Shown here: piece by piece, positions 1 through 64,000 of the stretch
Position numbering within the stretch: position 1 is the stretch's first letter
Layout: every line of letters starts with the position of its first letter
Translations under genes and position numbers: made by a program
Notes under the pieces: model-generated
What the model was told of the DNA's origin: nothing
Databases searched by the model: none
What the model saw: only the letters and a program-made list of their open reading frames with translations
Assembly (NCBI GenBank): GCA_025738555.1
Contig: JAOVFP010000006.1
Span: 3,720,001 to 3,784,000, forward strand
Length of the DNA: 64,000 nucleotides
Reading direction: 5' to 3'
Origin: Cyathus striatus
Lineage: Eukaryota > Basidiomycota > Agaricomycetes > Agaricales > Nidulariaceae

Positions 1-19
1 TTGTCGTTATATTTATGTA

Positions 20-31
20 CAGTCATCAACC
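20..31 (+). repeat. left terminal inverted repeat of the pogo-like element
   Basis: CAGTCATCAACC preceded by TA; exact reverse complement at 3018-3029. Confidence 0.88.
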
Positions 32-236
32 GGGACACGTGACACTGAAAATAAAAAATCGATCCTCATACTCAGATATTCATGTAACAAATATAAAATT
101 GATACCAATGAATGAAGACATATTGTATATATAACATAGTAAAATTTTGAGCATTTTGAGTGAAGGGAAGTGGGTGAAATTCTTAAAAAGGTGGAGGAAG
201 CCAAAAACCACCCATCACTGCGTGGCGTGACAGTGC

Positions 237-2561
237 TTAATCAGCCAATCCGCAGGCCACAGCCTTATCGCTATCACCATCATCAGGGTGCCGTTTCCTA
301 CTCCTCCTCATCCTCCATGTCTTCTTCATCTTCACTGCCCTCTTCGCTACTCTCCTCAGCACTTCAAGATTAATATTTGCCTTGAAAGTCTTCAACAGGG
401 GCCTGTCAGATTCCTTCGGCAACATGGCTTCCTTTACTGGAGGATCAATAGTGAATGGTTTTCCCTCTCGTTTGGCAGCCTGCTTTGCTTTTTTCCAGGC
501 ATCATTTGCCTCGTTATATTTTCTGGTTCGTCGTTTGTTTTCTGCCTTCCGTTCCTCCTCCTTCTCTTCCCACTTCTTCACTGCAGCTTGCCATAGCTCT
601 CGCATTTTAGCATTGGCACCCTTTTGCTCCTCATCTCGCTGCTGCTGTTCTACGTGCTCAATGACTTTCTGGTGAAATTCATCACCGGAAAGCATTCTAG
701 GTAAGCCATCCCCTAATAGCTTCCCCTTCCCCTTCCCTCTCCCCTTCCCCTTCTCTTCCCTCTTCTTCTCTTTTGATGCGAGCTCAGTCTGAACCTTTTT
801 GCAGTACATTTCATTCAAAATATTTGATGCTTGTGCACCAACAAGCCGCCCTCGCAGATTTGTGTTATCGACATGAGTCTCCTTCAAAGCTGCTAGTAGA
901 AGGGCCTCGTTCTCTGTTCGTGGGGTTAGAGAGAGGAGGGATGCTATCGTGTCTGGGGGTTGTTGGATTGGCTGAGACGGTGCGTGAACCATGGGTAATG
1001 ATGAAGATACTCCTGAGCTCCCAATTAGATACCCTATGTTGGTTTTTACCAACTGCCGAGCAGCCTCGTCAACAATTTCCTTATGGCGCTTCTTTTGTGC
1101 ATCTGATGGTGATGGTGGGCCTTCTTCATCATTTTCATTGATTGTTGCTAACGCCGCATTGTCGTCTTCTATTGACAGGTTATGGAACATCTGGGCTATT
1201 GTTCTCAACGGGGTAGAAGGTTGTGCGGGAAGGTTTGACAGTATTGATTTGGGCACGCTAGGTGCAAGCATTGCTGGGGTGATGACAGTTGGGTCAAATG
1301 GATGTACGCCTGTTTTCTGAAAGGCAGCTTTGACGTTCTCAACAGTTAAAGCTGCAATATGAGCATTCCCATAGATTTCGAGAAAATTCTCTTTTGTTAT
1401 ATCTCCGGCATGTGTTCGTGTAAACTTGTCGCGCTCTTGGCTGAGGTGCCGCTTCAAAACTGAGAATATAACAACATCCAGGCCCTGATAGATGTGGGTT
1501 GTGTGTGAGGGATAGCACAACACCAGTATTTTGTTCTCCGTGCAAAGTTGAGAAATTCAAGGCTGTAGTGTGATGTATGGCCATCAACTAGAAGAAGTCG
1601 CCATTCATCCCCTGCCTTCTCGCGTGTTTGCTTCTCAAACAGCTTCAGCCAGTCAGTGCCTATCTGGTTGTCAGTCCAACCCTTTTGCGAATATCCAATC
1701 CTGTGAGCGCATATAAGCTTCAATTTGTTTTGATAGTATGTCGACTTACGAAGCATTTGTGGGGTTATTCTGTTCCCATTTTACCTGGTAGCCCTTGCCT
1801 TTGAAGATCACTCCTGGTGGCAAGCTAGACCCATCGGCACAGATAGAGACGAGCACAGTAATATTTTCTTTGTTACCAGTTCGTCGTTGATAATGAGGCC
1901 CTCGCCGTTGGCCTCCAATAACCCGGTGTTTTTCTGTTCCATATGGCTGGCATCCCACCTCATCAACTGCATATATATTTTCATCTTTAATATCATATTC
2001 TTGCAATGTTGATTTGAGTAGATCCCACCACATTTTATTTGTGGTTGGGTTTGCGGCATCGGCTCGTTTTGACTCCAATGGTGTTGACCAAGTTGTTTTT
2101 AAGCGGTCACTATGCTTTTCAACAAAACGTGAGGTCCAGTTCTTTCCAACTCCATCTTGTGGGAAGTCAGAGTGAGGTCCAAGTCGTGCACATACTATTC
2201 TGTCAACAGTATCTTTCAATAGTCGATGAGTAAATGGAAATCCTTGATTTGCGGACTTTGTGAGAAGATCAATTATAAGTTCTGTCTCTGATGGAAGTAA
2301 CCACTCCTGCTTCTGGCTCTTCTCCGACACAGTAGGTCTACCATTTGCTCTTGCAATAATGGTATTATGACTGAGTTTGATATGTTTACCAGTTGACTCT
2401 AAGTATACCTGCTCGAAATCCCTGGCAATTGTGCGTGCACCCTTCCCCTTCGGCTTCTTGCGCTCTTCAAGATAAGCAGTAACTGCACGTGATGTCCACT
2501 GTTCTACAAGTTGCCTCTCATCTCGTATCTTCAGTGATGTGGATTTTGCTTTAGCTGGCAT
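237..2561 (-). pseudogene. pogo-like DDE transposase with one intron and one frameshift
   Basis: The protein starts MPAKAKSTSLKIRDERQ at 2561. It has an N-terminal Psq/CENP-B type helix-turn-helix region, a first catalytic Asp in YAVDEVG, a second in LLVDGHTSHYS and a third in the HTTHIYQGLD block. The tail is long, Lys/Glu/Arg-rich and coiled-coil-like. A 49-nt intron (GTAAGT at 1749 to CAG at 1701) joins NPTNAS to IGYSQKGW in frame. At about 1538-1540 one base appears to be missing: the reading shifts from AR-RTKYW into a frame giving ILVLCYPSHTTH, the conserved sequence. Apart from this frameshift the gene is full length (about 750 residues). The catalytic Asp residues are present, so the copy is probably inactive only through that lesion, or through a sequencing error there. 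Confidence 0.85.
1701..1749 (-). other. spliceosomal intron in transposase gene
   Basis: GTAAGT donor at 1749-1744 and CACAG acceptor ending at 1701; 49 nt. Removing it restores the conserved NAS-IGYSQKGWTD block in one frame. Confidence 0.8.
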
Positions 2562-3017
2562 GTATAAAAGTGAAAATGAGTAGTGAAAGAGTGGTTGGTA
2601 TGAAGTGGAAAGACCGTGTATTATCCAGTCTAACAGCACTGAATCCATGCTGCATCCTCATGGAATTAGCTCAGTTTACTGAGAATCAGTGCATTAATTT
2701 CCGTAAATTTCATACATAGCATGTTGGACCAACAGATCGATGCTTAAAATATCAGCTTCCACGCAAACAATCCTTGTCTATACATAGTTCTATGTTATTT
2801 AATTTTTGAAAGTCTCAATTTCTGACAAAGCTATCAAGTTTAGTGAGCATTATTTATATCAGTTTAAAGAACTGTAAAATATTGTAATACTACTAGATGT
2901 TCACAACATACATAGCTGTGATTTACAAAAGATTCTACATAAATTGGTGTTGATTTCGATATTGTAGAGCATAGATAACGCGGAAGTGTCACGTGACGAG
3001 GTGTTGCCTCGTTTGAT

Positions 3018-3029
3018 GGTTGATGACTG
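3018..3029 (-). repeat. right terminal inverted repeat of the pogo-like element
   Basis: GGTTGATGACTG followed by TA at 3030-3031; pairs exactly with 20-31. Confidence 0.88.
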
Positions 3030-3031
3030 TA

Positions 3032-3440
3032 TACTTCAAAATAAAACATTTTATATATTGGACTAATTTATAGAAACATAATATAAGTTATTTCATGATG
3101 GTAAATTACATGTGGAAAACCAGACGAAAACCTGGTATGAATCGCAAATGGCGTAGTTACTCAACACCAAAAACTTGGACAATACCAATGCAATTTTCAA
3201 AGATTCGGTTATGTCAAAATACTGGGCCCCTCGGAAACACCAACAACACTAAAGATCTTATTGGTAATGCCACGCAATGCCAAAAAAACTCAACTCAACC
3301 ATGTGTGCTGTCAACCCGGGTGTAGCTAAATGGAAGGGACCAATGATGCCCCATTTTATTTAGCGAAAAATTATGTATTAGTGTCGTAGTATATAGGATA
3401 CGTATACTTGAATATATATTATGTTCGGTCGAAATCTCCG
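3032..3440. other. intergenic, no recognised gene
   Basis: AT-rich sequence between the pogo element and the downstream end of the kinase-like gene. A 76-codon open frame at 3095-3325 has no recognisable domain and is not supported. Confidence 0.5.
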
Positions 3441-3442
3441 AG

Positions 3443-3822
3443 TCATCTTATACATCAGTGTGCACGATTTCTTCCCATTCCTCATCGTCCATTCTGATCT
3501 TAACATTGGCAAGACAATATTGATGATATTTAATTATCCACATAATTTGAATATATTTTGTCTCGTAAATTGTTCCAAGTAGTCCGAAGCAGTCTTCTAA
3601 GGCTGTAATTCCGACCCAAGAGAGAGATCATATACCTCTAGCAGATCTGTGTGCATGATTTTCTCCCATTCATCCTCCTTTCTGGATCCCTTAATCTCCT
3701 TTTCACAGAGATATTGATTATACTTTTTCCTTCGCATATCTTGAACATATTTCGTCTCGTACACTGTCCCAAGTAATCTGAAACAGTCTTCCAGGGCTGT
3801 AATTCCAATCCAGGCAAGAGAT
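3443..3822 (-). repeat. diverged tandem duplication of the 3' coding end (about 185 bp x2)
   Basis: Copy A (about 3628-3822) and copy B (about 3443-3627) align along their whole length. Copy A encodes AWIGITALEDCFRLLGTVYE and copy B encodes WVGITALEDCFGLLGTIYE, both ending in an acidic stretch and HTD. At the junction the frame shifts, so the gene stops at 3597 after SLGSELQP. Copy B nevertheless stays open down to a TAA near 3450. Confidence 0.8.
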
Positions 3823-6223
3823 GAAATATCTAGTAATTGCACCATTGAAATAGGATACCAATTCTTAGGATCTTTCTCATTTGCTGCCTTTATTGAGTAG
3901 CGGGCAAAAGACCACTGGTCTATTGCCGTTTTTTGGACCAGGTTGACATAATGCATTGTTTTTTGGTAATTCATGTCATCTATGTCATCTATGGATGATG
4001 GTGATCTGATAAAACTTTCTGCAGATCATTGGTAAACTATGAATGCCCATGTCAAAAAGCACTAGCCACGTACCAGCTTTGCTATATATTAATTCAGGAA
4101 GACTAAGTAGCTGGTGTACGTCATATGAAGTTACACTGCATGCATTATAGAAATCGCGGAGGGCTTCATAGTAAAAATTTTGCCAGTAAGATATCTCTGG
4201 AGTAAGTTTTATGTTTGAGATTGTAAGCCCTTTTGAGGCAGCAAAACCATCTGAAAGTGGCTTGGTTCCTGACTTGTCTAATGACCAGTACATGTGTGGT
4301 GGTGAAACCTTCCCATTGGCTTTATCAATATCAGGTTCAGAAATAAACAGATAAACTTCTGTGTTGAGACTTTCTTCCATCAAGCGAATTAGAGGGGATA
4401 AATAGATATTGATTTCAAGAGTAATTTTCACCCCAGATACTGTAAATATTAGAACAGAACTTAACTGTACAGCAGCTGAAATAATCATTACCTATTCCAA
4501 ATTTAAATGGAGTGTTGCAAAAGAATGCCCAATAACTGTTTAGTACATGCGACACTTGAGGAAGCCAGCTATTATAAGCATCATCAGAAATTTCACATAT
4601 TCCATCAACCATGATCTGTCTGTAATCTGCTTTCTTGCAGTCCATTGATGCGATGGTCTTTCTTCTTAGCTTAAAGCTAAAACAGGATGAATAATATATA
4701 TGTGTGGAAGATGTAATAAAAATAACCATTACCATGTTAATTCTCCCACACGCACTGCATGCTTGTAGAATATGTTCGAGCCATAATCATCATGGTTCCA
4801 TGTAATCTTTGGTTTCAAGTTTTGTTGATGTATGACTCCAAGATGACTGGATATGTAGTGGTGGAAACCATTTAGCATCACAACAGAATGGCCAAGATTA
4901 TATTCCAACATGTTGTCAGGCCATGCTTCATTCTTCACCATCAGAAAGGCATGATGCCATGAAGATATCACTTTCGCATTTCTGAAGTTTGCGAGGGATA
5001 TGGTGTTATTGTTTTTGAGAATTGACAGGGGCACCTCCAAGTCACTAGCTAGTTGCGGTATACCCTGTGAAGCATATGTTATGTAAGGGGTATCATAGGG
5101 GAAATCTGTTAGCACGAATTTGTTATAAATCTACAGAGATTTAATGAAGATGGGGTGGGAAAATGGGGTGAATGATGCTTACAGATAGGGTGGCTTTGAG
5201 ATTACCATAAGAATCAACATTTAAATCTATAACACAAGTACCATAGGTTTCAAGTTCATATCCACACAACTGGTCGTAAAGAATGGTTCCGTAGTAGTCC
5301 AGGGAAATATCTCTGAAGTAAGTTGTCAAATAATTGATAGTGTCCTGGATGATCGTTCAAATCACCGTAGTGAAATATCATTACGGCTTACATGATATTC
5401 AAATATCTGAATACTTTATCAGAATTTATTTGACAGCAGAAATGAGTGCTTACATATTTGATATAAGATGCAGTATGTTGTAAAGGTTTCAGAGAAAGCG
5501 CATATTCCCGTTGGTGTTGACGTATTCCTGCTAATAAAGTCAGAAATTGAGTGAGCGACCAACTTGAATGTGTACCGTCATCGTAAAATATGAGGCCAAC
5601 GGTGTCACCTGATTCGCAAATGCCGAACACTTGAACTATTCTTGGGTTCCTATTATGTTGCTTATTAATAAAAAATGGAATTTAAGTAGGCATGATTATC
5701 GTACCACATCCTAGATAGAATATCAATTTCCGCTTTAAATCGCTTGGCAATATTAAGTATCTCTGTCTGAAATCATAAGTGAGATAATAAAGTACACACA
5801 GCATATGCCTTATATCCATGGTAGACTCGTGCCATCCTTCTCTGTTTATGGCCTGAATCATCAACTTCAACTATGCAATCAATGCATGCTTTGTCTAGTC
5901 TGTTTGATCCTTTTATCGTCTCGACTACTTGGATGTTACCTCTCCTAATTTGTTGGTACTACACGCGGGTGTTAGAAGAAATATGATAACTAATATCCAA
6001 AATTTTACGTTAGACATTAACGTGCTTTTTGAATAAGGTTTTCTGGGAAACCTTGTAGATTGGCTTGCATGCGGGGGCTTTGAATATATCTTCTTGGCAT
6101 CTACAATATATATGGAATATATGATGTCACAACACATAACAAGAAAGATCGAAACCTACAGAACTTTACATTCTCAACGAAGACACTATGTTGAATAACG
6201 AAGTTCGAAGCTGCGTTGAACAT
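3597..6223 (-). CDS. kinase-like protein of agaricomycete type, multi-exon
   Basis: Not a named gene. Reading leftward from ATG at 6223, the protein begins MFNAASNFVIQHSVF, then after a probable intron (6159-6101) reaches a region resembling a protein kinase N-lobe: RRMARVYHGYKA, then KRFKAEIDILSRM, then a block RIVQVFGICESGD followed by LIFYDDG. This resembles the alpha-C helix and hinge of degenerate fungal kinases. Middle and C-terminal blocks (WSLTQFLTLLAG; PPHMYWSLDKSGTKPLS; KNWYPISMVQLLDIS) recall agaricomycete proteins of unknown function; I see no clear HRD or DFG motif, so it may be a pseudokinase. At least six introns are needed; the join at 4073-4019 (GTACGT to CTGCAG, 55 nt) gives SKAESFIRSPSS in frame. 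Several exon borders remain uncertain. The end at 3597 is a premature-looking stop inside a duplicated exon (see 3443-3822). Confidence 0.6.
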
Positions 6224-7480
6224 TTCTTCATGAGATAATTGAAAGATATATCTAAGACGGGGGTCTACAATGAGAGGCAAGATGGAGCGATCGAATTATA
6301 GTGCAGCGCAACAAATGGTACTGTGGGCAGATATTTAAAGGGTGGGTGCTGTTGGAAGCTGTGCATTGCGGTGTGTTCATCTAATGTGGTAACGTACACT
6401 GATACTCTGATGCGTTATTAAAATAAATAATACCTAAATGTTCAACTTATAACAATAAAGAGCATGCTTAGCTTCCGATTTTTGATCAATAACTACTCAC
6501 CGTATTACCTATAGGACAACTCTGAGATTCATTAAATAAAAGCAAGAATGTGTAGGACCATGGGTAAACTATAAGCATAATAGACAGATCGTAGTGGCAC
6601 CGGGTGCTCCAAATTCAGATAGATGATAAAAAGAGAGGATTTAATCAGTGGCTATGAAGCACAGGGTAAAGCGAAGGCGATGAAGATGAAGCTTCAGAAA
6701 TGAGTTAAAATGTCAGTTGCCACCGATGGTGGCAGTTAGATTGGAGGGATACTAACAGTTAATGGCACGAGATAAGTATCAACGGTCCACGGAAGGGTAT
6801 GCTGTGAAAATGCAGTTGAAGTCAATGTTGTAACGCCGATTAGTATCATATTGCGAAGGACGAGAATCGTGACTATCGCTGAATACACTAGGGGAGGACG
6901 GTGACGCTAACGACGACGAAGCCTGATGAAGCATTACGTAATAGTAGGCTCGAGATGAGTGCGGTCGAATGACTAAGCTGTGGAACGGAGGTGGAACTCG
7001 CGAAGAATCAAATATTAAAGACTTCCAATATGCGAGCACAGGATCGACGGCAGCCAACGTATCGGAATAAAGAACGCAAGTACAAGAATGGACGCAAGCC
7101 AAAAATCCCGGTGCCAATACTCAGAATTATTGCTCTTCCATATGACGACGACATCGTCCCCATATGTCTCTACGCATATCTGAATTGACGCAGTTCATTT
7201 ATCACTAAAGCACTAGCAGAAACGAGAACACAGGAATCTACTCGAAGTTATGGACAACTCATTGATTCAAGTTACAAGATCTGCAGATGGATGTCGAGAG
7301 ATAATCTGCGCAGCCGGTAGTAAGTACATGGGGTGATCGAGTCGTGGCTTCGATTCTGACTATCCAATAGGATTTCATTATGATCTAATATTCACGACCT
7401 GATATCACATGTTTGTAAACCAGTTCATTTTACTATCGTGCTTGTGACTGATGATCTTGAAAGATCTTACATGACAGCAT
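6224..7480. other. upstream/intergenic region, no supported gene
   Basis: Contains the promoter side of the kinase-like gene. A 112-codon open frame at 6779-7117 on the minus strand has low-complexity Ser/Pro content and no recognisable domain; I do not call it. Confidence 0.45.
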
Positions 7481-9160
7481 CCACTACAGGTCTTGCTACA
7501 GTGCAACACCGATCATTACATGACAGCTGAAAACCTGCCGTGTCACTATCGATGCCGGACCTGTGGGAATTTCTTGATGTTTTAATTTGGTATTAATTGG
7601 TCTTATCTTATCACTCATACAGATCTATACATAAGAAACTCAAAGCAGCAGGGGTGTCTATAAGTATAACCATCAGAGGATTGGTACTAGGTGTTCCACT
7701 ATTAAATAGTCGAAGGCAAAGCTACATGATGTTTTCACACTCCTGGCACACGGATGTATTGCGGTGCTGCAAAATCAATTGCAAAATGACCTGCAAAGTG
7801 TTTTCATTTTGACACATGCAAAATGGGGTGAAAATACTTTTCCTTAAAAGGTAATTTTATCTATAGAAGGAAATCATTTTACTCACAATTAGCCCTTCTC
7901 AAAACTTAAACACCTTGCAACTAGTTTTGCATCAGATTTTGCAGTACACAATAAAGCATCAGGTCAGGAGTGTCAATGGTATACTGCTGTCTGATGAAAG
8001 TGCCTGCAAGCTTAGAAGTGTGATACATAATACAATCGATTTACTTACTCATACAAGTCGCTGTCAGTGTGCGAAGATCCATGTTATCGACATCCATCTT
8101 GTACCTTGTGCATCACATTGATATTGTTTTTATATCTGACAGACATAAGAGTGCCTATCTTATATCTTATCATTTTACAGCTTTGCAGGTGAATGTGAGA
8201 TATGGAGATAAGGACAGGGTATATTATTATAATATGCTATCTCTGATACACAGGCAACTGGTGTGCAGACCACTGAATGCACTTGAGACGCCTGCACCAG
8301 GACTCATCATGTAGTTGTAGTCATCATGAAGATTTCCAGCAGTTGATATGCACTAACAGTGAGAGCAAGGTGGACACAGAGCACTGGTCAATTGTTCTAC
8401 ACACCATTACTAAGGGCACAACTAGTGCCAGTGCCAGTCACTGTTCCCATCTCATAAAAAAGATAGAACACAAGCCACAACATTTATGTCTTCCAGGCTT
8501 TGTGAGCTGAAGAGGGCATAAGCATGTGAACAAAACGGAAAGGAGAAAGCAACAGAACAGAGTGAAGAGATAAAGCTTGAGGGCTATTTGTCCACCTGCT
8601 CTGCAGTGGTATCGCGGCATCTGCTGTTCCCCTATCCATCTGCACCCCTAGCACAAGAGACACAACCTCCTGTACATGAGCAGAGAAGGATCAACCCACC
8701 CTTCATCATACCTCCTGGTTCTCCCTTCCTCGCACAAAGCCATTCCAATATGAACACCCATCATTTGCACCCCCTGCAGGTGTGAGTACAGAGGGCATAA
8801 GCACGTGGAAAGGGGAACAGAGCAGAAAAGGATGAAGAGATGAAGAAGCTTGAGGGCTATTCATTCACATGCTCTGCACTGGCAATGTGGAATCACCCAA
8901 CCCCCTCTCCATCTGTACCCCAAGCACAGTTCCTCCCTCCTCCCTCCTCACTTCCTCATACCCTTCCGTATGAATCCACATGTTTACCTTGGATCTCTTG
9001 GTGGCTACATCATGTCGACTGCACAGCATGAGATCAATGAGTAGATTCGTGGCATGTGGGCTGGAGAGGGCATTCTTAGCACATGGGTGAAAAGGGCAGA
9101 GAAAGGAGAACAGAACTGGGGAAGAGAAACTCACCCTATATCCCTACACCTCAGACAAGG
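7480..9160 (+). repeat. dispersed repeat, copy inverted relative to 26.0-28.7 kb
   Basis: Blocks such as TATAAGTATAACCATCAGAG (near 7660), TGTCTGATGAAAG (near 7990), the stretch around 8040-8330 and the GCTTGAGGGCTATT modules near 8580 and 8850 recur as reverse complements at 28,000-28,690 and 26,500-27,650. About 230 bp at 7735-7965, rich in TTTTGCA motifs, is absent from the other copy and looks like a small insertion. No coding capacity is recognised; the short open frames here are not supported. Confidence 0.75.
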
Positions 9161-10980
9161 GTGGATCGGATCGCTGTAAATATGGTACAACCCGATTTAC
9201 TTAATGATTAGAATAGTTATTAAAATATGTTATCTGACTGATGTGTGAGCAAATCTAGAATATGTGCAAGAATAAGAAAACTGACCAATCCATGCAACAT
9301 ATTTACAATAAGATCCATGACCCCATCTGTTCCTAGGCCAATCAGAAAATTTTCAGAGGCTCAGTTCACATTGCACAGGTAAAATCGGCATGAAACAATT
9401 GGAACAATAAGCAGATGTATTACCCGATTTGGGATTTTCTGATGCATCTGACACATTACATATTTTATGATTCGCACTCCGGTAGTGGCGGTGGAGGTGG
9501 CGGTGCTTCCTACCGACGCATAGTCAACCCCCAAGAGCTGATCGATAGTCCGTAGAGCTCGCAAGGTTCTCAGTTCAATGGACGATTCACCTTATATCCC
9601 TGGGAGGGAGATGTTCCCTCATATTCTCCCTGGTGCGCCTGAGATAATACATATACCACACAAGTGCAACTTTAGTTTGATACAGAACCTGATCTGCTTC
9701 TTTACTGTTTACAGCACGGAAACGCATATGCTTATCCGTCGTTTGATGCGGGGGATCAACGCCAGGGAGTAGATATCTATGGGTATGAGTACCATCAGCC
9801 CGAGACTGCTCCAGTTCCTGGTACGTTATGTCATATATAATCACTTTGACTTAGCCTAATACGAGGGGTATAGTACGCAGAACACCAAGGGCACCTACCG
9901 ATCCTAATGCGATCACCAACTATACCCGCTCATCATTCTAGTACCAGACCCAGGAGACTACTTAATGCAAAAACATCACATTCCACCACATATTGAAGTG
10001 AACCTTAACGCTCTCTCTGATCCGGCGGACGGGCAGAAGGCCGACTTATGAGCTGCTTACACTCATTTGATTGGCTATTTACATGAGCCCGAGGGAGATG
10101 TTGACGTTGCAGTAGATTTACGCTGTTGTGGCTCAATTTGATTGTTATAAGATGAATCCGAAGGAGGGTTGGAAGGTTCGTTTTTCTCCCCCCTTTTCCC
10201 TCTTATACACAGGTGATTAATAGATGATTAGAACTCGATAAGGCACAACCTATACTTCAACTTCCTCTTCCGCAAAAGAATCGTCCAATCATGGAGCCCG
10301 GGAAGGGCCACTACTGGTAGATCGACATCTCAATTAACAATCTCCACATACTGCCAATCAATGATTTTACTCCCTTCCTATGCCGCTGCGAGCAGCGCAT
10401 TGTACACACAGCCCTCGCGTGTCCATGCATACTCTGCGTAAAGTGTTTTTCCACCGCCAAGGCGGGACTTGTAATAATTGGTTCTTGATTGGTGATATTT
10501 CGCAGAGGCTTAGCGCTTAAGTCTTCTGTCTAGCTAACTCTAATGAGTTTTTGTATACGGAGGAGAACAGTCGATATGCGAGTGTGGTACAGGCAATTAT
10601 AGTATGGTCGTAGTGGGGAGGAATGCGCGTGCGGGAGAAGTATGGAGACTATTCAATGAGTGACTGTACATCACGGGCGGCGTTGAGGAATGTATTATAG
10701 ATCAGCTATCAGATATGTAGAACGATCTCGAGACGGCTTAATATTCGAGTGCTAAAGTGGCTCTGTAGAAACGAATTATGATGAGGCTGATCGTGAACCG
10801 AGTTCGAAGTGTATAAGGTAGTCTTTCATCTTGCTCATATCATCGTCGCTTCAGCTATCCTTACCTCAGATGTCCAACGTTCAAGTTTAACCTTCAAGCT
10901 TCAGATTTGTACCGGTTGCCAATGAGTAGGGACGATAGCAAGGCAGTGGATAGGAGTTATAGGATGTTTGGTGGTGTTGT
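9160..10980 (+). other. decayed coding-like sequence of unknown origin
   Basis: Plus-strand fragments read like exons: MDDSPYIPGREMFPHILPGA at 9578; GNAYAYPSFDAGDQRQGVD near 9720; and VPDPGDYLMQKHHIPPHIEV near 9945. GTACGT occurs at an apparent donor near 9820. Stops interrupt the later part (near 9900 and 10,050). I cannot assign a family. It may be a dead gene or transposon cargo. Confidence 0.3.
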
Positions 10981-13900
10981 GCTAGGGCTTTGAACATTGT
11001 CTAGAGTCTGGAGTCTGGACTCGTCGCTCGACTCCCACGTGCAAGCTTCTCTGAGATCTCTCTTCGAACCAACACTTGCCAACGCTTTCGGATGACCGTC
11101 GTACAAAGCCACCCGCGACGATATCTTGGCATGGCAGTCTCTCTCAGGCTCCAGCCAGGTTCGAGCCAGTTCGAGCCTTTCACTTGCGACGCGCGACCAG
11201 CTTGCAATGGCATCATGCCTCTTCGAGACTTTGGCCGCTTTGTTTTGCCATCACTACTTCCATCGAGCAACTGGTACGTTATGCAGTTTAACTTGTATTC
11301 TAACTATGGTTCATCTTTATACTTGCAGAAGATGACGGATCCCACACTGCAGAAAAATTCCCTTGTGGTGTCTGGCTCATCTGCGCAGTATGAGATCAGC
11401 AGGAGCGATTGATAGGCAAGGTGGTGAGAAAGAATCAATACACGCATAACCAGACGCATATGCAAGGGTACGTCGTTTCTTTCTCTCTTCCCTTCCTTTC
11501 CTATTCCTCCCCTCTCTCACAGTAGTCTCACTGGACATTCCACATTCACCGTCCACCTTAGGGTTAGGGTTATCTCTCGTCCCCCTCCCCTTCCCTTCCT
11601 CTGCTTCATTTCCTTCTCTCCCCTCCCTCCGTCCCTCGTATGACACTCTTTCGCTCCTCTTACTTCCCTTCTTCACCCTTTCGTTTCTTTCTTCGAACTC
11701 GTAGCTTCTTTACATCCCACCCCATTCTTCCTTCTACCTCTCCCATTGTCTAACCTCACTCACACCTTCCAACAGAACACCACCTTCCTTCTTACGCGCA
11801 CTCCGATGTCGAATGCAAATGGGAGATATCAAGAATCGAGCAGCTGGCCCTCTACTAGAGTCAACCAAAATCGGTCTGGACGGGCACCTCCGAGTGGGAT
11901 GGGTGCTGTAACCTGTTGCTAGGAAGATGAGCGTATTGGATAGGATAGGTTATTGGTCAATGACAGAAGTGTAAGCTAACTTTTTCTCCTTTCGTCTCCT
12001 CTTTCCACTCTCTTCGTCTCTGTTACGCTAAGTCTTCATCTCGTCGCCCCTCCGAGCTCTGTTCTTGTTCCTTCACCTTTTGTCAACATACTTGATCCCT
12101 CTCCAGCTCACCACTCACACAACCTACCCGTCGATATCGCGCACGCTCGTTGTGTAGATATGCGTGCTAACGTCAACGTCAAAATGAGGCTCGGAACGGT
12201 CGATCCTACGCATCCCGGCTCGCTGTGCAAGGTAACCTTGTCAACGTCTGCATGCATGAGGCACGGGACTCGACTAGCAGGAGGCAGGGGCAGCATTCGT
12301 ATTCATATCGGAAGTGAGAGTAAGTTGTTTTTCCTTCGCTCGTGCATGAGTAGCGAATGTGTCCCTTGCGGTTGGAGGGCGGTTGGCAACGGGGACCGGG
12401 GACGAGCGATAGCACGATGTGGTTGGCCTTGGGCTGGTGGTTGCGGTAGTTGAGTGGTGCTCATGCTCGTGCCGCGAGGATGGGAGGAGGAGGGTGGGAG
12501 GGCGAGTTCAACTGTTCACCCCTTGTTCGTGTGCAGCGGGTTGCTTGCCTTGCGCTGGGGGTGCGGATGGGGATGGAGACAGGCGACAGCTCGACACCGT
12601 GTGGACGGCTGGCCATTGAGTACACCTATTGCGTATTCTATCTCGTCTACGAGAGGCTGGCACTGGTGGTGACCTTGGTGCAGGCGGTACGGCGTTTGAG
12701 CGGTGCTCGGGTTCGTGCCAGTAGCGTTCGTGTTCATGCTGTATCGTCCACGTCTTTCCCTCTTTCTTCCCCTCCGCCGTTTCCCCCTCCCTCCCTCGTC
12801 CTCTTTCCTTCGTTTCATTTCCCTCGCCCTCTCTTCACCCATTGTATCCGTATCCTCTCTTTCTCTATATCCTCAAAGCTAACGAGCTATCTCCAGTTCA
12901 ACCACGCCAACTTCCTATTATTCGTACACACCCTGGCAGCTATGGTATGCCTCAGGTGGACTGCGCACGTGGACGTGGTGGGAGAAGTGGATTCTTGGGC
13001 TGGAGAGACGGAAAATCGTGAAGCGTGAAGGTGTGTTTCATCTCTAGTCTTCTTTTATTCGTATGGTCGTGGTCTCGGTTTACTCGAGTGGCCCATTCTC
13101 TCTTCCTTGGTCTAATTTATGTTTCATTCATCCTATCTCTTCTACATACTTCCTTCCTCCACTCCTCATTCCCCCCTTCTCGCCCTCCTTCGTTCGTCCT
13201 TTCTTTCTACCCCTTCTCCTTCGTTCGTATGGTCCTCTTTCCACACATTCCCCCATCCTCGATTTGTTACTTGCTTCTCGTAACCTGAAGCTCACGACCT
13301 GTCTAGGCCCAATCCATAGTTACCTCTCCTCGTATTCAACATCGTAGAAACACCCGTCCTCTAATTTACACTCTCACTGCTCAGTTCGCACACTCCTCTG
13401 CATCCAAAGCCCGATATTGGACTTGTATGACTTCGCTGTTGAGCTCTGTTCCATGCTCGCCCTCCTCTGCTTCCTCCGCTTCCTCCGCCATGGAACACCC
13501 TAATTGCGACACTGAAGAAGACGTAGCGTCGATAGACTTCGCAGAAAGAGAAATTAGTCATCTATCCGGTAAGCTCTGAAGGGTCGGGTGCAGAGGCAGA
13601 TCTGGGCTGAGGAGTACGGTGGGGGGAGGTGAGGAATGCCAATACGATAGTCCGAGTGGGAGCTATCTGGAGGAAGATGGTTAGTATTTATGGCTGTGAT
13701 TAGTTGTGGGCTATGTCATGTATGTCAGTTTAGTACGAGTCGTTAGTATACGAACCAACAGTGTTTCCATACCAGTAACCATCAAGGCTTGAGAGCGACA
13801 ATTATCCCTTTTGGAGTCCAGTCTCGAAGCAGAGATTAAAGTATCAAACACTGGGGCTTAACTATGTATGTATCGCTGGTTGTCAAGCACTCACTTTGTG

Positions 13901-14495
13901 GCGACGTTATAGGTTACCTACTAATGTGCCATTGGAGGGTAGTAATGGCAGTACTGAGGGACTTGATTTGGCCATCAGTGAAACTTACAGGGGGGAATTC
14001 GTAGAGAATCTTTAGGTTTCTTCATGTTGACCTAGTGGGCTGTTGGCCAGTCTGCGTCGACGTTCAAGCAATGTTCCGCACGCGCTAGCGTCCGACGATC
14101 CAGATTGCGCCATCGAGAACTAGTACATACATCCTAACGTACGCTTCTTTCATGACCTCGCAATGCCCTTAGTCTATCACATATGATATGTGGTTATACA
14201 TAAGCTACGCATAAACAACGAGGCTTTTCTCGAATTATAGTCAGTATTAAGCGCATATTCTACGATAATTTAACAGGTTGCCAACCTTCAACTGCCAACC
14301 TTTTTACTATTATAAGCGTTATCCACGCCTCTCGATGTGGAAATTCTCATAATCGACAAGTTCTATGTCACTCGTTGCTCTCCTATTATCTGATCTGACT
14401 CCTTAGCCTGCCTACAACATGGATCGATCAATCTATCTTAGAATTTTCACATTAGGCATCATCTTATTATTCCAACTATATGTACACGATGCGAA
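10980..14495 (+). repeat. segmental repeat upstream of NLR1 (uninterrupted copy)
   Basis: Matches, in order and orientation, 28,960-29,790 and then 48,430-50,234. Examples: GTCTGGAGTCTGGACTCG (near 11,005 and 28,985), the double TTAGGG motif, the GGGTGCTG...GTTGCTAGGAAG stretch (near 11,905 and 48,515), TCCAGTTCAACCACGCCAAC (12,892 and 49,490), and TTATCTGATCTGACTCCT (14,386 and 50,152). It contains polypyrimidine tracts next to GT-rich steps that look like introns, but no sustained coding frame. This copy acts as the empty site for the 18.6-kb insertion and the 6.5-kb insertion found in the other copy. Confidence 0.8.
11558..11572 (+). repeat. interstitial telomere-like motif
   Basis: TTAGGGTTAGGGTTA inside the repeat. 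The same motif sits at the equivalent place in the other copy (29,519-29,533), so it is part of the repeat rather than a chromosome end. Confidence 0.75.
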
Positions 14496-15050
14496 CCTTA
14501 CTTGGAAGTTGAGGGGCAAGGGAAGTGTGATCAGGTACTTGTCAGGTACTATAGTGCACTAACAATTTCAAGAGGTACATAAAAATACAAGCAAGTAAAA
14601 ATACAAAATGATTAATGTAGGTTGGTTTTGGTAGTAAAGTGAGTAGGTTGGTACAAGCTGGAAGCAAAGATTACTTAGATAAGTGGTCTGAGATTCCACA
14701 TGGAAACATGAGAGTATTAATGGTTTGGCAATGGACTTTGGGAGCAATTTGGGAGACTATTCTGCGCCTGAGTGATGGGTGAATCAAGAAATGCTGTAGG
14801 ATGCTCTTTCGACTATCAATATGATTCTGTGCATGTTATTTTGTTTCAGCCCCGAAAGAGAAGGAGTGCACCAGCGAGAATTAGGGCTCCAGAGGTTGAA
14901 GCGGCGGCAGCATGAACGGCAAAGTACAATGACGTCTAGACTCTAGTTGGTCTGCTAGTTGGCAGACTTTATGTGACTAGGGTGACAGAAATCAACTTCA
15001 CGCAATATGAAATCGTCCCTCAATAGTCGGGGGTAGAAACCATTCCAAGC
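14496..15050. other. about 0.55-kb segment present only upstream of NLR1
   Basis: Flanking sequence (TATGTACACGATG at about 14,480; GATTGGTCTCATGATC at about 15,056) is contiguous in the NLR2 copy at 56,800-56,835. This block is therefore an insertion in copy 1 or a deletion in copy 2. Its ends read TTACTTGGAA and TTCCAAGCAA, a short inverted pair compatible with a small non-autonomous element. Confidence 0.5.
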
Positions 15051-15262
15051 AAGATGATTGGTCTCATGATCGTGCAACGTGCACATCTACATATTTTTAT
15101 CACACTCACTACGCTGTCTGATTACCATGATATTAATGTTCTCCATCAGTGGGTGGGGCCAGTTCAACGTACCAATTAAAAAGATAGCTTAATGAGATTG
15201 AATCCATCCTTTCCCCCATCACTGTGAACCTCAACAATCTAAACTTGAACCTACAAACACTT

Positions 15263-18200
15263 ATGGCTCTAGAATATGCTTCCACTGGTGAAATTCTCAA
15301 AAATGCACAAAATACAAACATTAAGCATTCAACTCTGAATGCTGCTGGCAGAGATTTGATTATACATGATGAAGGATCTAAAAATGACATTCAAGCAAAG
15401 CTTAGTCTGCTAAAGGCAGTATCTCATGAAGGACATTATGTTCCATATTGCATGGAAGGAACAAGAGAGAAATTATTAGAAAATATAAAGGAATGGCTCA
15501 ATGACTTTGGTATGTATAAATTATGTAACTTGTATATAGATATATTCAACTGTCTTGTAGACAAGTCCACACCAAACATAATGTGGATTATTGGATATCC
15601 AGGTGCTGGAAAGTCAGCAATTGCTTCCACTATGGTTTCCAAGCTTTCTAAGTCTCAAAGACTCATTGGCTATCACTTCTTTAAAAGAGATGATGCATTT
15701 CTAAGTGATCCCTGCACTGTGTGGCGCACCACAGCTGCTACAATGGCTTCCAAACATACCACTATTGCTGAAGCTATGGCAATAAAACTTGATAACACAT
15801 TTAGAATTCAAGATATTAAATGGCACTTTGAAAACCTTATTCAGATGATCCTTAGGGACTATTTTGGAAAATTAAATGATCCAGTTATGGTTATTGATGC
15901 ATTAGATGAATGTAAAAGATCAGCTGACATGCATATTTTCTTGAGCACTTCGTTTTCTTGGTCTAAGTTTCCAAAAAATTGTAAAATCATAATTACAAGT
16001 AGACCTGGCTACAAGCCAGAGAAGTTCAGGAATGCTCAAATTTGCATTGATTATGAATTGGAAATTGGCTTTAGTGCTGGATCAGAAACTAATAATGATA
16101 TAATTTATTATCTTAAGAATAAATTTGAGGAAACATATGACTGGTTGGACTGGAAACCAGATGAACAAGCTTTACATAAAATAGCACAAAATGCAGCTGG
16201 ATTGTTCATTTATGCCTCTACAGTTTTTGAATACATCACCTCAGAGGAACAGGATCAAATAATTCCAAGAAAAAAGCTAGACAATATTTTGAACAGCCAG
16301 GAAGAGACAACAAGTTCTGGTATTGACAACTTGTATATGCAAATTCTAAGCACATCTTTCAAAACCTGGAGTACTATGGACAAACTCACAGTTAAATATG
16401 TTCTTGCCATTATAATACTTGCAAGGGTTCCATTAGATATAAATGATATACAGCATTTCATTGGTGACAAAAATGATAAATATCTAAATGATATTATTAA
16501 GTTGATTCTGAAACATTTACAATCAGTAGTGTCAATGGATAAAGGAAAGGTGGTTACCAGACACTTATCATTTGTAGAATTTCTAATGGGGAGATGTCAA
16601 ATTGAGGACTATAAGATTGATAAAAATATTGCTTCAGTGAAATTAGTAAAAACAATGTATAAAATACTATGTAATGAACTAATGTTCAATATATGCAAAC
16701 TGGAAACTTCATACAAAAAAAATGATGATGTGGATAACTTGGCTGAAAGAATTGAGCAATTCATACCAAGTCATTTACAATACTGCTGCATGTATTGGCC
16801 TCTGCATGAGATGGAAATATGTCAAATTGAAAAGAGAGCTGAAGTGGAACAACAATTCATTACATTCTTGCATCATAAATTTTTGTACTGGCTGGAAGTC
16901 ATGAGCTTACTGAATGAAATTCCTAAGGCCTTAGGACATCTTAATGAATTATTAATTTTTGTTTGTAATGTAAGTGAACTAGAATGGGGTTCTATTTCAG
17001 ACTAAATTTAAATATAGAATGAAAGTAACATAGAGGAGTTTATTATTGATGCCATTGAGTTTATCAAGCATTTCTATATTCCAATCACAACAAGTGCACC
17101 ACACATATATTTGTCTGCACTACCATTTACACCAGAAGGATCAGTAATTATAAGTAAATATAAAAATAAATTTGGAAACACTCTTTTAAGACTGGGAAAC
17201 ATAGAGCAGGACTGGATTTACAGAGGAAAAAAAGTTTATCACCATCAATCTGGGGTTGCATGTGTAGCATTCTCCAGAAGTGGAAATCAGATTCTTACTT
17301 GTTTAGAAAACAATACAATTGGTGTATGGGATATCACAACTGGTAAAAATATTTCTGGTCCACTTCAAGGTCACAAAAATAAAGTCACATCAGCTGCATT
17401 TTCTCCAAATGGAAAGCAAGTGGTATCTGGCTCATATGATGAAATTGTGAGATTATGGGATGTGGAGAGTGGCACAATTGCTGTTAGTCCATTTGAAGGT
17501 CACAAAGATTATGTCAGATCAGTAGCATTTTCTCCAGATGGAAAGCAAGTGGCATCTGGCTCAGATGACAAAACTGTGATAATATGGGATGTGGAGAGTG
17601 GCACAATTGCTGCAGGTCCATTTGAAGGTCACACATATTATGTCACATCAGTAGCATTTTCTCCAAATGGAAAGAAAGTGGTATCTGGTGCAGGTGATCA
17701 AACTGTGAGAATATGGAATGTGGAAAGTGGCACAACTGTTGCTGGTCCATTTGAAGGCCATGCAGGTTTTGTCTCATCTGTAGCATTTTCTCCAGATGGA
17801 AAGTGGGTGGTATCTGGCTCACATGATCAGACTGTGAGAATATGGGATGTGGAAAGTGGTACAGTTGTTGTTGATCCATTTAAAGGTCACACAGGTTATG
17901 TCAGATCAGTGGCATTTTCTTCAGATGGAAAGCAAGTTGTGTCTGGCTCAGATGATAAAATTGTAAGAATATGGGATGTAGTGAGTGGCACAATTGCTAC
18001 TAGTCCATTTGAAGGTCACACAGGTTGGGTGACATCTGTAGCATTTTCTCCAGATGGGGACAAAGTGGTATCTGGCTCACTTGATCAAACTGTAAGAATA
18101 TGGAATGTAGAGAGTGGCACAATTGCTGTTGAATCATTTGAAGATCACAGAGGTTATGTCACATCAGTAGCATTTTCTCCAGATGGAAAGCAAGTGGTAT

Positions 18201-19606
18201 CTGGCTCATGTGATCAAGCTGTGAGAGTATGGGATGTGGAGAGTAGTACAATTGCTGCTGGTCCATTTCAAGGCCACACATATTATGTCACATCTGTAGC
18301 ATTTTCCCCAGATGGAAAGCAAGTGGCATCTGGATCATATGATCAAACTGTGAGAATATGGAATGTGGAGAGTGGCACTATTACTACTGGTCCATTTGTA
18401 GGTCACACATCTTATGTCACATCAGTAGCATTTTCTCTCGATGGAAAGAAAGTGGTATCTGGCTCAGATGACAAAACTGTGAGAATATGGGATGTGGAGA
18501 GTGGCAAAATTGCTGCTGGTCCATTTGAAGGTCACACATATTATGTCACATCTGTTGCATTTTCTCCAGATGGAAAGCAAGTGGTATCTGGCTCATATGA
18601 CAAAACTGTGAGAATATGGGATGTGGAGAGTGGCACAATTGCCATTAGTCCATTTGAAGGTCACACAGGTTTTGTCTCATCTGTAGCATTTTCTCCAGAT
18701 GGAAAGCAAGTGGTATCTGGCTCATATGACAAAACTGTGAGAATATGGGATGTGGAGAGTGGCATAATTGCTGCTAGTCCATTTGAAAGTCACACAGGTT
18801 TTGTCTCATCTGTAGCATTTTCTCCAGATGGAAAGCAAGTGGTATCTGGCTCATATGATCAAACTGTGAGAATATGGGATGTGGAGAGTGGCAAAATTGC
18901 TGCTGGTCCATTTCAAGGTCACACAGATTATGTTGGATCTGTAGCATTTTCTCCAGATGGAAAGCAAGTGGTATCTGGCTCACATGATCGAACTGTGAGA
19001 ATATGGGATGTGGAGAGTGGTACAATTGCTGTCAAACCATTTGAAGATCACAAATATTATGTCACATCTGTTGCATTTTCTCCAGATGGAAAGGAAGTGG
19101 TATTTGACTCAGATAACAAAATCCTGAGAGTATGTGATATGGAGTGTAATATAGTTGCTCTCAGATCTGTTTCAATTTTTCTAGATGGAATGCCCATAGA
19201 ATCAAACTTGAATAATCAGCATATTAGGTGAGTTGTATTTATTATAGCTAATAATTTTGTGGTACTCAACAATTTTTAGAGAATTGCAGATGAGATCTGG
19301 TATCTAATTTCTTATGTGAATTAATTGAAATTAAATTTACTAACTATTGTCAAAATAGCTCATTTAAAAAAGTTGCTATCACTAGGTGGACCATCTATAT
19401 ATATGACCAGTCACCTTGATGGCTGGGTTAGAGATAAGGATGGAAATTTACTATTCTGGGTGCCTGACTACTTGAGATCCATACTATGTGATTTTGACAC
19501 AGCTGTCATTATAGGTAAAACTAATTTATGCAGATTAAGTCTCTTAAGATTCTGCTGTGGATCTGACTGGATAAATTGTGTTATTACTGAGACAAGAAAC
19601 AATTAG
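15263..19606 (+). CDS. NLR1: NACHT-WD40 STAND protein
   Basis: Exons 15263-15509, 15561-16969, 17018-19227, 19280-19299 and 19359-19606 sum to 4134 nt, an exact multiple of three, giving 1377 residues. All introns are GT-AG (48-59 nt). The N-terminus carries NAQNTNIKHSTLNAAGRDL. The NACHT NTPase has Walker A GYPGAGKS (residues 94-101), Walker B VMVIDALDEC (about 191-200) and KIIITSRPG. Thirteen WD40 repeats of 43 residues fill 670-1228, with one degenerate repeat on each side. The C-terminal block GWVRDKDGNLLFWVPDYLRS is typical of fungal NACHT-WD40 proteins. Start chosen at MALEYAS because NLR2 is conserved from MALE onward. Family role: signal-dependent oligomerising ATPase in allorecognition or cell-death control; the ligand is unknown. 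The end lacks the hydrophobic tail of NLR2. The 51-nt first intron is in frame without stops, so retention would add 17 residues. Confidence 0.9.
17369..19045 (+). repeat. WD40-encoding tandem array of NLR1 (13 x 129 bp)
   Basis: Thirteen in-register 129-bp units, each encoding GHTxxVxSVAFSPDGKQVVS followed by GSxDxTVRIWDVESGxIAxxPFE. WDVESG or WNVESG is used in nearly every unit. Differences concentrate at the residues after GHT, at the residue before D in GSxD, and in the linker before PFE. Confidence 0.95.
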
Positions 19607-19879
19607 CATGTACATCATTTTATATATATCAATGATTATCAGTAGTTTTGTTTTGTTTTGTAAAGTGAAAAGCTATTATCTAGTACTATCACTAGATAAA
19701 TCACATGCTAAGGTTGTAAGGTAAGTCACATGAGTAAGACAAGGATGGGCTACTCTTGAGAGATACTTTTTACAAGGGGTCCAACCAAAGAAATTGTACC
19801 AGGGATTGATTTTATAGCAGGTTTACTCAGCTCTACTATATTGTATAATCATGGAAAGAAACTTCCTCATGCTGATATG

Positions 19880-20150
19880 TCTGATGGGTGTACAAGAGCT
19901 GTAAAGTATCATATCCCATATTGCCAACCTCTGGACACCCAGTCCCTTACTCTGCCTTTTGTATCATTTCCTCTGAACTTTTATTGTGTGTCATTTCAAT
20001 TTCATGTTGCTTACTGTACATAGATTACTCTTGTTTCCTTTTCTCCATCCCACTGAGTTATCCCCTCAGTATTGTAGTATACATCTCATAGTAAGTCACT
20101 TATCATTCCTAAGTGCACCACTATTAGTTTCACATTACACTGCCATATGC
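19880..20150 (+). repeat. inverted repeat arm (partner 22,820-23,080)
   Basis: GCTTACTGTACATAGATTAC, TATCCCCTCAGTATTGTAGT and ATACATCTCATAGT recur as reverse complements at 22,820-23,080. The arms are diverged, so the pair is old. It may delimit a 3.2-kb foldback-like element, but no clear ends or target duplication were found. Confidence 0.65.
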
Positions 20151-20427
20151 ACAGCTCATGGGGGTTGACTGTACATTGGTAGGAGACACTGTCAGGGCCT
20201 TCACCACTACCAGAGTGCAAGACCAAGCTGTTTGAAGATTAATATGCCTAGCATACTCCTACCTATTATAAAATCATTATTTCTTTATTCTACACACTAC
20301 TTACAAATGGTATAATATACTGGGGTTGTATTTAGTAGCTAAGGTAGAGGTCCCACACTGTTAGCTAGTGTGGGAATGATTTGTGCTAATAAGGGACATA
20401 ACTAACCTAAGTAGGAAAGCATCTAAG

Positions 20428-20659
20428 AATAGAAACACTGAGGTCAGAGCTTATTCTTGACATCAGTGGGAAATAATTACTAGTAAGGCCAGAGATCAAG
20501 CTAAGTACATGTCTATTCTAATAATATAATATTGAAGTCACATAATAGAAACACTGAGGTCAGAGCTTATTCTTGACATCAGTGGGAAATAATTACTAGT
20601 AAGGCCAGAGATCAAGCTAAGTACATGTCTATTCTAATAATATAATATTGAAGTCACAT
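20428..20659 (+). repeat. exact 116-bp tandem duplication
   Basis: The unit beginning AATAGAAACACTGAGGTCAG occupies 20,428-20,543 and is repeated at 20,544-20,659 with no difference seen. A very recent event, or an assembly artefact. Confidence 0.9.
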
Positions 20660-22819
20660 GTTATCACATCATAGGAAAAGGCATGAGGACTTAGACTCAC
20701 AGCAAAGGCCACTATCTAACCATGCTGTACCAGTGCTGTGCATCAGCACACCATAGGTGCTTGGCCAGGCCTGAGACCTGGCATTCCTGGCAGGCTTATT
20801 CAGCAGTTCCCATTCCACACATCAAAGTGCACAGCATCATGCCTCCATATGGAGAATTCTTCCCACTGGACGAGTTATTGTCCTTCGCTATCTTCCTGTA
20901 TGGATGCATTCTTGGCACTCATATGTTTGTATATTCATGATTTACTCTGGTCCATCCCTGATGCTTGTATCCTGTCTAAAAAGTCTACTTTACAGCTTAG
21001 CTAATGTGCAATTACTGCTTTTGTATAAACTATATAGTTTCTCTTGGCCATGTTCTGTAAGATATTTAATAGGTAGATTTGTGTAGAAGGGCAGTCTCCT
21101 GTGCCCCAAAAAATACAATTGAGAAGTCTTCACTAGTATTTGTGTGAACTTGAGATTCTAAGCATTTTCTAAGCACACATTCCACCTTGGGCATAGATAA
21201 TTGACACCATCCCTTTACCTTACTTTGCCCAGAAGCATCTTGCATCTGAGTCTTACCCACAGAGCACTTTCTTAGTGAGCATACATGGTGTGAGTAGAAT
21301 TAATTATATTTTAATTTATACTATGTTGCACTAAACTAGGCACTTTAAAATATCAGTGTAATACAAGGTGTAAGTATATCTATTCCTTCAAGTTTCTGCA
21401 TTGCTGAGTCTGCAAGGCATGGGAAGAACAAAGTAGAGCCATAGTGAATAGCATGAGATATCAGCTAGACTCATAAGTTCAAATTGAGGGACTGGGATAA
21501 GCTTTTAGTTCAATTCTGAGTGGACTGGTCTTGGAGTGAAGTCCAATGTGGAGGAGTGTTGGAAATTGAGATCAGATAGCAGCAAGCAGAATCACACAGT
21601 GATAAATAGAGAGTTTACTCAGAGAGATATGACTGTCATGACCATGCCCCTAGCCTGACTTGGCAATGGAGTACAAGAGGGTGACTGTGGAGAAATGAGG
21701 GGTGAGTATGAGATGAAAGCAGAGAACAAGAACTCAGGGGGTAGGACTTCGGCTTCAGCTTATGTGCTGCACCACTGGGATTCCTGGTCCTGGATTTCTG
21801 AGTAAGGGCAAGCCCTTTGGAGAAGACAAGAGACAAGAAGACAAGAGGTGTAACTCAAGTCAGACTAAATGGTGAGGACATAGTTCAATATGAAACTAAA
21901 GACTAAGTACAAATCGAGTGCTACTGTTACGTACCGATTCCCTTCCTACTGGAAAACGAATGCGAAGACACCTGGAGGGCATGAGAGAACTGTAACAGAA
22001 ACTTGAAGTGAGTACAGGTACAGAAACATAGAGTGGGAGTGCGGAAAGAACCATGGCTTCAGCTTGTATGCTGTGCCACCTGGATATCCCCAGGGAATGG
22101 TTCATATTTTGAGGAAGACGATATAAGATAAAGGAAACATTCCAGAGTATAAGACAAGGCTTCACCACTACACTAGGTAGTGGGAGAGAAACCCAAAGGA
22201 AAACCCAGAGCAGGTTTCAGAACTTAAGCATAGGAAGAAGTGTATGAAGATGATACAAATACTGGAGACTACTTAGTACATCTGGAAGACTACTTATACT
22301 AAGTAGGAACCTATAGGTATGAATGTAGAAGTATAATACAAAGGACAAGTCAAAGGAGTAAGTAGGAAATGAAGTCTGGGAGTAGGGGCACAAATGATGT
22401 GCTCAGAATGAAGAATAAAGAACTAATATACAAAGGCCATAATGAAATGTACAAGTAGAAATGGAAGAGAGGAGTAATATAATGATGACTCGGTGAGGCC
22501 GTCATAAGAGAAACTACATATCTGGGATACCCAATAGAAAACCCATCAGGTTCTGGGTATGTTCCTGGGTGGGAACATCAGGAAGTGTAAACCTGTAGTG
22601 GGTACATTCCAGGAATGGACCAGGTATGTTCAATGGTCATGTGGGAACCTTCAGTAATGTTGGCAAGGTATATCCAGACACGGATATAACAGCTACTTAA
22701 ATACTAGAGACTCCGAGTAAGTAAAGGCTGCTGGCGAGAAGTACAGCCAGGTACCAATCCCTAAGAATGTAGACTAATACTAATTAAATATAATAAAACA
22801 CATCAGAGAAGTGAGCATG

Positions 22820-23080
22820 TATGGTGGTGTAAAGTGAAACTGATAGTGGCACACTTAAGAATGATAAGTGACTCACTATGAGATGTATACTACAATACTG
22901 AGGGGATAGCTCAGTAGGGTGGAAGAATGGAAATGAAGGTAATCTATGTACAGTAAGCAATAAGTAATATTAAGAGCATAATCAAAGTCCAGAGTAAATA
23001 AAGGTAAAGGTGGAGTAAGGGCATAGGAGTCTGGAGGTAGGCAATACAGGATATGACAATGACACAAGGTGATGTTAGGA
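22820..23080 (-). repeat. inverted repeat arm (partner 19,880-20,150)
   Basis: Reverse-complement partner of the arm at 19,880-20,150, sharing blocks such as ATGAGATGTATACTACAATA. Confidence 0.65.
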
Positions 23081-23639
23081 GAGAGAGATATATTTCTATA
23101 TTTGTGGCTCTACCCAGGTATATATACCAGGAGATTTAATATATAGTGAGTCATGATACAGTACAATAGAGTAGAAGTGTATTATACCATAGAATATCAT
23201 ACTGTATTTTGATTATATCTAATTTTTTCTGATAGATCATACAATTATAATTCTGTTCTAGCCAATGTGGTTTGGCTTGTTTGGCAATGGATTCACCTGC
23301 TTTGTCAGCCAAATCTCAACAAGGAGAATATAGGCTTGGCTATCCTCAACACAAAGAAGTAATGTGAGTAGATGGACATCCATCCATCCTTCAGAATCAG
23401 TGAGCTTGCAAGAGAGAGTGTGTTGGGGGGGAAAGTGGAACTGGATTTTTCAGAGAGTATGTATGACAGATATATGACTATGGGTATGAATGAGGGATGG
23501 ATGTGTAATTGATAATGAGGACACAGTGAGGTACAGAAATAGAAATGAGCAAAAACTGCATTTTGTGATGCAGGAAGAATGTGTGCTCTACACCAATGTT
23601 GACAGTGTGGCAGATAGTGGATGATATTTGGTTATGTTG

Positions 23640-23900
23640 TGCTAAGGCTTTGAACATTGTCTTGGCTTGCCTGCAACTCTCCCACATGCAAACTTCTCCA
23701 AGGTCTCTCTTCAAACCAATGCTTGACAAAGTTTCCTTGGTGTCTTACAAGACTTCCCACATTGTCACTCATCTCTGTCTGTCTCTCTTATTTATCCAGC
23801 CCAGTACAAACCTAGTTTGAACTTCCCACTTGCAACATGCAACCAGCTTGTAATGACATCACACCCTAGTGATATTAATGGCCCAGCTCAGGACTATTGA
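23640..23900 (+). repeat. CpG-depleted relic copy of the segmental repeat
   Basis: GCTTTGAACATTGTC, TCCCACATGCAAACTTCTC and CAACCAGCTTGTAATGACAT parallel 10,985-11,215, with most CG dinucleotides of that copy changed to TG or CA. Confidence 0.65.
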
Positions 23901-24167
23901 GCCACTGAGCCAAGCTGTAAATAAGGCTAACAGCTCAAGTAGACCCTCCAATTCCTTCCAACCTTGGACTTCCCATGTTGCCACATGAGCATAACAGAGG
24001 CTAATTTTGATGGTTTGACAGGGTTGACTTAGGGTTAAGTGCTGCATCAGCAACCCTCATTTTCTCTTCATCTTCCAATCATCTTCACAGAAGTAGTGTA
24101 GAAAGTAGTGTGTGCTAATGCATATAATGTGGTATGTAGTATTTGTAAAATAGAATAATTCTATATA

Positions 24168-25222
24168 CTGTAGCTGACTCTGAAAGTGGCCATTTCAACT
24201 TGTGCAACTGTGGGCACCTTTTCAGGTTGCCCTATGCTCGAAATTATTTTGCAGACCTGTGTGCATATTATTCATTTAGATATCCTGAGAGTTTCAGATT
24301 TTTAGGTGAAGTATTTAGCTTGGAATGAATTTATTTGTTATGAGGACTCCAAATTATGGTTTACAGGGAAACCTGCCATGCCTAGAAACTTGAATATACT
24401 TTGATTGCACTATAAGCTACAATAAGCTAAGACATCTTGGGCTGCTGACAAAGCAAGCTCAACTGCATGTGCTTTCCTGGACTGATCTGCTGAGTTCTTC
24501 ATCCTACTAATAGGATGATATCTCAATGATAGGGAACTTTCTACACATGTAATTGCGAGAATATATTGTTCAGAACCTATTAAATACTTTTCTGACTTCT
24601 GCAAAGCCCAATGTTTGCCCGATATTGCAAGCAACTGACTGCATCTGACACTACTAAATTTGGCATAAAAACAAAGATGCCCTTATGCACCAAATAAAAT
24701 AGTATAAGATAAATAAAGTACATAATCCTAAAGACATAACCATTTATTGTAGCCTCCAAAAAAATCTAAGTAAAAGGAGTTTTCCATGGCCTTTGAGCTT
24801 CATACAGATATGGGCCTGTGCAGGTGAGTAGATAACATATATGTATCAATTGCATACCAAATCTACATATATTGGGACCATATCAGTGATTTCTACCACC
24901 CAGAATATCAATACAACTTATTTATATACCTAACTGTATTTTTATTTCAGCCTATTGTGGTGTTATAGTTGAGGAGTAGCAGGATGATTCTTGAGACAGT
25001 GTGTGAACCATTAGCAAACTGAGGCCACATTGACATTTTCATCACTTCTAGCTACCATATTTTTACACACTGAGCCCGTTTGGAGTTAAAACTTTGTATA
25101 TATGTAGCTACAGTATATTACTATACATACAACAAAAAAACCGAGCTTAATTTGGTGCTGTGGTTGCTCAAATCACTCAATGGCCACTTACTATAGGTGG
25201 CCACTTTCAGAGTCAGCTACAG
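24168..25222. mobile_element. MITE-like non-autonomous DNA transposon
   Basis: Perfect 25-bp inverted ends: CTGTAGCTGACTCTGAAAGT at the start of 24,168-24,192, with the reverse complement at 25,198-25,222. TA flanks both sides (24,166-24,167 and 25,223-25,224). Length 1055 bp. No transposase is recognised; a 74-codon minus frame inside (24,410-24,634) has no domain. The TA target suggests mobilisation by a Tc1-mariner/pogo transposase. Confidence 0.88.
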
Positions 25223-25388
25223 TATCTTCTGTGAATATTGTGCTGTGAACATACAATTTAGTATACTAACCAAATACTAACCAATGAATTGCTTTTAAGG
25301 ACCATCGCACGTCTTATGACGTGTTCCTATTCATGTGGCAGAGAGTAAAGAATGAAAAAGCAGATAAAAGTAAAAAGAGTGAGAGGTA

Positions 25389-25640
25389 CTGTAGACTTTC
25401 GACCAACTGTTCAGTCACGCATCACATGACGCTTTGAACTTGAACAGATGTCTCATTAATCACGCATCACAGAGCAATTTGAACAGTGGTATATCCAATT
25501 TGAATAGAGGTTAGGGTCTATTTTTCAGCGGCTCACTTCGCTCGCAAAAATTCTCACGAACAGATAAACATTTTGTCACACATTACAAAGAGCCATGAAC
25601 AGATGGTCCAACTGTTCAGGCCTTTTACAGTGTTTAAATA
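25389..25640. mobile_element. degenerate relative of the small MITE at 55,583
   Basis: Starts with CTGTAGACTTTCGACCAACT after a TA, like the end of the 55,583 MITE, and shares interior blocks with it in the opposite orientation (CACGCATCACATGACGC here, CACACATCACACAATGC there). The right end is rearranged. CpG sites are retained here and lost in the other copy. Confidence 0.55.
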
Positions 25641-25939
25641 GAACTTACCATTAGACCACAATATCTTATGAATTAATTACACTTAAAAGCTATATATTTG
25701 GGGCTCTTCTACTCACGAAGATGCCGAATTTTTTAAATTGTCACACAATATTTTCGACCTGACGAAGTGGTTCCGCGGTTGGACCTGTCACGCACATATA
25801 AGGGTGCCGAAGTATTTTGATTAGTACAGTGCATCCTCGAAACTTAAGTAGTGTGTTTAATAGATGAGGCCTACTTATGTAATGACCTTCTAAATATATT
25901 ATATTTCAACGGTCCCACCGGCTAGAGCCACTAGCCGAG

Positions 25940-28700
25940 CCGAGCTTAGCCGGACTGCGCCGTTAACAACACTATGCCTCCTCGAACCACTTCCATCCTG
26001 CAACTGCAAGATGAACGTGCTGGGTATGGATGGGGCAACGACAAATCATGTAAGCATGCCTCGTCTCGTCTTCTTTCTCCACCTCCATCCCCACCTTCTA
26101 CCTTCTCTTCGTCCTCAAGCCTTCATCTCCTTGTTCTTTTCTCCTTCTCCTTTCTCCTTTCGTAACGTTCTAACGCCCTCTACAGCTCACTCCCCATAAC
26201 CTTCCCGTCGATTTCACGCATGCTCGCTGTGTTGCATAGATATGTTGACTTCAACATCATGCACGAGAATAGCCAGCAGGACTCCAGGATTCGTGTCGGA
26301 TGGGGAGGGATGGTGAGCTGTCCTTCTTCCGTTCTCCTTCATCCACCCCTTACGTTCACATACTAACTAAAGCTCTCTCCAGCTCATTTGCTACCAACCA
26401 CCCATCAATCTCACACAAGTTTGCTGGTTGTGCAGGGTACTATTAGGCTTGTTGACTTTGACATCGAAATGAGGCACAGGACTATTAGGATTCATATCGG
26501 ATAGGAATGTAGGGTAAGTTTCTCTACCCCAGTTCTGTTCTCCTTTTTCCGCCCTTTTCATTCACGTACTAAGAATGCCCTCTCCAGCCCACGCACCACG
26601 AATCTACTCGTCAATCTCATGCTGTGCAGTTGACATGACGCAGCGATCAAGAGATTCAAGGCAAACATTCGGATTCGTATGGAAGGGTGCGAGGAAGCGA
26701 GGAGGGAGAAGGAGGGACTGCGCTTGGGGTACAGATGGAGAGGGGGTCGGGTGATTCCACATTGCCAGCGCAGAGTGTGTGAACGGATAGCCCTCAAGCT
26801 TCTTCATCTCTTCATCCTGTGTTGCTCTGTTCCCCTTTCCACATACTTACGCCCTCTGCAGTCACAGCTACAGAGGGTGCAAACGATGCAGGTTCGTATC
26901 GGAAGGGCTTTGTGCGAGGAAGGGGAGAACCAGGAGGTATGATGAAGGGTGAGTTAATCTGTCTCCGCTCATGTACAGTAGGTTGTGTCTCTTGCACTGG
27001 GAGCGCAGATGGAGAGGGGGACAGGCGATGCAACGATACCACCGCAGAGCGAGTGGACGAATAGCCCTCGAACTTTGTCTCTTTGTTCTGTTCTGTTGCG
27101 TTCTCCTTTCTGTTCCGTTCACATGCTTACGCCCTTTTCAGCTCACAAACCCTGGAAGACGTAAATGTTGCGGCTTGTATCAGAATGCCCTTGTGCGAGG
27201 AGGGGAAGAGGGAGGAAGGAAGGTGAATTTAACTACGCTTCCTTTGCTTGTGTATGAGTGGGGGATGCGGAGGTGAACAGGTGATACGATGATACCAGTG
27301 CAGAGCATGTGGATAAATAGCCCTCAAGCTTCATTTCTTCATCCTGTTCTTCTCTGTTACCCTTTCCATGTTGTTCACATACTTACACCCTCTGCAGCTC
27401 ATGGCAGCCAGGAGCACGCGAACGATGGGATTTTGTATAGGAAGGCCTTTGTGTGAGGAAGGGAGGACGAGGAGGGGTGATGAAGGGTGAGTTGATCTTT
27501 CTCCGCTCGTGTACAGTAGGTTGTGTCTCTTGCACTGGGAGCGTGGATGGAGAGGGGGAGAGGTGATGCAACAATACCACCGCAGAGCATATCGATGAAT
27601 AGCCCTGCTTCATCTCTTCGTCCTGCTCAGTTCATTCCTCCTTTCCATATCATTCACGTACTTATGCCCTCTGCAGGTCACTTCAGATAGGGAAACACCA
27701 ACAATCGGTTTGTGTCGGAAGACCCCACTCCAGCCCCCCTCGATGAAGAACCCGCCCATCGATCTCTCACATTCACGCTCGTTGTTCTGGGTATTCTGTC
27801 AGCATTGATGCCGATAGAGGCATGGGACGCAGCTTGCAGGAGGCAATGGCAAACGTCGGACTCGTACCGGACGGCCCTTGTGCGAGGAGGCAGGGAGGAG
27901 GGAGGAGGGGGAGGTGAGTTGTTTTGCTTTCATGCGTGTATTAGTGAGGGTCGTGCGTCTTGTGCTGGGAATGGGGGTGGGGATGGAGACGGACAGCAGC
28001 ACGCTACCAATGCAGACTTTGTGGACCCATATGGATTGAGCGTGTTATGTATTCTATCTTGTTTACGAGATGGGGACAGTGACTGGCACGGGCACTGGTC
28101 GTGCCCTTAGTAATGGTATGCAGAACAATTGACTGGTGCTCCGTGTCCACTTCGTTCTCACTGTTAATGCGTATCGACTGCTGCAAATCTTCATGACGAC
28201 TACAACTACACGATGAGTCCTGGCGTCTCAAGTACATTCAGTAGTCTGCACACCAGTCGCCTGTGTATCAGAGATGGCATGTTATAATAATATACCCTGT
28301 CCTTATCTCCATATCTCGCATTCGCCTGCAAAGCTGTAAAATGATAAGATATAAGATAGGCGCTTCTATGTCTGTCAGATATAAAAACAATATCGATGAG
28401 GTGATGCACGAGGTACAAGATGGACATCGATAACGCGGATCTTCGCACACTGACAGTGACTTGCATGAGTAAGTAAATCGATCATATCATGTATCACACT
28501 TCTTATAAGCTTGCAGGCGCTTTCATCAGACACAGTGGTATAACCGTATAAGTACCATCAATCATATATCATATCATGTAGCTTCGCCTTCGACTAGTTA
28601 ATAGTGGAACACCGAGCACGAATCCTCTGATGGTTATACTTATAGATACCACTTCCACTTTTTGTTTCTTCGGTATAGATTTATACTTACTACTATATCA
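25940..28700 (+). repeat. array of 200-280-bp modules, inverted copy of 7.5-9.2 kb at its end
   Basis: Modules each contain a C/T tract, a step like ACGCCCTCTGCAGCTCAC, ATTCGTATCGGA, a G-rich GGGAGGAGG stretch ending GGTGAGTT, and TAGCCCTCAAGCTTC. The CCTCTnCAG step recurs near 26,170, 26,375, 26,580, 26,850, 27,130, 27,390 and 27,665. Both a donor-like GGTGAGTT and an acceptor-like CTGCAG occur per module, but no frame is kept open from one module to the next. From about 28,000 to 28,690 it matches 7,600-8,450 inverted. No supported gene. Confidence 0.7.
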
Positions 28701-28959
28701 CTACAGAGATCGTAGGAGATCACAGGAGAATATGTATGTACGAGTGATAAGATAAGAGTAATAAATACATCGAGAAATTCGCACGAGTCGAATTATCTCA
28801 ACTCTCTACGTGTTATGTGCGAAACCTGTCGACTGTCCTATTTCATAAGATTCACCTATCGTGCTTGTCATTTAATTATCTGATATGTCAATTGAGAATA
28901 AGTACTTTCCTGGGGACGACAGTTAGCAACAGTTAGACTTGGATGATGAATATATTTGG

Positions 28960-29790
28960 TGTTGTTGTGCCATAGTTTTGAACAGTCTGGAGTCTGGACT
29001 CGCCGCTCGACTCCCACATACAAGCTTCTTTGAGATATCTCTTTGTTTCGAATCTCCATCGTACAAAGCCTCTCATAACATCACTTGGTAGTCTCTCTCT
29101 AGTCAGGTTCGAGCCCAGTTCGAACTTTCCACTTGCGACGCGCAACCAGCCTGCAATTTCTTGCAATGGTGTCATACCTCCTTGAAACTTTGCCGCCTCG
29201 CAAACACTACTTCCATCCAGTAACAGGTACGTTGCCCCTTTTTTCTTGCATTCCCTTCTTATAAATATGTTTCCACTTACACTTGCAGAAGATAGCGGAT
29301 CCCACGCCGCACTGGTCTGGCTCATCTGAGCCGTTCGGCAGCACAGAAGCAATTGATACGAGGGTGGGGATACATTGGCTAGTGGCTTAGAACAGAATCA
29401 CCATATGCATTACTAGACACATGCGCAGGGGTACGTTGTTTCTTTCTCTCTTTCCCTCCTTTTCCCACTCCCTTCTCTCTACCTGGTTGTTTGTTCGCGT
29501 TCATCGACATCGTTCACATTAGGGTTAGGGTTATCGCTTGCCCTGCTTCTCATTCCCTTCCTTCCCTTCCCTTCCCTCTCCACCGTCCCTCATATACTTT
29601 CATTTTACTCACTCTTACTTCCCTTCTTTCTTTCGTTGCCCCATTCCACCTTACTAAGATTCATCCATCGCTCACCCCTTCCTAACAGGACGACATTTCT
29701 CTTTACCCTTCGCACGCACTCCAACATCGGGAGAGGGTGGGAGGTGTCGGCAGCCGAACAGCCGACCCTCTAGTACACGACATTGACACA
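28960..29790 (+). repeat. left half of segmental repeat copy 2 (interrupted)
   Basis: Homologous to 10,985-11,870. It stops where the 18.6-kb element begins, and the homology resumes at 48,430. Includes the TTAGGG motif at 29,519-29,533. Confidence 0.8.
29519..29533 (+). repeat. interstitial telomere-like motif
   Basis: TTAGGGTTAGGGTTA at the position equivalent to 11,558-11,572. Confidence 0.75.
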
Positions 29791-30205
29791 CACTTCTGGC
29801 TGCCGACTTTTTTGCCGTTCGCAAAATTCATCCAAATTCGACCTCAATTATTTTAAATATTGACTAAACATTTTGGCTGTCGCAAAATTATCACTATTGG
29901 CTGATGCAAAATCGTAGACAAATGTTACATTTTGTACATATTTTGTATAAATACAAATGATTCTTTTTGTTCTAATTTTAGCTTCATCAAATTAAGTGTC
30001 AAATGTAATGTTGTGAACTTGTTTTGACCTCAAACAAAATTTATTGTTTCGCATGACCGCAAAACCAGTGCAAAAGTCAACATTTTATCTAAGTTTTGCT
30101 TAAAACAAAATGCTTAATTTTCCCAAAAGATTTTGACCTTGGGAAAACCTTACTAAAATCTAAAGTTTTCACTTCAGGAAAACTTAGCGCCCGCTCAGCG
30201 CCCGC
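29791..30205 (+). repeat. left long terminal inverted repeat of the giant element
   Basis: Begins CACTTCTGGCTGCCGACTTT. TGTACATATTTTGTATAAAT and GGGAAAACCTTACTAAAATC are shared with 48,014-48,429 in reverse complement with few differences. Confidence 0.88.
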
Positions 30206-30643
30206 CGACACAGAGGCTAGCGTTGGTCAGCGTCCATTTCTCAGTGTCCCCCAGTGCCTGTCCTCTGTGTCAAGAGGAATTCATTATCTAAATTTTATTA
30301 TTCCTTATGTGTTCACATTTTTATTCAGTTAATGTTTTACATACATGAAGAAGCACAAACATGATCTATATAAATCTTTGCGATGAAGCACTAGTACTAA
30401 TACTTCGGGACAATGAAATAACGGCAATGCTATTCTCCCCCCAAGGTGCGCAAGCGAAATGGCATTCAACACGATTTAGATCAATGAATTCTAGTGCAGA
30501 GAATTCATTGCTATGTAATTTTGCGTGAAGATAAGGGAATGATGCGAATGGATCTCGGCAGATGGCAGGCTTATAGCGCTGGATACCAATAACCACCTTA
30601 AGTGAGCCTTGAAGCTTCAGTTGCAGAATATATTCTAACCGAG

Positions 30644-31464
30644 TGAGGGGTGTTAGCCATTTGGATCATAAAAAGCCCAGGTTTTATGAAAAAGTGATCA
30701 CAAAATCCCTGACTTCCATGATCACTGCTAAAATCTAATGGTATTCATTATTATTAATGAATGTATGAGTGATCAAAGGTGATCATTGGATGTTATAATA
30801 GTGTATGATGGATATTAAAGGGCATATTGACTACTAATGAATACTAATGAATGTGAAAGTGATCATAAGTGATCATGATATGATATAATAGTGTATTATA
30901 ATGTGTAATGACTACTAGTGAATACTAATGGATGTGTAAGTGATCATAAGTGATCATGGTATGTTGTAATAGCATATTATAGTGCATAATGACTACTGGT
31001 GAATACTAATGGATGTGGAAGTGATCATAAGTGATCATGGTATAGTATAATGGTGTATGATAGTGTGTAATGACTACTAGTTAATACTAATGAATGTGGA
31101 AGTGATCATATGTGATCATGATATGTTATAATAGTGTTTTATAGTGCATAATGACTACTGGCAAATACTAATAAATGTAGAAGTGATCATAAGTGATCAT
31201 GGTATGTTATAATAGCATATTATTGTGTGTAATGCTTACTAGTTAATACTAATAAATGTAAAAGTGATTATAAGTGATTATTGTATAAATAATAGAATAT
31301 TAATTTATAAATGAATATAGGAATATCACATTTTCCCACACGTCACACCTGTCACGCTCGTCACATTCGTCACATATGTCACGAGTGTTACGAATGTCAT
31401 GCTCCACATATTTGCCACATATGTAGCATTTGTCATACTTGCCACATTTGTTGTGTATGTCACA
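30644..31464 (+). repeat. left arm of foldback element
   Basis: Inverted partner of 32,119-32,937; contains 81-bp subrepeats from about 30,859 to 31,283. Confidence 0.9.
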
Positions 31465-32118
31465 TTGTAAATGTAAAGCATAACAAGTGTGATATGGGTG
31501 CAAGTATAACATACAGGAAAGGAATGACAAATACAGAAAATATGACATTTGTAACATATAGGGAAGAGGTGATATTTGTGACAGATGAGACTGATAAGTG
31601 AAACATATGTGACAAGTAGTAAAATATGTGACATATGTGACGAGCGTGACAGGTGTGACGAATCTGACAAGCGTGACATGTAAGAATGTGATATGCATGA
31701 CAAATGTGACATACATAACAGGTGTGACATGTATAACAAGTGTGACAAGTGTGACAAATGCTACATACATGACATATACAACAGGTGTGACAAATATGAG
31801 GAGCGTGATATTCGTACTGTGACACGTGTGACAAATGTGACATACATGAGACGTGTGACATGCATAATAAATGTGACATATGTGACGTTCATAAGTGTGA
31901 CATGTGACATGCATAACATGTGTGACATACCTGACATACCTGACAAATACGACAGGTGTGACAGGTGTGACATACATGAGATGTTTGACATACATGACAA
32001 ATATGACAGGCATGACATATGTGACATACACAACAAGTGTGACAAGTATGACAAATGCAACATATGTGACATACGTGACAGGTGTGACAAATGTGACGTA
32101 CATAACAGGTGTGACATA
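31465..32118 (+). repeat. 9-bp-period satellite core of the foldback element
   Basis: From about 31,600 the sequence is built from TGTGACATA / TGTGACAAA / CATGACATA nonamers. Because the period is a multiple of three, several frames on both strands stay open and give Cys-Asp-rich or Val-Thr-rich pseudo-proteins. I do not regard these as genes. Confidence 0.8.
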
Positions 32119-32937
32119 TGTGACATACACAACAAATGTGGCAAGTATGACAAATGCTACATATGTGGCAAATATGTGGAGCATGACATTCGTAACACTC
32201 GTGACATATGTGACGAATGTGACGAGCGTGACAGGTGTGACGTGTGGGAAAATGTGATATTCCTATATTCATTTATAAATTAATATTCTATTATTTATAC
32301 AATAATCACTTATAATCACTTTTACATTTATTAGTATTAACTAGTAAGCATTACACACAATAATATGCTATTATAACATACCATGATCACTTATGATCAC
32401 TTCTACATTTATTAGTATTTGCCAGTAGTCATTATGCACTATAAAACACTATTATAACATATCATGATCACATATGATCACTTCCACATTCATTAGTATT
32501 AACTAGTAGTCATTACACACTATCATACACCATTATACTATACCATGATCACTTATGATCACTTCCACATCCATTAGTATTCACCAGTAGTCATTATGCA
32601 CTATAATATGCTATTACAACATACCATGATCACTTATGATCACTTACACATCCATTAGTATTCACTAGTAGTCATTACACATTATAATACACTATTATAT
32701 CATATCATGATCACTTATGATCACTTTCACATTCATTAGTATTCATTAGTAGTCAATATGCCCTTTAATATCCATCATACACTATTATAACATCCAATGA
32801 TCACCTTTGATCACTCATACATTCATTAATAATAATGAATACCATTAGATTTTAGCAGTGATCATGGAAGTCAGGGATTTTGTGATCACTTTTTCATAAA
32901 ACCTGGGCTTTTTATGATCCAAATTGGCTGACACTTA
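32119..32937 (-). repeat. right arm of foldback element
   Basis: Inverted partner of 30,644-31,464, with the same subrepeats in reverse order. Confidence 0.9.
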
Positions 32938-35900
32938 TGACCGAGCGGGTAGTAACATGCCGCCTATCGACTCAGAGCGAATGAGGATACAACTGTTACC
33001 CAAATGATGTGATGATATTGAGTAGGTGATACCCTGAACTGTCAAAAGAGAGAGGAAACTGCATTTGTTCGGAACATCAGCACCGAAAGTTGAAGTTAGG
33101 GCCGCATGTAAATGAGCAGGTAGATTCCGCAATTGTCTTTGGTCATTGGGAATAGCATCGTCATCAGTGGTATCCAAGTTTTCCCAGCTCAACATGTCCG
33201 TAATCAGCGTATTTCTAACTTGAGGATTGACCAGTTTCTCGAAAATTGCCTTACAATTCTGTATGGCTTCCGGGCATTCAGATTTAAGTATTAACTTTCG
33301 TAAGTTGGCTGACTTTACAAAAGTTTTGGAGATTGTTGCCTCAAGCTCTCCTTTCGATTCAAATATCAGCTTTAGCCTTAAAGGATCGCAAACTAATGAG
33401 TTATTTTACCTTGTCGATAATTATTGGGAATTCTTTGAAGCATTCCAATGACCCTCTCGAAAGGGAATGTCCACCACGAGTGGACAGGTCCATAGAGTGT
33501 AAGATATTCGTGGAGGTGAAGTGACATGTGATGGTTGGGATGAAAAACGTATTCAGGAAAGAGTTCTCGAATTCCCGTAAGATACAATTGCATATATTGC
33601 AGATAGAGGTCAGCATTGGTATGAGATGTGACACGAGAAGTCACAATCGATATTGCAGAAATTAATGAAGCCGAAACTTCAAGGACCTTACGTCGCTTAT
33701 TCATTCTAAGATCTTCACCGGTACTACCATGTAACATGCGAGCAAGCGAAATTGGAAGGAAAGTCGTTCCCAGAACGCGCCATTGATCTGCCTTCAACTT
33801 TCCATGACTTGGAGATCCTAGGTTCAAAGGCACCGATGTCAACCAGGATGGGGACACTATCGCCTGAATGTCAGAACGTATATCGTCAATGTCATCCTGG
33901 GTAAGAACACAGCCAGGTTTGTCATTTTTATTCTCTAGTCTTTCGATTTGCCCCATCCGCTGTAATACTATCAGCCACTAACATCAATTTTCGAAAAGAT
34001 ATAGTACGTACCCAAGCTATTAGTCTTTTTACCCAGTCTCGCTTTCGCATTCGGAGCCGTTCGTCTGGTAGCGAGGGACAGTGAAGCGTGTCGCATGCAA
34101 GCTGAAGTACAGGCCCATGAAGTCCCTCAAATCGTTTTTGCCAAATAACCCGGCCTTCAGTAGTCTTGAGTTCTTCATTGATCGGATGACCTAACCATTT
34201 AATTAACTTTTTTGCGCTCTTTTGTTCTGAAGAAGAGTAACTGGCAAATGAATTGATAGAGAGCGGTACAGTAACTACGGGGCTCTCCTCTAATCTGTCC
34301 TCTTTCTTTAGCGTAATACCTAGTATACCTTGGAAATGTTCCTGTATCAATCCAAGGAAGAGATTGTGCATAGCGTCGATAACAATAAAATGGGACGGAT
34401 CGAAATATGGCAGCCGTAGCAATTCAGACCATCGGACGCCGGTACGATCCACAACTCCTTGTCTTTCCTTGTGGGTTTCCGCATTCTGGTACTCTGTCGC
34501 AGCTTCCCGGCATTCCCTAGCTGTACGCCGCTTCCATGTATGGTATTCCGTATTTCCATAACCATGCGATCTCCGCATGCAATGGCATATCGCACAAAAT
34601 TTATTATGAGAACTAGCCGCAAATCCTCCGGTTTTACGAGCGGCTGGAAGGTCACATACAACACACACAAGGGCACACCTCGCAGTTCTTCCATGTTGAC
34701 ACCTATTTGTTCGAGAGAAACGAACACCAGGTTCCCAAAATTCTAGGAACTTGTCAACTACGGGTGTTAAATAGTGGTTCAATGCTGTCAATGGTGGCTC
34801 GTTAGGCCCGGGAATTACACCAGCCAAGAATATATTCTCAGGTTTATAACGTATATCCGGAGGGAGGTTCAAACAAACAAGAGATATGAGGCCTATGGAC
34901 CTTTTCTTCCCAGCTTGCTTGTTAGTAAGTGGATTAAAGAAATCAACGCAGAGTGAAAATGCAAGGCGAGCTTCATCACCACCATCCTTGAAGAGTTTCC
35001 CATCTGGACCGATGAATTGCTGAAGAATTTTCCCATCGAATATGTCATGTAACTCCTTGTCAGCCCTCTCGTTCAACCACGCATTGTCCATCATCTTTTC
35101 AATTCCAGGTTGAGACAGAAGCCCGCCAACCCAGTCTTTGAAATCATACGCGACAAATGGTTTTATAGGTACAAAAACCTCCTTCCCATTGACGATGCGC
35201 GGCTTCAGCAGCTCCTGTTTACAGCGGGGACCATTGTGGAATTGACGATGACTACAAAGCTTAGGATAAATTGCAGTTGGTGGATCACCCTCGAACGATG
35301 GTTTATAGGTACGATGGCAATTTGGACTAGGACAAACTGCATATACAATGCTTTTTCCTTCTAGATTCAATTCTTCTTCCGGCCTACGGCCGTCTACCGG
35401 GAAATCATACAAAAGTTTTTGATCACGAGGTGTAAGCGGCGATGATGAAGGTCCATATCCACGCATTAGACATAGCTGCACAATGTATTTAATCATTGTG
35501 AACATAAAAATGCCTCCTCTACGCCCTACATTCAAGATGACATGGCATGCCGCAACCATGAAGATCGAAAGTTGGTGGATTGAGTCTGTACCAGCAAGAA
35601 GCGGCTGAAAGTGATGATCTGTTATAATAATAAAAGTATGTAAGTATGTATGTATTATCAACTACTGTATGGAATGACGTACCGTTGTTGTATTCGATCG
35701 TTACACTGGCTGACTGCTGTTTTACGGTCCCAACTATCCAACGAACATTTGCGTCTCGTAGCAGATCAATAGATCTGTCAATTTTTTTCATAATCCCAAG
35801 TTTCTCTTGAACCGCTAATGAATCACTGAACATGCAGCCAACAATATCTGACTTTAGGGCTTTACATCGCTCTTGAAGATATGCCAATGGGAATTTGGTG

Positions 35901-36295
35901 CCATCGTTACTAGATTTACATGAAATCTGGGCCAGTTCAGCGGTTACTTCGTCAGCCAACAAATGGGCTGATAAACGAAACTCTGATAATTTTTTAGGAT
36001 CGCATTGTGCTTTGGTGTTGGTATCTGCATAATGAGTGCGAACGAGAGCTTCATTCCCCAAAAGATCTGCCTGTTTAGATCTGGACCATATGCGACTGCC
36101 ATTGGTTTGAGGTGAGCTGTCATCAAAGAGTGTAGTCACAGCAATACGTGAGGCTAGTTCCTCGATCTCATCCTCCACAGAGGCATCGGTAGCCGTGTCA
36201 ATAGCGAGACTAGCTAGCTCCTTTTTGCGATGGGAGTGCTCAACCATGGCATCCTGCCTGCGTCCGCCACATTTTCTACAGAAGCATTTCACCAT

Positions 36296-37423
36296 CGGTC
36301 AAAGACGTGGTGCTGAGGATTGGAAAGTGTTTCAAAGCATGTAGCTGCAAGGAGGAATGAAGAGTGTCTTGGGATTACCAGAACACGTAGCTGCGAAAAG
36401 GATGGATAGTTGTTTCACGATTACCGAAATACGTAGAGGCTGCGAAGAGGAATGTATAATGTCCCAGAATGACCGAAATGGAACGGATATCGTTTGGGTG
36501 TATGTGTGGGGGGGGTAGGCTTAATATACGGGTAAAGACAATAATGAACTGTTATAGTATGCACCCTAGCTACCAAAAGCGCTACAAGGCCAGCTGAGCG
36601 CACACCGACGAGTACAATAATAGCTGTATTTGCATAGCAACCCGATGTGAGCGGGTGCACTTCCAATGCAACAGGTATACTCTCTTGTAATATGTAGACA
36701 TTATAGTGTGCATCGAATGCTGACAGCAGCTTGAAATCGAGATGGAGACTTGGAGCTCTGATTCTGAAGGAGGGAATGAGTATGGTATGTTGGGTTTACC
36801 AAAGTACTTGCAAGCATTTGACATCGGGAAGCGTAGTGAGAGTGTGAGTTGGAGCGGAATTACTTTGGGATTACCAGAGTATTGAATTGCTAAGCTAAGT
36901 GGAGAGTTACATGCTTCGGGACTACCGTTGCATGGATGCAGAAGATAGCGAACGGGTGAGCTGAAAGACAGGCGTTGCCGTTACTATTGATTTGTTTACC
37001 ATAGACTTCGAGTTGTTTACCATAGACTTCGAGTTGTTTACCATAAACTTCGAGTTGTTTACAACGCCGTTTGATATAAACAAAGATAATCAATAACCTG
37101 TCGGCGCGTCAGCGCGTCGACTTTCTGGACTCAAACATACTCTGGCAATCACCCAAGCGTACCCTGGTAATCCCAGAGTAACTTAATCATTCCACTTAAA
37201 CATACTCTGGTAATCCCATAGTACTTCTTTGTATTTCCAGCCTTCAACGCAACTCCTTCAATGGCTCGTACTCTGGTATCTGTTTTCTAGCTTTCAGCAC
37301 AATTCGTATTCTGGTAATCCCATGATACTACCTTGCCACGTCCCCCCTTCAACTCAACATAACGCGACACAATAAAACTTCAGATATACCACTTTTACAC
37401 CATGTACTACCTATCTAACCTAT
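36296..37423. other. intergenic with clustered GGGATTACC dyads and a 21-bp tandem repeat
   Basis: GGATTACC-type motifs on the plus strand near 36,370, 36,415, 36,785 (as GGGTTTACC), 36,868 and 36,912 (as GGGACTACC). The inverse GGTAATCCC occurs near 37,172, 37,212 and 37,315. Between the two clusters lie three and a half copies of TTGTTTACCATAGACTTCGAG (36,992-37,062). The block separates the transposase start from the end of the next minus-strand gene. Confidence 0.65.
36992..37062 (+). repeat. 21-bp tandem repeat, about 3.4 copies
   Basis: TTGTTTACCATAGACTTCGA units start at 36,992, 37,013, 37,034 and 37,055, with one base change in the third. Confidence 0.85.
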
Positions 37424-39934
37424 CTAATGATTCACTTGTGCTATCTCTGGCAGCTCTATCTCATTCTGTGCATCAAGGTACTTCTTATCGTGGTTGGAAA
37501 GACTGTTGTACCACGTTTCATCATAAAAGTTCCTGGGGAGACCTGGTATCGCTGTACGTGTGCTCGCGGTGGCTCCAACATGACGCTTACGAGCCCTGGG
37601 GGGGTTACTGGGACGTTTCTCTGCGTATGCAGTGGTAAAATTGTGGTCCTTGTCGATTATACTGAGATAGTTTACGAGGGCATTGGACCTCCAAGCGCGC
37701 TTCTTGATCCAGAACTTCCGACCTTCTGATTGATCGTCATCTGTCTCATCGGAGCTCATGCCTCCTGCACTGAGGTCTGCCACCAAGTTGTACAAAAAGT
37801 CCCAGAGAGGATCTACAGTTTTATCCTGACGTGTTCGGTTTCCATCTGCAATTTCCATCCTGAGATTGAACAACTTCTAAGGGTAAGTAGAATGTTACAT
37901 CTGATACAACTCTTTGACTTACATGGTTTCTCCTGGTACAGGGTCTCTGCATTTCCTTGCGCCGTACTCGTTGACGGGAAACACGTTGGACACGCCTCGC
38001 CTCTGATTCTCCTGGACGAGGCTTTGTGCTATCCATAAACTTCTTCAGGCGTATCAAACGCTGGAAGAAAAGCTCGTAGATCTGATCTTCATCATCATCC
38101 GTTGCACAGAGCTGGGGATACCTATGTTTGAATTCGACTTTAAATTGCGACGCTAATTCGTGGTTCCATTCGCAGTCAACTTTTTCGAAGAACGGATGGA
38201 AGGGCGTCCCAGTTGGCCCTTTGCCTAAACCTTTCGAGTATTGCATTACGCTATCCATGTTGGCTTGTTGAATATTTACACAATCCGCGTCCTTCTCAAT
38301 ATCCAGTAGCAGATTCATCAATGGCCATACATATGACTGGGCTCATGCAATTAGTATATTTTACGATGGCAGTACAGGACCCTTACCAAAATTTCTGTCT
38401 GTTCAGGATCAATGGTCCTCTTTGGGGGGGTTTTAAACTTCGGTGATGGCTTCAATGGTGCCCGTTGTGGGCGGCGCATGCCACATGAGATATGCGCTTT
38501 GATCTCCCTCATCTCATTAAGCAGTGCTTGCAAGGTCGGACCAGTATCCTCGGATCCGCCAGAAGGCTGAGCTTCTGGGGACCCGGAAGTATTGTTGGTG
38601 TGTATGCGAGAAGGCCCAGCCACTGAAGTCCCTCGTGTCTGCCATTGTGGACCTGCACCTCCCCTAGGCCTCGGCATCCGTATTGGCGGTGGAACATTAG
38701 GAGTGTCCTCGTCATCACTCAAATTAGCAGTGTCCTCGTCATCGCTCAATTCTTGTATTGCTTTTGTTTTCCCTTTCCCATCAGCAGCGTGAGGAGCATG
38801 TAGAGGTGGTTCAACCTCGTTATTGGCCATCTCTGCATCACGAACGGCCACTTCTGGTTGCTCCCCAACGTCTCGTTGGGTCGTAGGTGGCTGCTCTGCT
38901 TCAATACGCCTAGATTCTGCTGCTTCTCGCTGCCTCTCTGCCATCTCACTTTCGAACATTTCTTGGAGTTGTTGAAGGCTCCGTTCCAAGGTCCCAATGC
39001 GCGTGTCTCGCTCGGTGATGGTTTTCTCCAGCTAGTACACTTTAGTGGCAGCTCAATAATGAATTATCATATAACTTACTTCGAGTTTAAGTTCCTGCAC
39101 AGTAGAATCGCGCTCATTTAACACTCTATTCTTTTCGGCATCGGAAGCTGCAAGCTGAAGACTTTCTGTTAGTCTTACTCTATATTGTTTACATCTAATA
39201 ACGCACCTTAATTGTCAACGTATTAAAAGCTGCATCTTTCAGCGATTGTGCATTTTCATGCTCACGCTGGATATCTTGCAGCTGTTAAGCACATCAGATT
39301 TATTTACTACGTATAATTGAGAATTACGAACTTTCTGTTCCAACTCCGCAATCTTCGTAGCGGTCACCAAGGGTGCCTGCTCTATAAGTTGTACTTTCCT
39401 TGCCCCCTCTACATCTCGCCGACGCCGGATCGATACTGTTGATGATGCAGGAAGCGGGCCTATCAAAGCCAGAGAAGATGGGCCTGAAGCGGTGCTCTCT
39501 TGTGTGCGTGCACGCTTTAAAATACCCTGCGATATTATAGGCTGGGGAACTGGTGGGGCTAATGCGACAAGACTAGAGGTTGATACCTCGGTACCTGTCA
39601 AGGAAATGGGTCCAGCTAAGGGATCAGGCTGGTTTATGAACGTGGGTGGTACAGTAGTGCCAGCTGTAACTTGGCTGGGATCGTGTACCATAGACTGATT
39701 TGAAGCGGTAGGGGGTACTTGTGGGGGTACTCTGGGTACTTGTGCAGCAATGGCGGGGAATGCTCCTGACGCTTGTGTGCCTGCACCTAATGGATTGAGA
39801 CCCAGAGGCACTGGTATGGCAGTGGTGGGGAATGCTCCTGGCACTTGTACGCCCAAGGGATCAAGACCCATAGGATTGTCCATATCAACATGAAGTGCAT
39901 CTACAACTGCGTTCTCTTCTTCCATCTGCACCAC
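37424..39934 (-). CDS. agaricomycete-specific coiled-coil protein, cargo gene
   Basis: Function unknown. Starts MVQMEEENAVVDALHVDMDN. An N-terminal Pro/Ala/Gly-rich region is followed by a heptad coiled coil spread over short exons: KIAELEQKV, LQDIQREHENAQSLKDAAF, LAASDAEKNRVLNERDSTV, then RIGTLERSLQQLQEMFESEM. Next come acidic low-complexity stretches (LSDDEDTANLSDDEDT), KPSPKFKTPPKRTIDPEQTE, and a C-terminal part with FFQRLIRLKKFMDSTKPRPG, RRKEMQRPCTRR, KRAWRSNALVNYLSIIDK and GLPRNFYDETWYNSL. The C-terminal blocks resemble a family that I recall as frequent in Rhizoctonia and relatives. One intron at 37,922-37,877 (46 nt) joins TRRNH to KLFNLRMEIAD in frame; at least four more introns are needed upstream. 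It lies next to the Plavaka transposase on the same strand. Confidence 0.7.
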
Positions 39935-40057
39935 ACTTCAGTTGGATATATTAGAAGATAAAATATGACACATACAATATGGTCGTTATTGTCGGTCATA
40001 GCAGCAATGTACGAAGTAGAGAACAGAGATGTGTAATGCTATAGGTTTAAACTTAGG

Positions 40058-40456
40058 ATGTTGGGAGGCTTGAGGCCGACATTCACCCAACATTTATACT
40101 GGTCATACTATTGTCTATGTAACCAATGCTTCAATAAACAATTACACTCCTGTCGTTCATGCAAGGATACTATACCTATGGGTGAAATGGAGCACTCTTT
40201 GTGTATGGATCACGCTATGTCTAATGGGTGTATCGGGTGTCATGGGAGCGCATCACTGTCAGTGTTGATATACGACAAAATCGGAAGAATTTTTCGAATG
40301 CTAGCTAAAGCTTTAGGTTGTTGGTCAGTCAAGAAAGTAAGGAAAATCAAGAAACCTGGGACTCTTGAATTTGATATGCCTACGCTGGATAACTTACTGG
40401 TGTGCCAGCGGATAGCCACTCGCATGCACCTTGCAATGTCTGCCTGCGTAATGTGA
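40058..40456 (+). CDS. possible Cys-rich zinc-binding small protein
   Basis: A 132-codon open frame. Residues 20-60 hold paired cysteines (CLCNQC, CRSC, C, then CIGC) with His residues between them, a spacing compatible with a treble-clef or RING/LIM-like zinc site. No signal peptide is seen. It is followed by a basic stretch, KKVRKIKKPG. No family recognised. The start is uncertain and it may be a chance frame, but the cysteine pattern and its place among cargo genes argue mildly for a real gene. Confidence 0.35.
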   Translation: MLGGLRPTFTQHLYWSYYCLCNQCFNKQLHSCRSCKDTIPMGEMEHSLCMDHAMSNGCIGCHGSASLSVLIYDKIGRIFRMLAKALGCWSVKKVRKIKKPGTLEFDMPTLDNLLVCQRIATRMHLAMSACVM

Positions 40457-40610
40457 ATGTACTCCAAACAATTCCTTGGCATTCATTTCCAGTAACTAGT
40501 GGCGCACGCCAATCTCCTTTAGTGCCATGTTATTCGATTATTGTATGCCTAGCTTTTATTGTGTATCTACATACATAAATGAAATGCTTCAAGTTTCCGA
40601 TCCTACAGCA

Positions 40611-41213
40611 ATGCCCAATACCGCTACAAATTTCTTCTCGTCTTCATCTAAGAAAGTAGGTCAGCGATCCCGCATTTGCAGCACCTGCTGATAACTATAA
40701 ATAGGACAAATACCTCTCTCTTCGAGGCCGCATTTATTACTCCGGAGAGCGTCGGCACCCTGAATATGTCAACGTCCCTACTATTGAAGCCAAGGATTAT
40801 TGTAACGCAAGGTTTCCAGTAGTGGAGCGATTGATGGGAGGGAGGTCTGTACAGCGACATATCCATGACTGTGCTGCAACTGTTCTAGATGGCCGGAGAG
40901 AGCACCGCTTCCTTATCTTCTGTAAAAATCACAAGTACCTTCCAATCAATGACATAGTGACAGGCCGGCATACCATTCCGTGGAAAGGTGATATTGTCGT
41001 TATGCGTTTGGGGAAGAAGAACCCTTCGGCAGTGGTTAATATGCGGAGTAATGATGCCAATTTAGCTGACTTCCTTGTTTGCAAGTAAGTCTGTTAGCGC
41101 CTTCTTTTCATACTATTTTAGCTAACCTCATTAATCTCTGCAGATTTGTGATGAGAACACGCCAGCGTAGATCATTCAGATTTCCACAAAATATGTTATT
41201 TCGACGTCGCTAG
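40611..41213 (+). CDS. small agaricomycete-type protein (164 aa), cargo gene
   Basis: Exons 40611-40655, 40705-41084 and 41144-41213 (45, 380 and 70 nt) total 495 nt, an exact multiple of three. Introns are GT-AG (49 and 59 nt). The protein begins MPNTATNFFSSSSKKDKYLS, continues with GRIYYSGERRHPEYVNVP and GRREHRFLIFCKNHKYLPIN, and ends in a basic tail, MRTRQRRSFRFPQNMLFRRR. No domain is recognised. The Tyr/Arg-rich centre and WKGDIVVMRLGKKN suggest a compact beta fold, and the tail could bind nucleic acid (inference). It is divergent from the coiled-coil gene to its left. Confidence 0.65.
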
Positions 41214-41472
41214 GCCTTGTAATAGTGTACAATTGTTGATTTAGTAGATGACTTCTGGATAATATACGTGTTTAAAATTGTTGGTGTTATGAAGTTGTGA
41301 AATCATGAGTATGAGGGGCATATAAACCGTATCTTATGTGAGTAAAACATAAAATGCAAAAATTAGCAATGACTGGCAATCCATTCAGTATGTGAGCCGA
41401 CAGGTTTAATAAAATTAATTGTGTTTAGGTAGCTCCAGTACATCGTGTCAAATGTACTACTAAAAGTTCGGT

Positions 41473-43240
41473 TCAACTGCTAAATTTAAATCCCCATTTA
41501 GATTTCTCCACTGCATTGTCCTCGATCTCAACGTAGTTGTCATCGTTATGTTCATGGTTAATAGGGCCAAACTGTGTATTACTAGTAGGGTTCTTGTGGT
41601 CATTCAGAGATGCGTGCACCCTACCAACAACATTGCGTAGAGCCTATCAGATGAAGTGAGACGAATTAAATATTGGAAGCATAGTCGAAGCTTACCTCGT
41701 GCACATAACCCTTCCAAACATCAGCGGTGAGCCAGAAGAGAAAAAGGATAGCCAAGAAGTTCAACGTGTTCATGAAGCTCGGTATACCAATAGTACTCAT
41801 TTTATTTGATTGGTCCTTCTCAGCACATGGTAAGCAGGCTGTAATGATCATTTGCTTCAAAACTCACCCGTTTTTTCCACACATAAATAGTGGGCTTTTT
41901 ATCCGAGGAACTACTTGCGATAAGCTTGCGATCTGAGGAAGAAATCGCCTGAAAATGACAGAGCTCAGCATTTAGCATTTATCCGTATAATATGCTACTT
42001 ACATCAATGGCCTGAATGCGCGATCTCCAGCCTCCTGGATGTAATGTCTGTATCTTTGACGAAGATAAAGTGGAGTACAAGTGTAGCCTCCCATTGTCAC
42101 TGCCACACAATGCCAAAGCTCCATCTTCTGCCAAAGCAGCTCCTTTAACGTATAGATGCTTATGCTTCGTGGGTACTTCGAAATTTCGTGCAGGCGATGC
42201 CTTAGAAATCTGGTATAGGTCAAAGCTACCATTCATGTTATCTATTAACAATGTCTTTGTGCTTTCACAAATGGCGGCACTTCCACTAACCGATATCGGA
42301 TCAGTACTTTCATGGATGGTGTGCGAATAGTACTCACATTGGAGACTTCAGTACTTTGTGCCAGTCCTCCGTTCCGGAATCAGAGAGGCGGCAGCGACTT
42401 AAACTAGAGTGAGAACCAATATAACACACAAATAGCTGATACTCACATCTCTCCAGTTTCTAGGAAAAAGACCAGGATCGTTTTGTAGCTGTCATAGAAA
42501 TGGACCGCTCGAGGTATAATGGGCCCGGTTGAATCACTACTAAAATCCTTGATCCACAATGTTGTTAAAGAGCCTGAAATACATTAATTAAACGATTAAA
42601 ATATGTAAAAGTCACTTACCATCCCTATGGACAGAACAGAGCTTCACCTTCCCCGTGTGGCTTGAAGCGGCTAACCGCTGGTGGACTGGATCTATTGAGA
42701 TGCTTTCCACCGGCTCATTTACGGTGAAAAGTCGAGTGTTAGACAACTCATGGAATGCTGCCTGATAGATAAAAAATAAGTTATAAAGAATATCGCTTAA
42801 AAATTGTGTCGTACCGTTGCATTTGATCGTCTGTATATGAGGGCCAAACCCCGTCCTGTACTGAAAGCGAGAGTTGTATCGCTGCCATCGCTACTGACCA
42901 GGAACCATTTAATGCTTGTAATTTGGCCCCACCGACCACAATGATCTTCTAGAGCCTGTTGGCATAATTTTTTACCCACGTCCCAGATGCGGAGAGTTTC
43001 GTCGTCACCTAAATGGTAACTTAGTATGAAGAATAGGAGAAAACGAAGACCTAAGACGCACCGCCGCTCGCAAGGAGTGTGGCACTGTGACTAAATGCTA
43101 CACAATTGACTGGTCCTTTTGAGCCTCGCAGGCGAGCTTCGATTACATAGCTCTGTTAAAAGTCTCGCGTCAGTACAGTCTTCAATAAATGACCTAAAAC
43201 GTACCTCTGTGTTTCTCTTGAGGAAGCTTGGAATGTACAT
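41473..43240 (-). CDS. WD40-repeat protein with C-terminal transmembrane segment, cargo gene
   Basis: Starts MYIPSFLKRNTE at 43,240, then SYVIEARLRGSKGPVNCVAF (first WD blade), LASGG joined to DDETLRIWDVG, and further degenerate blades (ITSIKWFLVSSDGSDTTLAF, SISIDPVHQRLAASSHTGKV, YVKGAALAEDGALALCGSDN, then SDKKPTIYVWKKR). After the propeller, a probable single transmembrane segment (LNFLAILFLFWLTADVW, about 41,730-41,780) leads to an acidic tail ending FKFSS with stop at 41,473-41,475. About eight small GT-AG introns are needed. Blade count and exact exon borders are approximate. Likely a membrane-tethered beta-propeller; partner unknown. The WD sequences are diverse, unlike the homogenised NLR arrays. 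Confidence 0.7.
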
Positions 43241-43572
43241 AGGGTATAGCTCGAGTGGTGGCTACGTGGATGTTGAATGTGTTGATGTTGGATGTTTCAT
43301 GAAAGTCAGCCAGCATCATATAAGCAAGGTTACTTATTGTGTTCAGATCTACCTTGATAATAACAATATTACAATTATCTATTGGCAAGCGAACTATTGT
43401 GTTAACAGCATGACAGATAGGCGCCTTAATAGAGAGTTAGCATGGCGACCGACGAAAATAGCACAAAGTGAAGCTGTTACAATGACAGTATATTGTCTGT
43501 TTCCTCGTATTTTGTGCAGGCTATCGAATATAAGGAGTGTGCTACGAATGAACAGAAGTAACATTCCTTGTT

Positions 43573-44414
43573 ATGTCCCTCCCCTCGATTAAGATCCATC
43601 TTCCACTTACAACCGAGCACATTCACTTCGAGCACATTCGGCAGAGTTCACGACCAATGGTCACAAACTGTATCGATTTCGGACATGGCTTTACCCAAAG
43701 ACCAAAACCCACTGTTAGGTTTGATATCCCTCCTGCTCCAGTTGTAGCGAATGGCGAAACCAAGAACCAAGCCATAGATTTCGACGACGATGCTTCGATG
43801 TCTTCTCTAACCGACATCGACTCCGAGTCCGATACCGACGACTCTCTGATTCCAAGCCCAGGAGAGCGAACAATCAAGAAGCCACCAGGGCAAGTCAACA
43901 GGCCTAACTCGGGGGGCTTCAACCTGAAGGATGCATTAAATTGGAAATGAGAAGAGTACGAGAAATTTCAGGTAAGTAATGGTCTACATTTATGCGAAGT
44001 TATACTCACATACCTTTAGGCTTATGTTTACAAATTGGCAAATGCGAAGCTTGACACTACACAGTGCTTAACACAACAAGAGTCCCAAAAACTAGAAACG
44101 GTTTATCGAGCGGTAAGCATTTAAGTCATGTAAAGTACTGCTAATTCTGACATGGCATAGGTTGAGCGTAAGTTCAACAAGCTTCGTATCTACGAGGATC
44201 ACTGGCCGATCCGTGAGTTGTTAAAATCGCATCTGAAGACTAAATCGGCGGCAGCCCGCAATGAAAGTAATAATGTGAGATCTATTATGAAAAATTTGGT
44301 AAGTAGTATTCATATCCGTTTACAACATACTTACAGAGTCGATAGGTGAAATCAAACACTAAGAGATTAGCGGAGAAAAGTCCTGCTAGTCCCGCTTCGT
44401 CCAGTAATGTGTAG
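43573..44414 (+). pseudogene. agaricomycete hypothetical protein with in-frame stop, cargo gene
   Basis: Exon 1 contains TVRFDIPPAPVVANGE and an acidic run, SLTDIDSESDTDDSLIPSPG, then NLKDALNWK, TGA (43,947-43,949) and EEYEKFQ before a GTAAGT donor. Later exons give YKLANAKLDTTQCLTQQESQ, VERKFNKLRIYEDHWPIREL and a basic end, KSNTKRLAEKSPASP, stopping at 44,412-44,414. Continuity of the reading frame around the TGA suggests a CGA-to-TGA nonsense change. The start could be 43,573 or the Met at 43,657. The family is recalled as common and uncharacterised in Rhizoctonia-like genomes. Confidence 0.6.
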
Positions 44415-44469
44415 AGTGCATACTTGTAGTTTGTCGTAGCGTATACCATTAATGAGTGATTTTTCTGTA

Positions 44470-44910
44470 AGCATGGGATCTAAGTAATGCCTTGGGAGTA
44501 GACAGGTATTGTGATTACCGAGATATTACTGGGAGAAAGGAATATATGCCTTGGGATTACCAGGGCATGTTTTATGGAAGTCGTATTGTAATGTCTTGGG
44601 ATTACCAAGGCATTACTAGTGGAAAGGGGGTCATGTCTTGGGTTTACCAAGGCATGTTATGTTGAGGTGGGGGAATGAGGAACGGGATTGGTTGCGATCG
44701 CAGAACAATAAGAGTGATGCTGTGACGTTAAGACAATACACGCTCAAACATGGAACAACAAAATTTTATCTCATCAGACGCGTCGCTCGGTCTCCTCATA
44801 CTACCACCATTAAACTACGCATTTGCCCTGGTATACCCACAGCAATAGCAATCCCTTCCCCTCATTAATCATTCTACACAATTGCCTTGGTATACCCACA
44901 GCAATAACAC
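44470..44910. other. second cluster of GGGATTACC dyads
   Basis: GCCTTGGGATTACCAGGGCA near 44,550, TCTTGGGATTACCAAGGCAT near 44,592 and TCTTGGGTTTACCAAGGCAT near 44,635 point rightward; CCTTGGTATACCC-type copies near 44,827 and 44,883 are of the inverse kind. The arrangement mirrors that at 36.3-37.3 kb. Confidence 0.65.
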
Positions 44911-44946
44911 TCCCTTCCCCTCTACACAACACAACACTCTAGCACA

Positions 44947-45170
44947 TGCCCACCGCGCTCTCTCTAGCTTCTGTGCCCACTCTCCATCGCACGCTCACCG
45001 TGTTCTCTCTGGCTTCCGTGCCCACTCTCTATCGCACGCCCACCACGCTCTCTCTGACTTCCGTGCCCACTCTCTATCGCATGCCCACCACGCTCTCTCT
45101 GACTTCCGTGCCCACTCTCTATCGCACACCCACCGCGCTCTCTCTGACTTCAGTGTCCGCACTCCCAGTC
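44947..45170 (+). repeat. 45-bp minisatellite upstream of the 45.3-kb gene
   Basis: About five copies of a 45-bp unit containing CTCTCTCTGACTTCCGTGCC then CACTCTCTATCGCAC. The unit length is a multiple of three, so all frames remain open. It ends just before a GTAAGT (45,209) to CCCCAG (45,269) intron-like stretch that precedes the ATG of the next gene, so it may lie in a transcribed leader. Confidence 0.8.
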
Positions 45171-45272
45171 ACACTATCTACTCCCACTGCCCGCGTTCAT
45201 TAGCTTCCGTAAGTCTTCCTCGCCGTTGTTACACTAGATTTAGATCGCTAATCAAAGTTCCATCCCCAGGAC

Positions 45273-47909
45273 ATGTCCAGTCCAGCCTATCCTCCGATCG
45301 ATCATTCAAAGGGTCGTGCAGTCAAAGATGAAGACATGGTGTATTATTCGCCAAACGCTTCTCATAACATTGATATCCCACCCGAGTTCAACCCCAATCA
45401 CTATCTCTTCCGAAGTGATGCCATCCTCAAAGACATCTACCAGACGCCTATTTGGTGGTCAGATCCCTATGGCTGGATATCGTTTGTCCCCTGCACGCCA
45501 TCCTTCACCGGGATATTTTCTTGCCTTGGTGGGGTTCCGCGGATTGTATATACTAGTCAAGATGAGGCTCGTGATGTCAGCCAGGGTCAGACTAGCGAGG
45601 GTCAGGCTAGTTCACTATCGTATGGGCTGGATGACGCAGTGATGCGAGAATGGACCGGATTAGAGTCCCATCTCATTTGTACGTTCAAACAACTTACCGT
45701 GAAATATGGCAAGCTTGCCATTGCCCCTCCGCCCCCATCCTTCGCTGGCTATAAATGACTACACCGGTCCAGAGAGATCGCACGAAGATGTGCTGAACGT
45801 TCACGCCAGTGGTTCGTTATGTGGATGGGAATTCTCTCATACGTGATCGCCTACATCGAGTATAATGCCAATCGCTCCCGTTGCTCCAATGCATCCCAGC
45901 CAGTCCCTAGCTGGTATACGTACCTTGCTAGTTGTAGCATTCCTGAAACATGGCTCAATGGGATGCTTTCATCCACAATATACTCGTTTTCCCCATTTTG
46001 CCCTCGCGCTGGTGTTTTAGTGCTACCCAGTGAAATTCAAGGGACTCGTTGCCCAAATTACACTTTCTTCCTCGACTTTTCTGTTCCGTACTGGTATCTG
46101 TGGGGAGCTTATGAATGTCGCCGTATCCCCGACTCGCAGTTCTTAAGGGCTCTGGCTCCTCCACTTTCTATTGTGAAGAACGACGGTTCCGTTACTTTCA
46201 GGCCTGATACCAAGGTTTCACCAATCATTTGGAGCGAGCCATTAACCACTCAGTCTGTCTCTCGTATGACTCCGCCACCCTCTCATCCCCCGCATCCTCC
46301 TTCATCCAATGCAAATTCTAGTGCAAAGCCTGCCTGGAAAGCATTTCTCGAATCGCGCGAAGCGCATTATGAGGCTAGGCGTCGAATGGAGACAGATGTG
46401 CAACGTCAAGTTCGCATAAATCGTGAACGAGATCGAGGTTATGTTCATGCATGGGTTTATGAGTGGCAGCGGGATGGTGATGACTACGTCAGAGTACGAG
46501 TTCACTCTAAATATGAGAAGGAGCTGGTGTTCGAACAGTTTAGTGAGCAGCAAATGGTGTATAATGCGTACGACAACGAGTGGGACTTATGCTATGAATT
46601 TGGACCTGATGCGGAATCAGATGAAGTAGAAGAGGATGATTATCCGGAGACTGAATATGAGCAGTTCCGTTCCGACCATTTCCAAGCAACCACCGATTTT
46701 GAGCATGTCCCCCCTCCGACCCAAATTGAAGCTGATGATTCGGACCAACATGCAGATGAGTACGAGTGTGAAGGGGACTATGTTTCCATTTACACTCTGA
46801 AATATATGTATGGGTTTACTCCTGGGGCCGCATTCCATCCAGGTCATGTTGAATATAATTGGGAGCATTCCATGATGGCATTAGGCTATATCGCCGAAGT
46901 TACCCAACCTTCTCATGTTGATGATATAATTCCAATCATCCACTTGGCTGGTCCACTCTCATATGGCTACAGTCCACGTCTTGAACTATGGGATCTTCGC
47001 CCCGAAAACCGCCTACATCGACACATTGTAAGCCATTGTCGCATCGTAAAACTTTGGGACGTATACCTTGTCATTCCACCTTCTTCCAGCAGAGATGATT
47101 GGTTTCCATGGACTTTTGGTGCTAAAACAGCTCGAGATGTTCTCTATGCCTGCCGCCTTCTGACTCATATAGATAGCATGAGCATTTACCAGGTGGCCCG
47201 GGAGTTTCTCGCTAGAGGAATTCCATTCCATACCTTCAATGTGTCACGTACCCCTACCCATGTTCATTTGGACACCATAGCTGTGGCTGACTTTCGCCTC
47301 TCAGGCTATAGGTTCAGCTTGAATGACTATGCCTCGTACCTACAAAGACATGCAGCATTTCTTTCATCTCCTCGAGGGCGTGCAGCATTACTGATGGGAG
47401 GGATTGTTGGCCGCCTTGCACGTGAGCACGTGAGCTTAGATGGGGTGCTCCAAGGTCCATCATCCACCGTTACCAATCAACGTATTGGTGTAAAATATGT
47501 GAATCGGTCTGGCCTGGAATTCTGCGATGATGCACTGACTGAAGATGAGATGGATATAATATGTGGCGCATATCGTTGTTATACAGGTAAGTCATACTTT
47601 GGTAATTGTAATTGTAGCTATTGCTGATATTGAGTAGGGAACAGGAATCAGATTGCTGTGCGCTCTTGGTGGCCACTTCCCAAGCACTGGAGGAAGGATA
47701 GCAATGGAATGAACTGGGGGTATTGGACGCCTTGGAATGAGGTTTGGTACAGGGGGCGACTGGAGGAATTAGAACAGCTTGGACGACCTCTGACTGGTAC
47801 GGAATGGCGGTCAAAGCTGAAGTCCAGCCCTTATTCACGTACACTTGTGCAAACAGTGGAATCTGAGTCGCTACGATACCTTGAGAACTATATTGATGCT
47901 GCAAATTAG
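45273..47909 (+). pseudogene. large agaricomycete hypothetical protein with in-frame stop, cargo gene
   Basis: Exons 45273-47586 and 47638-47909 (2314 and 272 nt) sum to 862 codons. The GT-AG intron is 51 nt. A TGA at 45,756-45,758 interrupts an otherwise continuous frame between PPPPSFAGYK and LHRSREIARRCAERSRQWFV. Family blocks follow: MWMGILSYVIAYIEYNANRS, ETWLNGMLSS, WYLWGAYECRR, a basic helical stretch EARRRMETDVQRQVRINRER, HAWVYEWQRDGDDYVRVRV, an acidic region (DAESDEVEEDDYPETEYEQF), and C-terminal WPLPKHWRKDSNGMNWGYW. This resembles a widespread uncharacterised basidiomycete protein. The stop fits a CGA-to-TGA change. Function unknown. Confidence 0.7.
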
Positions 47910-48013
47910 TAACACACTGTATATTTGTATTAAATGTATATAATAAACAATATATTGTGCCATTCATTTGGATACGCTGATGGACGCTGAGGATGGATGC
48001 TGGCGTCCTTGCC

Positions 48014-48429
48014 AGCGGGCGCTGAGCGCGTGCTAAGTTTTCCTGAAGTGAAAACTTTAGATTTTAGTAAGGTTTTCCCAAGGTCAAAATCTTTTGGGAA
48101 AATTAAGCATTTTGTTTTAAGCAAAACTTAGATAAAATGTTGACTTTTGCACTGGTTTTGCGGTCACGCGAAACAATAAATTTTGTGTGAGGTCAAAACA
48201 AGTTCACAACATTACATTTGACACTTAATTTGATGAAGCTAAAATTAGAACAAAAAGAATCATTTGTATTTATACAAAATATGTACAAAATGTAACATTT
48301 GTCTACGATTTTGCATCAGCCAATAGTAATAATTTTGCAACAGCCAAAATGTTTAGTCAATATTTAAAATAATTGAGGTCGAATTTGGATGAATTTTGCG
48401 AATGGCAAAAAAGTCGGCAGCCAGGAGTG
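48014..48429 (-). repeat. right long terminal inverted repeat of the giant element
   Basis: Reverse complement of 29,791-30,205, ending ...GTCGGCAGCCAGGAGTG. Inner GC-rich subrepeats (GGCGCTGAGCG) occur on both sides just inside the arms. Confidence 0.88.
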
Positions 48430-50234
48430 ACGACAGGCGTATGCAGTCAGCCTTCGGAGGAACCATCGTGCGCTTGGCTGGCGAATCGATATGAGCATAC
48501 CTGCGAATGCTGGGACGGGTGCTGCTGTTAGGAAAGAAAATGTACATCAGCGTGATGGGTACAGATGGGTCATGGGCAGAAAGTGTAAGCATACCTTGTC
48601 TCTTAACCATTCTCCACCCTCTTTGTCTCTGTTCTTCTGCCATCCACAAGCCTTTATCTCCTTGTTCTTTTTTCCTTCCTCCTTCCCCTTTCGTAACGAA
48701 TTAACGCCCTCTTCAGCTCACGCGCCATGGACCCACCCGTCGATTTCACACACGTACGTCGTACGCTGTGCTGTGTACGCGCATTGACATCAGGCACTGA
48801 GAAAACAGCACGAAAGGAACTAGGGTTCGTATCGGATGGAGAAGGAGGGTGAGTTGTTTTCTATTCTCCTTCATCCACCCCTTCCTTTAACGTACTGAAT
48901 GAAGCCCTCTCCAGCTCACTCACATCAATCCACCCATCAAGTATGCACGCTTGTTGCGCAAGGTACGATTGTGGACTTATACATGCACGAGGCACTGTAT
49001 GCAGCCAGCAGGAGGCTCAAGACGAATGTTGCATTCCTATGGGATATCCCTTGTACGAGGAGGAGGGGAGGGAAGATGGATAGTGAGTTCTTACTCCGTT
49101 GGTGTATGAGTTGGGGTCGTGTCTTGCACTGGGGATGTGTATAAGAGCAGCCTTGGTGCGGGTGGTTGCGGCAATTGAATGGTGCTCGTGCTCGTCCGCG
49201 AGGAAGGGGGGAGAGTTGAATCATTTGCAGACGATTGCGTGCCTTGCGCTAGGGTGCCGATGGGGATGGGGACGGGTGATAGCTCGACACTGATGCAGAG
49301 CGTGTGGACGGTCATGGAGTATGCCTATTGCATGTTCTTTAACGTCTACGTGAGGCTGGACTGGAGGTGGCGGTGCGGCGTTTGAGCGGTGCTCGTGCTC
49401 GTGCAGGTTCTTCCCTTCGTTCTGTTGCGCTCTCCCTCTCCTGGCCCTTCGTGTCCTTCCCCTTTATTCACGAGGCTAACGAACTATCTCCAGTTCAACC
49501 ACGCCAACTTTCTACCGTTCGTACGACCTTAGCGGCTATGGTACTCCCCAGGTAGACTGGGCGTATGGACGTGGTGGGAGAACGAGATAGGAGAATTGGA
49601 TTTTTGGTCTAGGCAGACTGGAAAATGTGAAGCTTAAAGGTGTGTTTCGTCAATCGTATTCTTTAATTCGTATGGTTGTGGTCTCGTTCTACTGGAGTGG
49701 CCCATTCTCTCTTAGGCATACTTCGTTTATTATGTTTCATTCATCTTGTTTCTCGCACATACTTTCTTTCTCCCCTTGTCGTTCCCCCTTGTTTTCCTCC
49801 TCTCTTCGTTCATTTCTTTTGTCGTTCCTCCCTTTCCCTTTTGTTCGTATGGGTCCTCCAAGTCTGTTCATAAACCATACATTCTTCCTTCCTCATATGT
49901 TACTTGCTTATCTTCATAACGCTGAAGCTCACGACCCGATGTCAGTTATTAAAGACATCTGCACTGAGAGATTTCATTTGACCATCATAATGTAAACAGT
50001 AAACTCTTTCACAGTCTTGAGGTATCTTCATGTTTAGCAACCTAGTGGAGTGTTTCAAGTGTTTTACTATTAAGTACATATGTTATTCATACTTCTTGTC
50101 CGACCATGTGGAATATCTCACAATTGACATCTATGTGACTCCTTTCTCTCCGATTATCTGATCTGACTCCTAAGCCTGCCTACAATGTGGGTCGATCAAT
50201 CCATCTTGGAATTTTCATTCTAGACATTACTGTA
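48430..50234 (+). repeat. right half of segmental repeat copy 2
   Basis: Continues the homology to copy 1 (about 11,880-14,475) beyond the giant element, and ends at the TA where the next transposon is inserted. Contains intron-like modules at about 48,700 and 48,905 of the type seen at 26-28 kb. No supported coding gene. Confidence 0.8.
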
Positions 50235-50368
50235 CAGTCGAACCTGTCATAACTCATAGGGGTCGGTGGACCTGAAAAGTTATGAGTTTTCATGGGTTAT
50301 GACTTGTCGCGACACACACATCTATTACGTAATACTATTTGACAGTGTAGTAGATTACGTAATTCGCC

Positions 50369-50700
50369 TTACACGCGGGAAAAGAACTGAGTGATCTTGG
50401 TGGGCACCATGCTATGCGACTGTTCAACACGAGTTTGACATCCAAACGTTGTAAGTACCTTCTCCAACTTTCATGTATATGTATCATTTATATCTGACAC
50501 ATACCTACCAAGGGTAATTGCCGCTTCAAGTGCTTCCCGCCGTGTGGGTTTAACATGAAGTTTTTCTATATTATCGTCATCCCCACCATTTACTTCTAGC
50601 ATTTCCTCTCTATTGCGCATGTCCATAACAGCCTGATATATATCTTCATCACTGGTGTGTATTCACTATATTCCGGCGCAGCCCATTGGTGAAACAATAG
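50369..50700 (-). pseudogene. C-terminal remnant of a pogo/Tigger-like transposase
   Basis: Reading leftward: SDEDIYQAVMDMRNREEMLE, then GGDDDNIEKLHVKPTRREAL, GRYVSDINDTYT, a TGA, KLEKVLTTFGCQTRVEQ and a final PTKITQFFSRV with stop at 50,369. This is the conserved tail of fungal CENP-B/pogo transposases. Upstream, WAAPEYSEYTP is in another frame, so there is also a frameshift. The rest of the gene, including the DDE core, is missing: the nested element begins at 50,747. Confidence 0.75.
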
Positions 50701-51404
50701 AAACAAGAGCGCATTGTTACATATATATATCTATTTTAAGACACTACATCAGGAAAACTTGAGATGTATAATTTACTCTTCTTAGGCATACTTCACCATA
50801 ATTACCAGTATATTGTGCATCATTACACCTCTTTATAATAAAAACATCTAATTAACATCAATTATAAGAATTACAATAAGTAGGCAAATCTTGCATAATT
50901 AGGACTTGGACCAGAATTCAGCAGATATAATTATCTTAAATGTATATAATTAGCAGTAATTAGTCCTAATTATACTGTAGTACAGGAACATTAAAATAAG
51001 ATTCACATGAATTATGTCTTAAGTAGGAGTAATTATATCATAATTCATGCTAATTAAGTCCTAATTCAAGTTGATTATATCCTAATCATACAGCAATATA
51101 AAGCATTCTGTGTAATTTGTACCAATCATGACCTAATTATATGGAACTATAAAATCATTCTATGCAAATTAAGTAGTTCATACTAATCATCTGTATACCA
51201 TACTCCATGAAATCAGGTGGAGTCCAGGGACTCTTTCAAAATCTAACAAATTATTACTATATTACTAATGTACAGTTTACTTATACTATTACAAAATCTA
51301 CATATACTCATACAATAAACTACCTATACTAATACAACACACTATCTACAGTACACAAGAAACTAACTAAAAAAATGAAAGCAACAAATGACAATACCAT
51401 TAGG

Positions 51405-53060
51405 ACAAGAGTAAGGGCAAGAAGAGAAGGGCAGAAGGAGAGGGAAAGGGTGAGGGAAAGGGTGAGGGTGAGGGCGAGGTGAGGGTGAGGGCGAGGTGAG
51501 GGTGAGGGGAAATGATACTCACTCTCGTCTCGCAAGTGACGAGGGCAAAAGGGCGACAGGGTGGAGAAGATACTCGCCCTCGTCACTTGCGAGACAAGGA
51601 CGAGCAGGAGAGGGAGAGGGAGAGGGACCCAAGGGAGAAGATGCTCACCCTCGTCTTGCAAGTGACGAGGGCGAGAGCGCGAGAGAGGGAGAGGAGAAGG
51701 CGCTTGCCCTCGGCCCTTGTCTGCATGTGACGAGGGCGAGGGGAGGGAGGGAGATGGAGGTGGGGGAGGAACATGAGGAACGCCGAAACGGCGCTCGTTG
51801 TCGTGACATTCCCCATCCATGAAGTTACGCTCGTCACTTGTAAGACGAGGGGTAGGGGTGAGACAGGACAACGGGGGTACGGCAAGACACATAGGGGAGG
51901 GTGGGGCGTTGCGGCGCCTAACACGAAGAACGAGAGGGAGGAAGAGGATGGAGTCAGGGGGCGAGATGGCACTACGCGTCACTTGCGAAACGAGAAGAGG
52001 GAGGATAGGGGGAGAGGAAGGGAGAGAGAGGCTGAGCTTGTGAGATGAGGGCGAGGTGGGAGGGAGAGGGATAGGGGGCGTGGGGGGTGCGAGGGGAGAA
52101 GGCGCTCACCCTCATCACTTGCAGACGAAGGTGAGGGAACGCGTGCCCTTGTCCCTTGCGAGACGAACACAAGGCGACTGGGGGAGAAGGTGCTAGCCCT
52201 CGTCGCTTGCAGACGAGGGCGAAGGCGAGGGAACGCGTGCCCCCGTCACTTGCGAGACGAGGGCGAGTGGAGAGGGGGCAAGGTATAGGGAGAGGGGGCA
52301 TGGGGACGAAACACGTGCCCTCGTCACTTGCGAGGGGAGAAGGAGACAAGGGGGGGAGGGAGAGGGGGACGAGGAAGAGGGGGACGAGGAAGAGAGGGAC
52401 GAGGAAGAGAGGGACGAGGGACAGAGGGAGAGTGATGAGGCAGTGCTAGCAAGCGACGAGGAGGGGGAACGCACGCATTCTCGTCGCTTGACAGACGAGG
52501 TGGAGAGGGGAGGGGGAACATGCGTGCAACGTCCTGGTAGCGACGAGGAGGGGTGACGCGTGCACTCTCGTCGCTTGACAGACGAGGTGGGGAGAGGACG
52601 GACGTGCGCATCCACTCTCGTCGCTTGACAGACGAGGTGAGGGGAAGGATGTGTGCACCCACTCTCTTCGCTTGACAGACGAGGTGGGGAGAAGACGCGG
52701 GACGCACACACTCTCGTCGCTTGACAGACGAGGTGTGTGAGGACGGGGGATGCACGCACCCTCGTCGCTTGACAGACGAGGTGAGGAGAGGACGAGGGAC
52801 GTGCGCTCATCGCTTGCAAGACGAGGTGGAGGAGGGAACGGGGGACGGATGCCTAGAATGAGGGGGAGGAGGCCGCACATCCTCGCCACTTGTCGGACGG
52901 AGGACGCACACACTCTCGTCGCTTGACAGACGAGGTGGGGGAGAGGACGGGGGACAGACACCTAGAATGAGGGGGAGGAGGCAGAGGCAGAGGAGCGAAG
53001 AGTGCAAGGATGAGTGGAGCGAGGGGGAGGGACGGGAGGATGGAAGGAAGAGGGAGGATC
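51405..53060 (+). repeat. GA-rich array with repeated CTCGTC...GACGAG stem-loops
   Basis: Strong purine bias on the plus strand. A short palindrome recurs more than 20 times in two main versions: CTCGTCACTTGCGAGACGAG (mainly 51.5-52.3 kb) and CTCGTCGCTTGACAGACGAG (mainly 52.4-52.95 kb, spaced about 45-60 bp). Open frames across the array on both strands are low-complexity Ser/Pro or Arg/Glu translations of the repeat and are not called. Confidence 0.85.
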
Positions 53061-53141
53061 CGGGGGGCGCCTTCGGAACAATAAGTGGCGGTGCGCGGAA
53101 ATAAGCTTGTAGCCGGTTGCCGGTACGTCACATGAAATCAA

Positions 53142-53155
53142 CGCGCGCGCGCGCG
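53142..53155. repeat. (CG)n run
   Basis: CGCGCGCGCGCGCG at the edge of the GA-rich array, in an otherwise AT-rich neighbourhood. Confidence 0.85.
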
Positions 53156-53221
53156 TCGCAAGTCCGTGTTTAACCTTTTGCATCCCTACTACGTAGCCTT
53201 AAATGTAGATATTACAGAGAA

Positions 53222-54908
53222 AGGATAGTGTCGAGAGAGGTGCTGAGCTATCGAAGCGTAGGTCTTTCAAGCTAAGATTCACGGGCGTAGCGAGCTACCA
53301 TCGGTTGGACTATCCAGTTATATTTAGCAATCGGCAATACTTTGTAAGTATATAGTAGTGAGTAGATAACGAAACAATAGTATGTATATGTATCATTTCT
53401 TGTTCAATTAGCATGCAGCCTTAAGTCAATTCCTGGGCTCCCACAGTTCACACGGAGTAGAATTAGGTTGAAAGGATTGCATTTGATCTAACTATATTAC
53501 TAATTATATCTTTAGTTTTTGTTCTTCCCGAAGTATTTGAGACGATTCAGGAGGGATCTCTTATGTTTTACATACTTGGCTATTTCGGAACAAGACTATC
53601 AAGTTCTAATTTCAAGATATTTCAACAAGAGGAAAGATGAAGAAAATAGTAGAGAATGTATGCATGTACCTAATAAACCTATTTACACTAGAGTAGTTGA
53701 ATACCCACAACAGAAGGAAATAGTGTGAGACATACACACTATGCATACACGTTCAATTAAACAGCTCATCATGCACCCATACCGTCGATTCCAACCCAAT
53801 ACCAATTGAAGCCATTTCAACTAGTTCTGAACACTACAAATCGAAATGAATTAGGTTAAAACTAATATTCCAGATGCTATTTATTACCATTACATAGACA
53901 TAAATCAACTTGGAAATAAGTGTTAACCAATGTGTTTCATCTTGTAGTAGTTTGCTCAGCAGTTCTATCTGTGCTGTAGTATCCATAAGTTCCACAGTTG
54001 TGTACTGTATCATATGAGAGTTGCAATGAGTCTAAATACACAAACTCACATGCATAATGTGTTGTTCCATTGTCCAATACCTCAAGTCCTTGGTGTATCT
54101 GTGTCTCCATATTTTTTAGTGTAATGATGTACTACTTATGTTATGTATATGAAGTATTATGAACTAATTATCACAACTATATAGCCGAAAATCAATCTGG
54201 AATATTGGTTTTAACCTAATTCATTTTATTTTGTAGTGTTAAGAACTAGTTGAAATGCTTTTTGTATGGAATTGGGCTGGAATTGATGGTATGGACCTGT
54301 GATGAGTTGTCAATGTGTAATCAAATGTGAACACATAATGTGTATGTCTCGCACTGTTTCCTCCTGTTGTGGGTATTCAACTACTCTAGTGTAAATAGGT
54401 TTAGTATATACCTACATACATTCTTTACTATTTTCTTCTTTCTCTTGAAATTGTTGAAATATCCTAAAATTAGAATTATAGTATATGTGTGGATCAATGC
54501 AGTAGTCTTGTTCTGAGACAGCAGAGTATGTGGAACATAATAGAATCCTCTTGAATCATCTCAAATGCTTCAGAAAGAACAAGAACTATCTATTATTTTG
54601 TCTCAATACATATATAGTTAGCCTTGTAGTTAGATAAAATGTGAACATTTTGACCTCCTTCTACTAGTGTGAACTGTGAGAACCCAGAACTCGACTTAAG
54701 GCTGCATGCTATGTCTTGTCCTGTTGCCAAAAAGAGTACATATACTATGGTTTGCTTATCTACTGGCTACTATATATTTCACAAGTATTGCCAATTGCTG
54801 AATATCATTGGACAGTCCAATCAATGTAGCTTGTGATACATGTGACTTTTAGTTTGACAGACTTACGCTTCAATAACTCACCACCTCACTCAACACTATC
54901 CTCTCCCT
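53222..54908. mobile_element. foldback element with about 670-bp diverged arms
   Basis: The left arm (about 53,222-53,890) and right arm (about 54,185-54,908) are inverted copies: AGGATAGTGTCGAGAGAGGT on the left pairs with a right-end AGGATAGTGTTGAGTGAGGT (reverse complement). Later, ACTCTAGTGTAAATAGGTTT-type sequence matches across arms. The left arm keeps many CG sites that are TG or CA in the right arm. The spacer is about 300 bp. No coding gene; a 69-codon frame at 53,519-53,728 has no domain. Confidence 0.8.
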
Positions 54909-55010
54909 ACCATCACTACACTCAAGACTATGTAGGAATGCAAAGTGTACATTTCATTTACATACTTAATTACTAACCACTGAGTATTCATAGGAATACA
55001 CCATTGAACA

Positions 55011-55580
55011 TTACCATTCTCCACAAACCACACACATTTCAGATGCAAGTGTGTGTACTAAAGAACAATGGCAATGAATAAAAGAGCAGTGAAGAACAAT
55101 GAATGAAAATTGGAAATATAAGTGAAAAGATACCTTGAATTGTTGTGTCAAATTTTCAACCATAGAATGCTGGGTGTTCCTAACTAAAAACCTTTGGCCT
55201 TTGACACCATCCCTCAAAATCTTGGACAAAAGCCTGTCTGCTAAGGGATCTAATGTACATAATACATTACTTTCTTGCAGAGTAACAGTCTTATGCAGAG
55301 GTGGAAAATTTGTATGGATAGCTAGTGAATGGGCAATAAATTGAATATGGGGATGGTTAGAATGGTTACCTTTCAGAGGGCAATAAGTAGGTTCAAACAT
55401 AAGCTCCATAGTTGCATTGAGGAGGTGCTCTTGATACATCTCCAGCCAGATAAGGTAACCATGAATATCATATGCCAGAGGGTGGACAATTTGATGAATT
55501 TCAGATAAAATAGACAGAGAATCTGTTATGAATTTTGAGCAAACTGGCCAATTTGGAATGGTAGCCCAGTCTAGGGAATG
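55011..55580 (-). pseudogene. decayed open frame of unknown family, cut by a MITE
   Basis: A minus-strand frame open from the MITE edge down to 55,011: PNWPVCSKFITDSLSILSEI, HPLAYDIHGYLIWLEMYQEH, FEPTYCPLKGNHSNHPHIQF, then LLSKILRDGVKGQRFLVRN and HSMVENLTQQF. Codon-like conservation of Pro, Trp and Tyr suggests a former gene, perhaps the element's own. The MITE at 55,583 interrupts its upstream side. No domain recognised. Confidence 0.4.
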
Positions 55581-55582
55581 TA

Positions 55583-55867
55583 CTGTACCCTTTCAACCAA
55601 CTGTTCATTGAATTTCACTGTGATGACGATGAACAGTTGGGCTCTCTGTTTGGGGATTGGTGTGATGCATGATGAATTGAGGATCTGTTCATCACTAAAC
55701 AGTTTTCAGCTAAATTTTTCACAAAAAATGACAATTTTATTTTATGATTTTAAATATCTCCTTGTACCTCTGTTCATGGGGAGCTGTGATGTGTGATGAA
55801 ATGTATATTTGTTCAAGTTCATGGCATTGTGTGATGTGTTACTGAACAGTTGGTTGAAAGGGTACAG
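55583..55867. mobile_element. 285-bp MITE
   Basis: Perfect 25-bp inverted ends (CTGTACCCTTTCAACCAACT... at 55,583-55,607 and 55,843-55,867) flanked by TA on both sides. CpG-free, with many TGTGATG / CATCACA steps that correspond to CG-containing steps in the relative at 25,389. Confidence 0.88.
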
Positions 55868-57078
55868 TAGTTGGAACAGCATTGATATCAAATATTGGAA
55901 CAAACTAAGGAGAGTAATGAATGAGTCAATAATGTGTGAAGCATTAAAACTGATACTGGACCTGAAGTAATTTATGGTAGATATTGAGATGAGGCTTGTC
56001 CTTTATTCCTGCAAGGAATCCAATTTTATCCTTGTAAACTTTAGAGAGATATGTCAATCAGGTATTCAATAGAATGCCAGAAGTAAATTCAACTTATTCT
56101 TCATTATTTTCAATGGACCTCACTTGATCTATGTGATACATTCTTTATATTATAATAGCTTTACTAACAAACATCTGTACTGCATTTTTGTGTAAATCCT
56201 GTGTAAATAACTTTTAAAATTAGAATAATCATTGTATAAAAGCACCTAGTTAAAACTTAAGATAAAACCCATCTTTGATGTCTTTGTTAATCACTTGTAA
56301 TTATACATAATTACTAGATAATTTACCATAAGTGAGCGTAAAACCAAAGCCCCATTGTTGAATTAAGTTAAATATATATAATTATGAGATAATTCATGAT
56401 AATGAAAATACCCAGAATATAATTACATTAACTATGCCTCATTAAAGTAATTTATGCATTTTTTATACTAAGCAAATAGTACCTCATGACAAGGATCAAT
56501 AATTGTGACTAAGTTATTGTAAATTACATCTAACTAAACACAACTAGATATCTTGATATGAATTACAATAATTGGTACTAATTAGCATAAATTATGGATC
56601 TCAGTTTTTCCTGATGTATTATGAGTTTTGAAACCCCACCAAACCTATGAGTTATCGTGTTTCACAGGATTATGCCATTTTTGATTAATCTTCCCGCCCA
56701 CCGATTTGGTGGACTCGAAATCTTATGAGTTTGTACAGGTTATGACTTGTTGCAGTTATGAGTTAGGACAAGTTTGACTGTATTGGTCTAGCTGCATGTA
56801 TACGATGTGTTCTTTATTGGTCCCATGATCCTTCTGATGCCTGCTACGTGTACATATACATATTTTTAGCACAAATGTGAGGCCGTCTCTTGATTACCAC
56901 ATGCGTGACACTTCAGCATGCTATTAATGTTATCTATCAGCGCGTGGTGCAGATCTATGCAACAATTATAAAGGACAGCCTAATGAAGTTGAATCGTTCC
57001 TTCCCCCCATCACAGTGAACCTCAGTGATCAAAACTTTAACCTACAAACTCAACTACAGCTACAAGCAAATTTCAATT

Positions 57079-60000
57079 ATGGCACTGGAACTTGTGTCTA
57101 CTGGTGAAATGTTTAAAAATGCACAAAATGCAAACATTCAGCATTCAACTTTGAATACTGCTGGCCGAGATTTAATTATAAATAATGAGGTATCTAAAAA
57201 TGACATTCAAGCAAAACTTAGTCTGCTAAAGGCAGTATCACATGAAGAACATTATGTTCCATATTGCATGGAAGGAACAAGAAAGGGATTGTTTGAAAAC
57301 ATTAAGAACTGGCTCAATGATTTTGGTATGTGTAAATCAAATAACTTGTATTATATGTATATACTCAACTGTCTTTATATTAGATGAGTCCACACCAAAC
57401 ATAATGTGGATTACTGGATATCCAGGTGCTGGAAAGTCAGCAATTGCTTCCACTATGGTTTCCAAGCTTTCTAAGTCTCAAAGACTCATGGGCTATCACT
57501 TCTTCAAAAGAGATGACACATTTCTAAGTGATCCCAGCTCTGTGTGGCGCACCACAGCTGCTACTATAGCTTCAAAACATATCATTATTGCTGAAGCAAT
57601 AACAACAAAGCTTGATAACACTTTCAGAATTCAAGATATTAATTGGCACTTTGAAAACCTTATTCAGATGAGCTTAAGAAACCATTTGGAGAAGTTAAAT
57701 AATCCAGTCATGGTTATTGATGCATTGGATGAATGTAAAAGATCTGCAGATATGCATATTTTCATCAACACTTTAGTTTCTTGGTCTAATTTTCCAAAAA
57801 ATTGTAAACTCATAATTACAAGCAGACCTGGTTACAAACCAGCAAAGTTCAATAATGCTGAACTATGCATTGACTATGAATTGGAAATTGGTTTTAATGC
57901 TGAATCAGAAACTAATAATGATATAATTTATTATCTCAAAAATAAATTTGAAGAAACTTATGATTGGATGGAATGGAAGCCAAGTAAACAAGACTTAAAT
58001 GCAATAGCAAAAAAGGCAGCTGGGTTGTTCATTTATGCCTCTACTATAGTGGAGTTCATTACTTCTGAGCAAGAGGGCAAGATACTTCCTAATAAAAAGA
58101 TGAAAGATATACTGGAAAATCAGGAAGAGAGTACAAGTTCAAGTATTGACAACTTATATATACAAATTTTAAGCACATCTTTTACAGCATGGAGTAATGA
58201 AGACAAATTTATAGTTCAGAATGTTCTTGCCCTGATAATAATTACAAAAGTTCCATTAGATCAAAATGACATACAGCATTTCATTGGTGACAAGAAGAAT
58301 GATGATCTGAAGACTACCATTCAGTTAATTTTGAGACATTTACAACCAGTAGTGTCCACTAATACAGGGAAAGTGACTGCCAGACATTTATCATTTTTAG
58401 AATTTTTAACAGAAAGATGTCAATTGAAGCAATTTAGGATTGACAAAGCCACATTTTCTGTAAAAATAGCAACAACAATATATAACATTCTAAACCATGA
58501 TTTAAAGTTCAACATATGCAATCTAGAATCATCATACAACAATAATGATGATGTGGATAACTTGAATGAAAGAATTCAGCAATGTATACCAGATTATTTA
58601 CAATACTGTTGCATGTACTGGCCTCTGCATGAAATTGACATTTCAAAATATGATAACAGAACTGAAGATGAACAAGAGTTTATCATTTTTCTTCATCATA
58701 AATTTTTATGCTGGCTGGAAGTCATGAGTCTACTGCATGAAATACCTAAAGCTTTAGGATATCTAAATGAATTATCCAAGAATTATCAGAATGTAAGTAA
58801 ACTCTAAGTCATATAACAAATAAGACTAACTGCAAGATATAGAATGAAATAAATGAGTTTGTTACAGATGCTGTTGAGTTCATTATGCACTTCTACATAC
58901 CAATCACAATAAGTACACCACACATATATCTGTCTGCACTACCATTTGCACCACAAAGATCAGTTATTCTCAGACATTATAAAAATAAATTTGGAAACAC
59001 TGTTTTAAGATTGGGAAACATAGAGCAGGACTGGACTTATAAAGGAAAAAAAGTTTACCACTATCAATCTATAGTAGTATGTGTTACATTTGCCAAAGAT
59101 GGAAATGAGATTCTCATTGGTTTTCAAAACAATACAATTGGTATATGGGATATCACAACTGGGAAAATTATTTCTGGCCCATTTGAAGGTCACACAGGTT
59201 CTGTCATATCTGTAGCATTTTCTCCAGATGGAAAGCAAGTGGTATCTGGCTCAGCTGACAAAACTGTGAGAATATGGGATGTGAGTAGTGGCACAATAGC
59301 TACTGGTCCATTTGAAGATCACACAGATAGTGTCACATCTGTAAAATTTTCTCCAGATGGAAAGCAAGTGGTATCTGGATCAACTGACAATACTGTGAGA
59401 ATATGGGATGTGAGTAGTGGCACAATTGCTGCTGGTCCATTTGAAGGTCACACAGATTCAGTCACATCTGTTGCATTTTCTCCAGATGGAAAGCAAGTGG
59501 TATCTGGCTCAGTTGACAAAACTGTGAGAATATGGAATGTGAGTAGTGGCACACTTGCTACTGGCCCATTTGAAGGTCACACAGATTGGGTCAAATCTTT
59601 AGCATTTTCTCCAGATGGAAAGCAAGTGGTATCTGGATCACATGACAAAACTGTGAGAATATGGGATGTGAGTAGTGGTACAATTGCTGCTGGTCCATTT
59701 GAAGGTCACACAGATTCAGTCACATCTGTTGCATTTTCTCCAGATGGAAAGCAAGTGGTATCTGGCTCAGTTGACAAAACTGTGAGAATATGGAATGTGA
59801 GTAGTGGCACACTTGCTACTGGCCCATTTGAAGGTCACACAGATTGGGTCAAATCTTTAGCATTTTCTCCAGATGGAAAGCAAGTGGTATCTGGATCACA
59901 TGACAAAACTGTGAGAATATGGGATGTGAGTAGTGGTACAATTGCTGCTGGTCCATTTGAAGGTCACACAAACTATGTCATATCAGTAGCATTTTCTCCA

Positions 60001-61789
60001 GATGGAAAGCAAGTGGTATCTGGCTCAGTTGACAAAACTGTGAGAATATGGGATGTGAGTAGTGGCACAATTGCTGCTGGTCCATTTGAAGATCACACAG
60101 ATTATGTCACATCTGTAGCATTTTCTCCAGATGGAAAGCAAGTGTTATCTGGGTCAGCTGACAAAACTGTGAGAATACAGGATATGAATAGTGGCACAAT
60201 TGCTGCTGGTCCATTTCAAAGTCACACAAGTTTGGTTACATCTGTAGCATTTTCTCCAGATGGAAAGCAAGTGGTATCTGGCTCATTTGACAAAACTGTG
60301 AGAATATGGGATGTGAGTAGTGGCAAAATTTCTGCTGGCCCATTTGAAGATCACACAGATTATGTTGCATCTGTAGCATTTTCTCCAGATGGAAAGCAAG
60401 TGGTATCTGGATCAGGTGACAAAACTGTGAGAATATGGGATGTGAGTAGTGGCACAATTGCTGCTGGTCCATTTAAAGGTCACACAGATTATGTCACATC
60501 TGTAGCATTTTCTCCAGATGGAAAGCAAGTAGTATCTGGCTCATTTGATGGAACTGTGAGAATATGGGATGTGAGTACTGGCACAGTTGCTACTGGTTTA
60601 TTTCATGGTTATGTACATGAAATCACATCTGTAGCATTTTCTCCAGATGGAAAGCAAGTGGTGTCAGGATCATATGACAATACTGTGAGATTATGGAATG
60701 TGAGTAGTGACACAATCACACAATTTCCATTTGTAGGTCATATACTTTTTGTTACATCTGTTGCATTTTCTCCAGATGGAAAGCAAGTGGTATCTGGCTC
60801 AGCTGATGGAACTGTGAGAATATGGGATGTGAGTAGTGGCACAATTGCTGCCAATCCATTTAAAGGTCACACAGATTATGTCACATCTGTAGCATTTTCT
60901 CCAGATGAAAAGCAAGTGGTATCTGGCTCATCTGACAAAACTGTGAGAATATGGGATGTGAGTAGTGGCACAATTGCTGCTGGTCCATTCAAAGGTCGCA
61001 CACGTTTTATCAGATCTGTAGCATTTTCTCCAGATGGAAAGCAAGTTGTATCTGGATCAGGTGATAAAACTGTGAGAATATGGGATGTGAGTAGTGGCAC
61101 AATTGCTGCTGGTCTATTTGATGGTCACACAGGTTGTGTCACATCTGTAGCATTTTCTCCAGATGGAAAGCAAGTGGTGTCTGGATCACATGACAATAAT
61201 GTAAAAATATGGAATAAGGAGTGTGATTCTGCTATAAGGTCTAGATCAACTTCTCTCAATGGAATGTCAACAGTATTCAGCTTGACTAACCACAATATCA
61301 GGTAAGTAGTATTTGTTATAGGTCAATATTTTGCCATCCTCAACTATTTTTAGAAACATGCAGTTGATATCTGGTATATTATTTTTTCTGTGAATTAATT
61401 GATATGAGATTTATTAACTGTTTGTCTAAATAGCTCATTTAAAACATTTGCTATCACTGGGTGGATCATCTATTTATATGACCAGTCATGATGATGGCTG
61501 GGTCAGAGATAAGAATGGAAAGTTACTATTCTGGGTGCCTGACTACTTAAGATCAGTACTATGTGATTTTGACACAATTATTATCATGGGTAAAACTACT
61601 GTATGCAGGTTAAGCTTTTCACAGTTCTGCCATGGACATGACTGGATAAATTGTGTTACCACTGATACAATAACTAATACTTTAGCAGAAACCACCAATG
61701 AAGAATTCAACATGTACACCACTAAAGCTATGTCAATAATCATTTGTAGTTTATTTATCTGGCTTATCTCATACTTATTCATTATGTAA
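57079..61789 (+). CDS. NLR2: NACHT-WD40 STAND protein with hydrophobic C-terminal tail
   Basis: Exons 57079-57325, 57384-58792, 58843-61301, 61354-61373 and 61434-61789 total 4491 nt (1496 residues). Introns are GT-AG (50-60 nt). Exons 1, 2 and 4 equal those of NLR1 in length (247, 1409 and 20 nt). N-terminal motif NAQNANIQHSTLNTAGRDL; Walker A GYPGAGKS (residues 94-101); Walker B VMVIDALDECK; LIITSRPGYK. Sixteen WD40 repeats of 43 residues span about 668-1355, preceded by one degenerate blade. The C-terminal block GWVRDKNGKLLFWVPDYLRS is followed, unlike NLR1, by SIIICSLFIWLISYLFIM at the extreme end, a predicted membrane segment. A possible TATAAA lies near 56,966. Family role: STAND receptor for allorecognition or innate immunity; the trigger is unknown. 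Upstream sequence is shared with NLR1. Confidence 0.9.
59188..61251 (+). repeat. WD40-encoding tandem array of NLR2 (16 x 129 bp)
   Basis: Sixteen in-register 129-bp units, nearly all with WDVSSG or WNVSSG where NLR1 has VESG. Units 3-4 (59,443-59,700) and 5-6 (59,701-59,958) are an identical 258-bp duplication. The last unit degenerates after residue 24. Confidence 0.95.
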
Positions 61790-64000
61790 TTCTGTGGAAA
61801 AATATATTATATATATGTAGTAGGCAAATATGAATCTCAGCCTTATATAATGACTCTACTATAAGAAGCAGAATATGGGGAAGGGAGTAGATTAAGAGAA
61901 GATGAAGATGATAAAAGAGATTAGCTCAGACACAAACACTAACATGAACACAAAATGAGAAGGAAACTTGTTGGAAACTACCAATATACAGAGTGTTAAT
62001 ATACTAGAGTTTCAACCAAAGTCCTATCAAAATCTTACCAAGGTTACCATAGTCCTACCAAGGCCTAACCTTGAGACTGTGCAACCCAGAATATCCAACA
62101 TCTACCTGTACACATAGTAAATAAATAGTGATCTACATATTGAAGTGGCCTCATGCATCAGGAAACACTGGTATCGAATTTCACCTTCTAATAAGTGTTG
62201 ATAACACATGTAAGAAGAAAGTAATGTACCTAATTCTAAATTCTTTACATCTCAATTTTGAGATGCCAGTACTAAGTGCATTGAGCAAGGAAACAGCAGG
62301 GAGGGGCTGAGTTCCTGCACTGCCTCCCATAATTAAACAAGAGATATAAAAACCTATTGAAAATATACACAACTCCACAGTATTGGTTTTTAAACTCTTA
62401 AACCAATAAAATACATATAATACATTTTACCTTTCAAAACAATGTTACATTCTACACATGAGTAACAGAAACCCAGAACAGACAATATAACTATGGCAAA
62501 GTCAGCACAAGATACACAGTACAGATAAAGACAAAACTGACTTACTGAGACCATAAACAACCCAGACCCTGAGACACAAGACACAAGATGGCACTGGCAC
62601 AAAGATGATGAGGCAATGAGACTGAGACCATGAGATACAGAGTGTGTCTGCAGGGAGGGGGAAAGGAAGAAAGAACAGACAGTGAGTGTGTACCCCAATG
62701 GTCAGGAGTTCATGTGGAAGCAGTAAACCAACCTGAGAGGCTGATGTAAATAAAAATTGATGTGAGCAGCTGGTGCTGCCACATTGGCTGATTACCCAGT
62801 TAGGAAGGTAACTGATGGGATGCTCAAATGAGTATGCATTGCAGAAAGGGGACATGTTTGTCTATGCACATGATTGGCTGACCACTGTCTGGGCACTGAC
62901 ACAGCAATGCCTTATATATGGACCAGTGAAATGTCTGGAAGATAAATCATATTTTATTACTGTGCAATTTGTAGATAAGTACATAGAAACTGTATATAGT
63001 AGAGGAAGAGGGAAGAAATAAGAGAGGAACTGCCAGGCATTCTTCCCTCCCACAGATAGGATGGTTCAGATGTATCAGATGAGAATCAGAATTAGTTACA
63101 AGATGTTTAGACACCAAGAACTACATACCAAGTTTGCTGAATTGAAATCTGAACACCTTGAACTTTGAACACCTTGAACTTTGAACACTTTGATGTGTGA
63201 ACAAAAATAGCCTGAGTTTAACTTGTCTATTTTTAACTTGTTCTAAATTTGGAATAGAATTGATTGCACCCCTTGAACTAAGTGAACTTACACCTTGGGA
63301 TTTGACTATTATTATTGTATTTGGAATTTCTATTCTAAGTACATAAGAATTACTTAACTTGTTGCATGACTCAATAGTGTAAATATAAAATAGATTGGTT
63401 CTGGTTTTGGTTCAGACTGTGGTTGTGGACTTCAAAACCATGGGGGAACTGTGAACCAAAATCCTTCTGTGAATTACATTTTTAATTAATCCACAGGTGG
63501 TTTTGGTTTTGGTTTTGGTTCTGTGCCCTTTGGTTCATTTACAATTAACATTCATAAATATTATTCCTACTGTCTTTTAAGGTAGTTGGCTTATATGGAT
63601 GTTTTGACTTCTCAAAAAGGGAGTTTGAGAATATGAAGTATAACATATTAATCAGTAGATGTTCCAGCTACATGTATGGAAATAAGACTATATCACACTG
63701 TTGTAAGATCTAGTGGAAGAACATTTAGATAGAATTAGAATTATTGAACTAATAAGTCACTGAATAGATTTAAATTATGATATAATTGCTAAGATTTCTC
63801 ATATAACCATAGAAGCAGCTGGGAACAAAAACACCTGGCTCAATAATTATTCCAATAATTATCTCAACTGATAAGACACAGCTAACTTTATTTCGAAACA
63901 AGACAGCCTATCCTTCCAATTGGAAATATTCCAAAAGAGATATGCCAGAAACCATCAGCAAGAGTATATGTATTGCTTAGATATTTACCAACTACACATT
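61790..64000. other. gene-free, CpG-poor sequence downstream of NLR2
   Basis: Short frames only. Contains simple tandem motifs: AACACCTTGAACTTTG repeats near 63,150-63,190 and GGTTTT runs near 63,400 and 63,500. No gene or transposon ends are supported. Confidence 0.5.

Follow-up and report, generated by a model that had tools for sequence, protein, structure and literature searches.

Does the 18.6-kb block that lies between long inverted repeats in the genome of the mushroom Cyathus striatus represent a single mobile element, and, if so, to which superfamily does it belong and whom do its genes serve? The block (29791–48429) is located in a window of 64,000 nucleotides, which is the whole stretch of DNA analyzed. 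The first-pass annotation described it as a giant CACT-ended Plavaka element that carries about six other genes as Starship-like cargo. Our analyses, which included searches of the genome (107.45 Mb, 24 contigs), retain the CACT ends, the transposase and about five other genes, but not the Plavaka assignment. The block is most probably a 16.3-kb EnSpm/CACTA transposon with 431-nt ends and four two-ended copies, which was likely mobilized by its own predicted tnp2 transposase and whose five additional genes likely serve the element itself.

Table 1 Features of the element and its insertion site (positions within the window)
Feature	Position	Strand	Evidence or remark
Left target duplication copy, ACG	29777..29779		Four paralogous empty sites, aligned
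11-bp filler separating the element end from the target duplication	29780..29790		Missing in four aligned paralogous empty sites
Left terminal inverted repeat, first letters CACTTCTGGCTGCCGAC	29791..30221	+	Repeat comparison, copy comparison
Later nested foldback insertion, with target duplication ACCGAG	30644..32939		Foreign to the original element
tnp2/EnSpm-type transposase gene, several frames	32935..36298	-	Pfam, reading frames; outermost frames placed by position only
Gene 2, coiled-coil-like, basic (by eye)	37424..39937	-	Comparison with other copies
Gene 3, conserved, without Pfam match	40705..41088	+	Main conserved exon; start maybe near 40037
Gene 4, multi-exon WD40 protein	41666..43119	-	Weak WD40 Pfam matches, codon comparison
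Gene 5, conserved, without known family	43573..44349	+	Pfam scan, copy comparison
Gene 6, large, conserved, without Pfam match	45252..47909	+	Copy and codon comparison
Right terminal inverted repeat, last letters CAGGAGTG	47999..48429	-	Repeat comparison
Right target duplication copy, ACG	48430..48432		Flank comparison, empty-site alignment

The terminal inverted repeats are 97% complementary and, with 431 nt each, slightly longer than the near-identical repeats of about 415 bp recognized initially. Seven GCAAAA/TTTTGC motifs, a motif picked after inspection, occur in the left repeat. The nested foldback, whose arms of 807 nt are 100% complementary, is missing in the three other giant copies with both ends. 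It accounts for about 2.3 of the 18.6 kb, which leaves ~16.3 kb for the element proper.

When the flanks of the element were joined, 6 of 18 genome matches continued through the junction. Compared with four aligned paralogous empty sites (C2:5950745, 86%; C2:5955924, 87%; C6:3991439, 82%; C4:2918092, 74%), the occupied site shows a duplicated ACG and the gain of the filler, which separates the left target duplication from the element end by 11 bp. Alternatively, the left flank can be read as an ACGAC target duplication plus 9 bp. A CpG change had been considered as the cause of the unequal ACA/ACG flanks and was discarded once the empty sites had revealed the filler. The flanks are indeed two halves of one repeat, as proposed earlier from a repeat copy at 10,980–14,495, but within the window this argument is weak: that copy is mostly 68–72% alike, fails to align through the junction, and was rejected as an empty site. 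The empty-site check, originally suggested for related strains, was run on paralogous sites within the same genome, and the uninterrupted sites found there, together with copies that have their own duplications, bear out the proposal that the block was inserted as a unit.

The arm of 415 bp had at least 57 matches in the genome (40 of the 100 first-look candidates were scored). Intact repeat pairs carrying the same gene set, which the first-pass annotation had proposed to look for, exist elsewhere: three more giant elements have both ends (C6:5999642–6020931, C7:2392671–2407574, and C18:2417775–2442875), and their core is 93–98% identical. The flanks of the four giant copies differ from one another. 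All four have CACT..AGTG ends, and perfect 3-bp target duplications were found in the three other copies (TTA, TAT, and TAT), the window copy being the one with ACG and the filler. The first-pass annotation had named a family of mostly lone MITEs as the finding that would speak against a giant element. Such a family does occur: small palindromes of about 647 bp are present at 18 sites (both arms listed at 17), and four of the six printed have a perfect 3-bp duplication, while in the other two one end is displaced from its printed place. It exists, however, alongside the giant pairs with the gene set. The elements E5 (6.2 kb, duplication TCA) and E6 (7.6 kb) have ends in common with the giant element and a wholly different interior.

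A diverged second subfamily comprises four copies (C22, C5, C11, and C1), which contain all six genes in identical order and on identical strands. The C5 copy has CACT..AGTG ends and a TGG duplication; its two ends, and in C22 the end on the transposase side, lie within 25 bp of the positions reckoned by hand from the spacing in copy E1. The six-gene order is thus fixed in the eight copies compared; in copy E3, genes 3 and 4 are incomplete.

The gene models are based on reading frames, and gene 2 and the transposase could form one transcription unit. The "WD40-membrane protein" noted earlier is real in its WD40 part, although the Pfam matches are weak, whereas its membrane part amounts to a predicted hydrophobic tail near 41700. 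Database relatives comprised five proteins for the gene-6 frame and one for gene 2, and the database search for a Cyathus gene-2 relative returned only the query itself. Structure prediction for the gene-6 frame was uninformative, with a mean pLDDT of 31.9.

Some of these genes also accompany distant transposases. The C-terminal domain of gene 2 recurs upstream of distant tnp2 transposases: 19 of 38 distant gene-2 matches lie within 10 kb of one, all 19 upstream and on the same strand, and the other 19 have no transposase match in range. Of 17 distant WD40 matches, 12 have such a transposase within 30 kb and five have none in range. Gene 6 had no transposase nearby at 31 of 43 sites; at 5 of 18 distant gene-6 sites, a KDZ transposase is found no more than 25 kb from a gene-6 relative. 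Because the distant sites are copies from a small number of families, computed co-location probabilities overstate their independence. As a tentative and rather doubtful extension, the EnSpm elements of mushrooms may run on an ancient machine of several proteins (transposase, TNPA-like gene 2, WD40, and more), with parts common to unrelated KDZ transposons of the same genome, as TET/JBP genes are.

Codon-level constraint between the subfamilies was found for four of the five non-transposase genes. In the comparison with C11, the WD40 exons (264 codons) have a nucleotide identity of 65–75%, a dN of 0.146, saturated dS and no stops, as opposed to 59.5% identity and 181 gap columns outside the named exons. 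Two exons of gene 2, gene 3 and part of gene 6 gave dN/dS values of 0.21–0.45, and codon position 3 was the most diverged. This constraint could partly reflect service to the host. Between copies E1 and E4, no purifying selection was seen, and amino-acid changes fit neutral decay in all 12 frames. The dN/dS values of about 0.3–0.9 for the main frames of this pair were rejected as a sign of selection and left unused, because a redistribution control gave similar amino-acid change under neutral, CpG-biased decay in each of the 12 frames. Stop codons were below the neutral mean in all 12 frames, none singly unusual; since E1 is not ancestral, this control is biased toward an excess of stops.

Starships have a tyrosine recombinase captain and accessory genes that vary. 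If the element were a comparable cargo carrier, its extra genes would be captured host genes that mainly benefit the fungus. Its large size and the WD40 protein are compatible with this idea, as are 15 gene-6 relatives (45–70% identity): none has a tnp2 match within 30 kb or a KDZ match within 25 kb, and one has a Plavaka match within 25 kb. However, the gene set is invariant, with six genes in the same order across two subfamilies, and gene 2 and WD40 also accompany distant transposases. Moreover, no tyrosine recombinase was found in a Pfam scan of 17 element frames, which single exons could escape, and the transposase is of the tnp2 type. Hence, the cargo role envisaged in the first-pass annotation is improbable; because of their fixed order in eight copies and the recurrence of gene 2 and WD40 beside distant transposases, the extra genes look like an old, element-serving set rather than variable host cargo.

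The assignment to Plavaka fares worse still. Plavaka transposases are common in the Cyathus genome, and the transposase has a match to the Plavaka domain PF18759 (21.1 bits), which is below the cut-off of 26.3 and far inferior to that of Transposase_21 (tnp2, PF02992; 51.6 bits, cut-off 28.6). Transposase_21 lies in 33928–35661 and DUF4218 in 33393–33977; no solved structure matched the transposase frame with an E value of 1 or less. Plavaka termini are TGT..ACA or CATCA..TGATG in the available portion of PMC12730594, and neither matches the element's CACT..AGTG. A weaker point is that the list of 150 Plavaka matches, for which 123 of 269 candidates were scored, does not include the C6 copies of the element. 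The tnp2 domain, the ends and the 3-bp duplications all fit EnSpm/CACTA, and we regard membership in Plavaka as very unlikely. Least credible of all is a segmental duplication, or host DNA trapped by chance between two end-sharing MITEs, which the palindromes with related ends and a pair of C4 remnants with a common flank (duplication does occur) might suggest, but which is opposed by four copies in different flanks, three of them with a perfect 3-bp duplication of their own, by the uninterrupted paralogues of the occupied site, and by the transposase inside the block.

Multi-ORF EnSpm elements of such size have been reported from a red alga, so that the Cyathus element is a variation on a known type. 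Those of Chondrus crispus, enlarged EnSpm/CACTA elements of 16–20 kb with 4–5 ORFs (Kojima et al. 2013, cited in PMC6431247), share the superfamily, the size range and the presence of ORFs beyond the usual one or two; they belong to another host kingdom, and the comparison covers superfamily, size and number of ORFs. Fungal EnSpm and Plavaka elements bearing TET/JBP genes have been described (PMC12730594, in the portion available). They likewise belong to the CMC group and carry a gene besides the transposase, and the EnSpm members have CAC..GTG ends and 3-bp duplications. The Cyathus element, however, has five other genes, and a Pfam scan of 17 of its frames gave no TET/JBP domain; neither "WD40" nor "Cyathus" occurs in the main text of that paper. 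CNIRT6, a basidiomycete CACTA element that is mobile in Cryptococcus and has a CACTG end motif, differs in that one transposase gene is described and a six-gene set goes unmentioned in the excerpted text of PMC12810828. Eight Starships have been reported in the basidiomycete Tremella fuciformis (PMC13066641, in excerpt). With Starships the Cyathus element shares giant size and genes besides the mobility gene, but it has a tnp2 transposase, long terminal inverted repeats and a fixed gene set. No title or opening abstract found in our literature searches describes the six-gene set or has Cyathus transposable elements as its subject. A CACTA-type transposon in a mushroom can retain six fixed genes over long divergence and insert them as one unit, which sets such elements apart from Starship-type carriers of host cargo, assigns several mushroom "hypothetical proteins" to a transposon, and makes it testable which proteins other than the transposase are needed by large eukaryotic DNA transposons.

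TNPA plays a part in maize En/Spm. By analogy, gene 2, which lies upstream of the transposase, is likely the TNPA counterpart and may bind the GCAAAA motifs that recur in the long ends, while the predicted transposase would bind and cut the CACT ends. Genes 3, 5, and 6 and the WD40 protein would help in transposition, in regulation, or in escaping CpG methylation. The MITE-like palindromes probably follow the element as non-autonomous relatives. The evidence for mobility is the sequence of one genome and bears on past insertions. Once inserted, copies probably decay through CpG-biased transitions; the observed/expected CpG ratios of the four giant copies are 0.82, 0.78, 0.51, and 0.14. Gene 6 of the window copy has one in-frame stop (45756–45758) that is missing in the other three copies, and the transposase frames of those three carry stops.

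The element at 29791-48429 (E1), with six genes between long inverted ends with CACT..AGTG termini, is established by its copies, ends, target duplications, empty sites and constant gene order. Its arms (431 nt each, 97% complementary) are longer than the ~415 bp of the first-pass annotation, which had correctly placed long inverted repeats around the block. A search of the 107.45-Mb genome (24 contigs) with the 415-bp arm, in which 40 of 100 candidates were scored, returned at least 57 matches: 22 longer ones and 35 of about 296 nt or less. Pairs facing each other among the longer matches are E1, three giant copies (E2-E4) and two smaller elements (E5, E6). The E1 interior is also inside E2, E3 and E4, so that the suggested search for further repeat pairs with the same gene set was positive within this genome. 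After removal of nested insertions, core identity to E1 was 98.5% for E2 (16.2 kb aligned), 97.0% for E3 (14.8 kb) and 92.7% for E4 (16.1 kb); E3 lacks about 1.45 kb of E1 sequence from about 40894. The 35 short matches belong to a palindromic family (296+55+296 bp) at 18 sites, with both arms listed at 17. A small MITE-like family, named in the first-pass annotation as a possible refutation, exists alongside the four giant pairs. E5 (6.2 kb) and E6 (7.6 kb) have ends 85-87% alike, none of the E1 interior and no internal frame longer than 175 aa. Two E1 remnants on C4 share a nearly identical 20-bp flank in opposite orientation and probably stem from one insertion that was later duplicated.

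Perfect 3-bp target duplications flank E2 (TTA), E3 (TAT), E4 (TAT), E5 (TCA) and four of six palindromes examined; in the remaining two, the end lies off the examined position. The bases directly flanking E1 are unequal (ACA vs ACG). The joined E1 flanks had 18 matches in the genome, six of which cross the junction, and the four best covered of these six were aligned as paralogous empty sites. All four continue from CTCTAGTAC into the right flank without a gap (ACGA in three, GCGA in one). On the left of E1, CTCTAGTAC-ACG-ACATTGACACA precedes the CACT end, and ACG follows the opposite end. Judged from this alignment, E1 is flanked by a duplicated ACG plus an 11-bp filler on the left (29780-29790), or by ACGAC plus 9 bp; the 11-bp filler is missing from all four empty sites. 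The ACG duplication and the uninterrupted paralogous sites are direct evidence for insertion of the whole block as a single unit, as had been proposed. A 2.3-kb foldback within E1 (composed of 81-nt and 9-nt repeats; arms of 807 nt, 100% complementary) has an ACCGAG repeat on both sides and is missing in the other copies. It is not an original part, which leaves the element proper at about 16.3 kb. E2 holds a different 5-kb nested insertion with ends resembling those of the foldback.

The transposase exceeds the Transposase_21 cut-off (E = 9e-14; 51.6 bits vs 28.6) and DUF4218 exceeds its own in the adjacent frame, whereas the Plavaka domain match in the transposase frames falls below cut-off; the initial Plavaka assignment is therefore not upheld. 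In published work, fungal EnSpm elements have CAC..GTG ends and 3-bp duplications, with differing Plavaka ends (PMC12730594), and Cryptococcus contains mobile CACTA elements (PMC12810828). The nearest precedent is provided by EnSpm families of 16-20 kb with 4-5 ORFs in Chondrus crispus (PMC6431247). Given this precedent, and as no six-gene EnSpm element in mushrooms is described in the titles or opening abstracts of the literature searched, we regard E1 as a variant of a known element type. The proposed WD40-membrane protein stands as a WD40 gene; its membrane part amounts to a predicted hydrophobic stretch beyond the last blade. Genes 2, 3, 5 and 6 had no Pfam matches in the frames scanned. 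The gene-6 frame and gene 2 have their best relatives among hypothetical proteins of Cyathus striatus (91% identity, and 59% over 38% of the query, respectively), which makes a bird's-nest fungus the likely host. Gene 6 has one in-frame stop in E1, not shared by E2-E4.

Features of E1, related copies and other loci. Unprefixed coordinates count within the window (C6:3720001-3784000); C denotes contigs. Identities of E1 genes refer to matched pieces vs the second subfamily.
Feature	Position	Strand	Details
E1 arms	29791-30221; 47999-48429
Foldback	30644-32939
Transposase	32935-36298	minus	Transposase_21 (PF02992); 76-81% (one piece 72%)
Gene 2	37424-39937	minus	47-67%; N-terminal exon 32%, with matches only in C22 and C11
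Gene 3	40705-41088 (main exon)	plus	54-58%
Gene 4		minus	multi-exon WD40; weak Pfam matches; exon pattern common to C11 copy; 45-78%
Gene 5	43573-44349	plus	45-64%
Gene 6	45252-47909	plus	48-57% (one short piece 71%)
E2	C6:5999642-6020931		paired facing arm matches
E3	C7:2392671-2407574		paired facing arm matches
E4	C18:2417775-2442875		paired facing arm matches
Broken or partial E1 relatives	C2:8028768; around C2:2222066-2238112; C4:2867889-2874091
E1 remnants	C2:2365587; C4:5558514; C4:5779452
Empty-site paralogue	C2:5950745		86%; covers 1-406 of 408
Empty-site paralogue	C6:3991439		82%; covers 1-405
Empty-site paralogue	C4:2918092		74%; covers 3-403
Empty-site paralogue	C2:5955924		87%; covers 1-363
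KDZ transposases	C3:4642180; C2:5818680; C16:2867100; C1:4164966; C12:1517226		distant gene-6 relative 11-20 kb off
Gene-6 relatives near target repeat	C13:1633737; C17:1383259; C6:5052829		47-52%
NLR-type genes	15188-19231; 57230-61305
Tc5-type HTH and DDE_1 frames	237-2657	minus
Plavaka-domain match	63913-64000		runs on outside (C6:3783913-3784404)

Diverged copies on C22, C5, C11 and C1 form a second subfamily, in which all six genes are present with E1 order and relative strands kept. End positions of the C5 and C22 copies were reckoned by hand from the E1 spacing; both C5 ends and the transposase-side C22 end were found ≤25 bp from these positions. The inverted repeats of the two copies are about 69% alike to those of E1. 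The C5 copy ends in CACT..AGTG and is flanked by a perfect TGG duplication; the second C22 end is truncated.

Transitions make up 94% (E2), 97% (E3) and 88% (E4) of the differences from E1, with strong enrichment at CpG, and observed/expected CpG is 0.82, 0.78, 0.51 and 0.14 in E1 to E4, respectively. This loss of CpG suggests methylation of the element copies by the host. Between E1 and E4, amino-acid change was unconstrained in 12 of 12 frames compared with a control redistributing the same changes; thus, the decay of copies after insertion is neutral or close to it. All 12 frames contained fewer stop codons than the neutral mean (none unusual on its own), with a control that begins at E1, not the ancestor, and hence expects too many stops. 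Codon comparisons between the subfamilies covered four of the five extra genes (2, 3, 4 and 6) and show constraint on each. For the WD40 exons of E1 and C11 (264 codons), dN was 0.146 with saturated dS; outside them, the copies are 59.5% alike with 181 gap columns. The dN/dS ratio was 0.45 for gene 3 (125 codons), 0.36 (160 codons) and 0.30 (116 codons) for two gene-2 exons, and 0.21 for gene 6 vs the C1 copy (160 codons, C-terminal part); the third codon position was the most diverged in each of these three genes.

The encoded tnp2 transposase would move the element by cut-and-paste, with gene 2 as a putative TNPA-like partner that may bind GCAAAA motifs in the ends. This motif, picked after looking at the ends, occurs seven times per E1 end, against an expectation of about 1.9; none of 500 shuffles reached seven. 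One C5 end retains four of the positions; the second C5 end has three motifs, a number reached by 24 of 500 shuffles. The remaining extra genes may be helpers, which would have something to counter if the host methylates the copies.

For the gene-2 C-terminal domain, 29 of the 38 distant matches used lie ≤35 kb from a distant tnp2 transposase (30-42% identical) and 19 of the 38 ≤10 kb, all 19 upstream on the same strand. Distant WD40 matches were located ≤30 kb from a transposase match (12/17; 10 different transposases) and ≤20 kb from a gene-2 match (12/17). The per-site chance of co-location is about 1-4%; because many of the sites are copies within a single family, computed probabilities come out too low. 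The distribution of gene-6 relatives is more scattered (12 of 43 sites ≤30 kb from a tnp2 match), and 5 of 18 distant sites lie ≤25 kb from a KDZ transposase. None of the 15 gene-6 relatives with 45-70% identity outside the giant copies was near tnp2 (30 kb) or KDZ (25 kb); one lies 23.5 kb away from a Plavaka match, about chance level. Three gene-6 relatives located 11.6-13.7 kb from copies of the E1 target repeat possibly represent a further kind of element.

Elsewhere in the window, two NLR-type NACHT (NPHP3_N) and WD40 genes are 82% alike, with 14 and 16 WD40 stretches, respectively, and 129-nt units in the first; their NACHT and WD40 parts occupy separate frames. The frames with Tc5-type HTH and DDE_1 domains are likely a mariner/pogo-like transposase in pieces, and a Plavaka-domain match with stops lies at the right edge.
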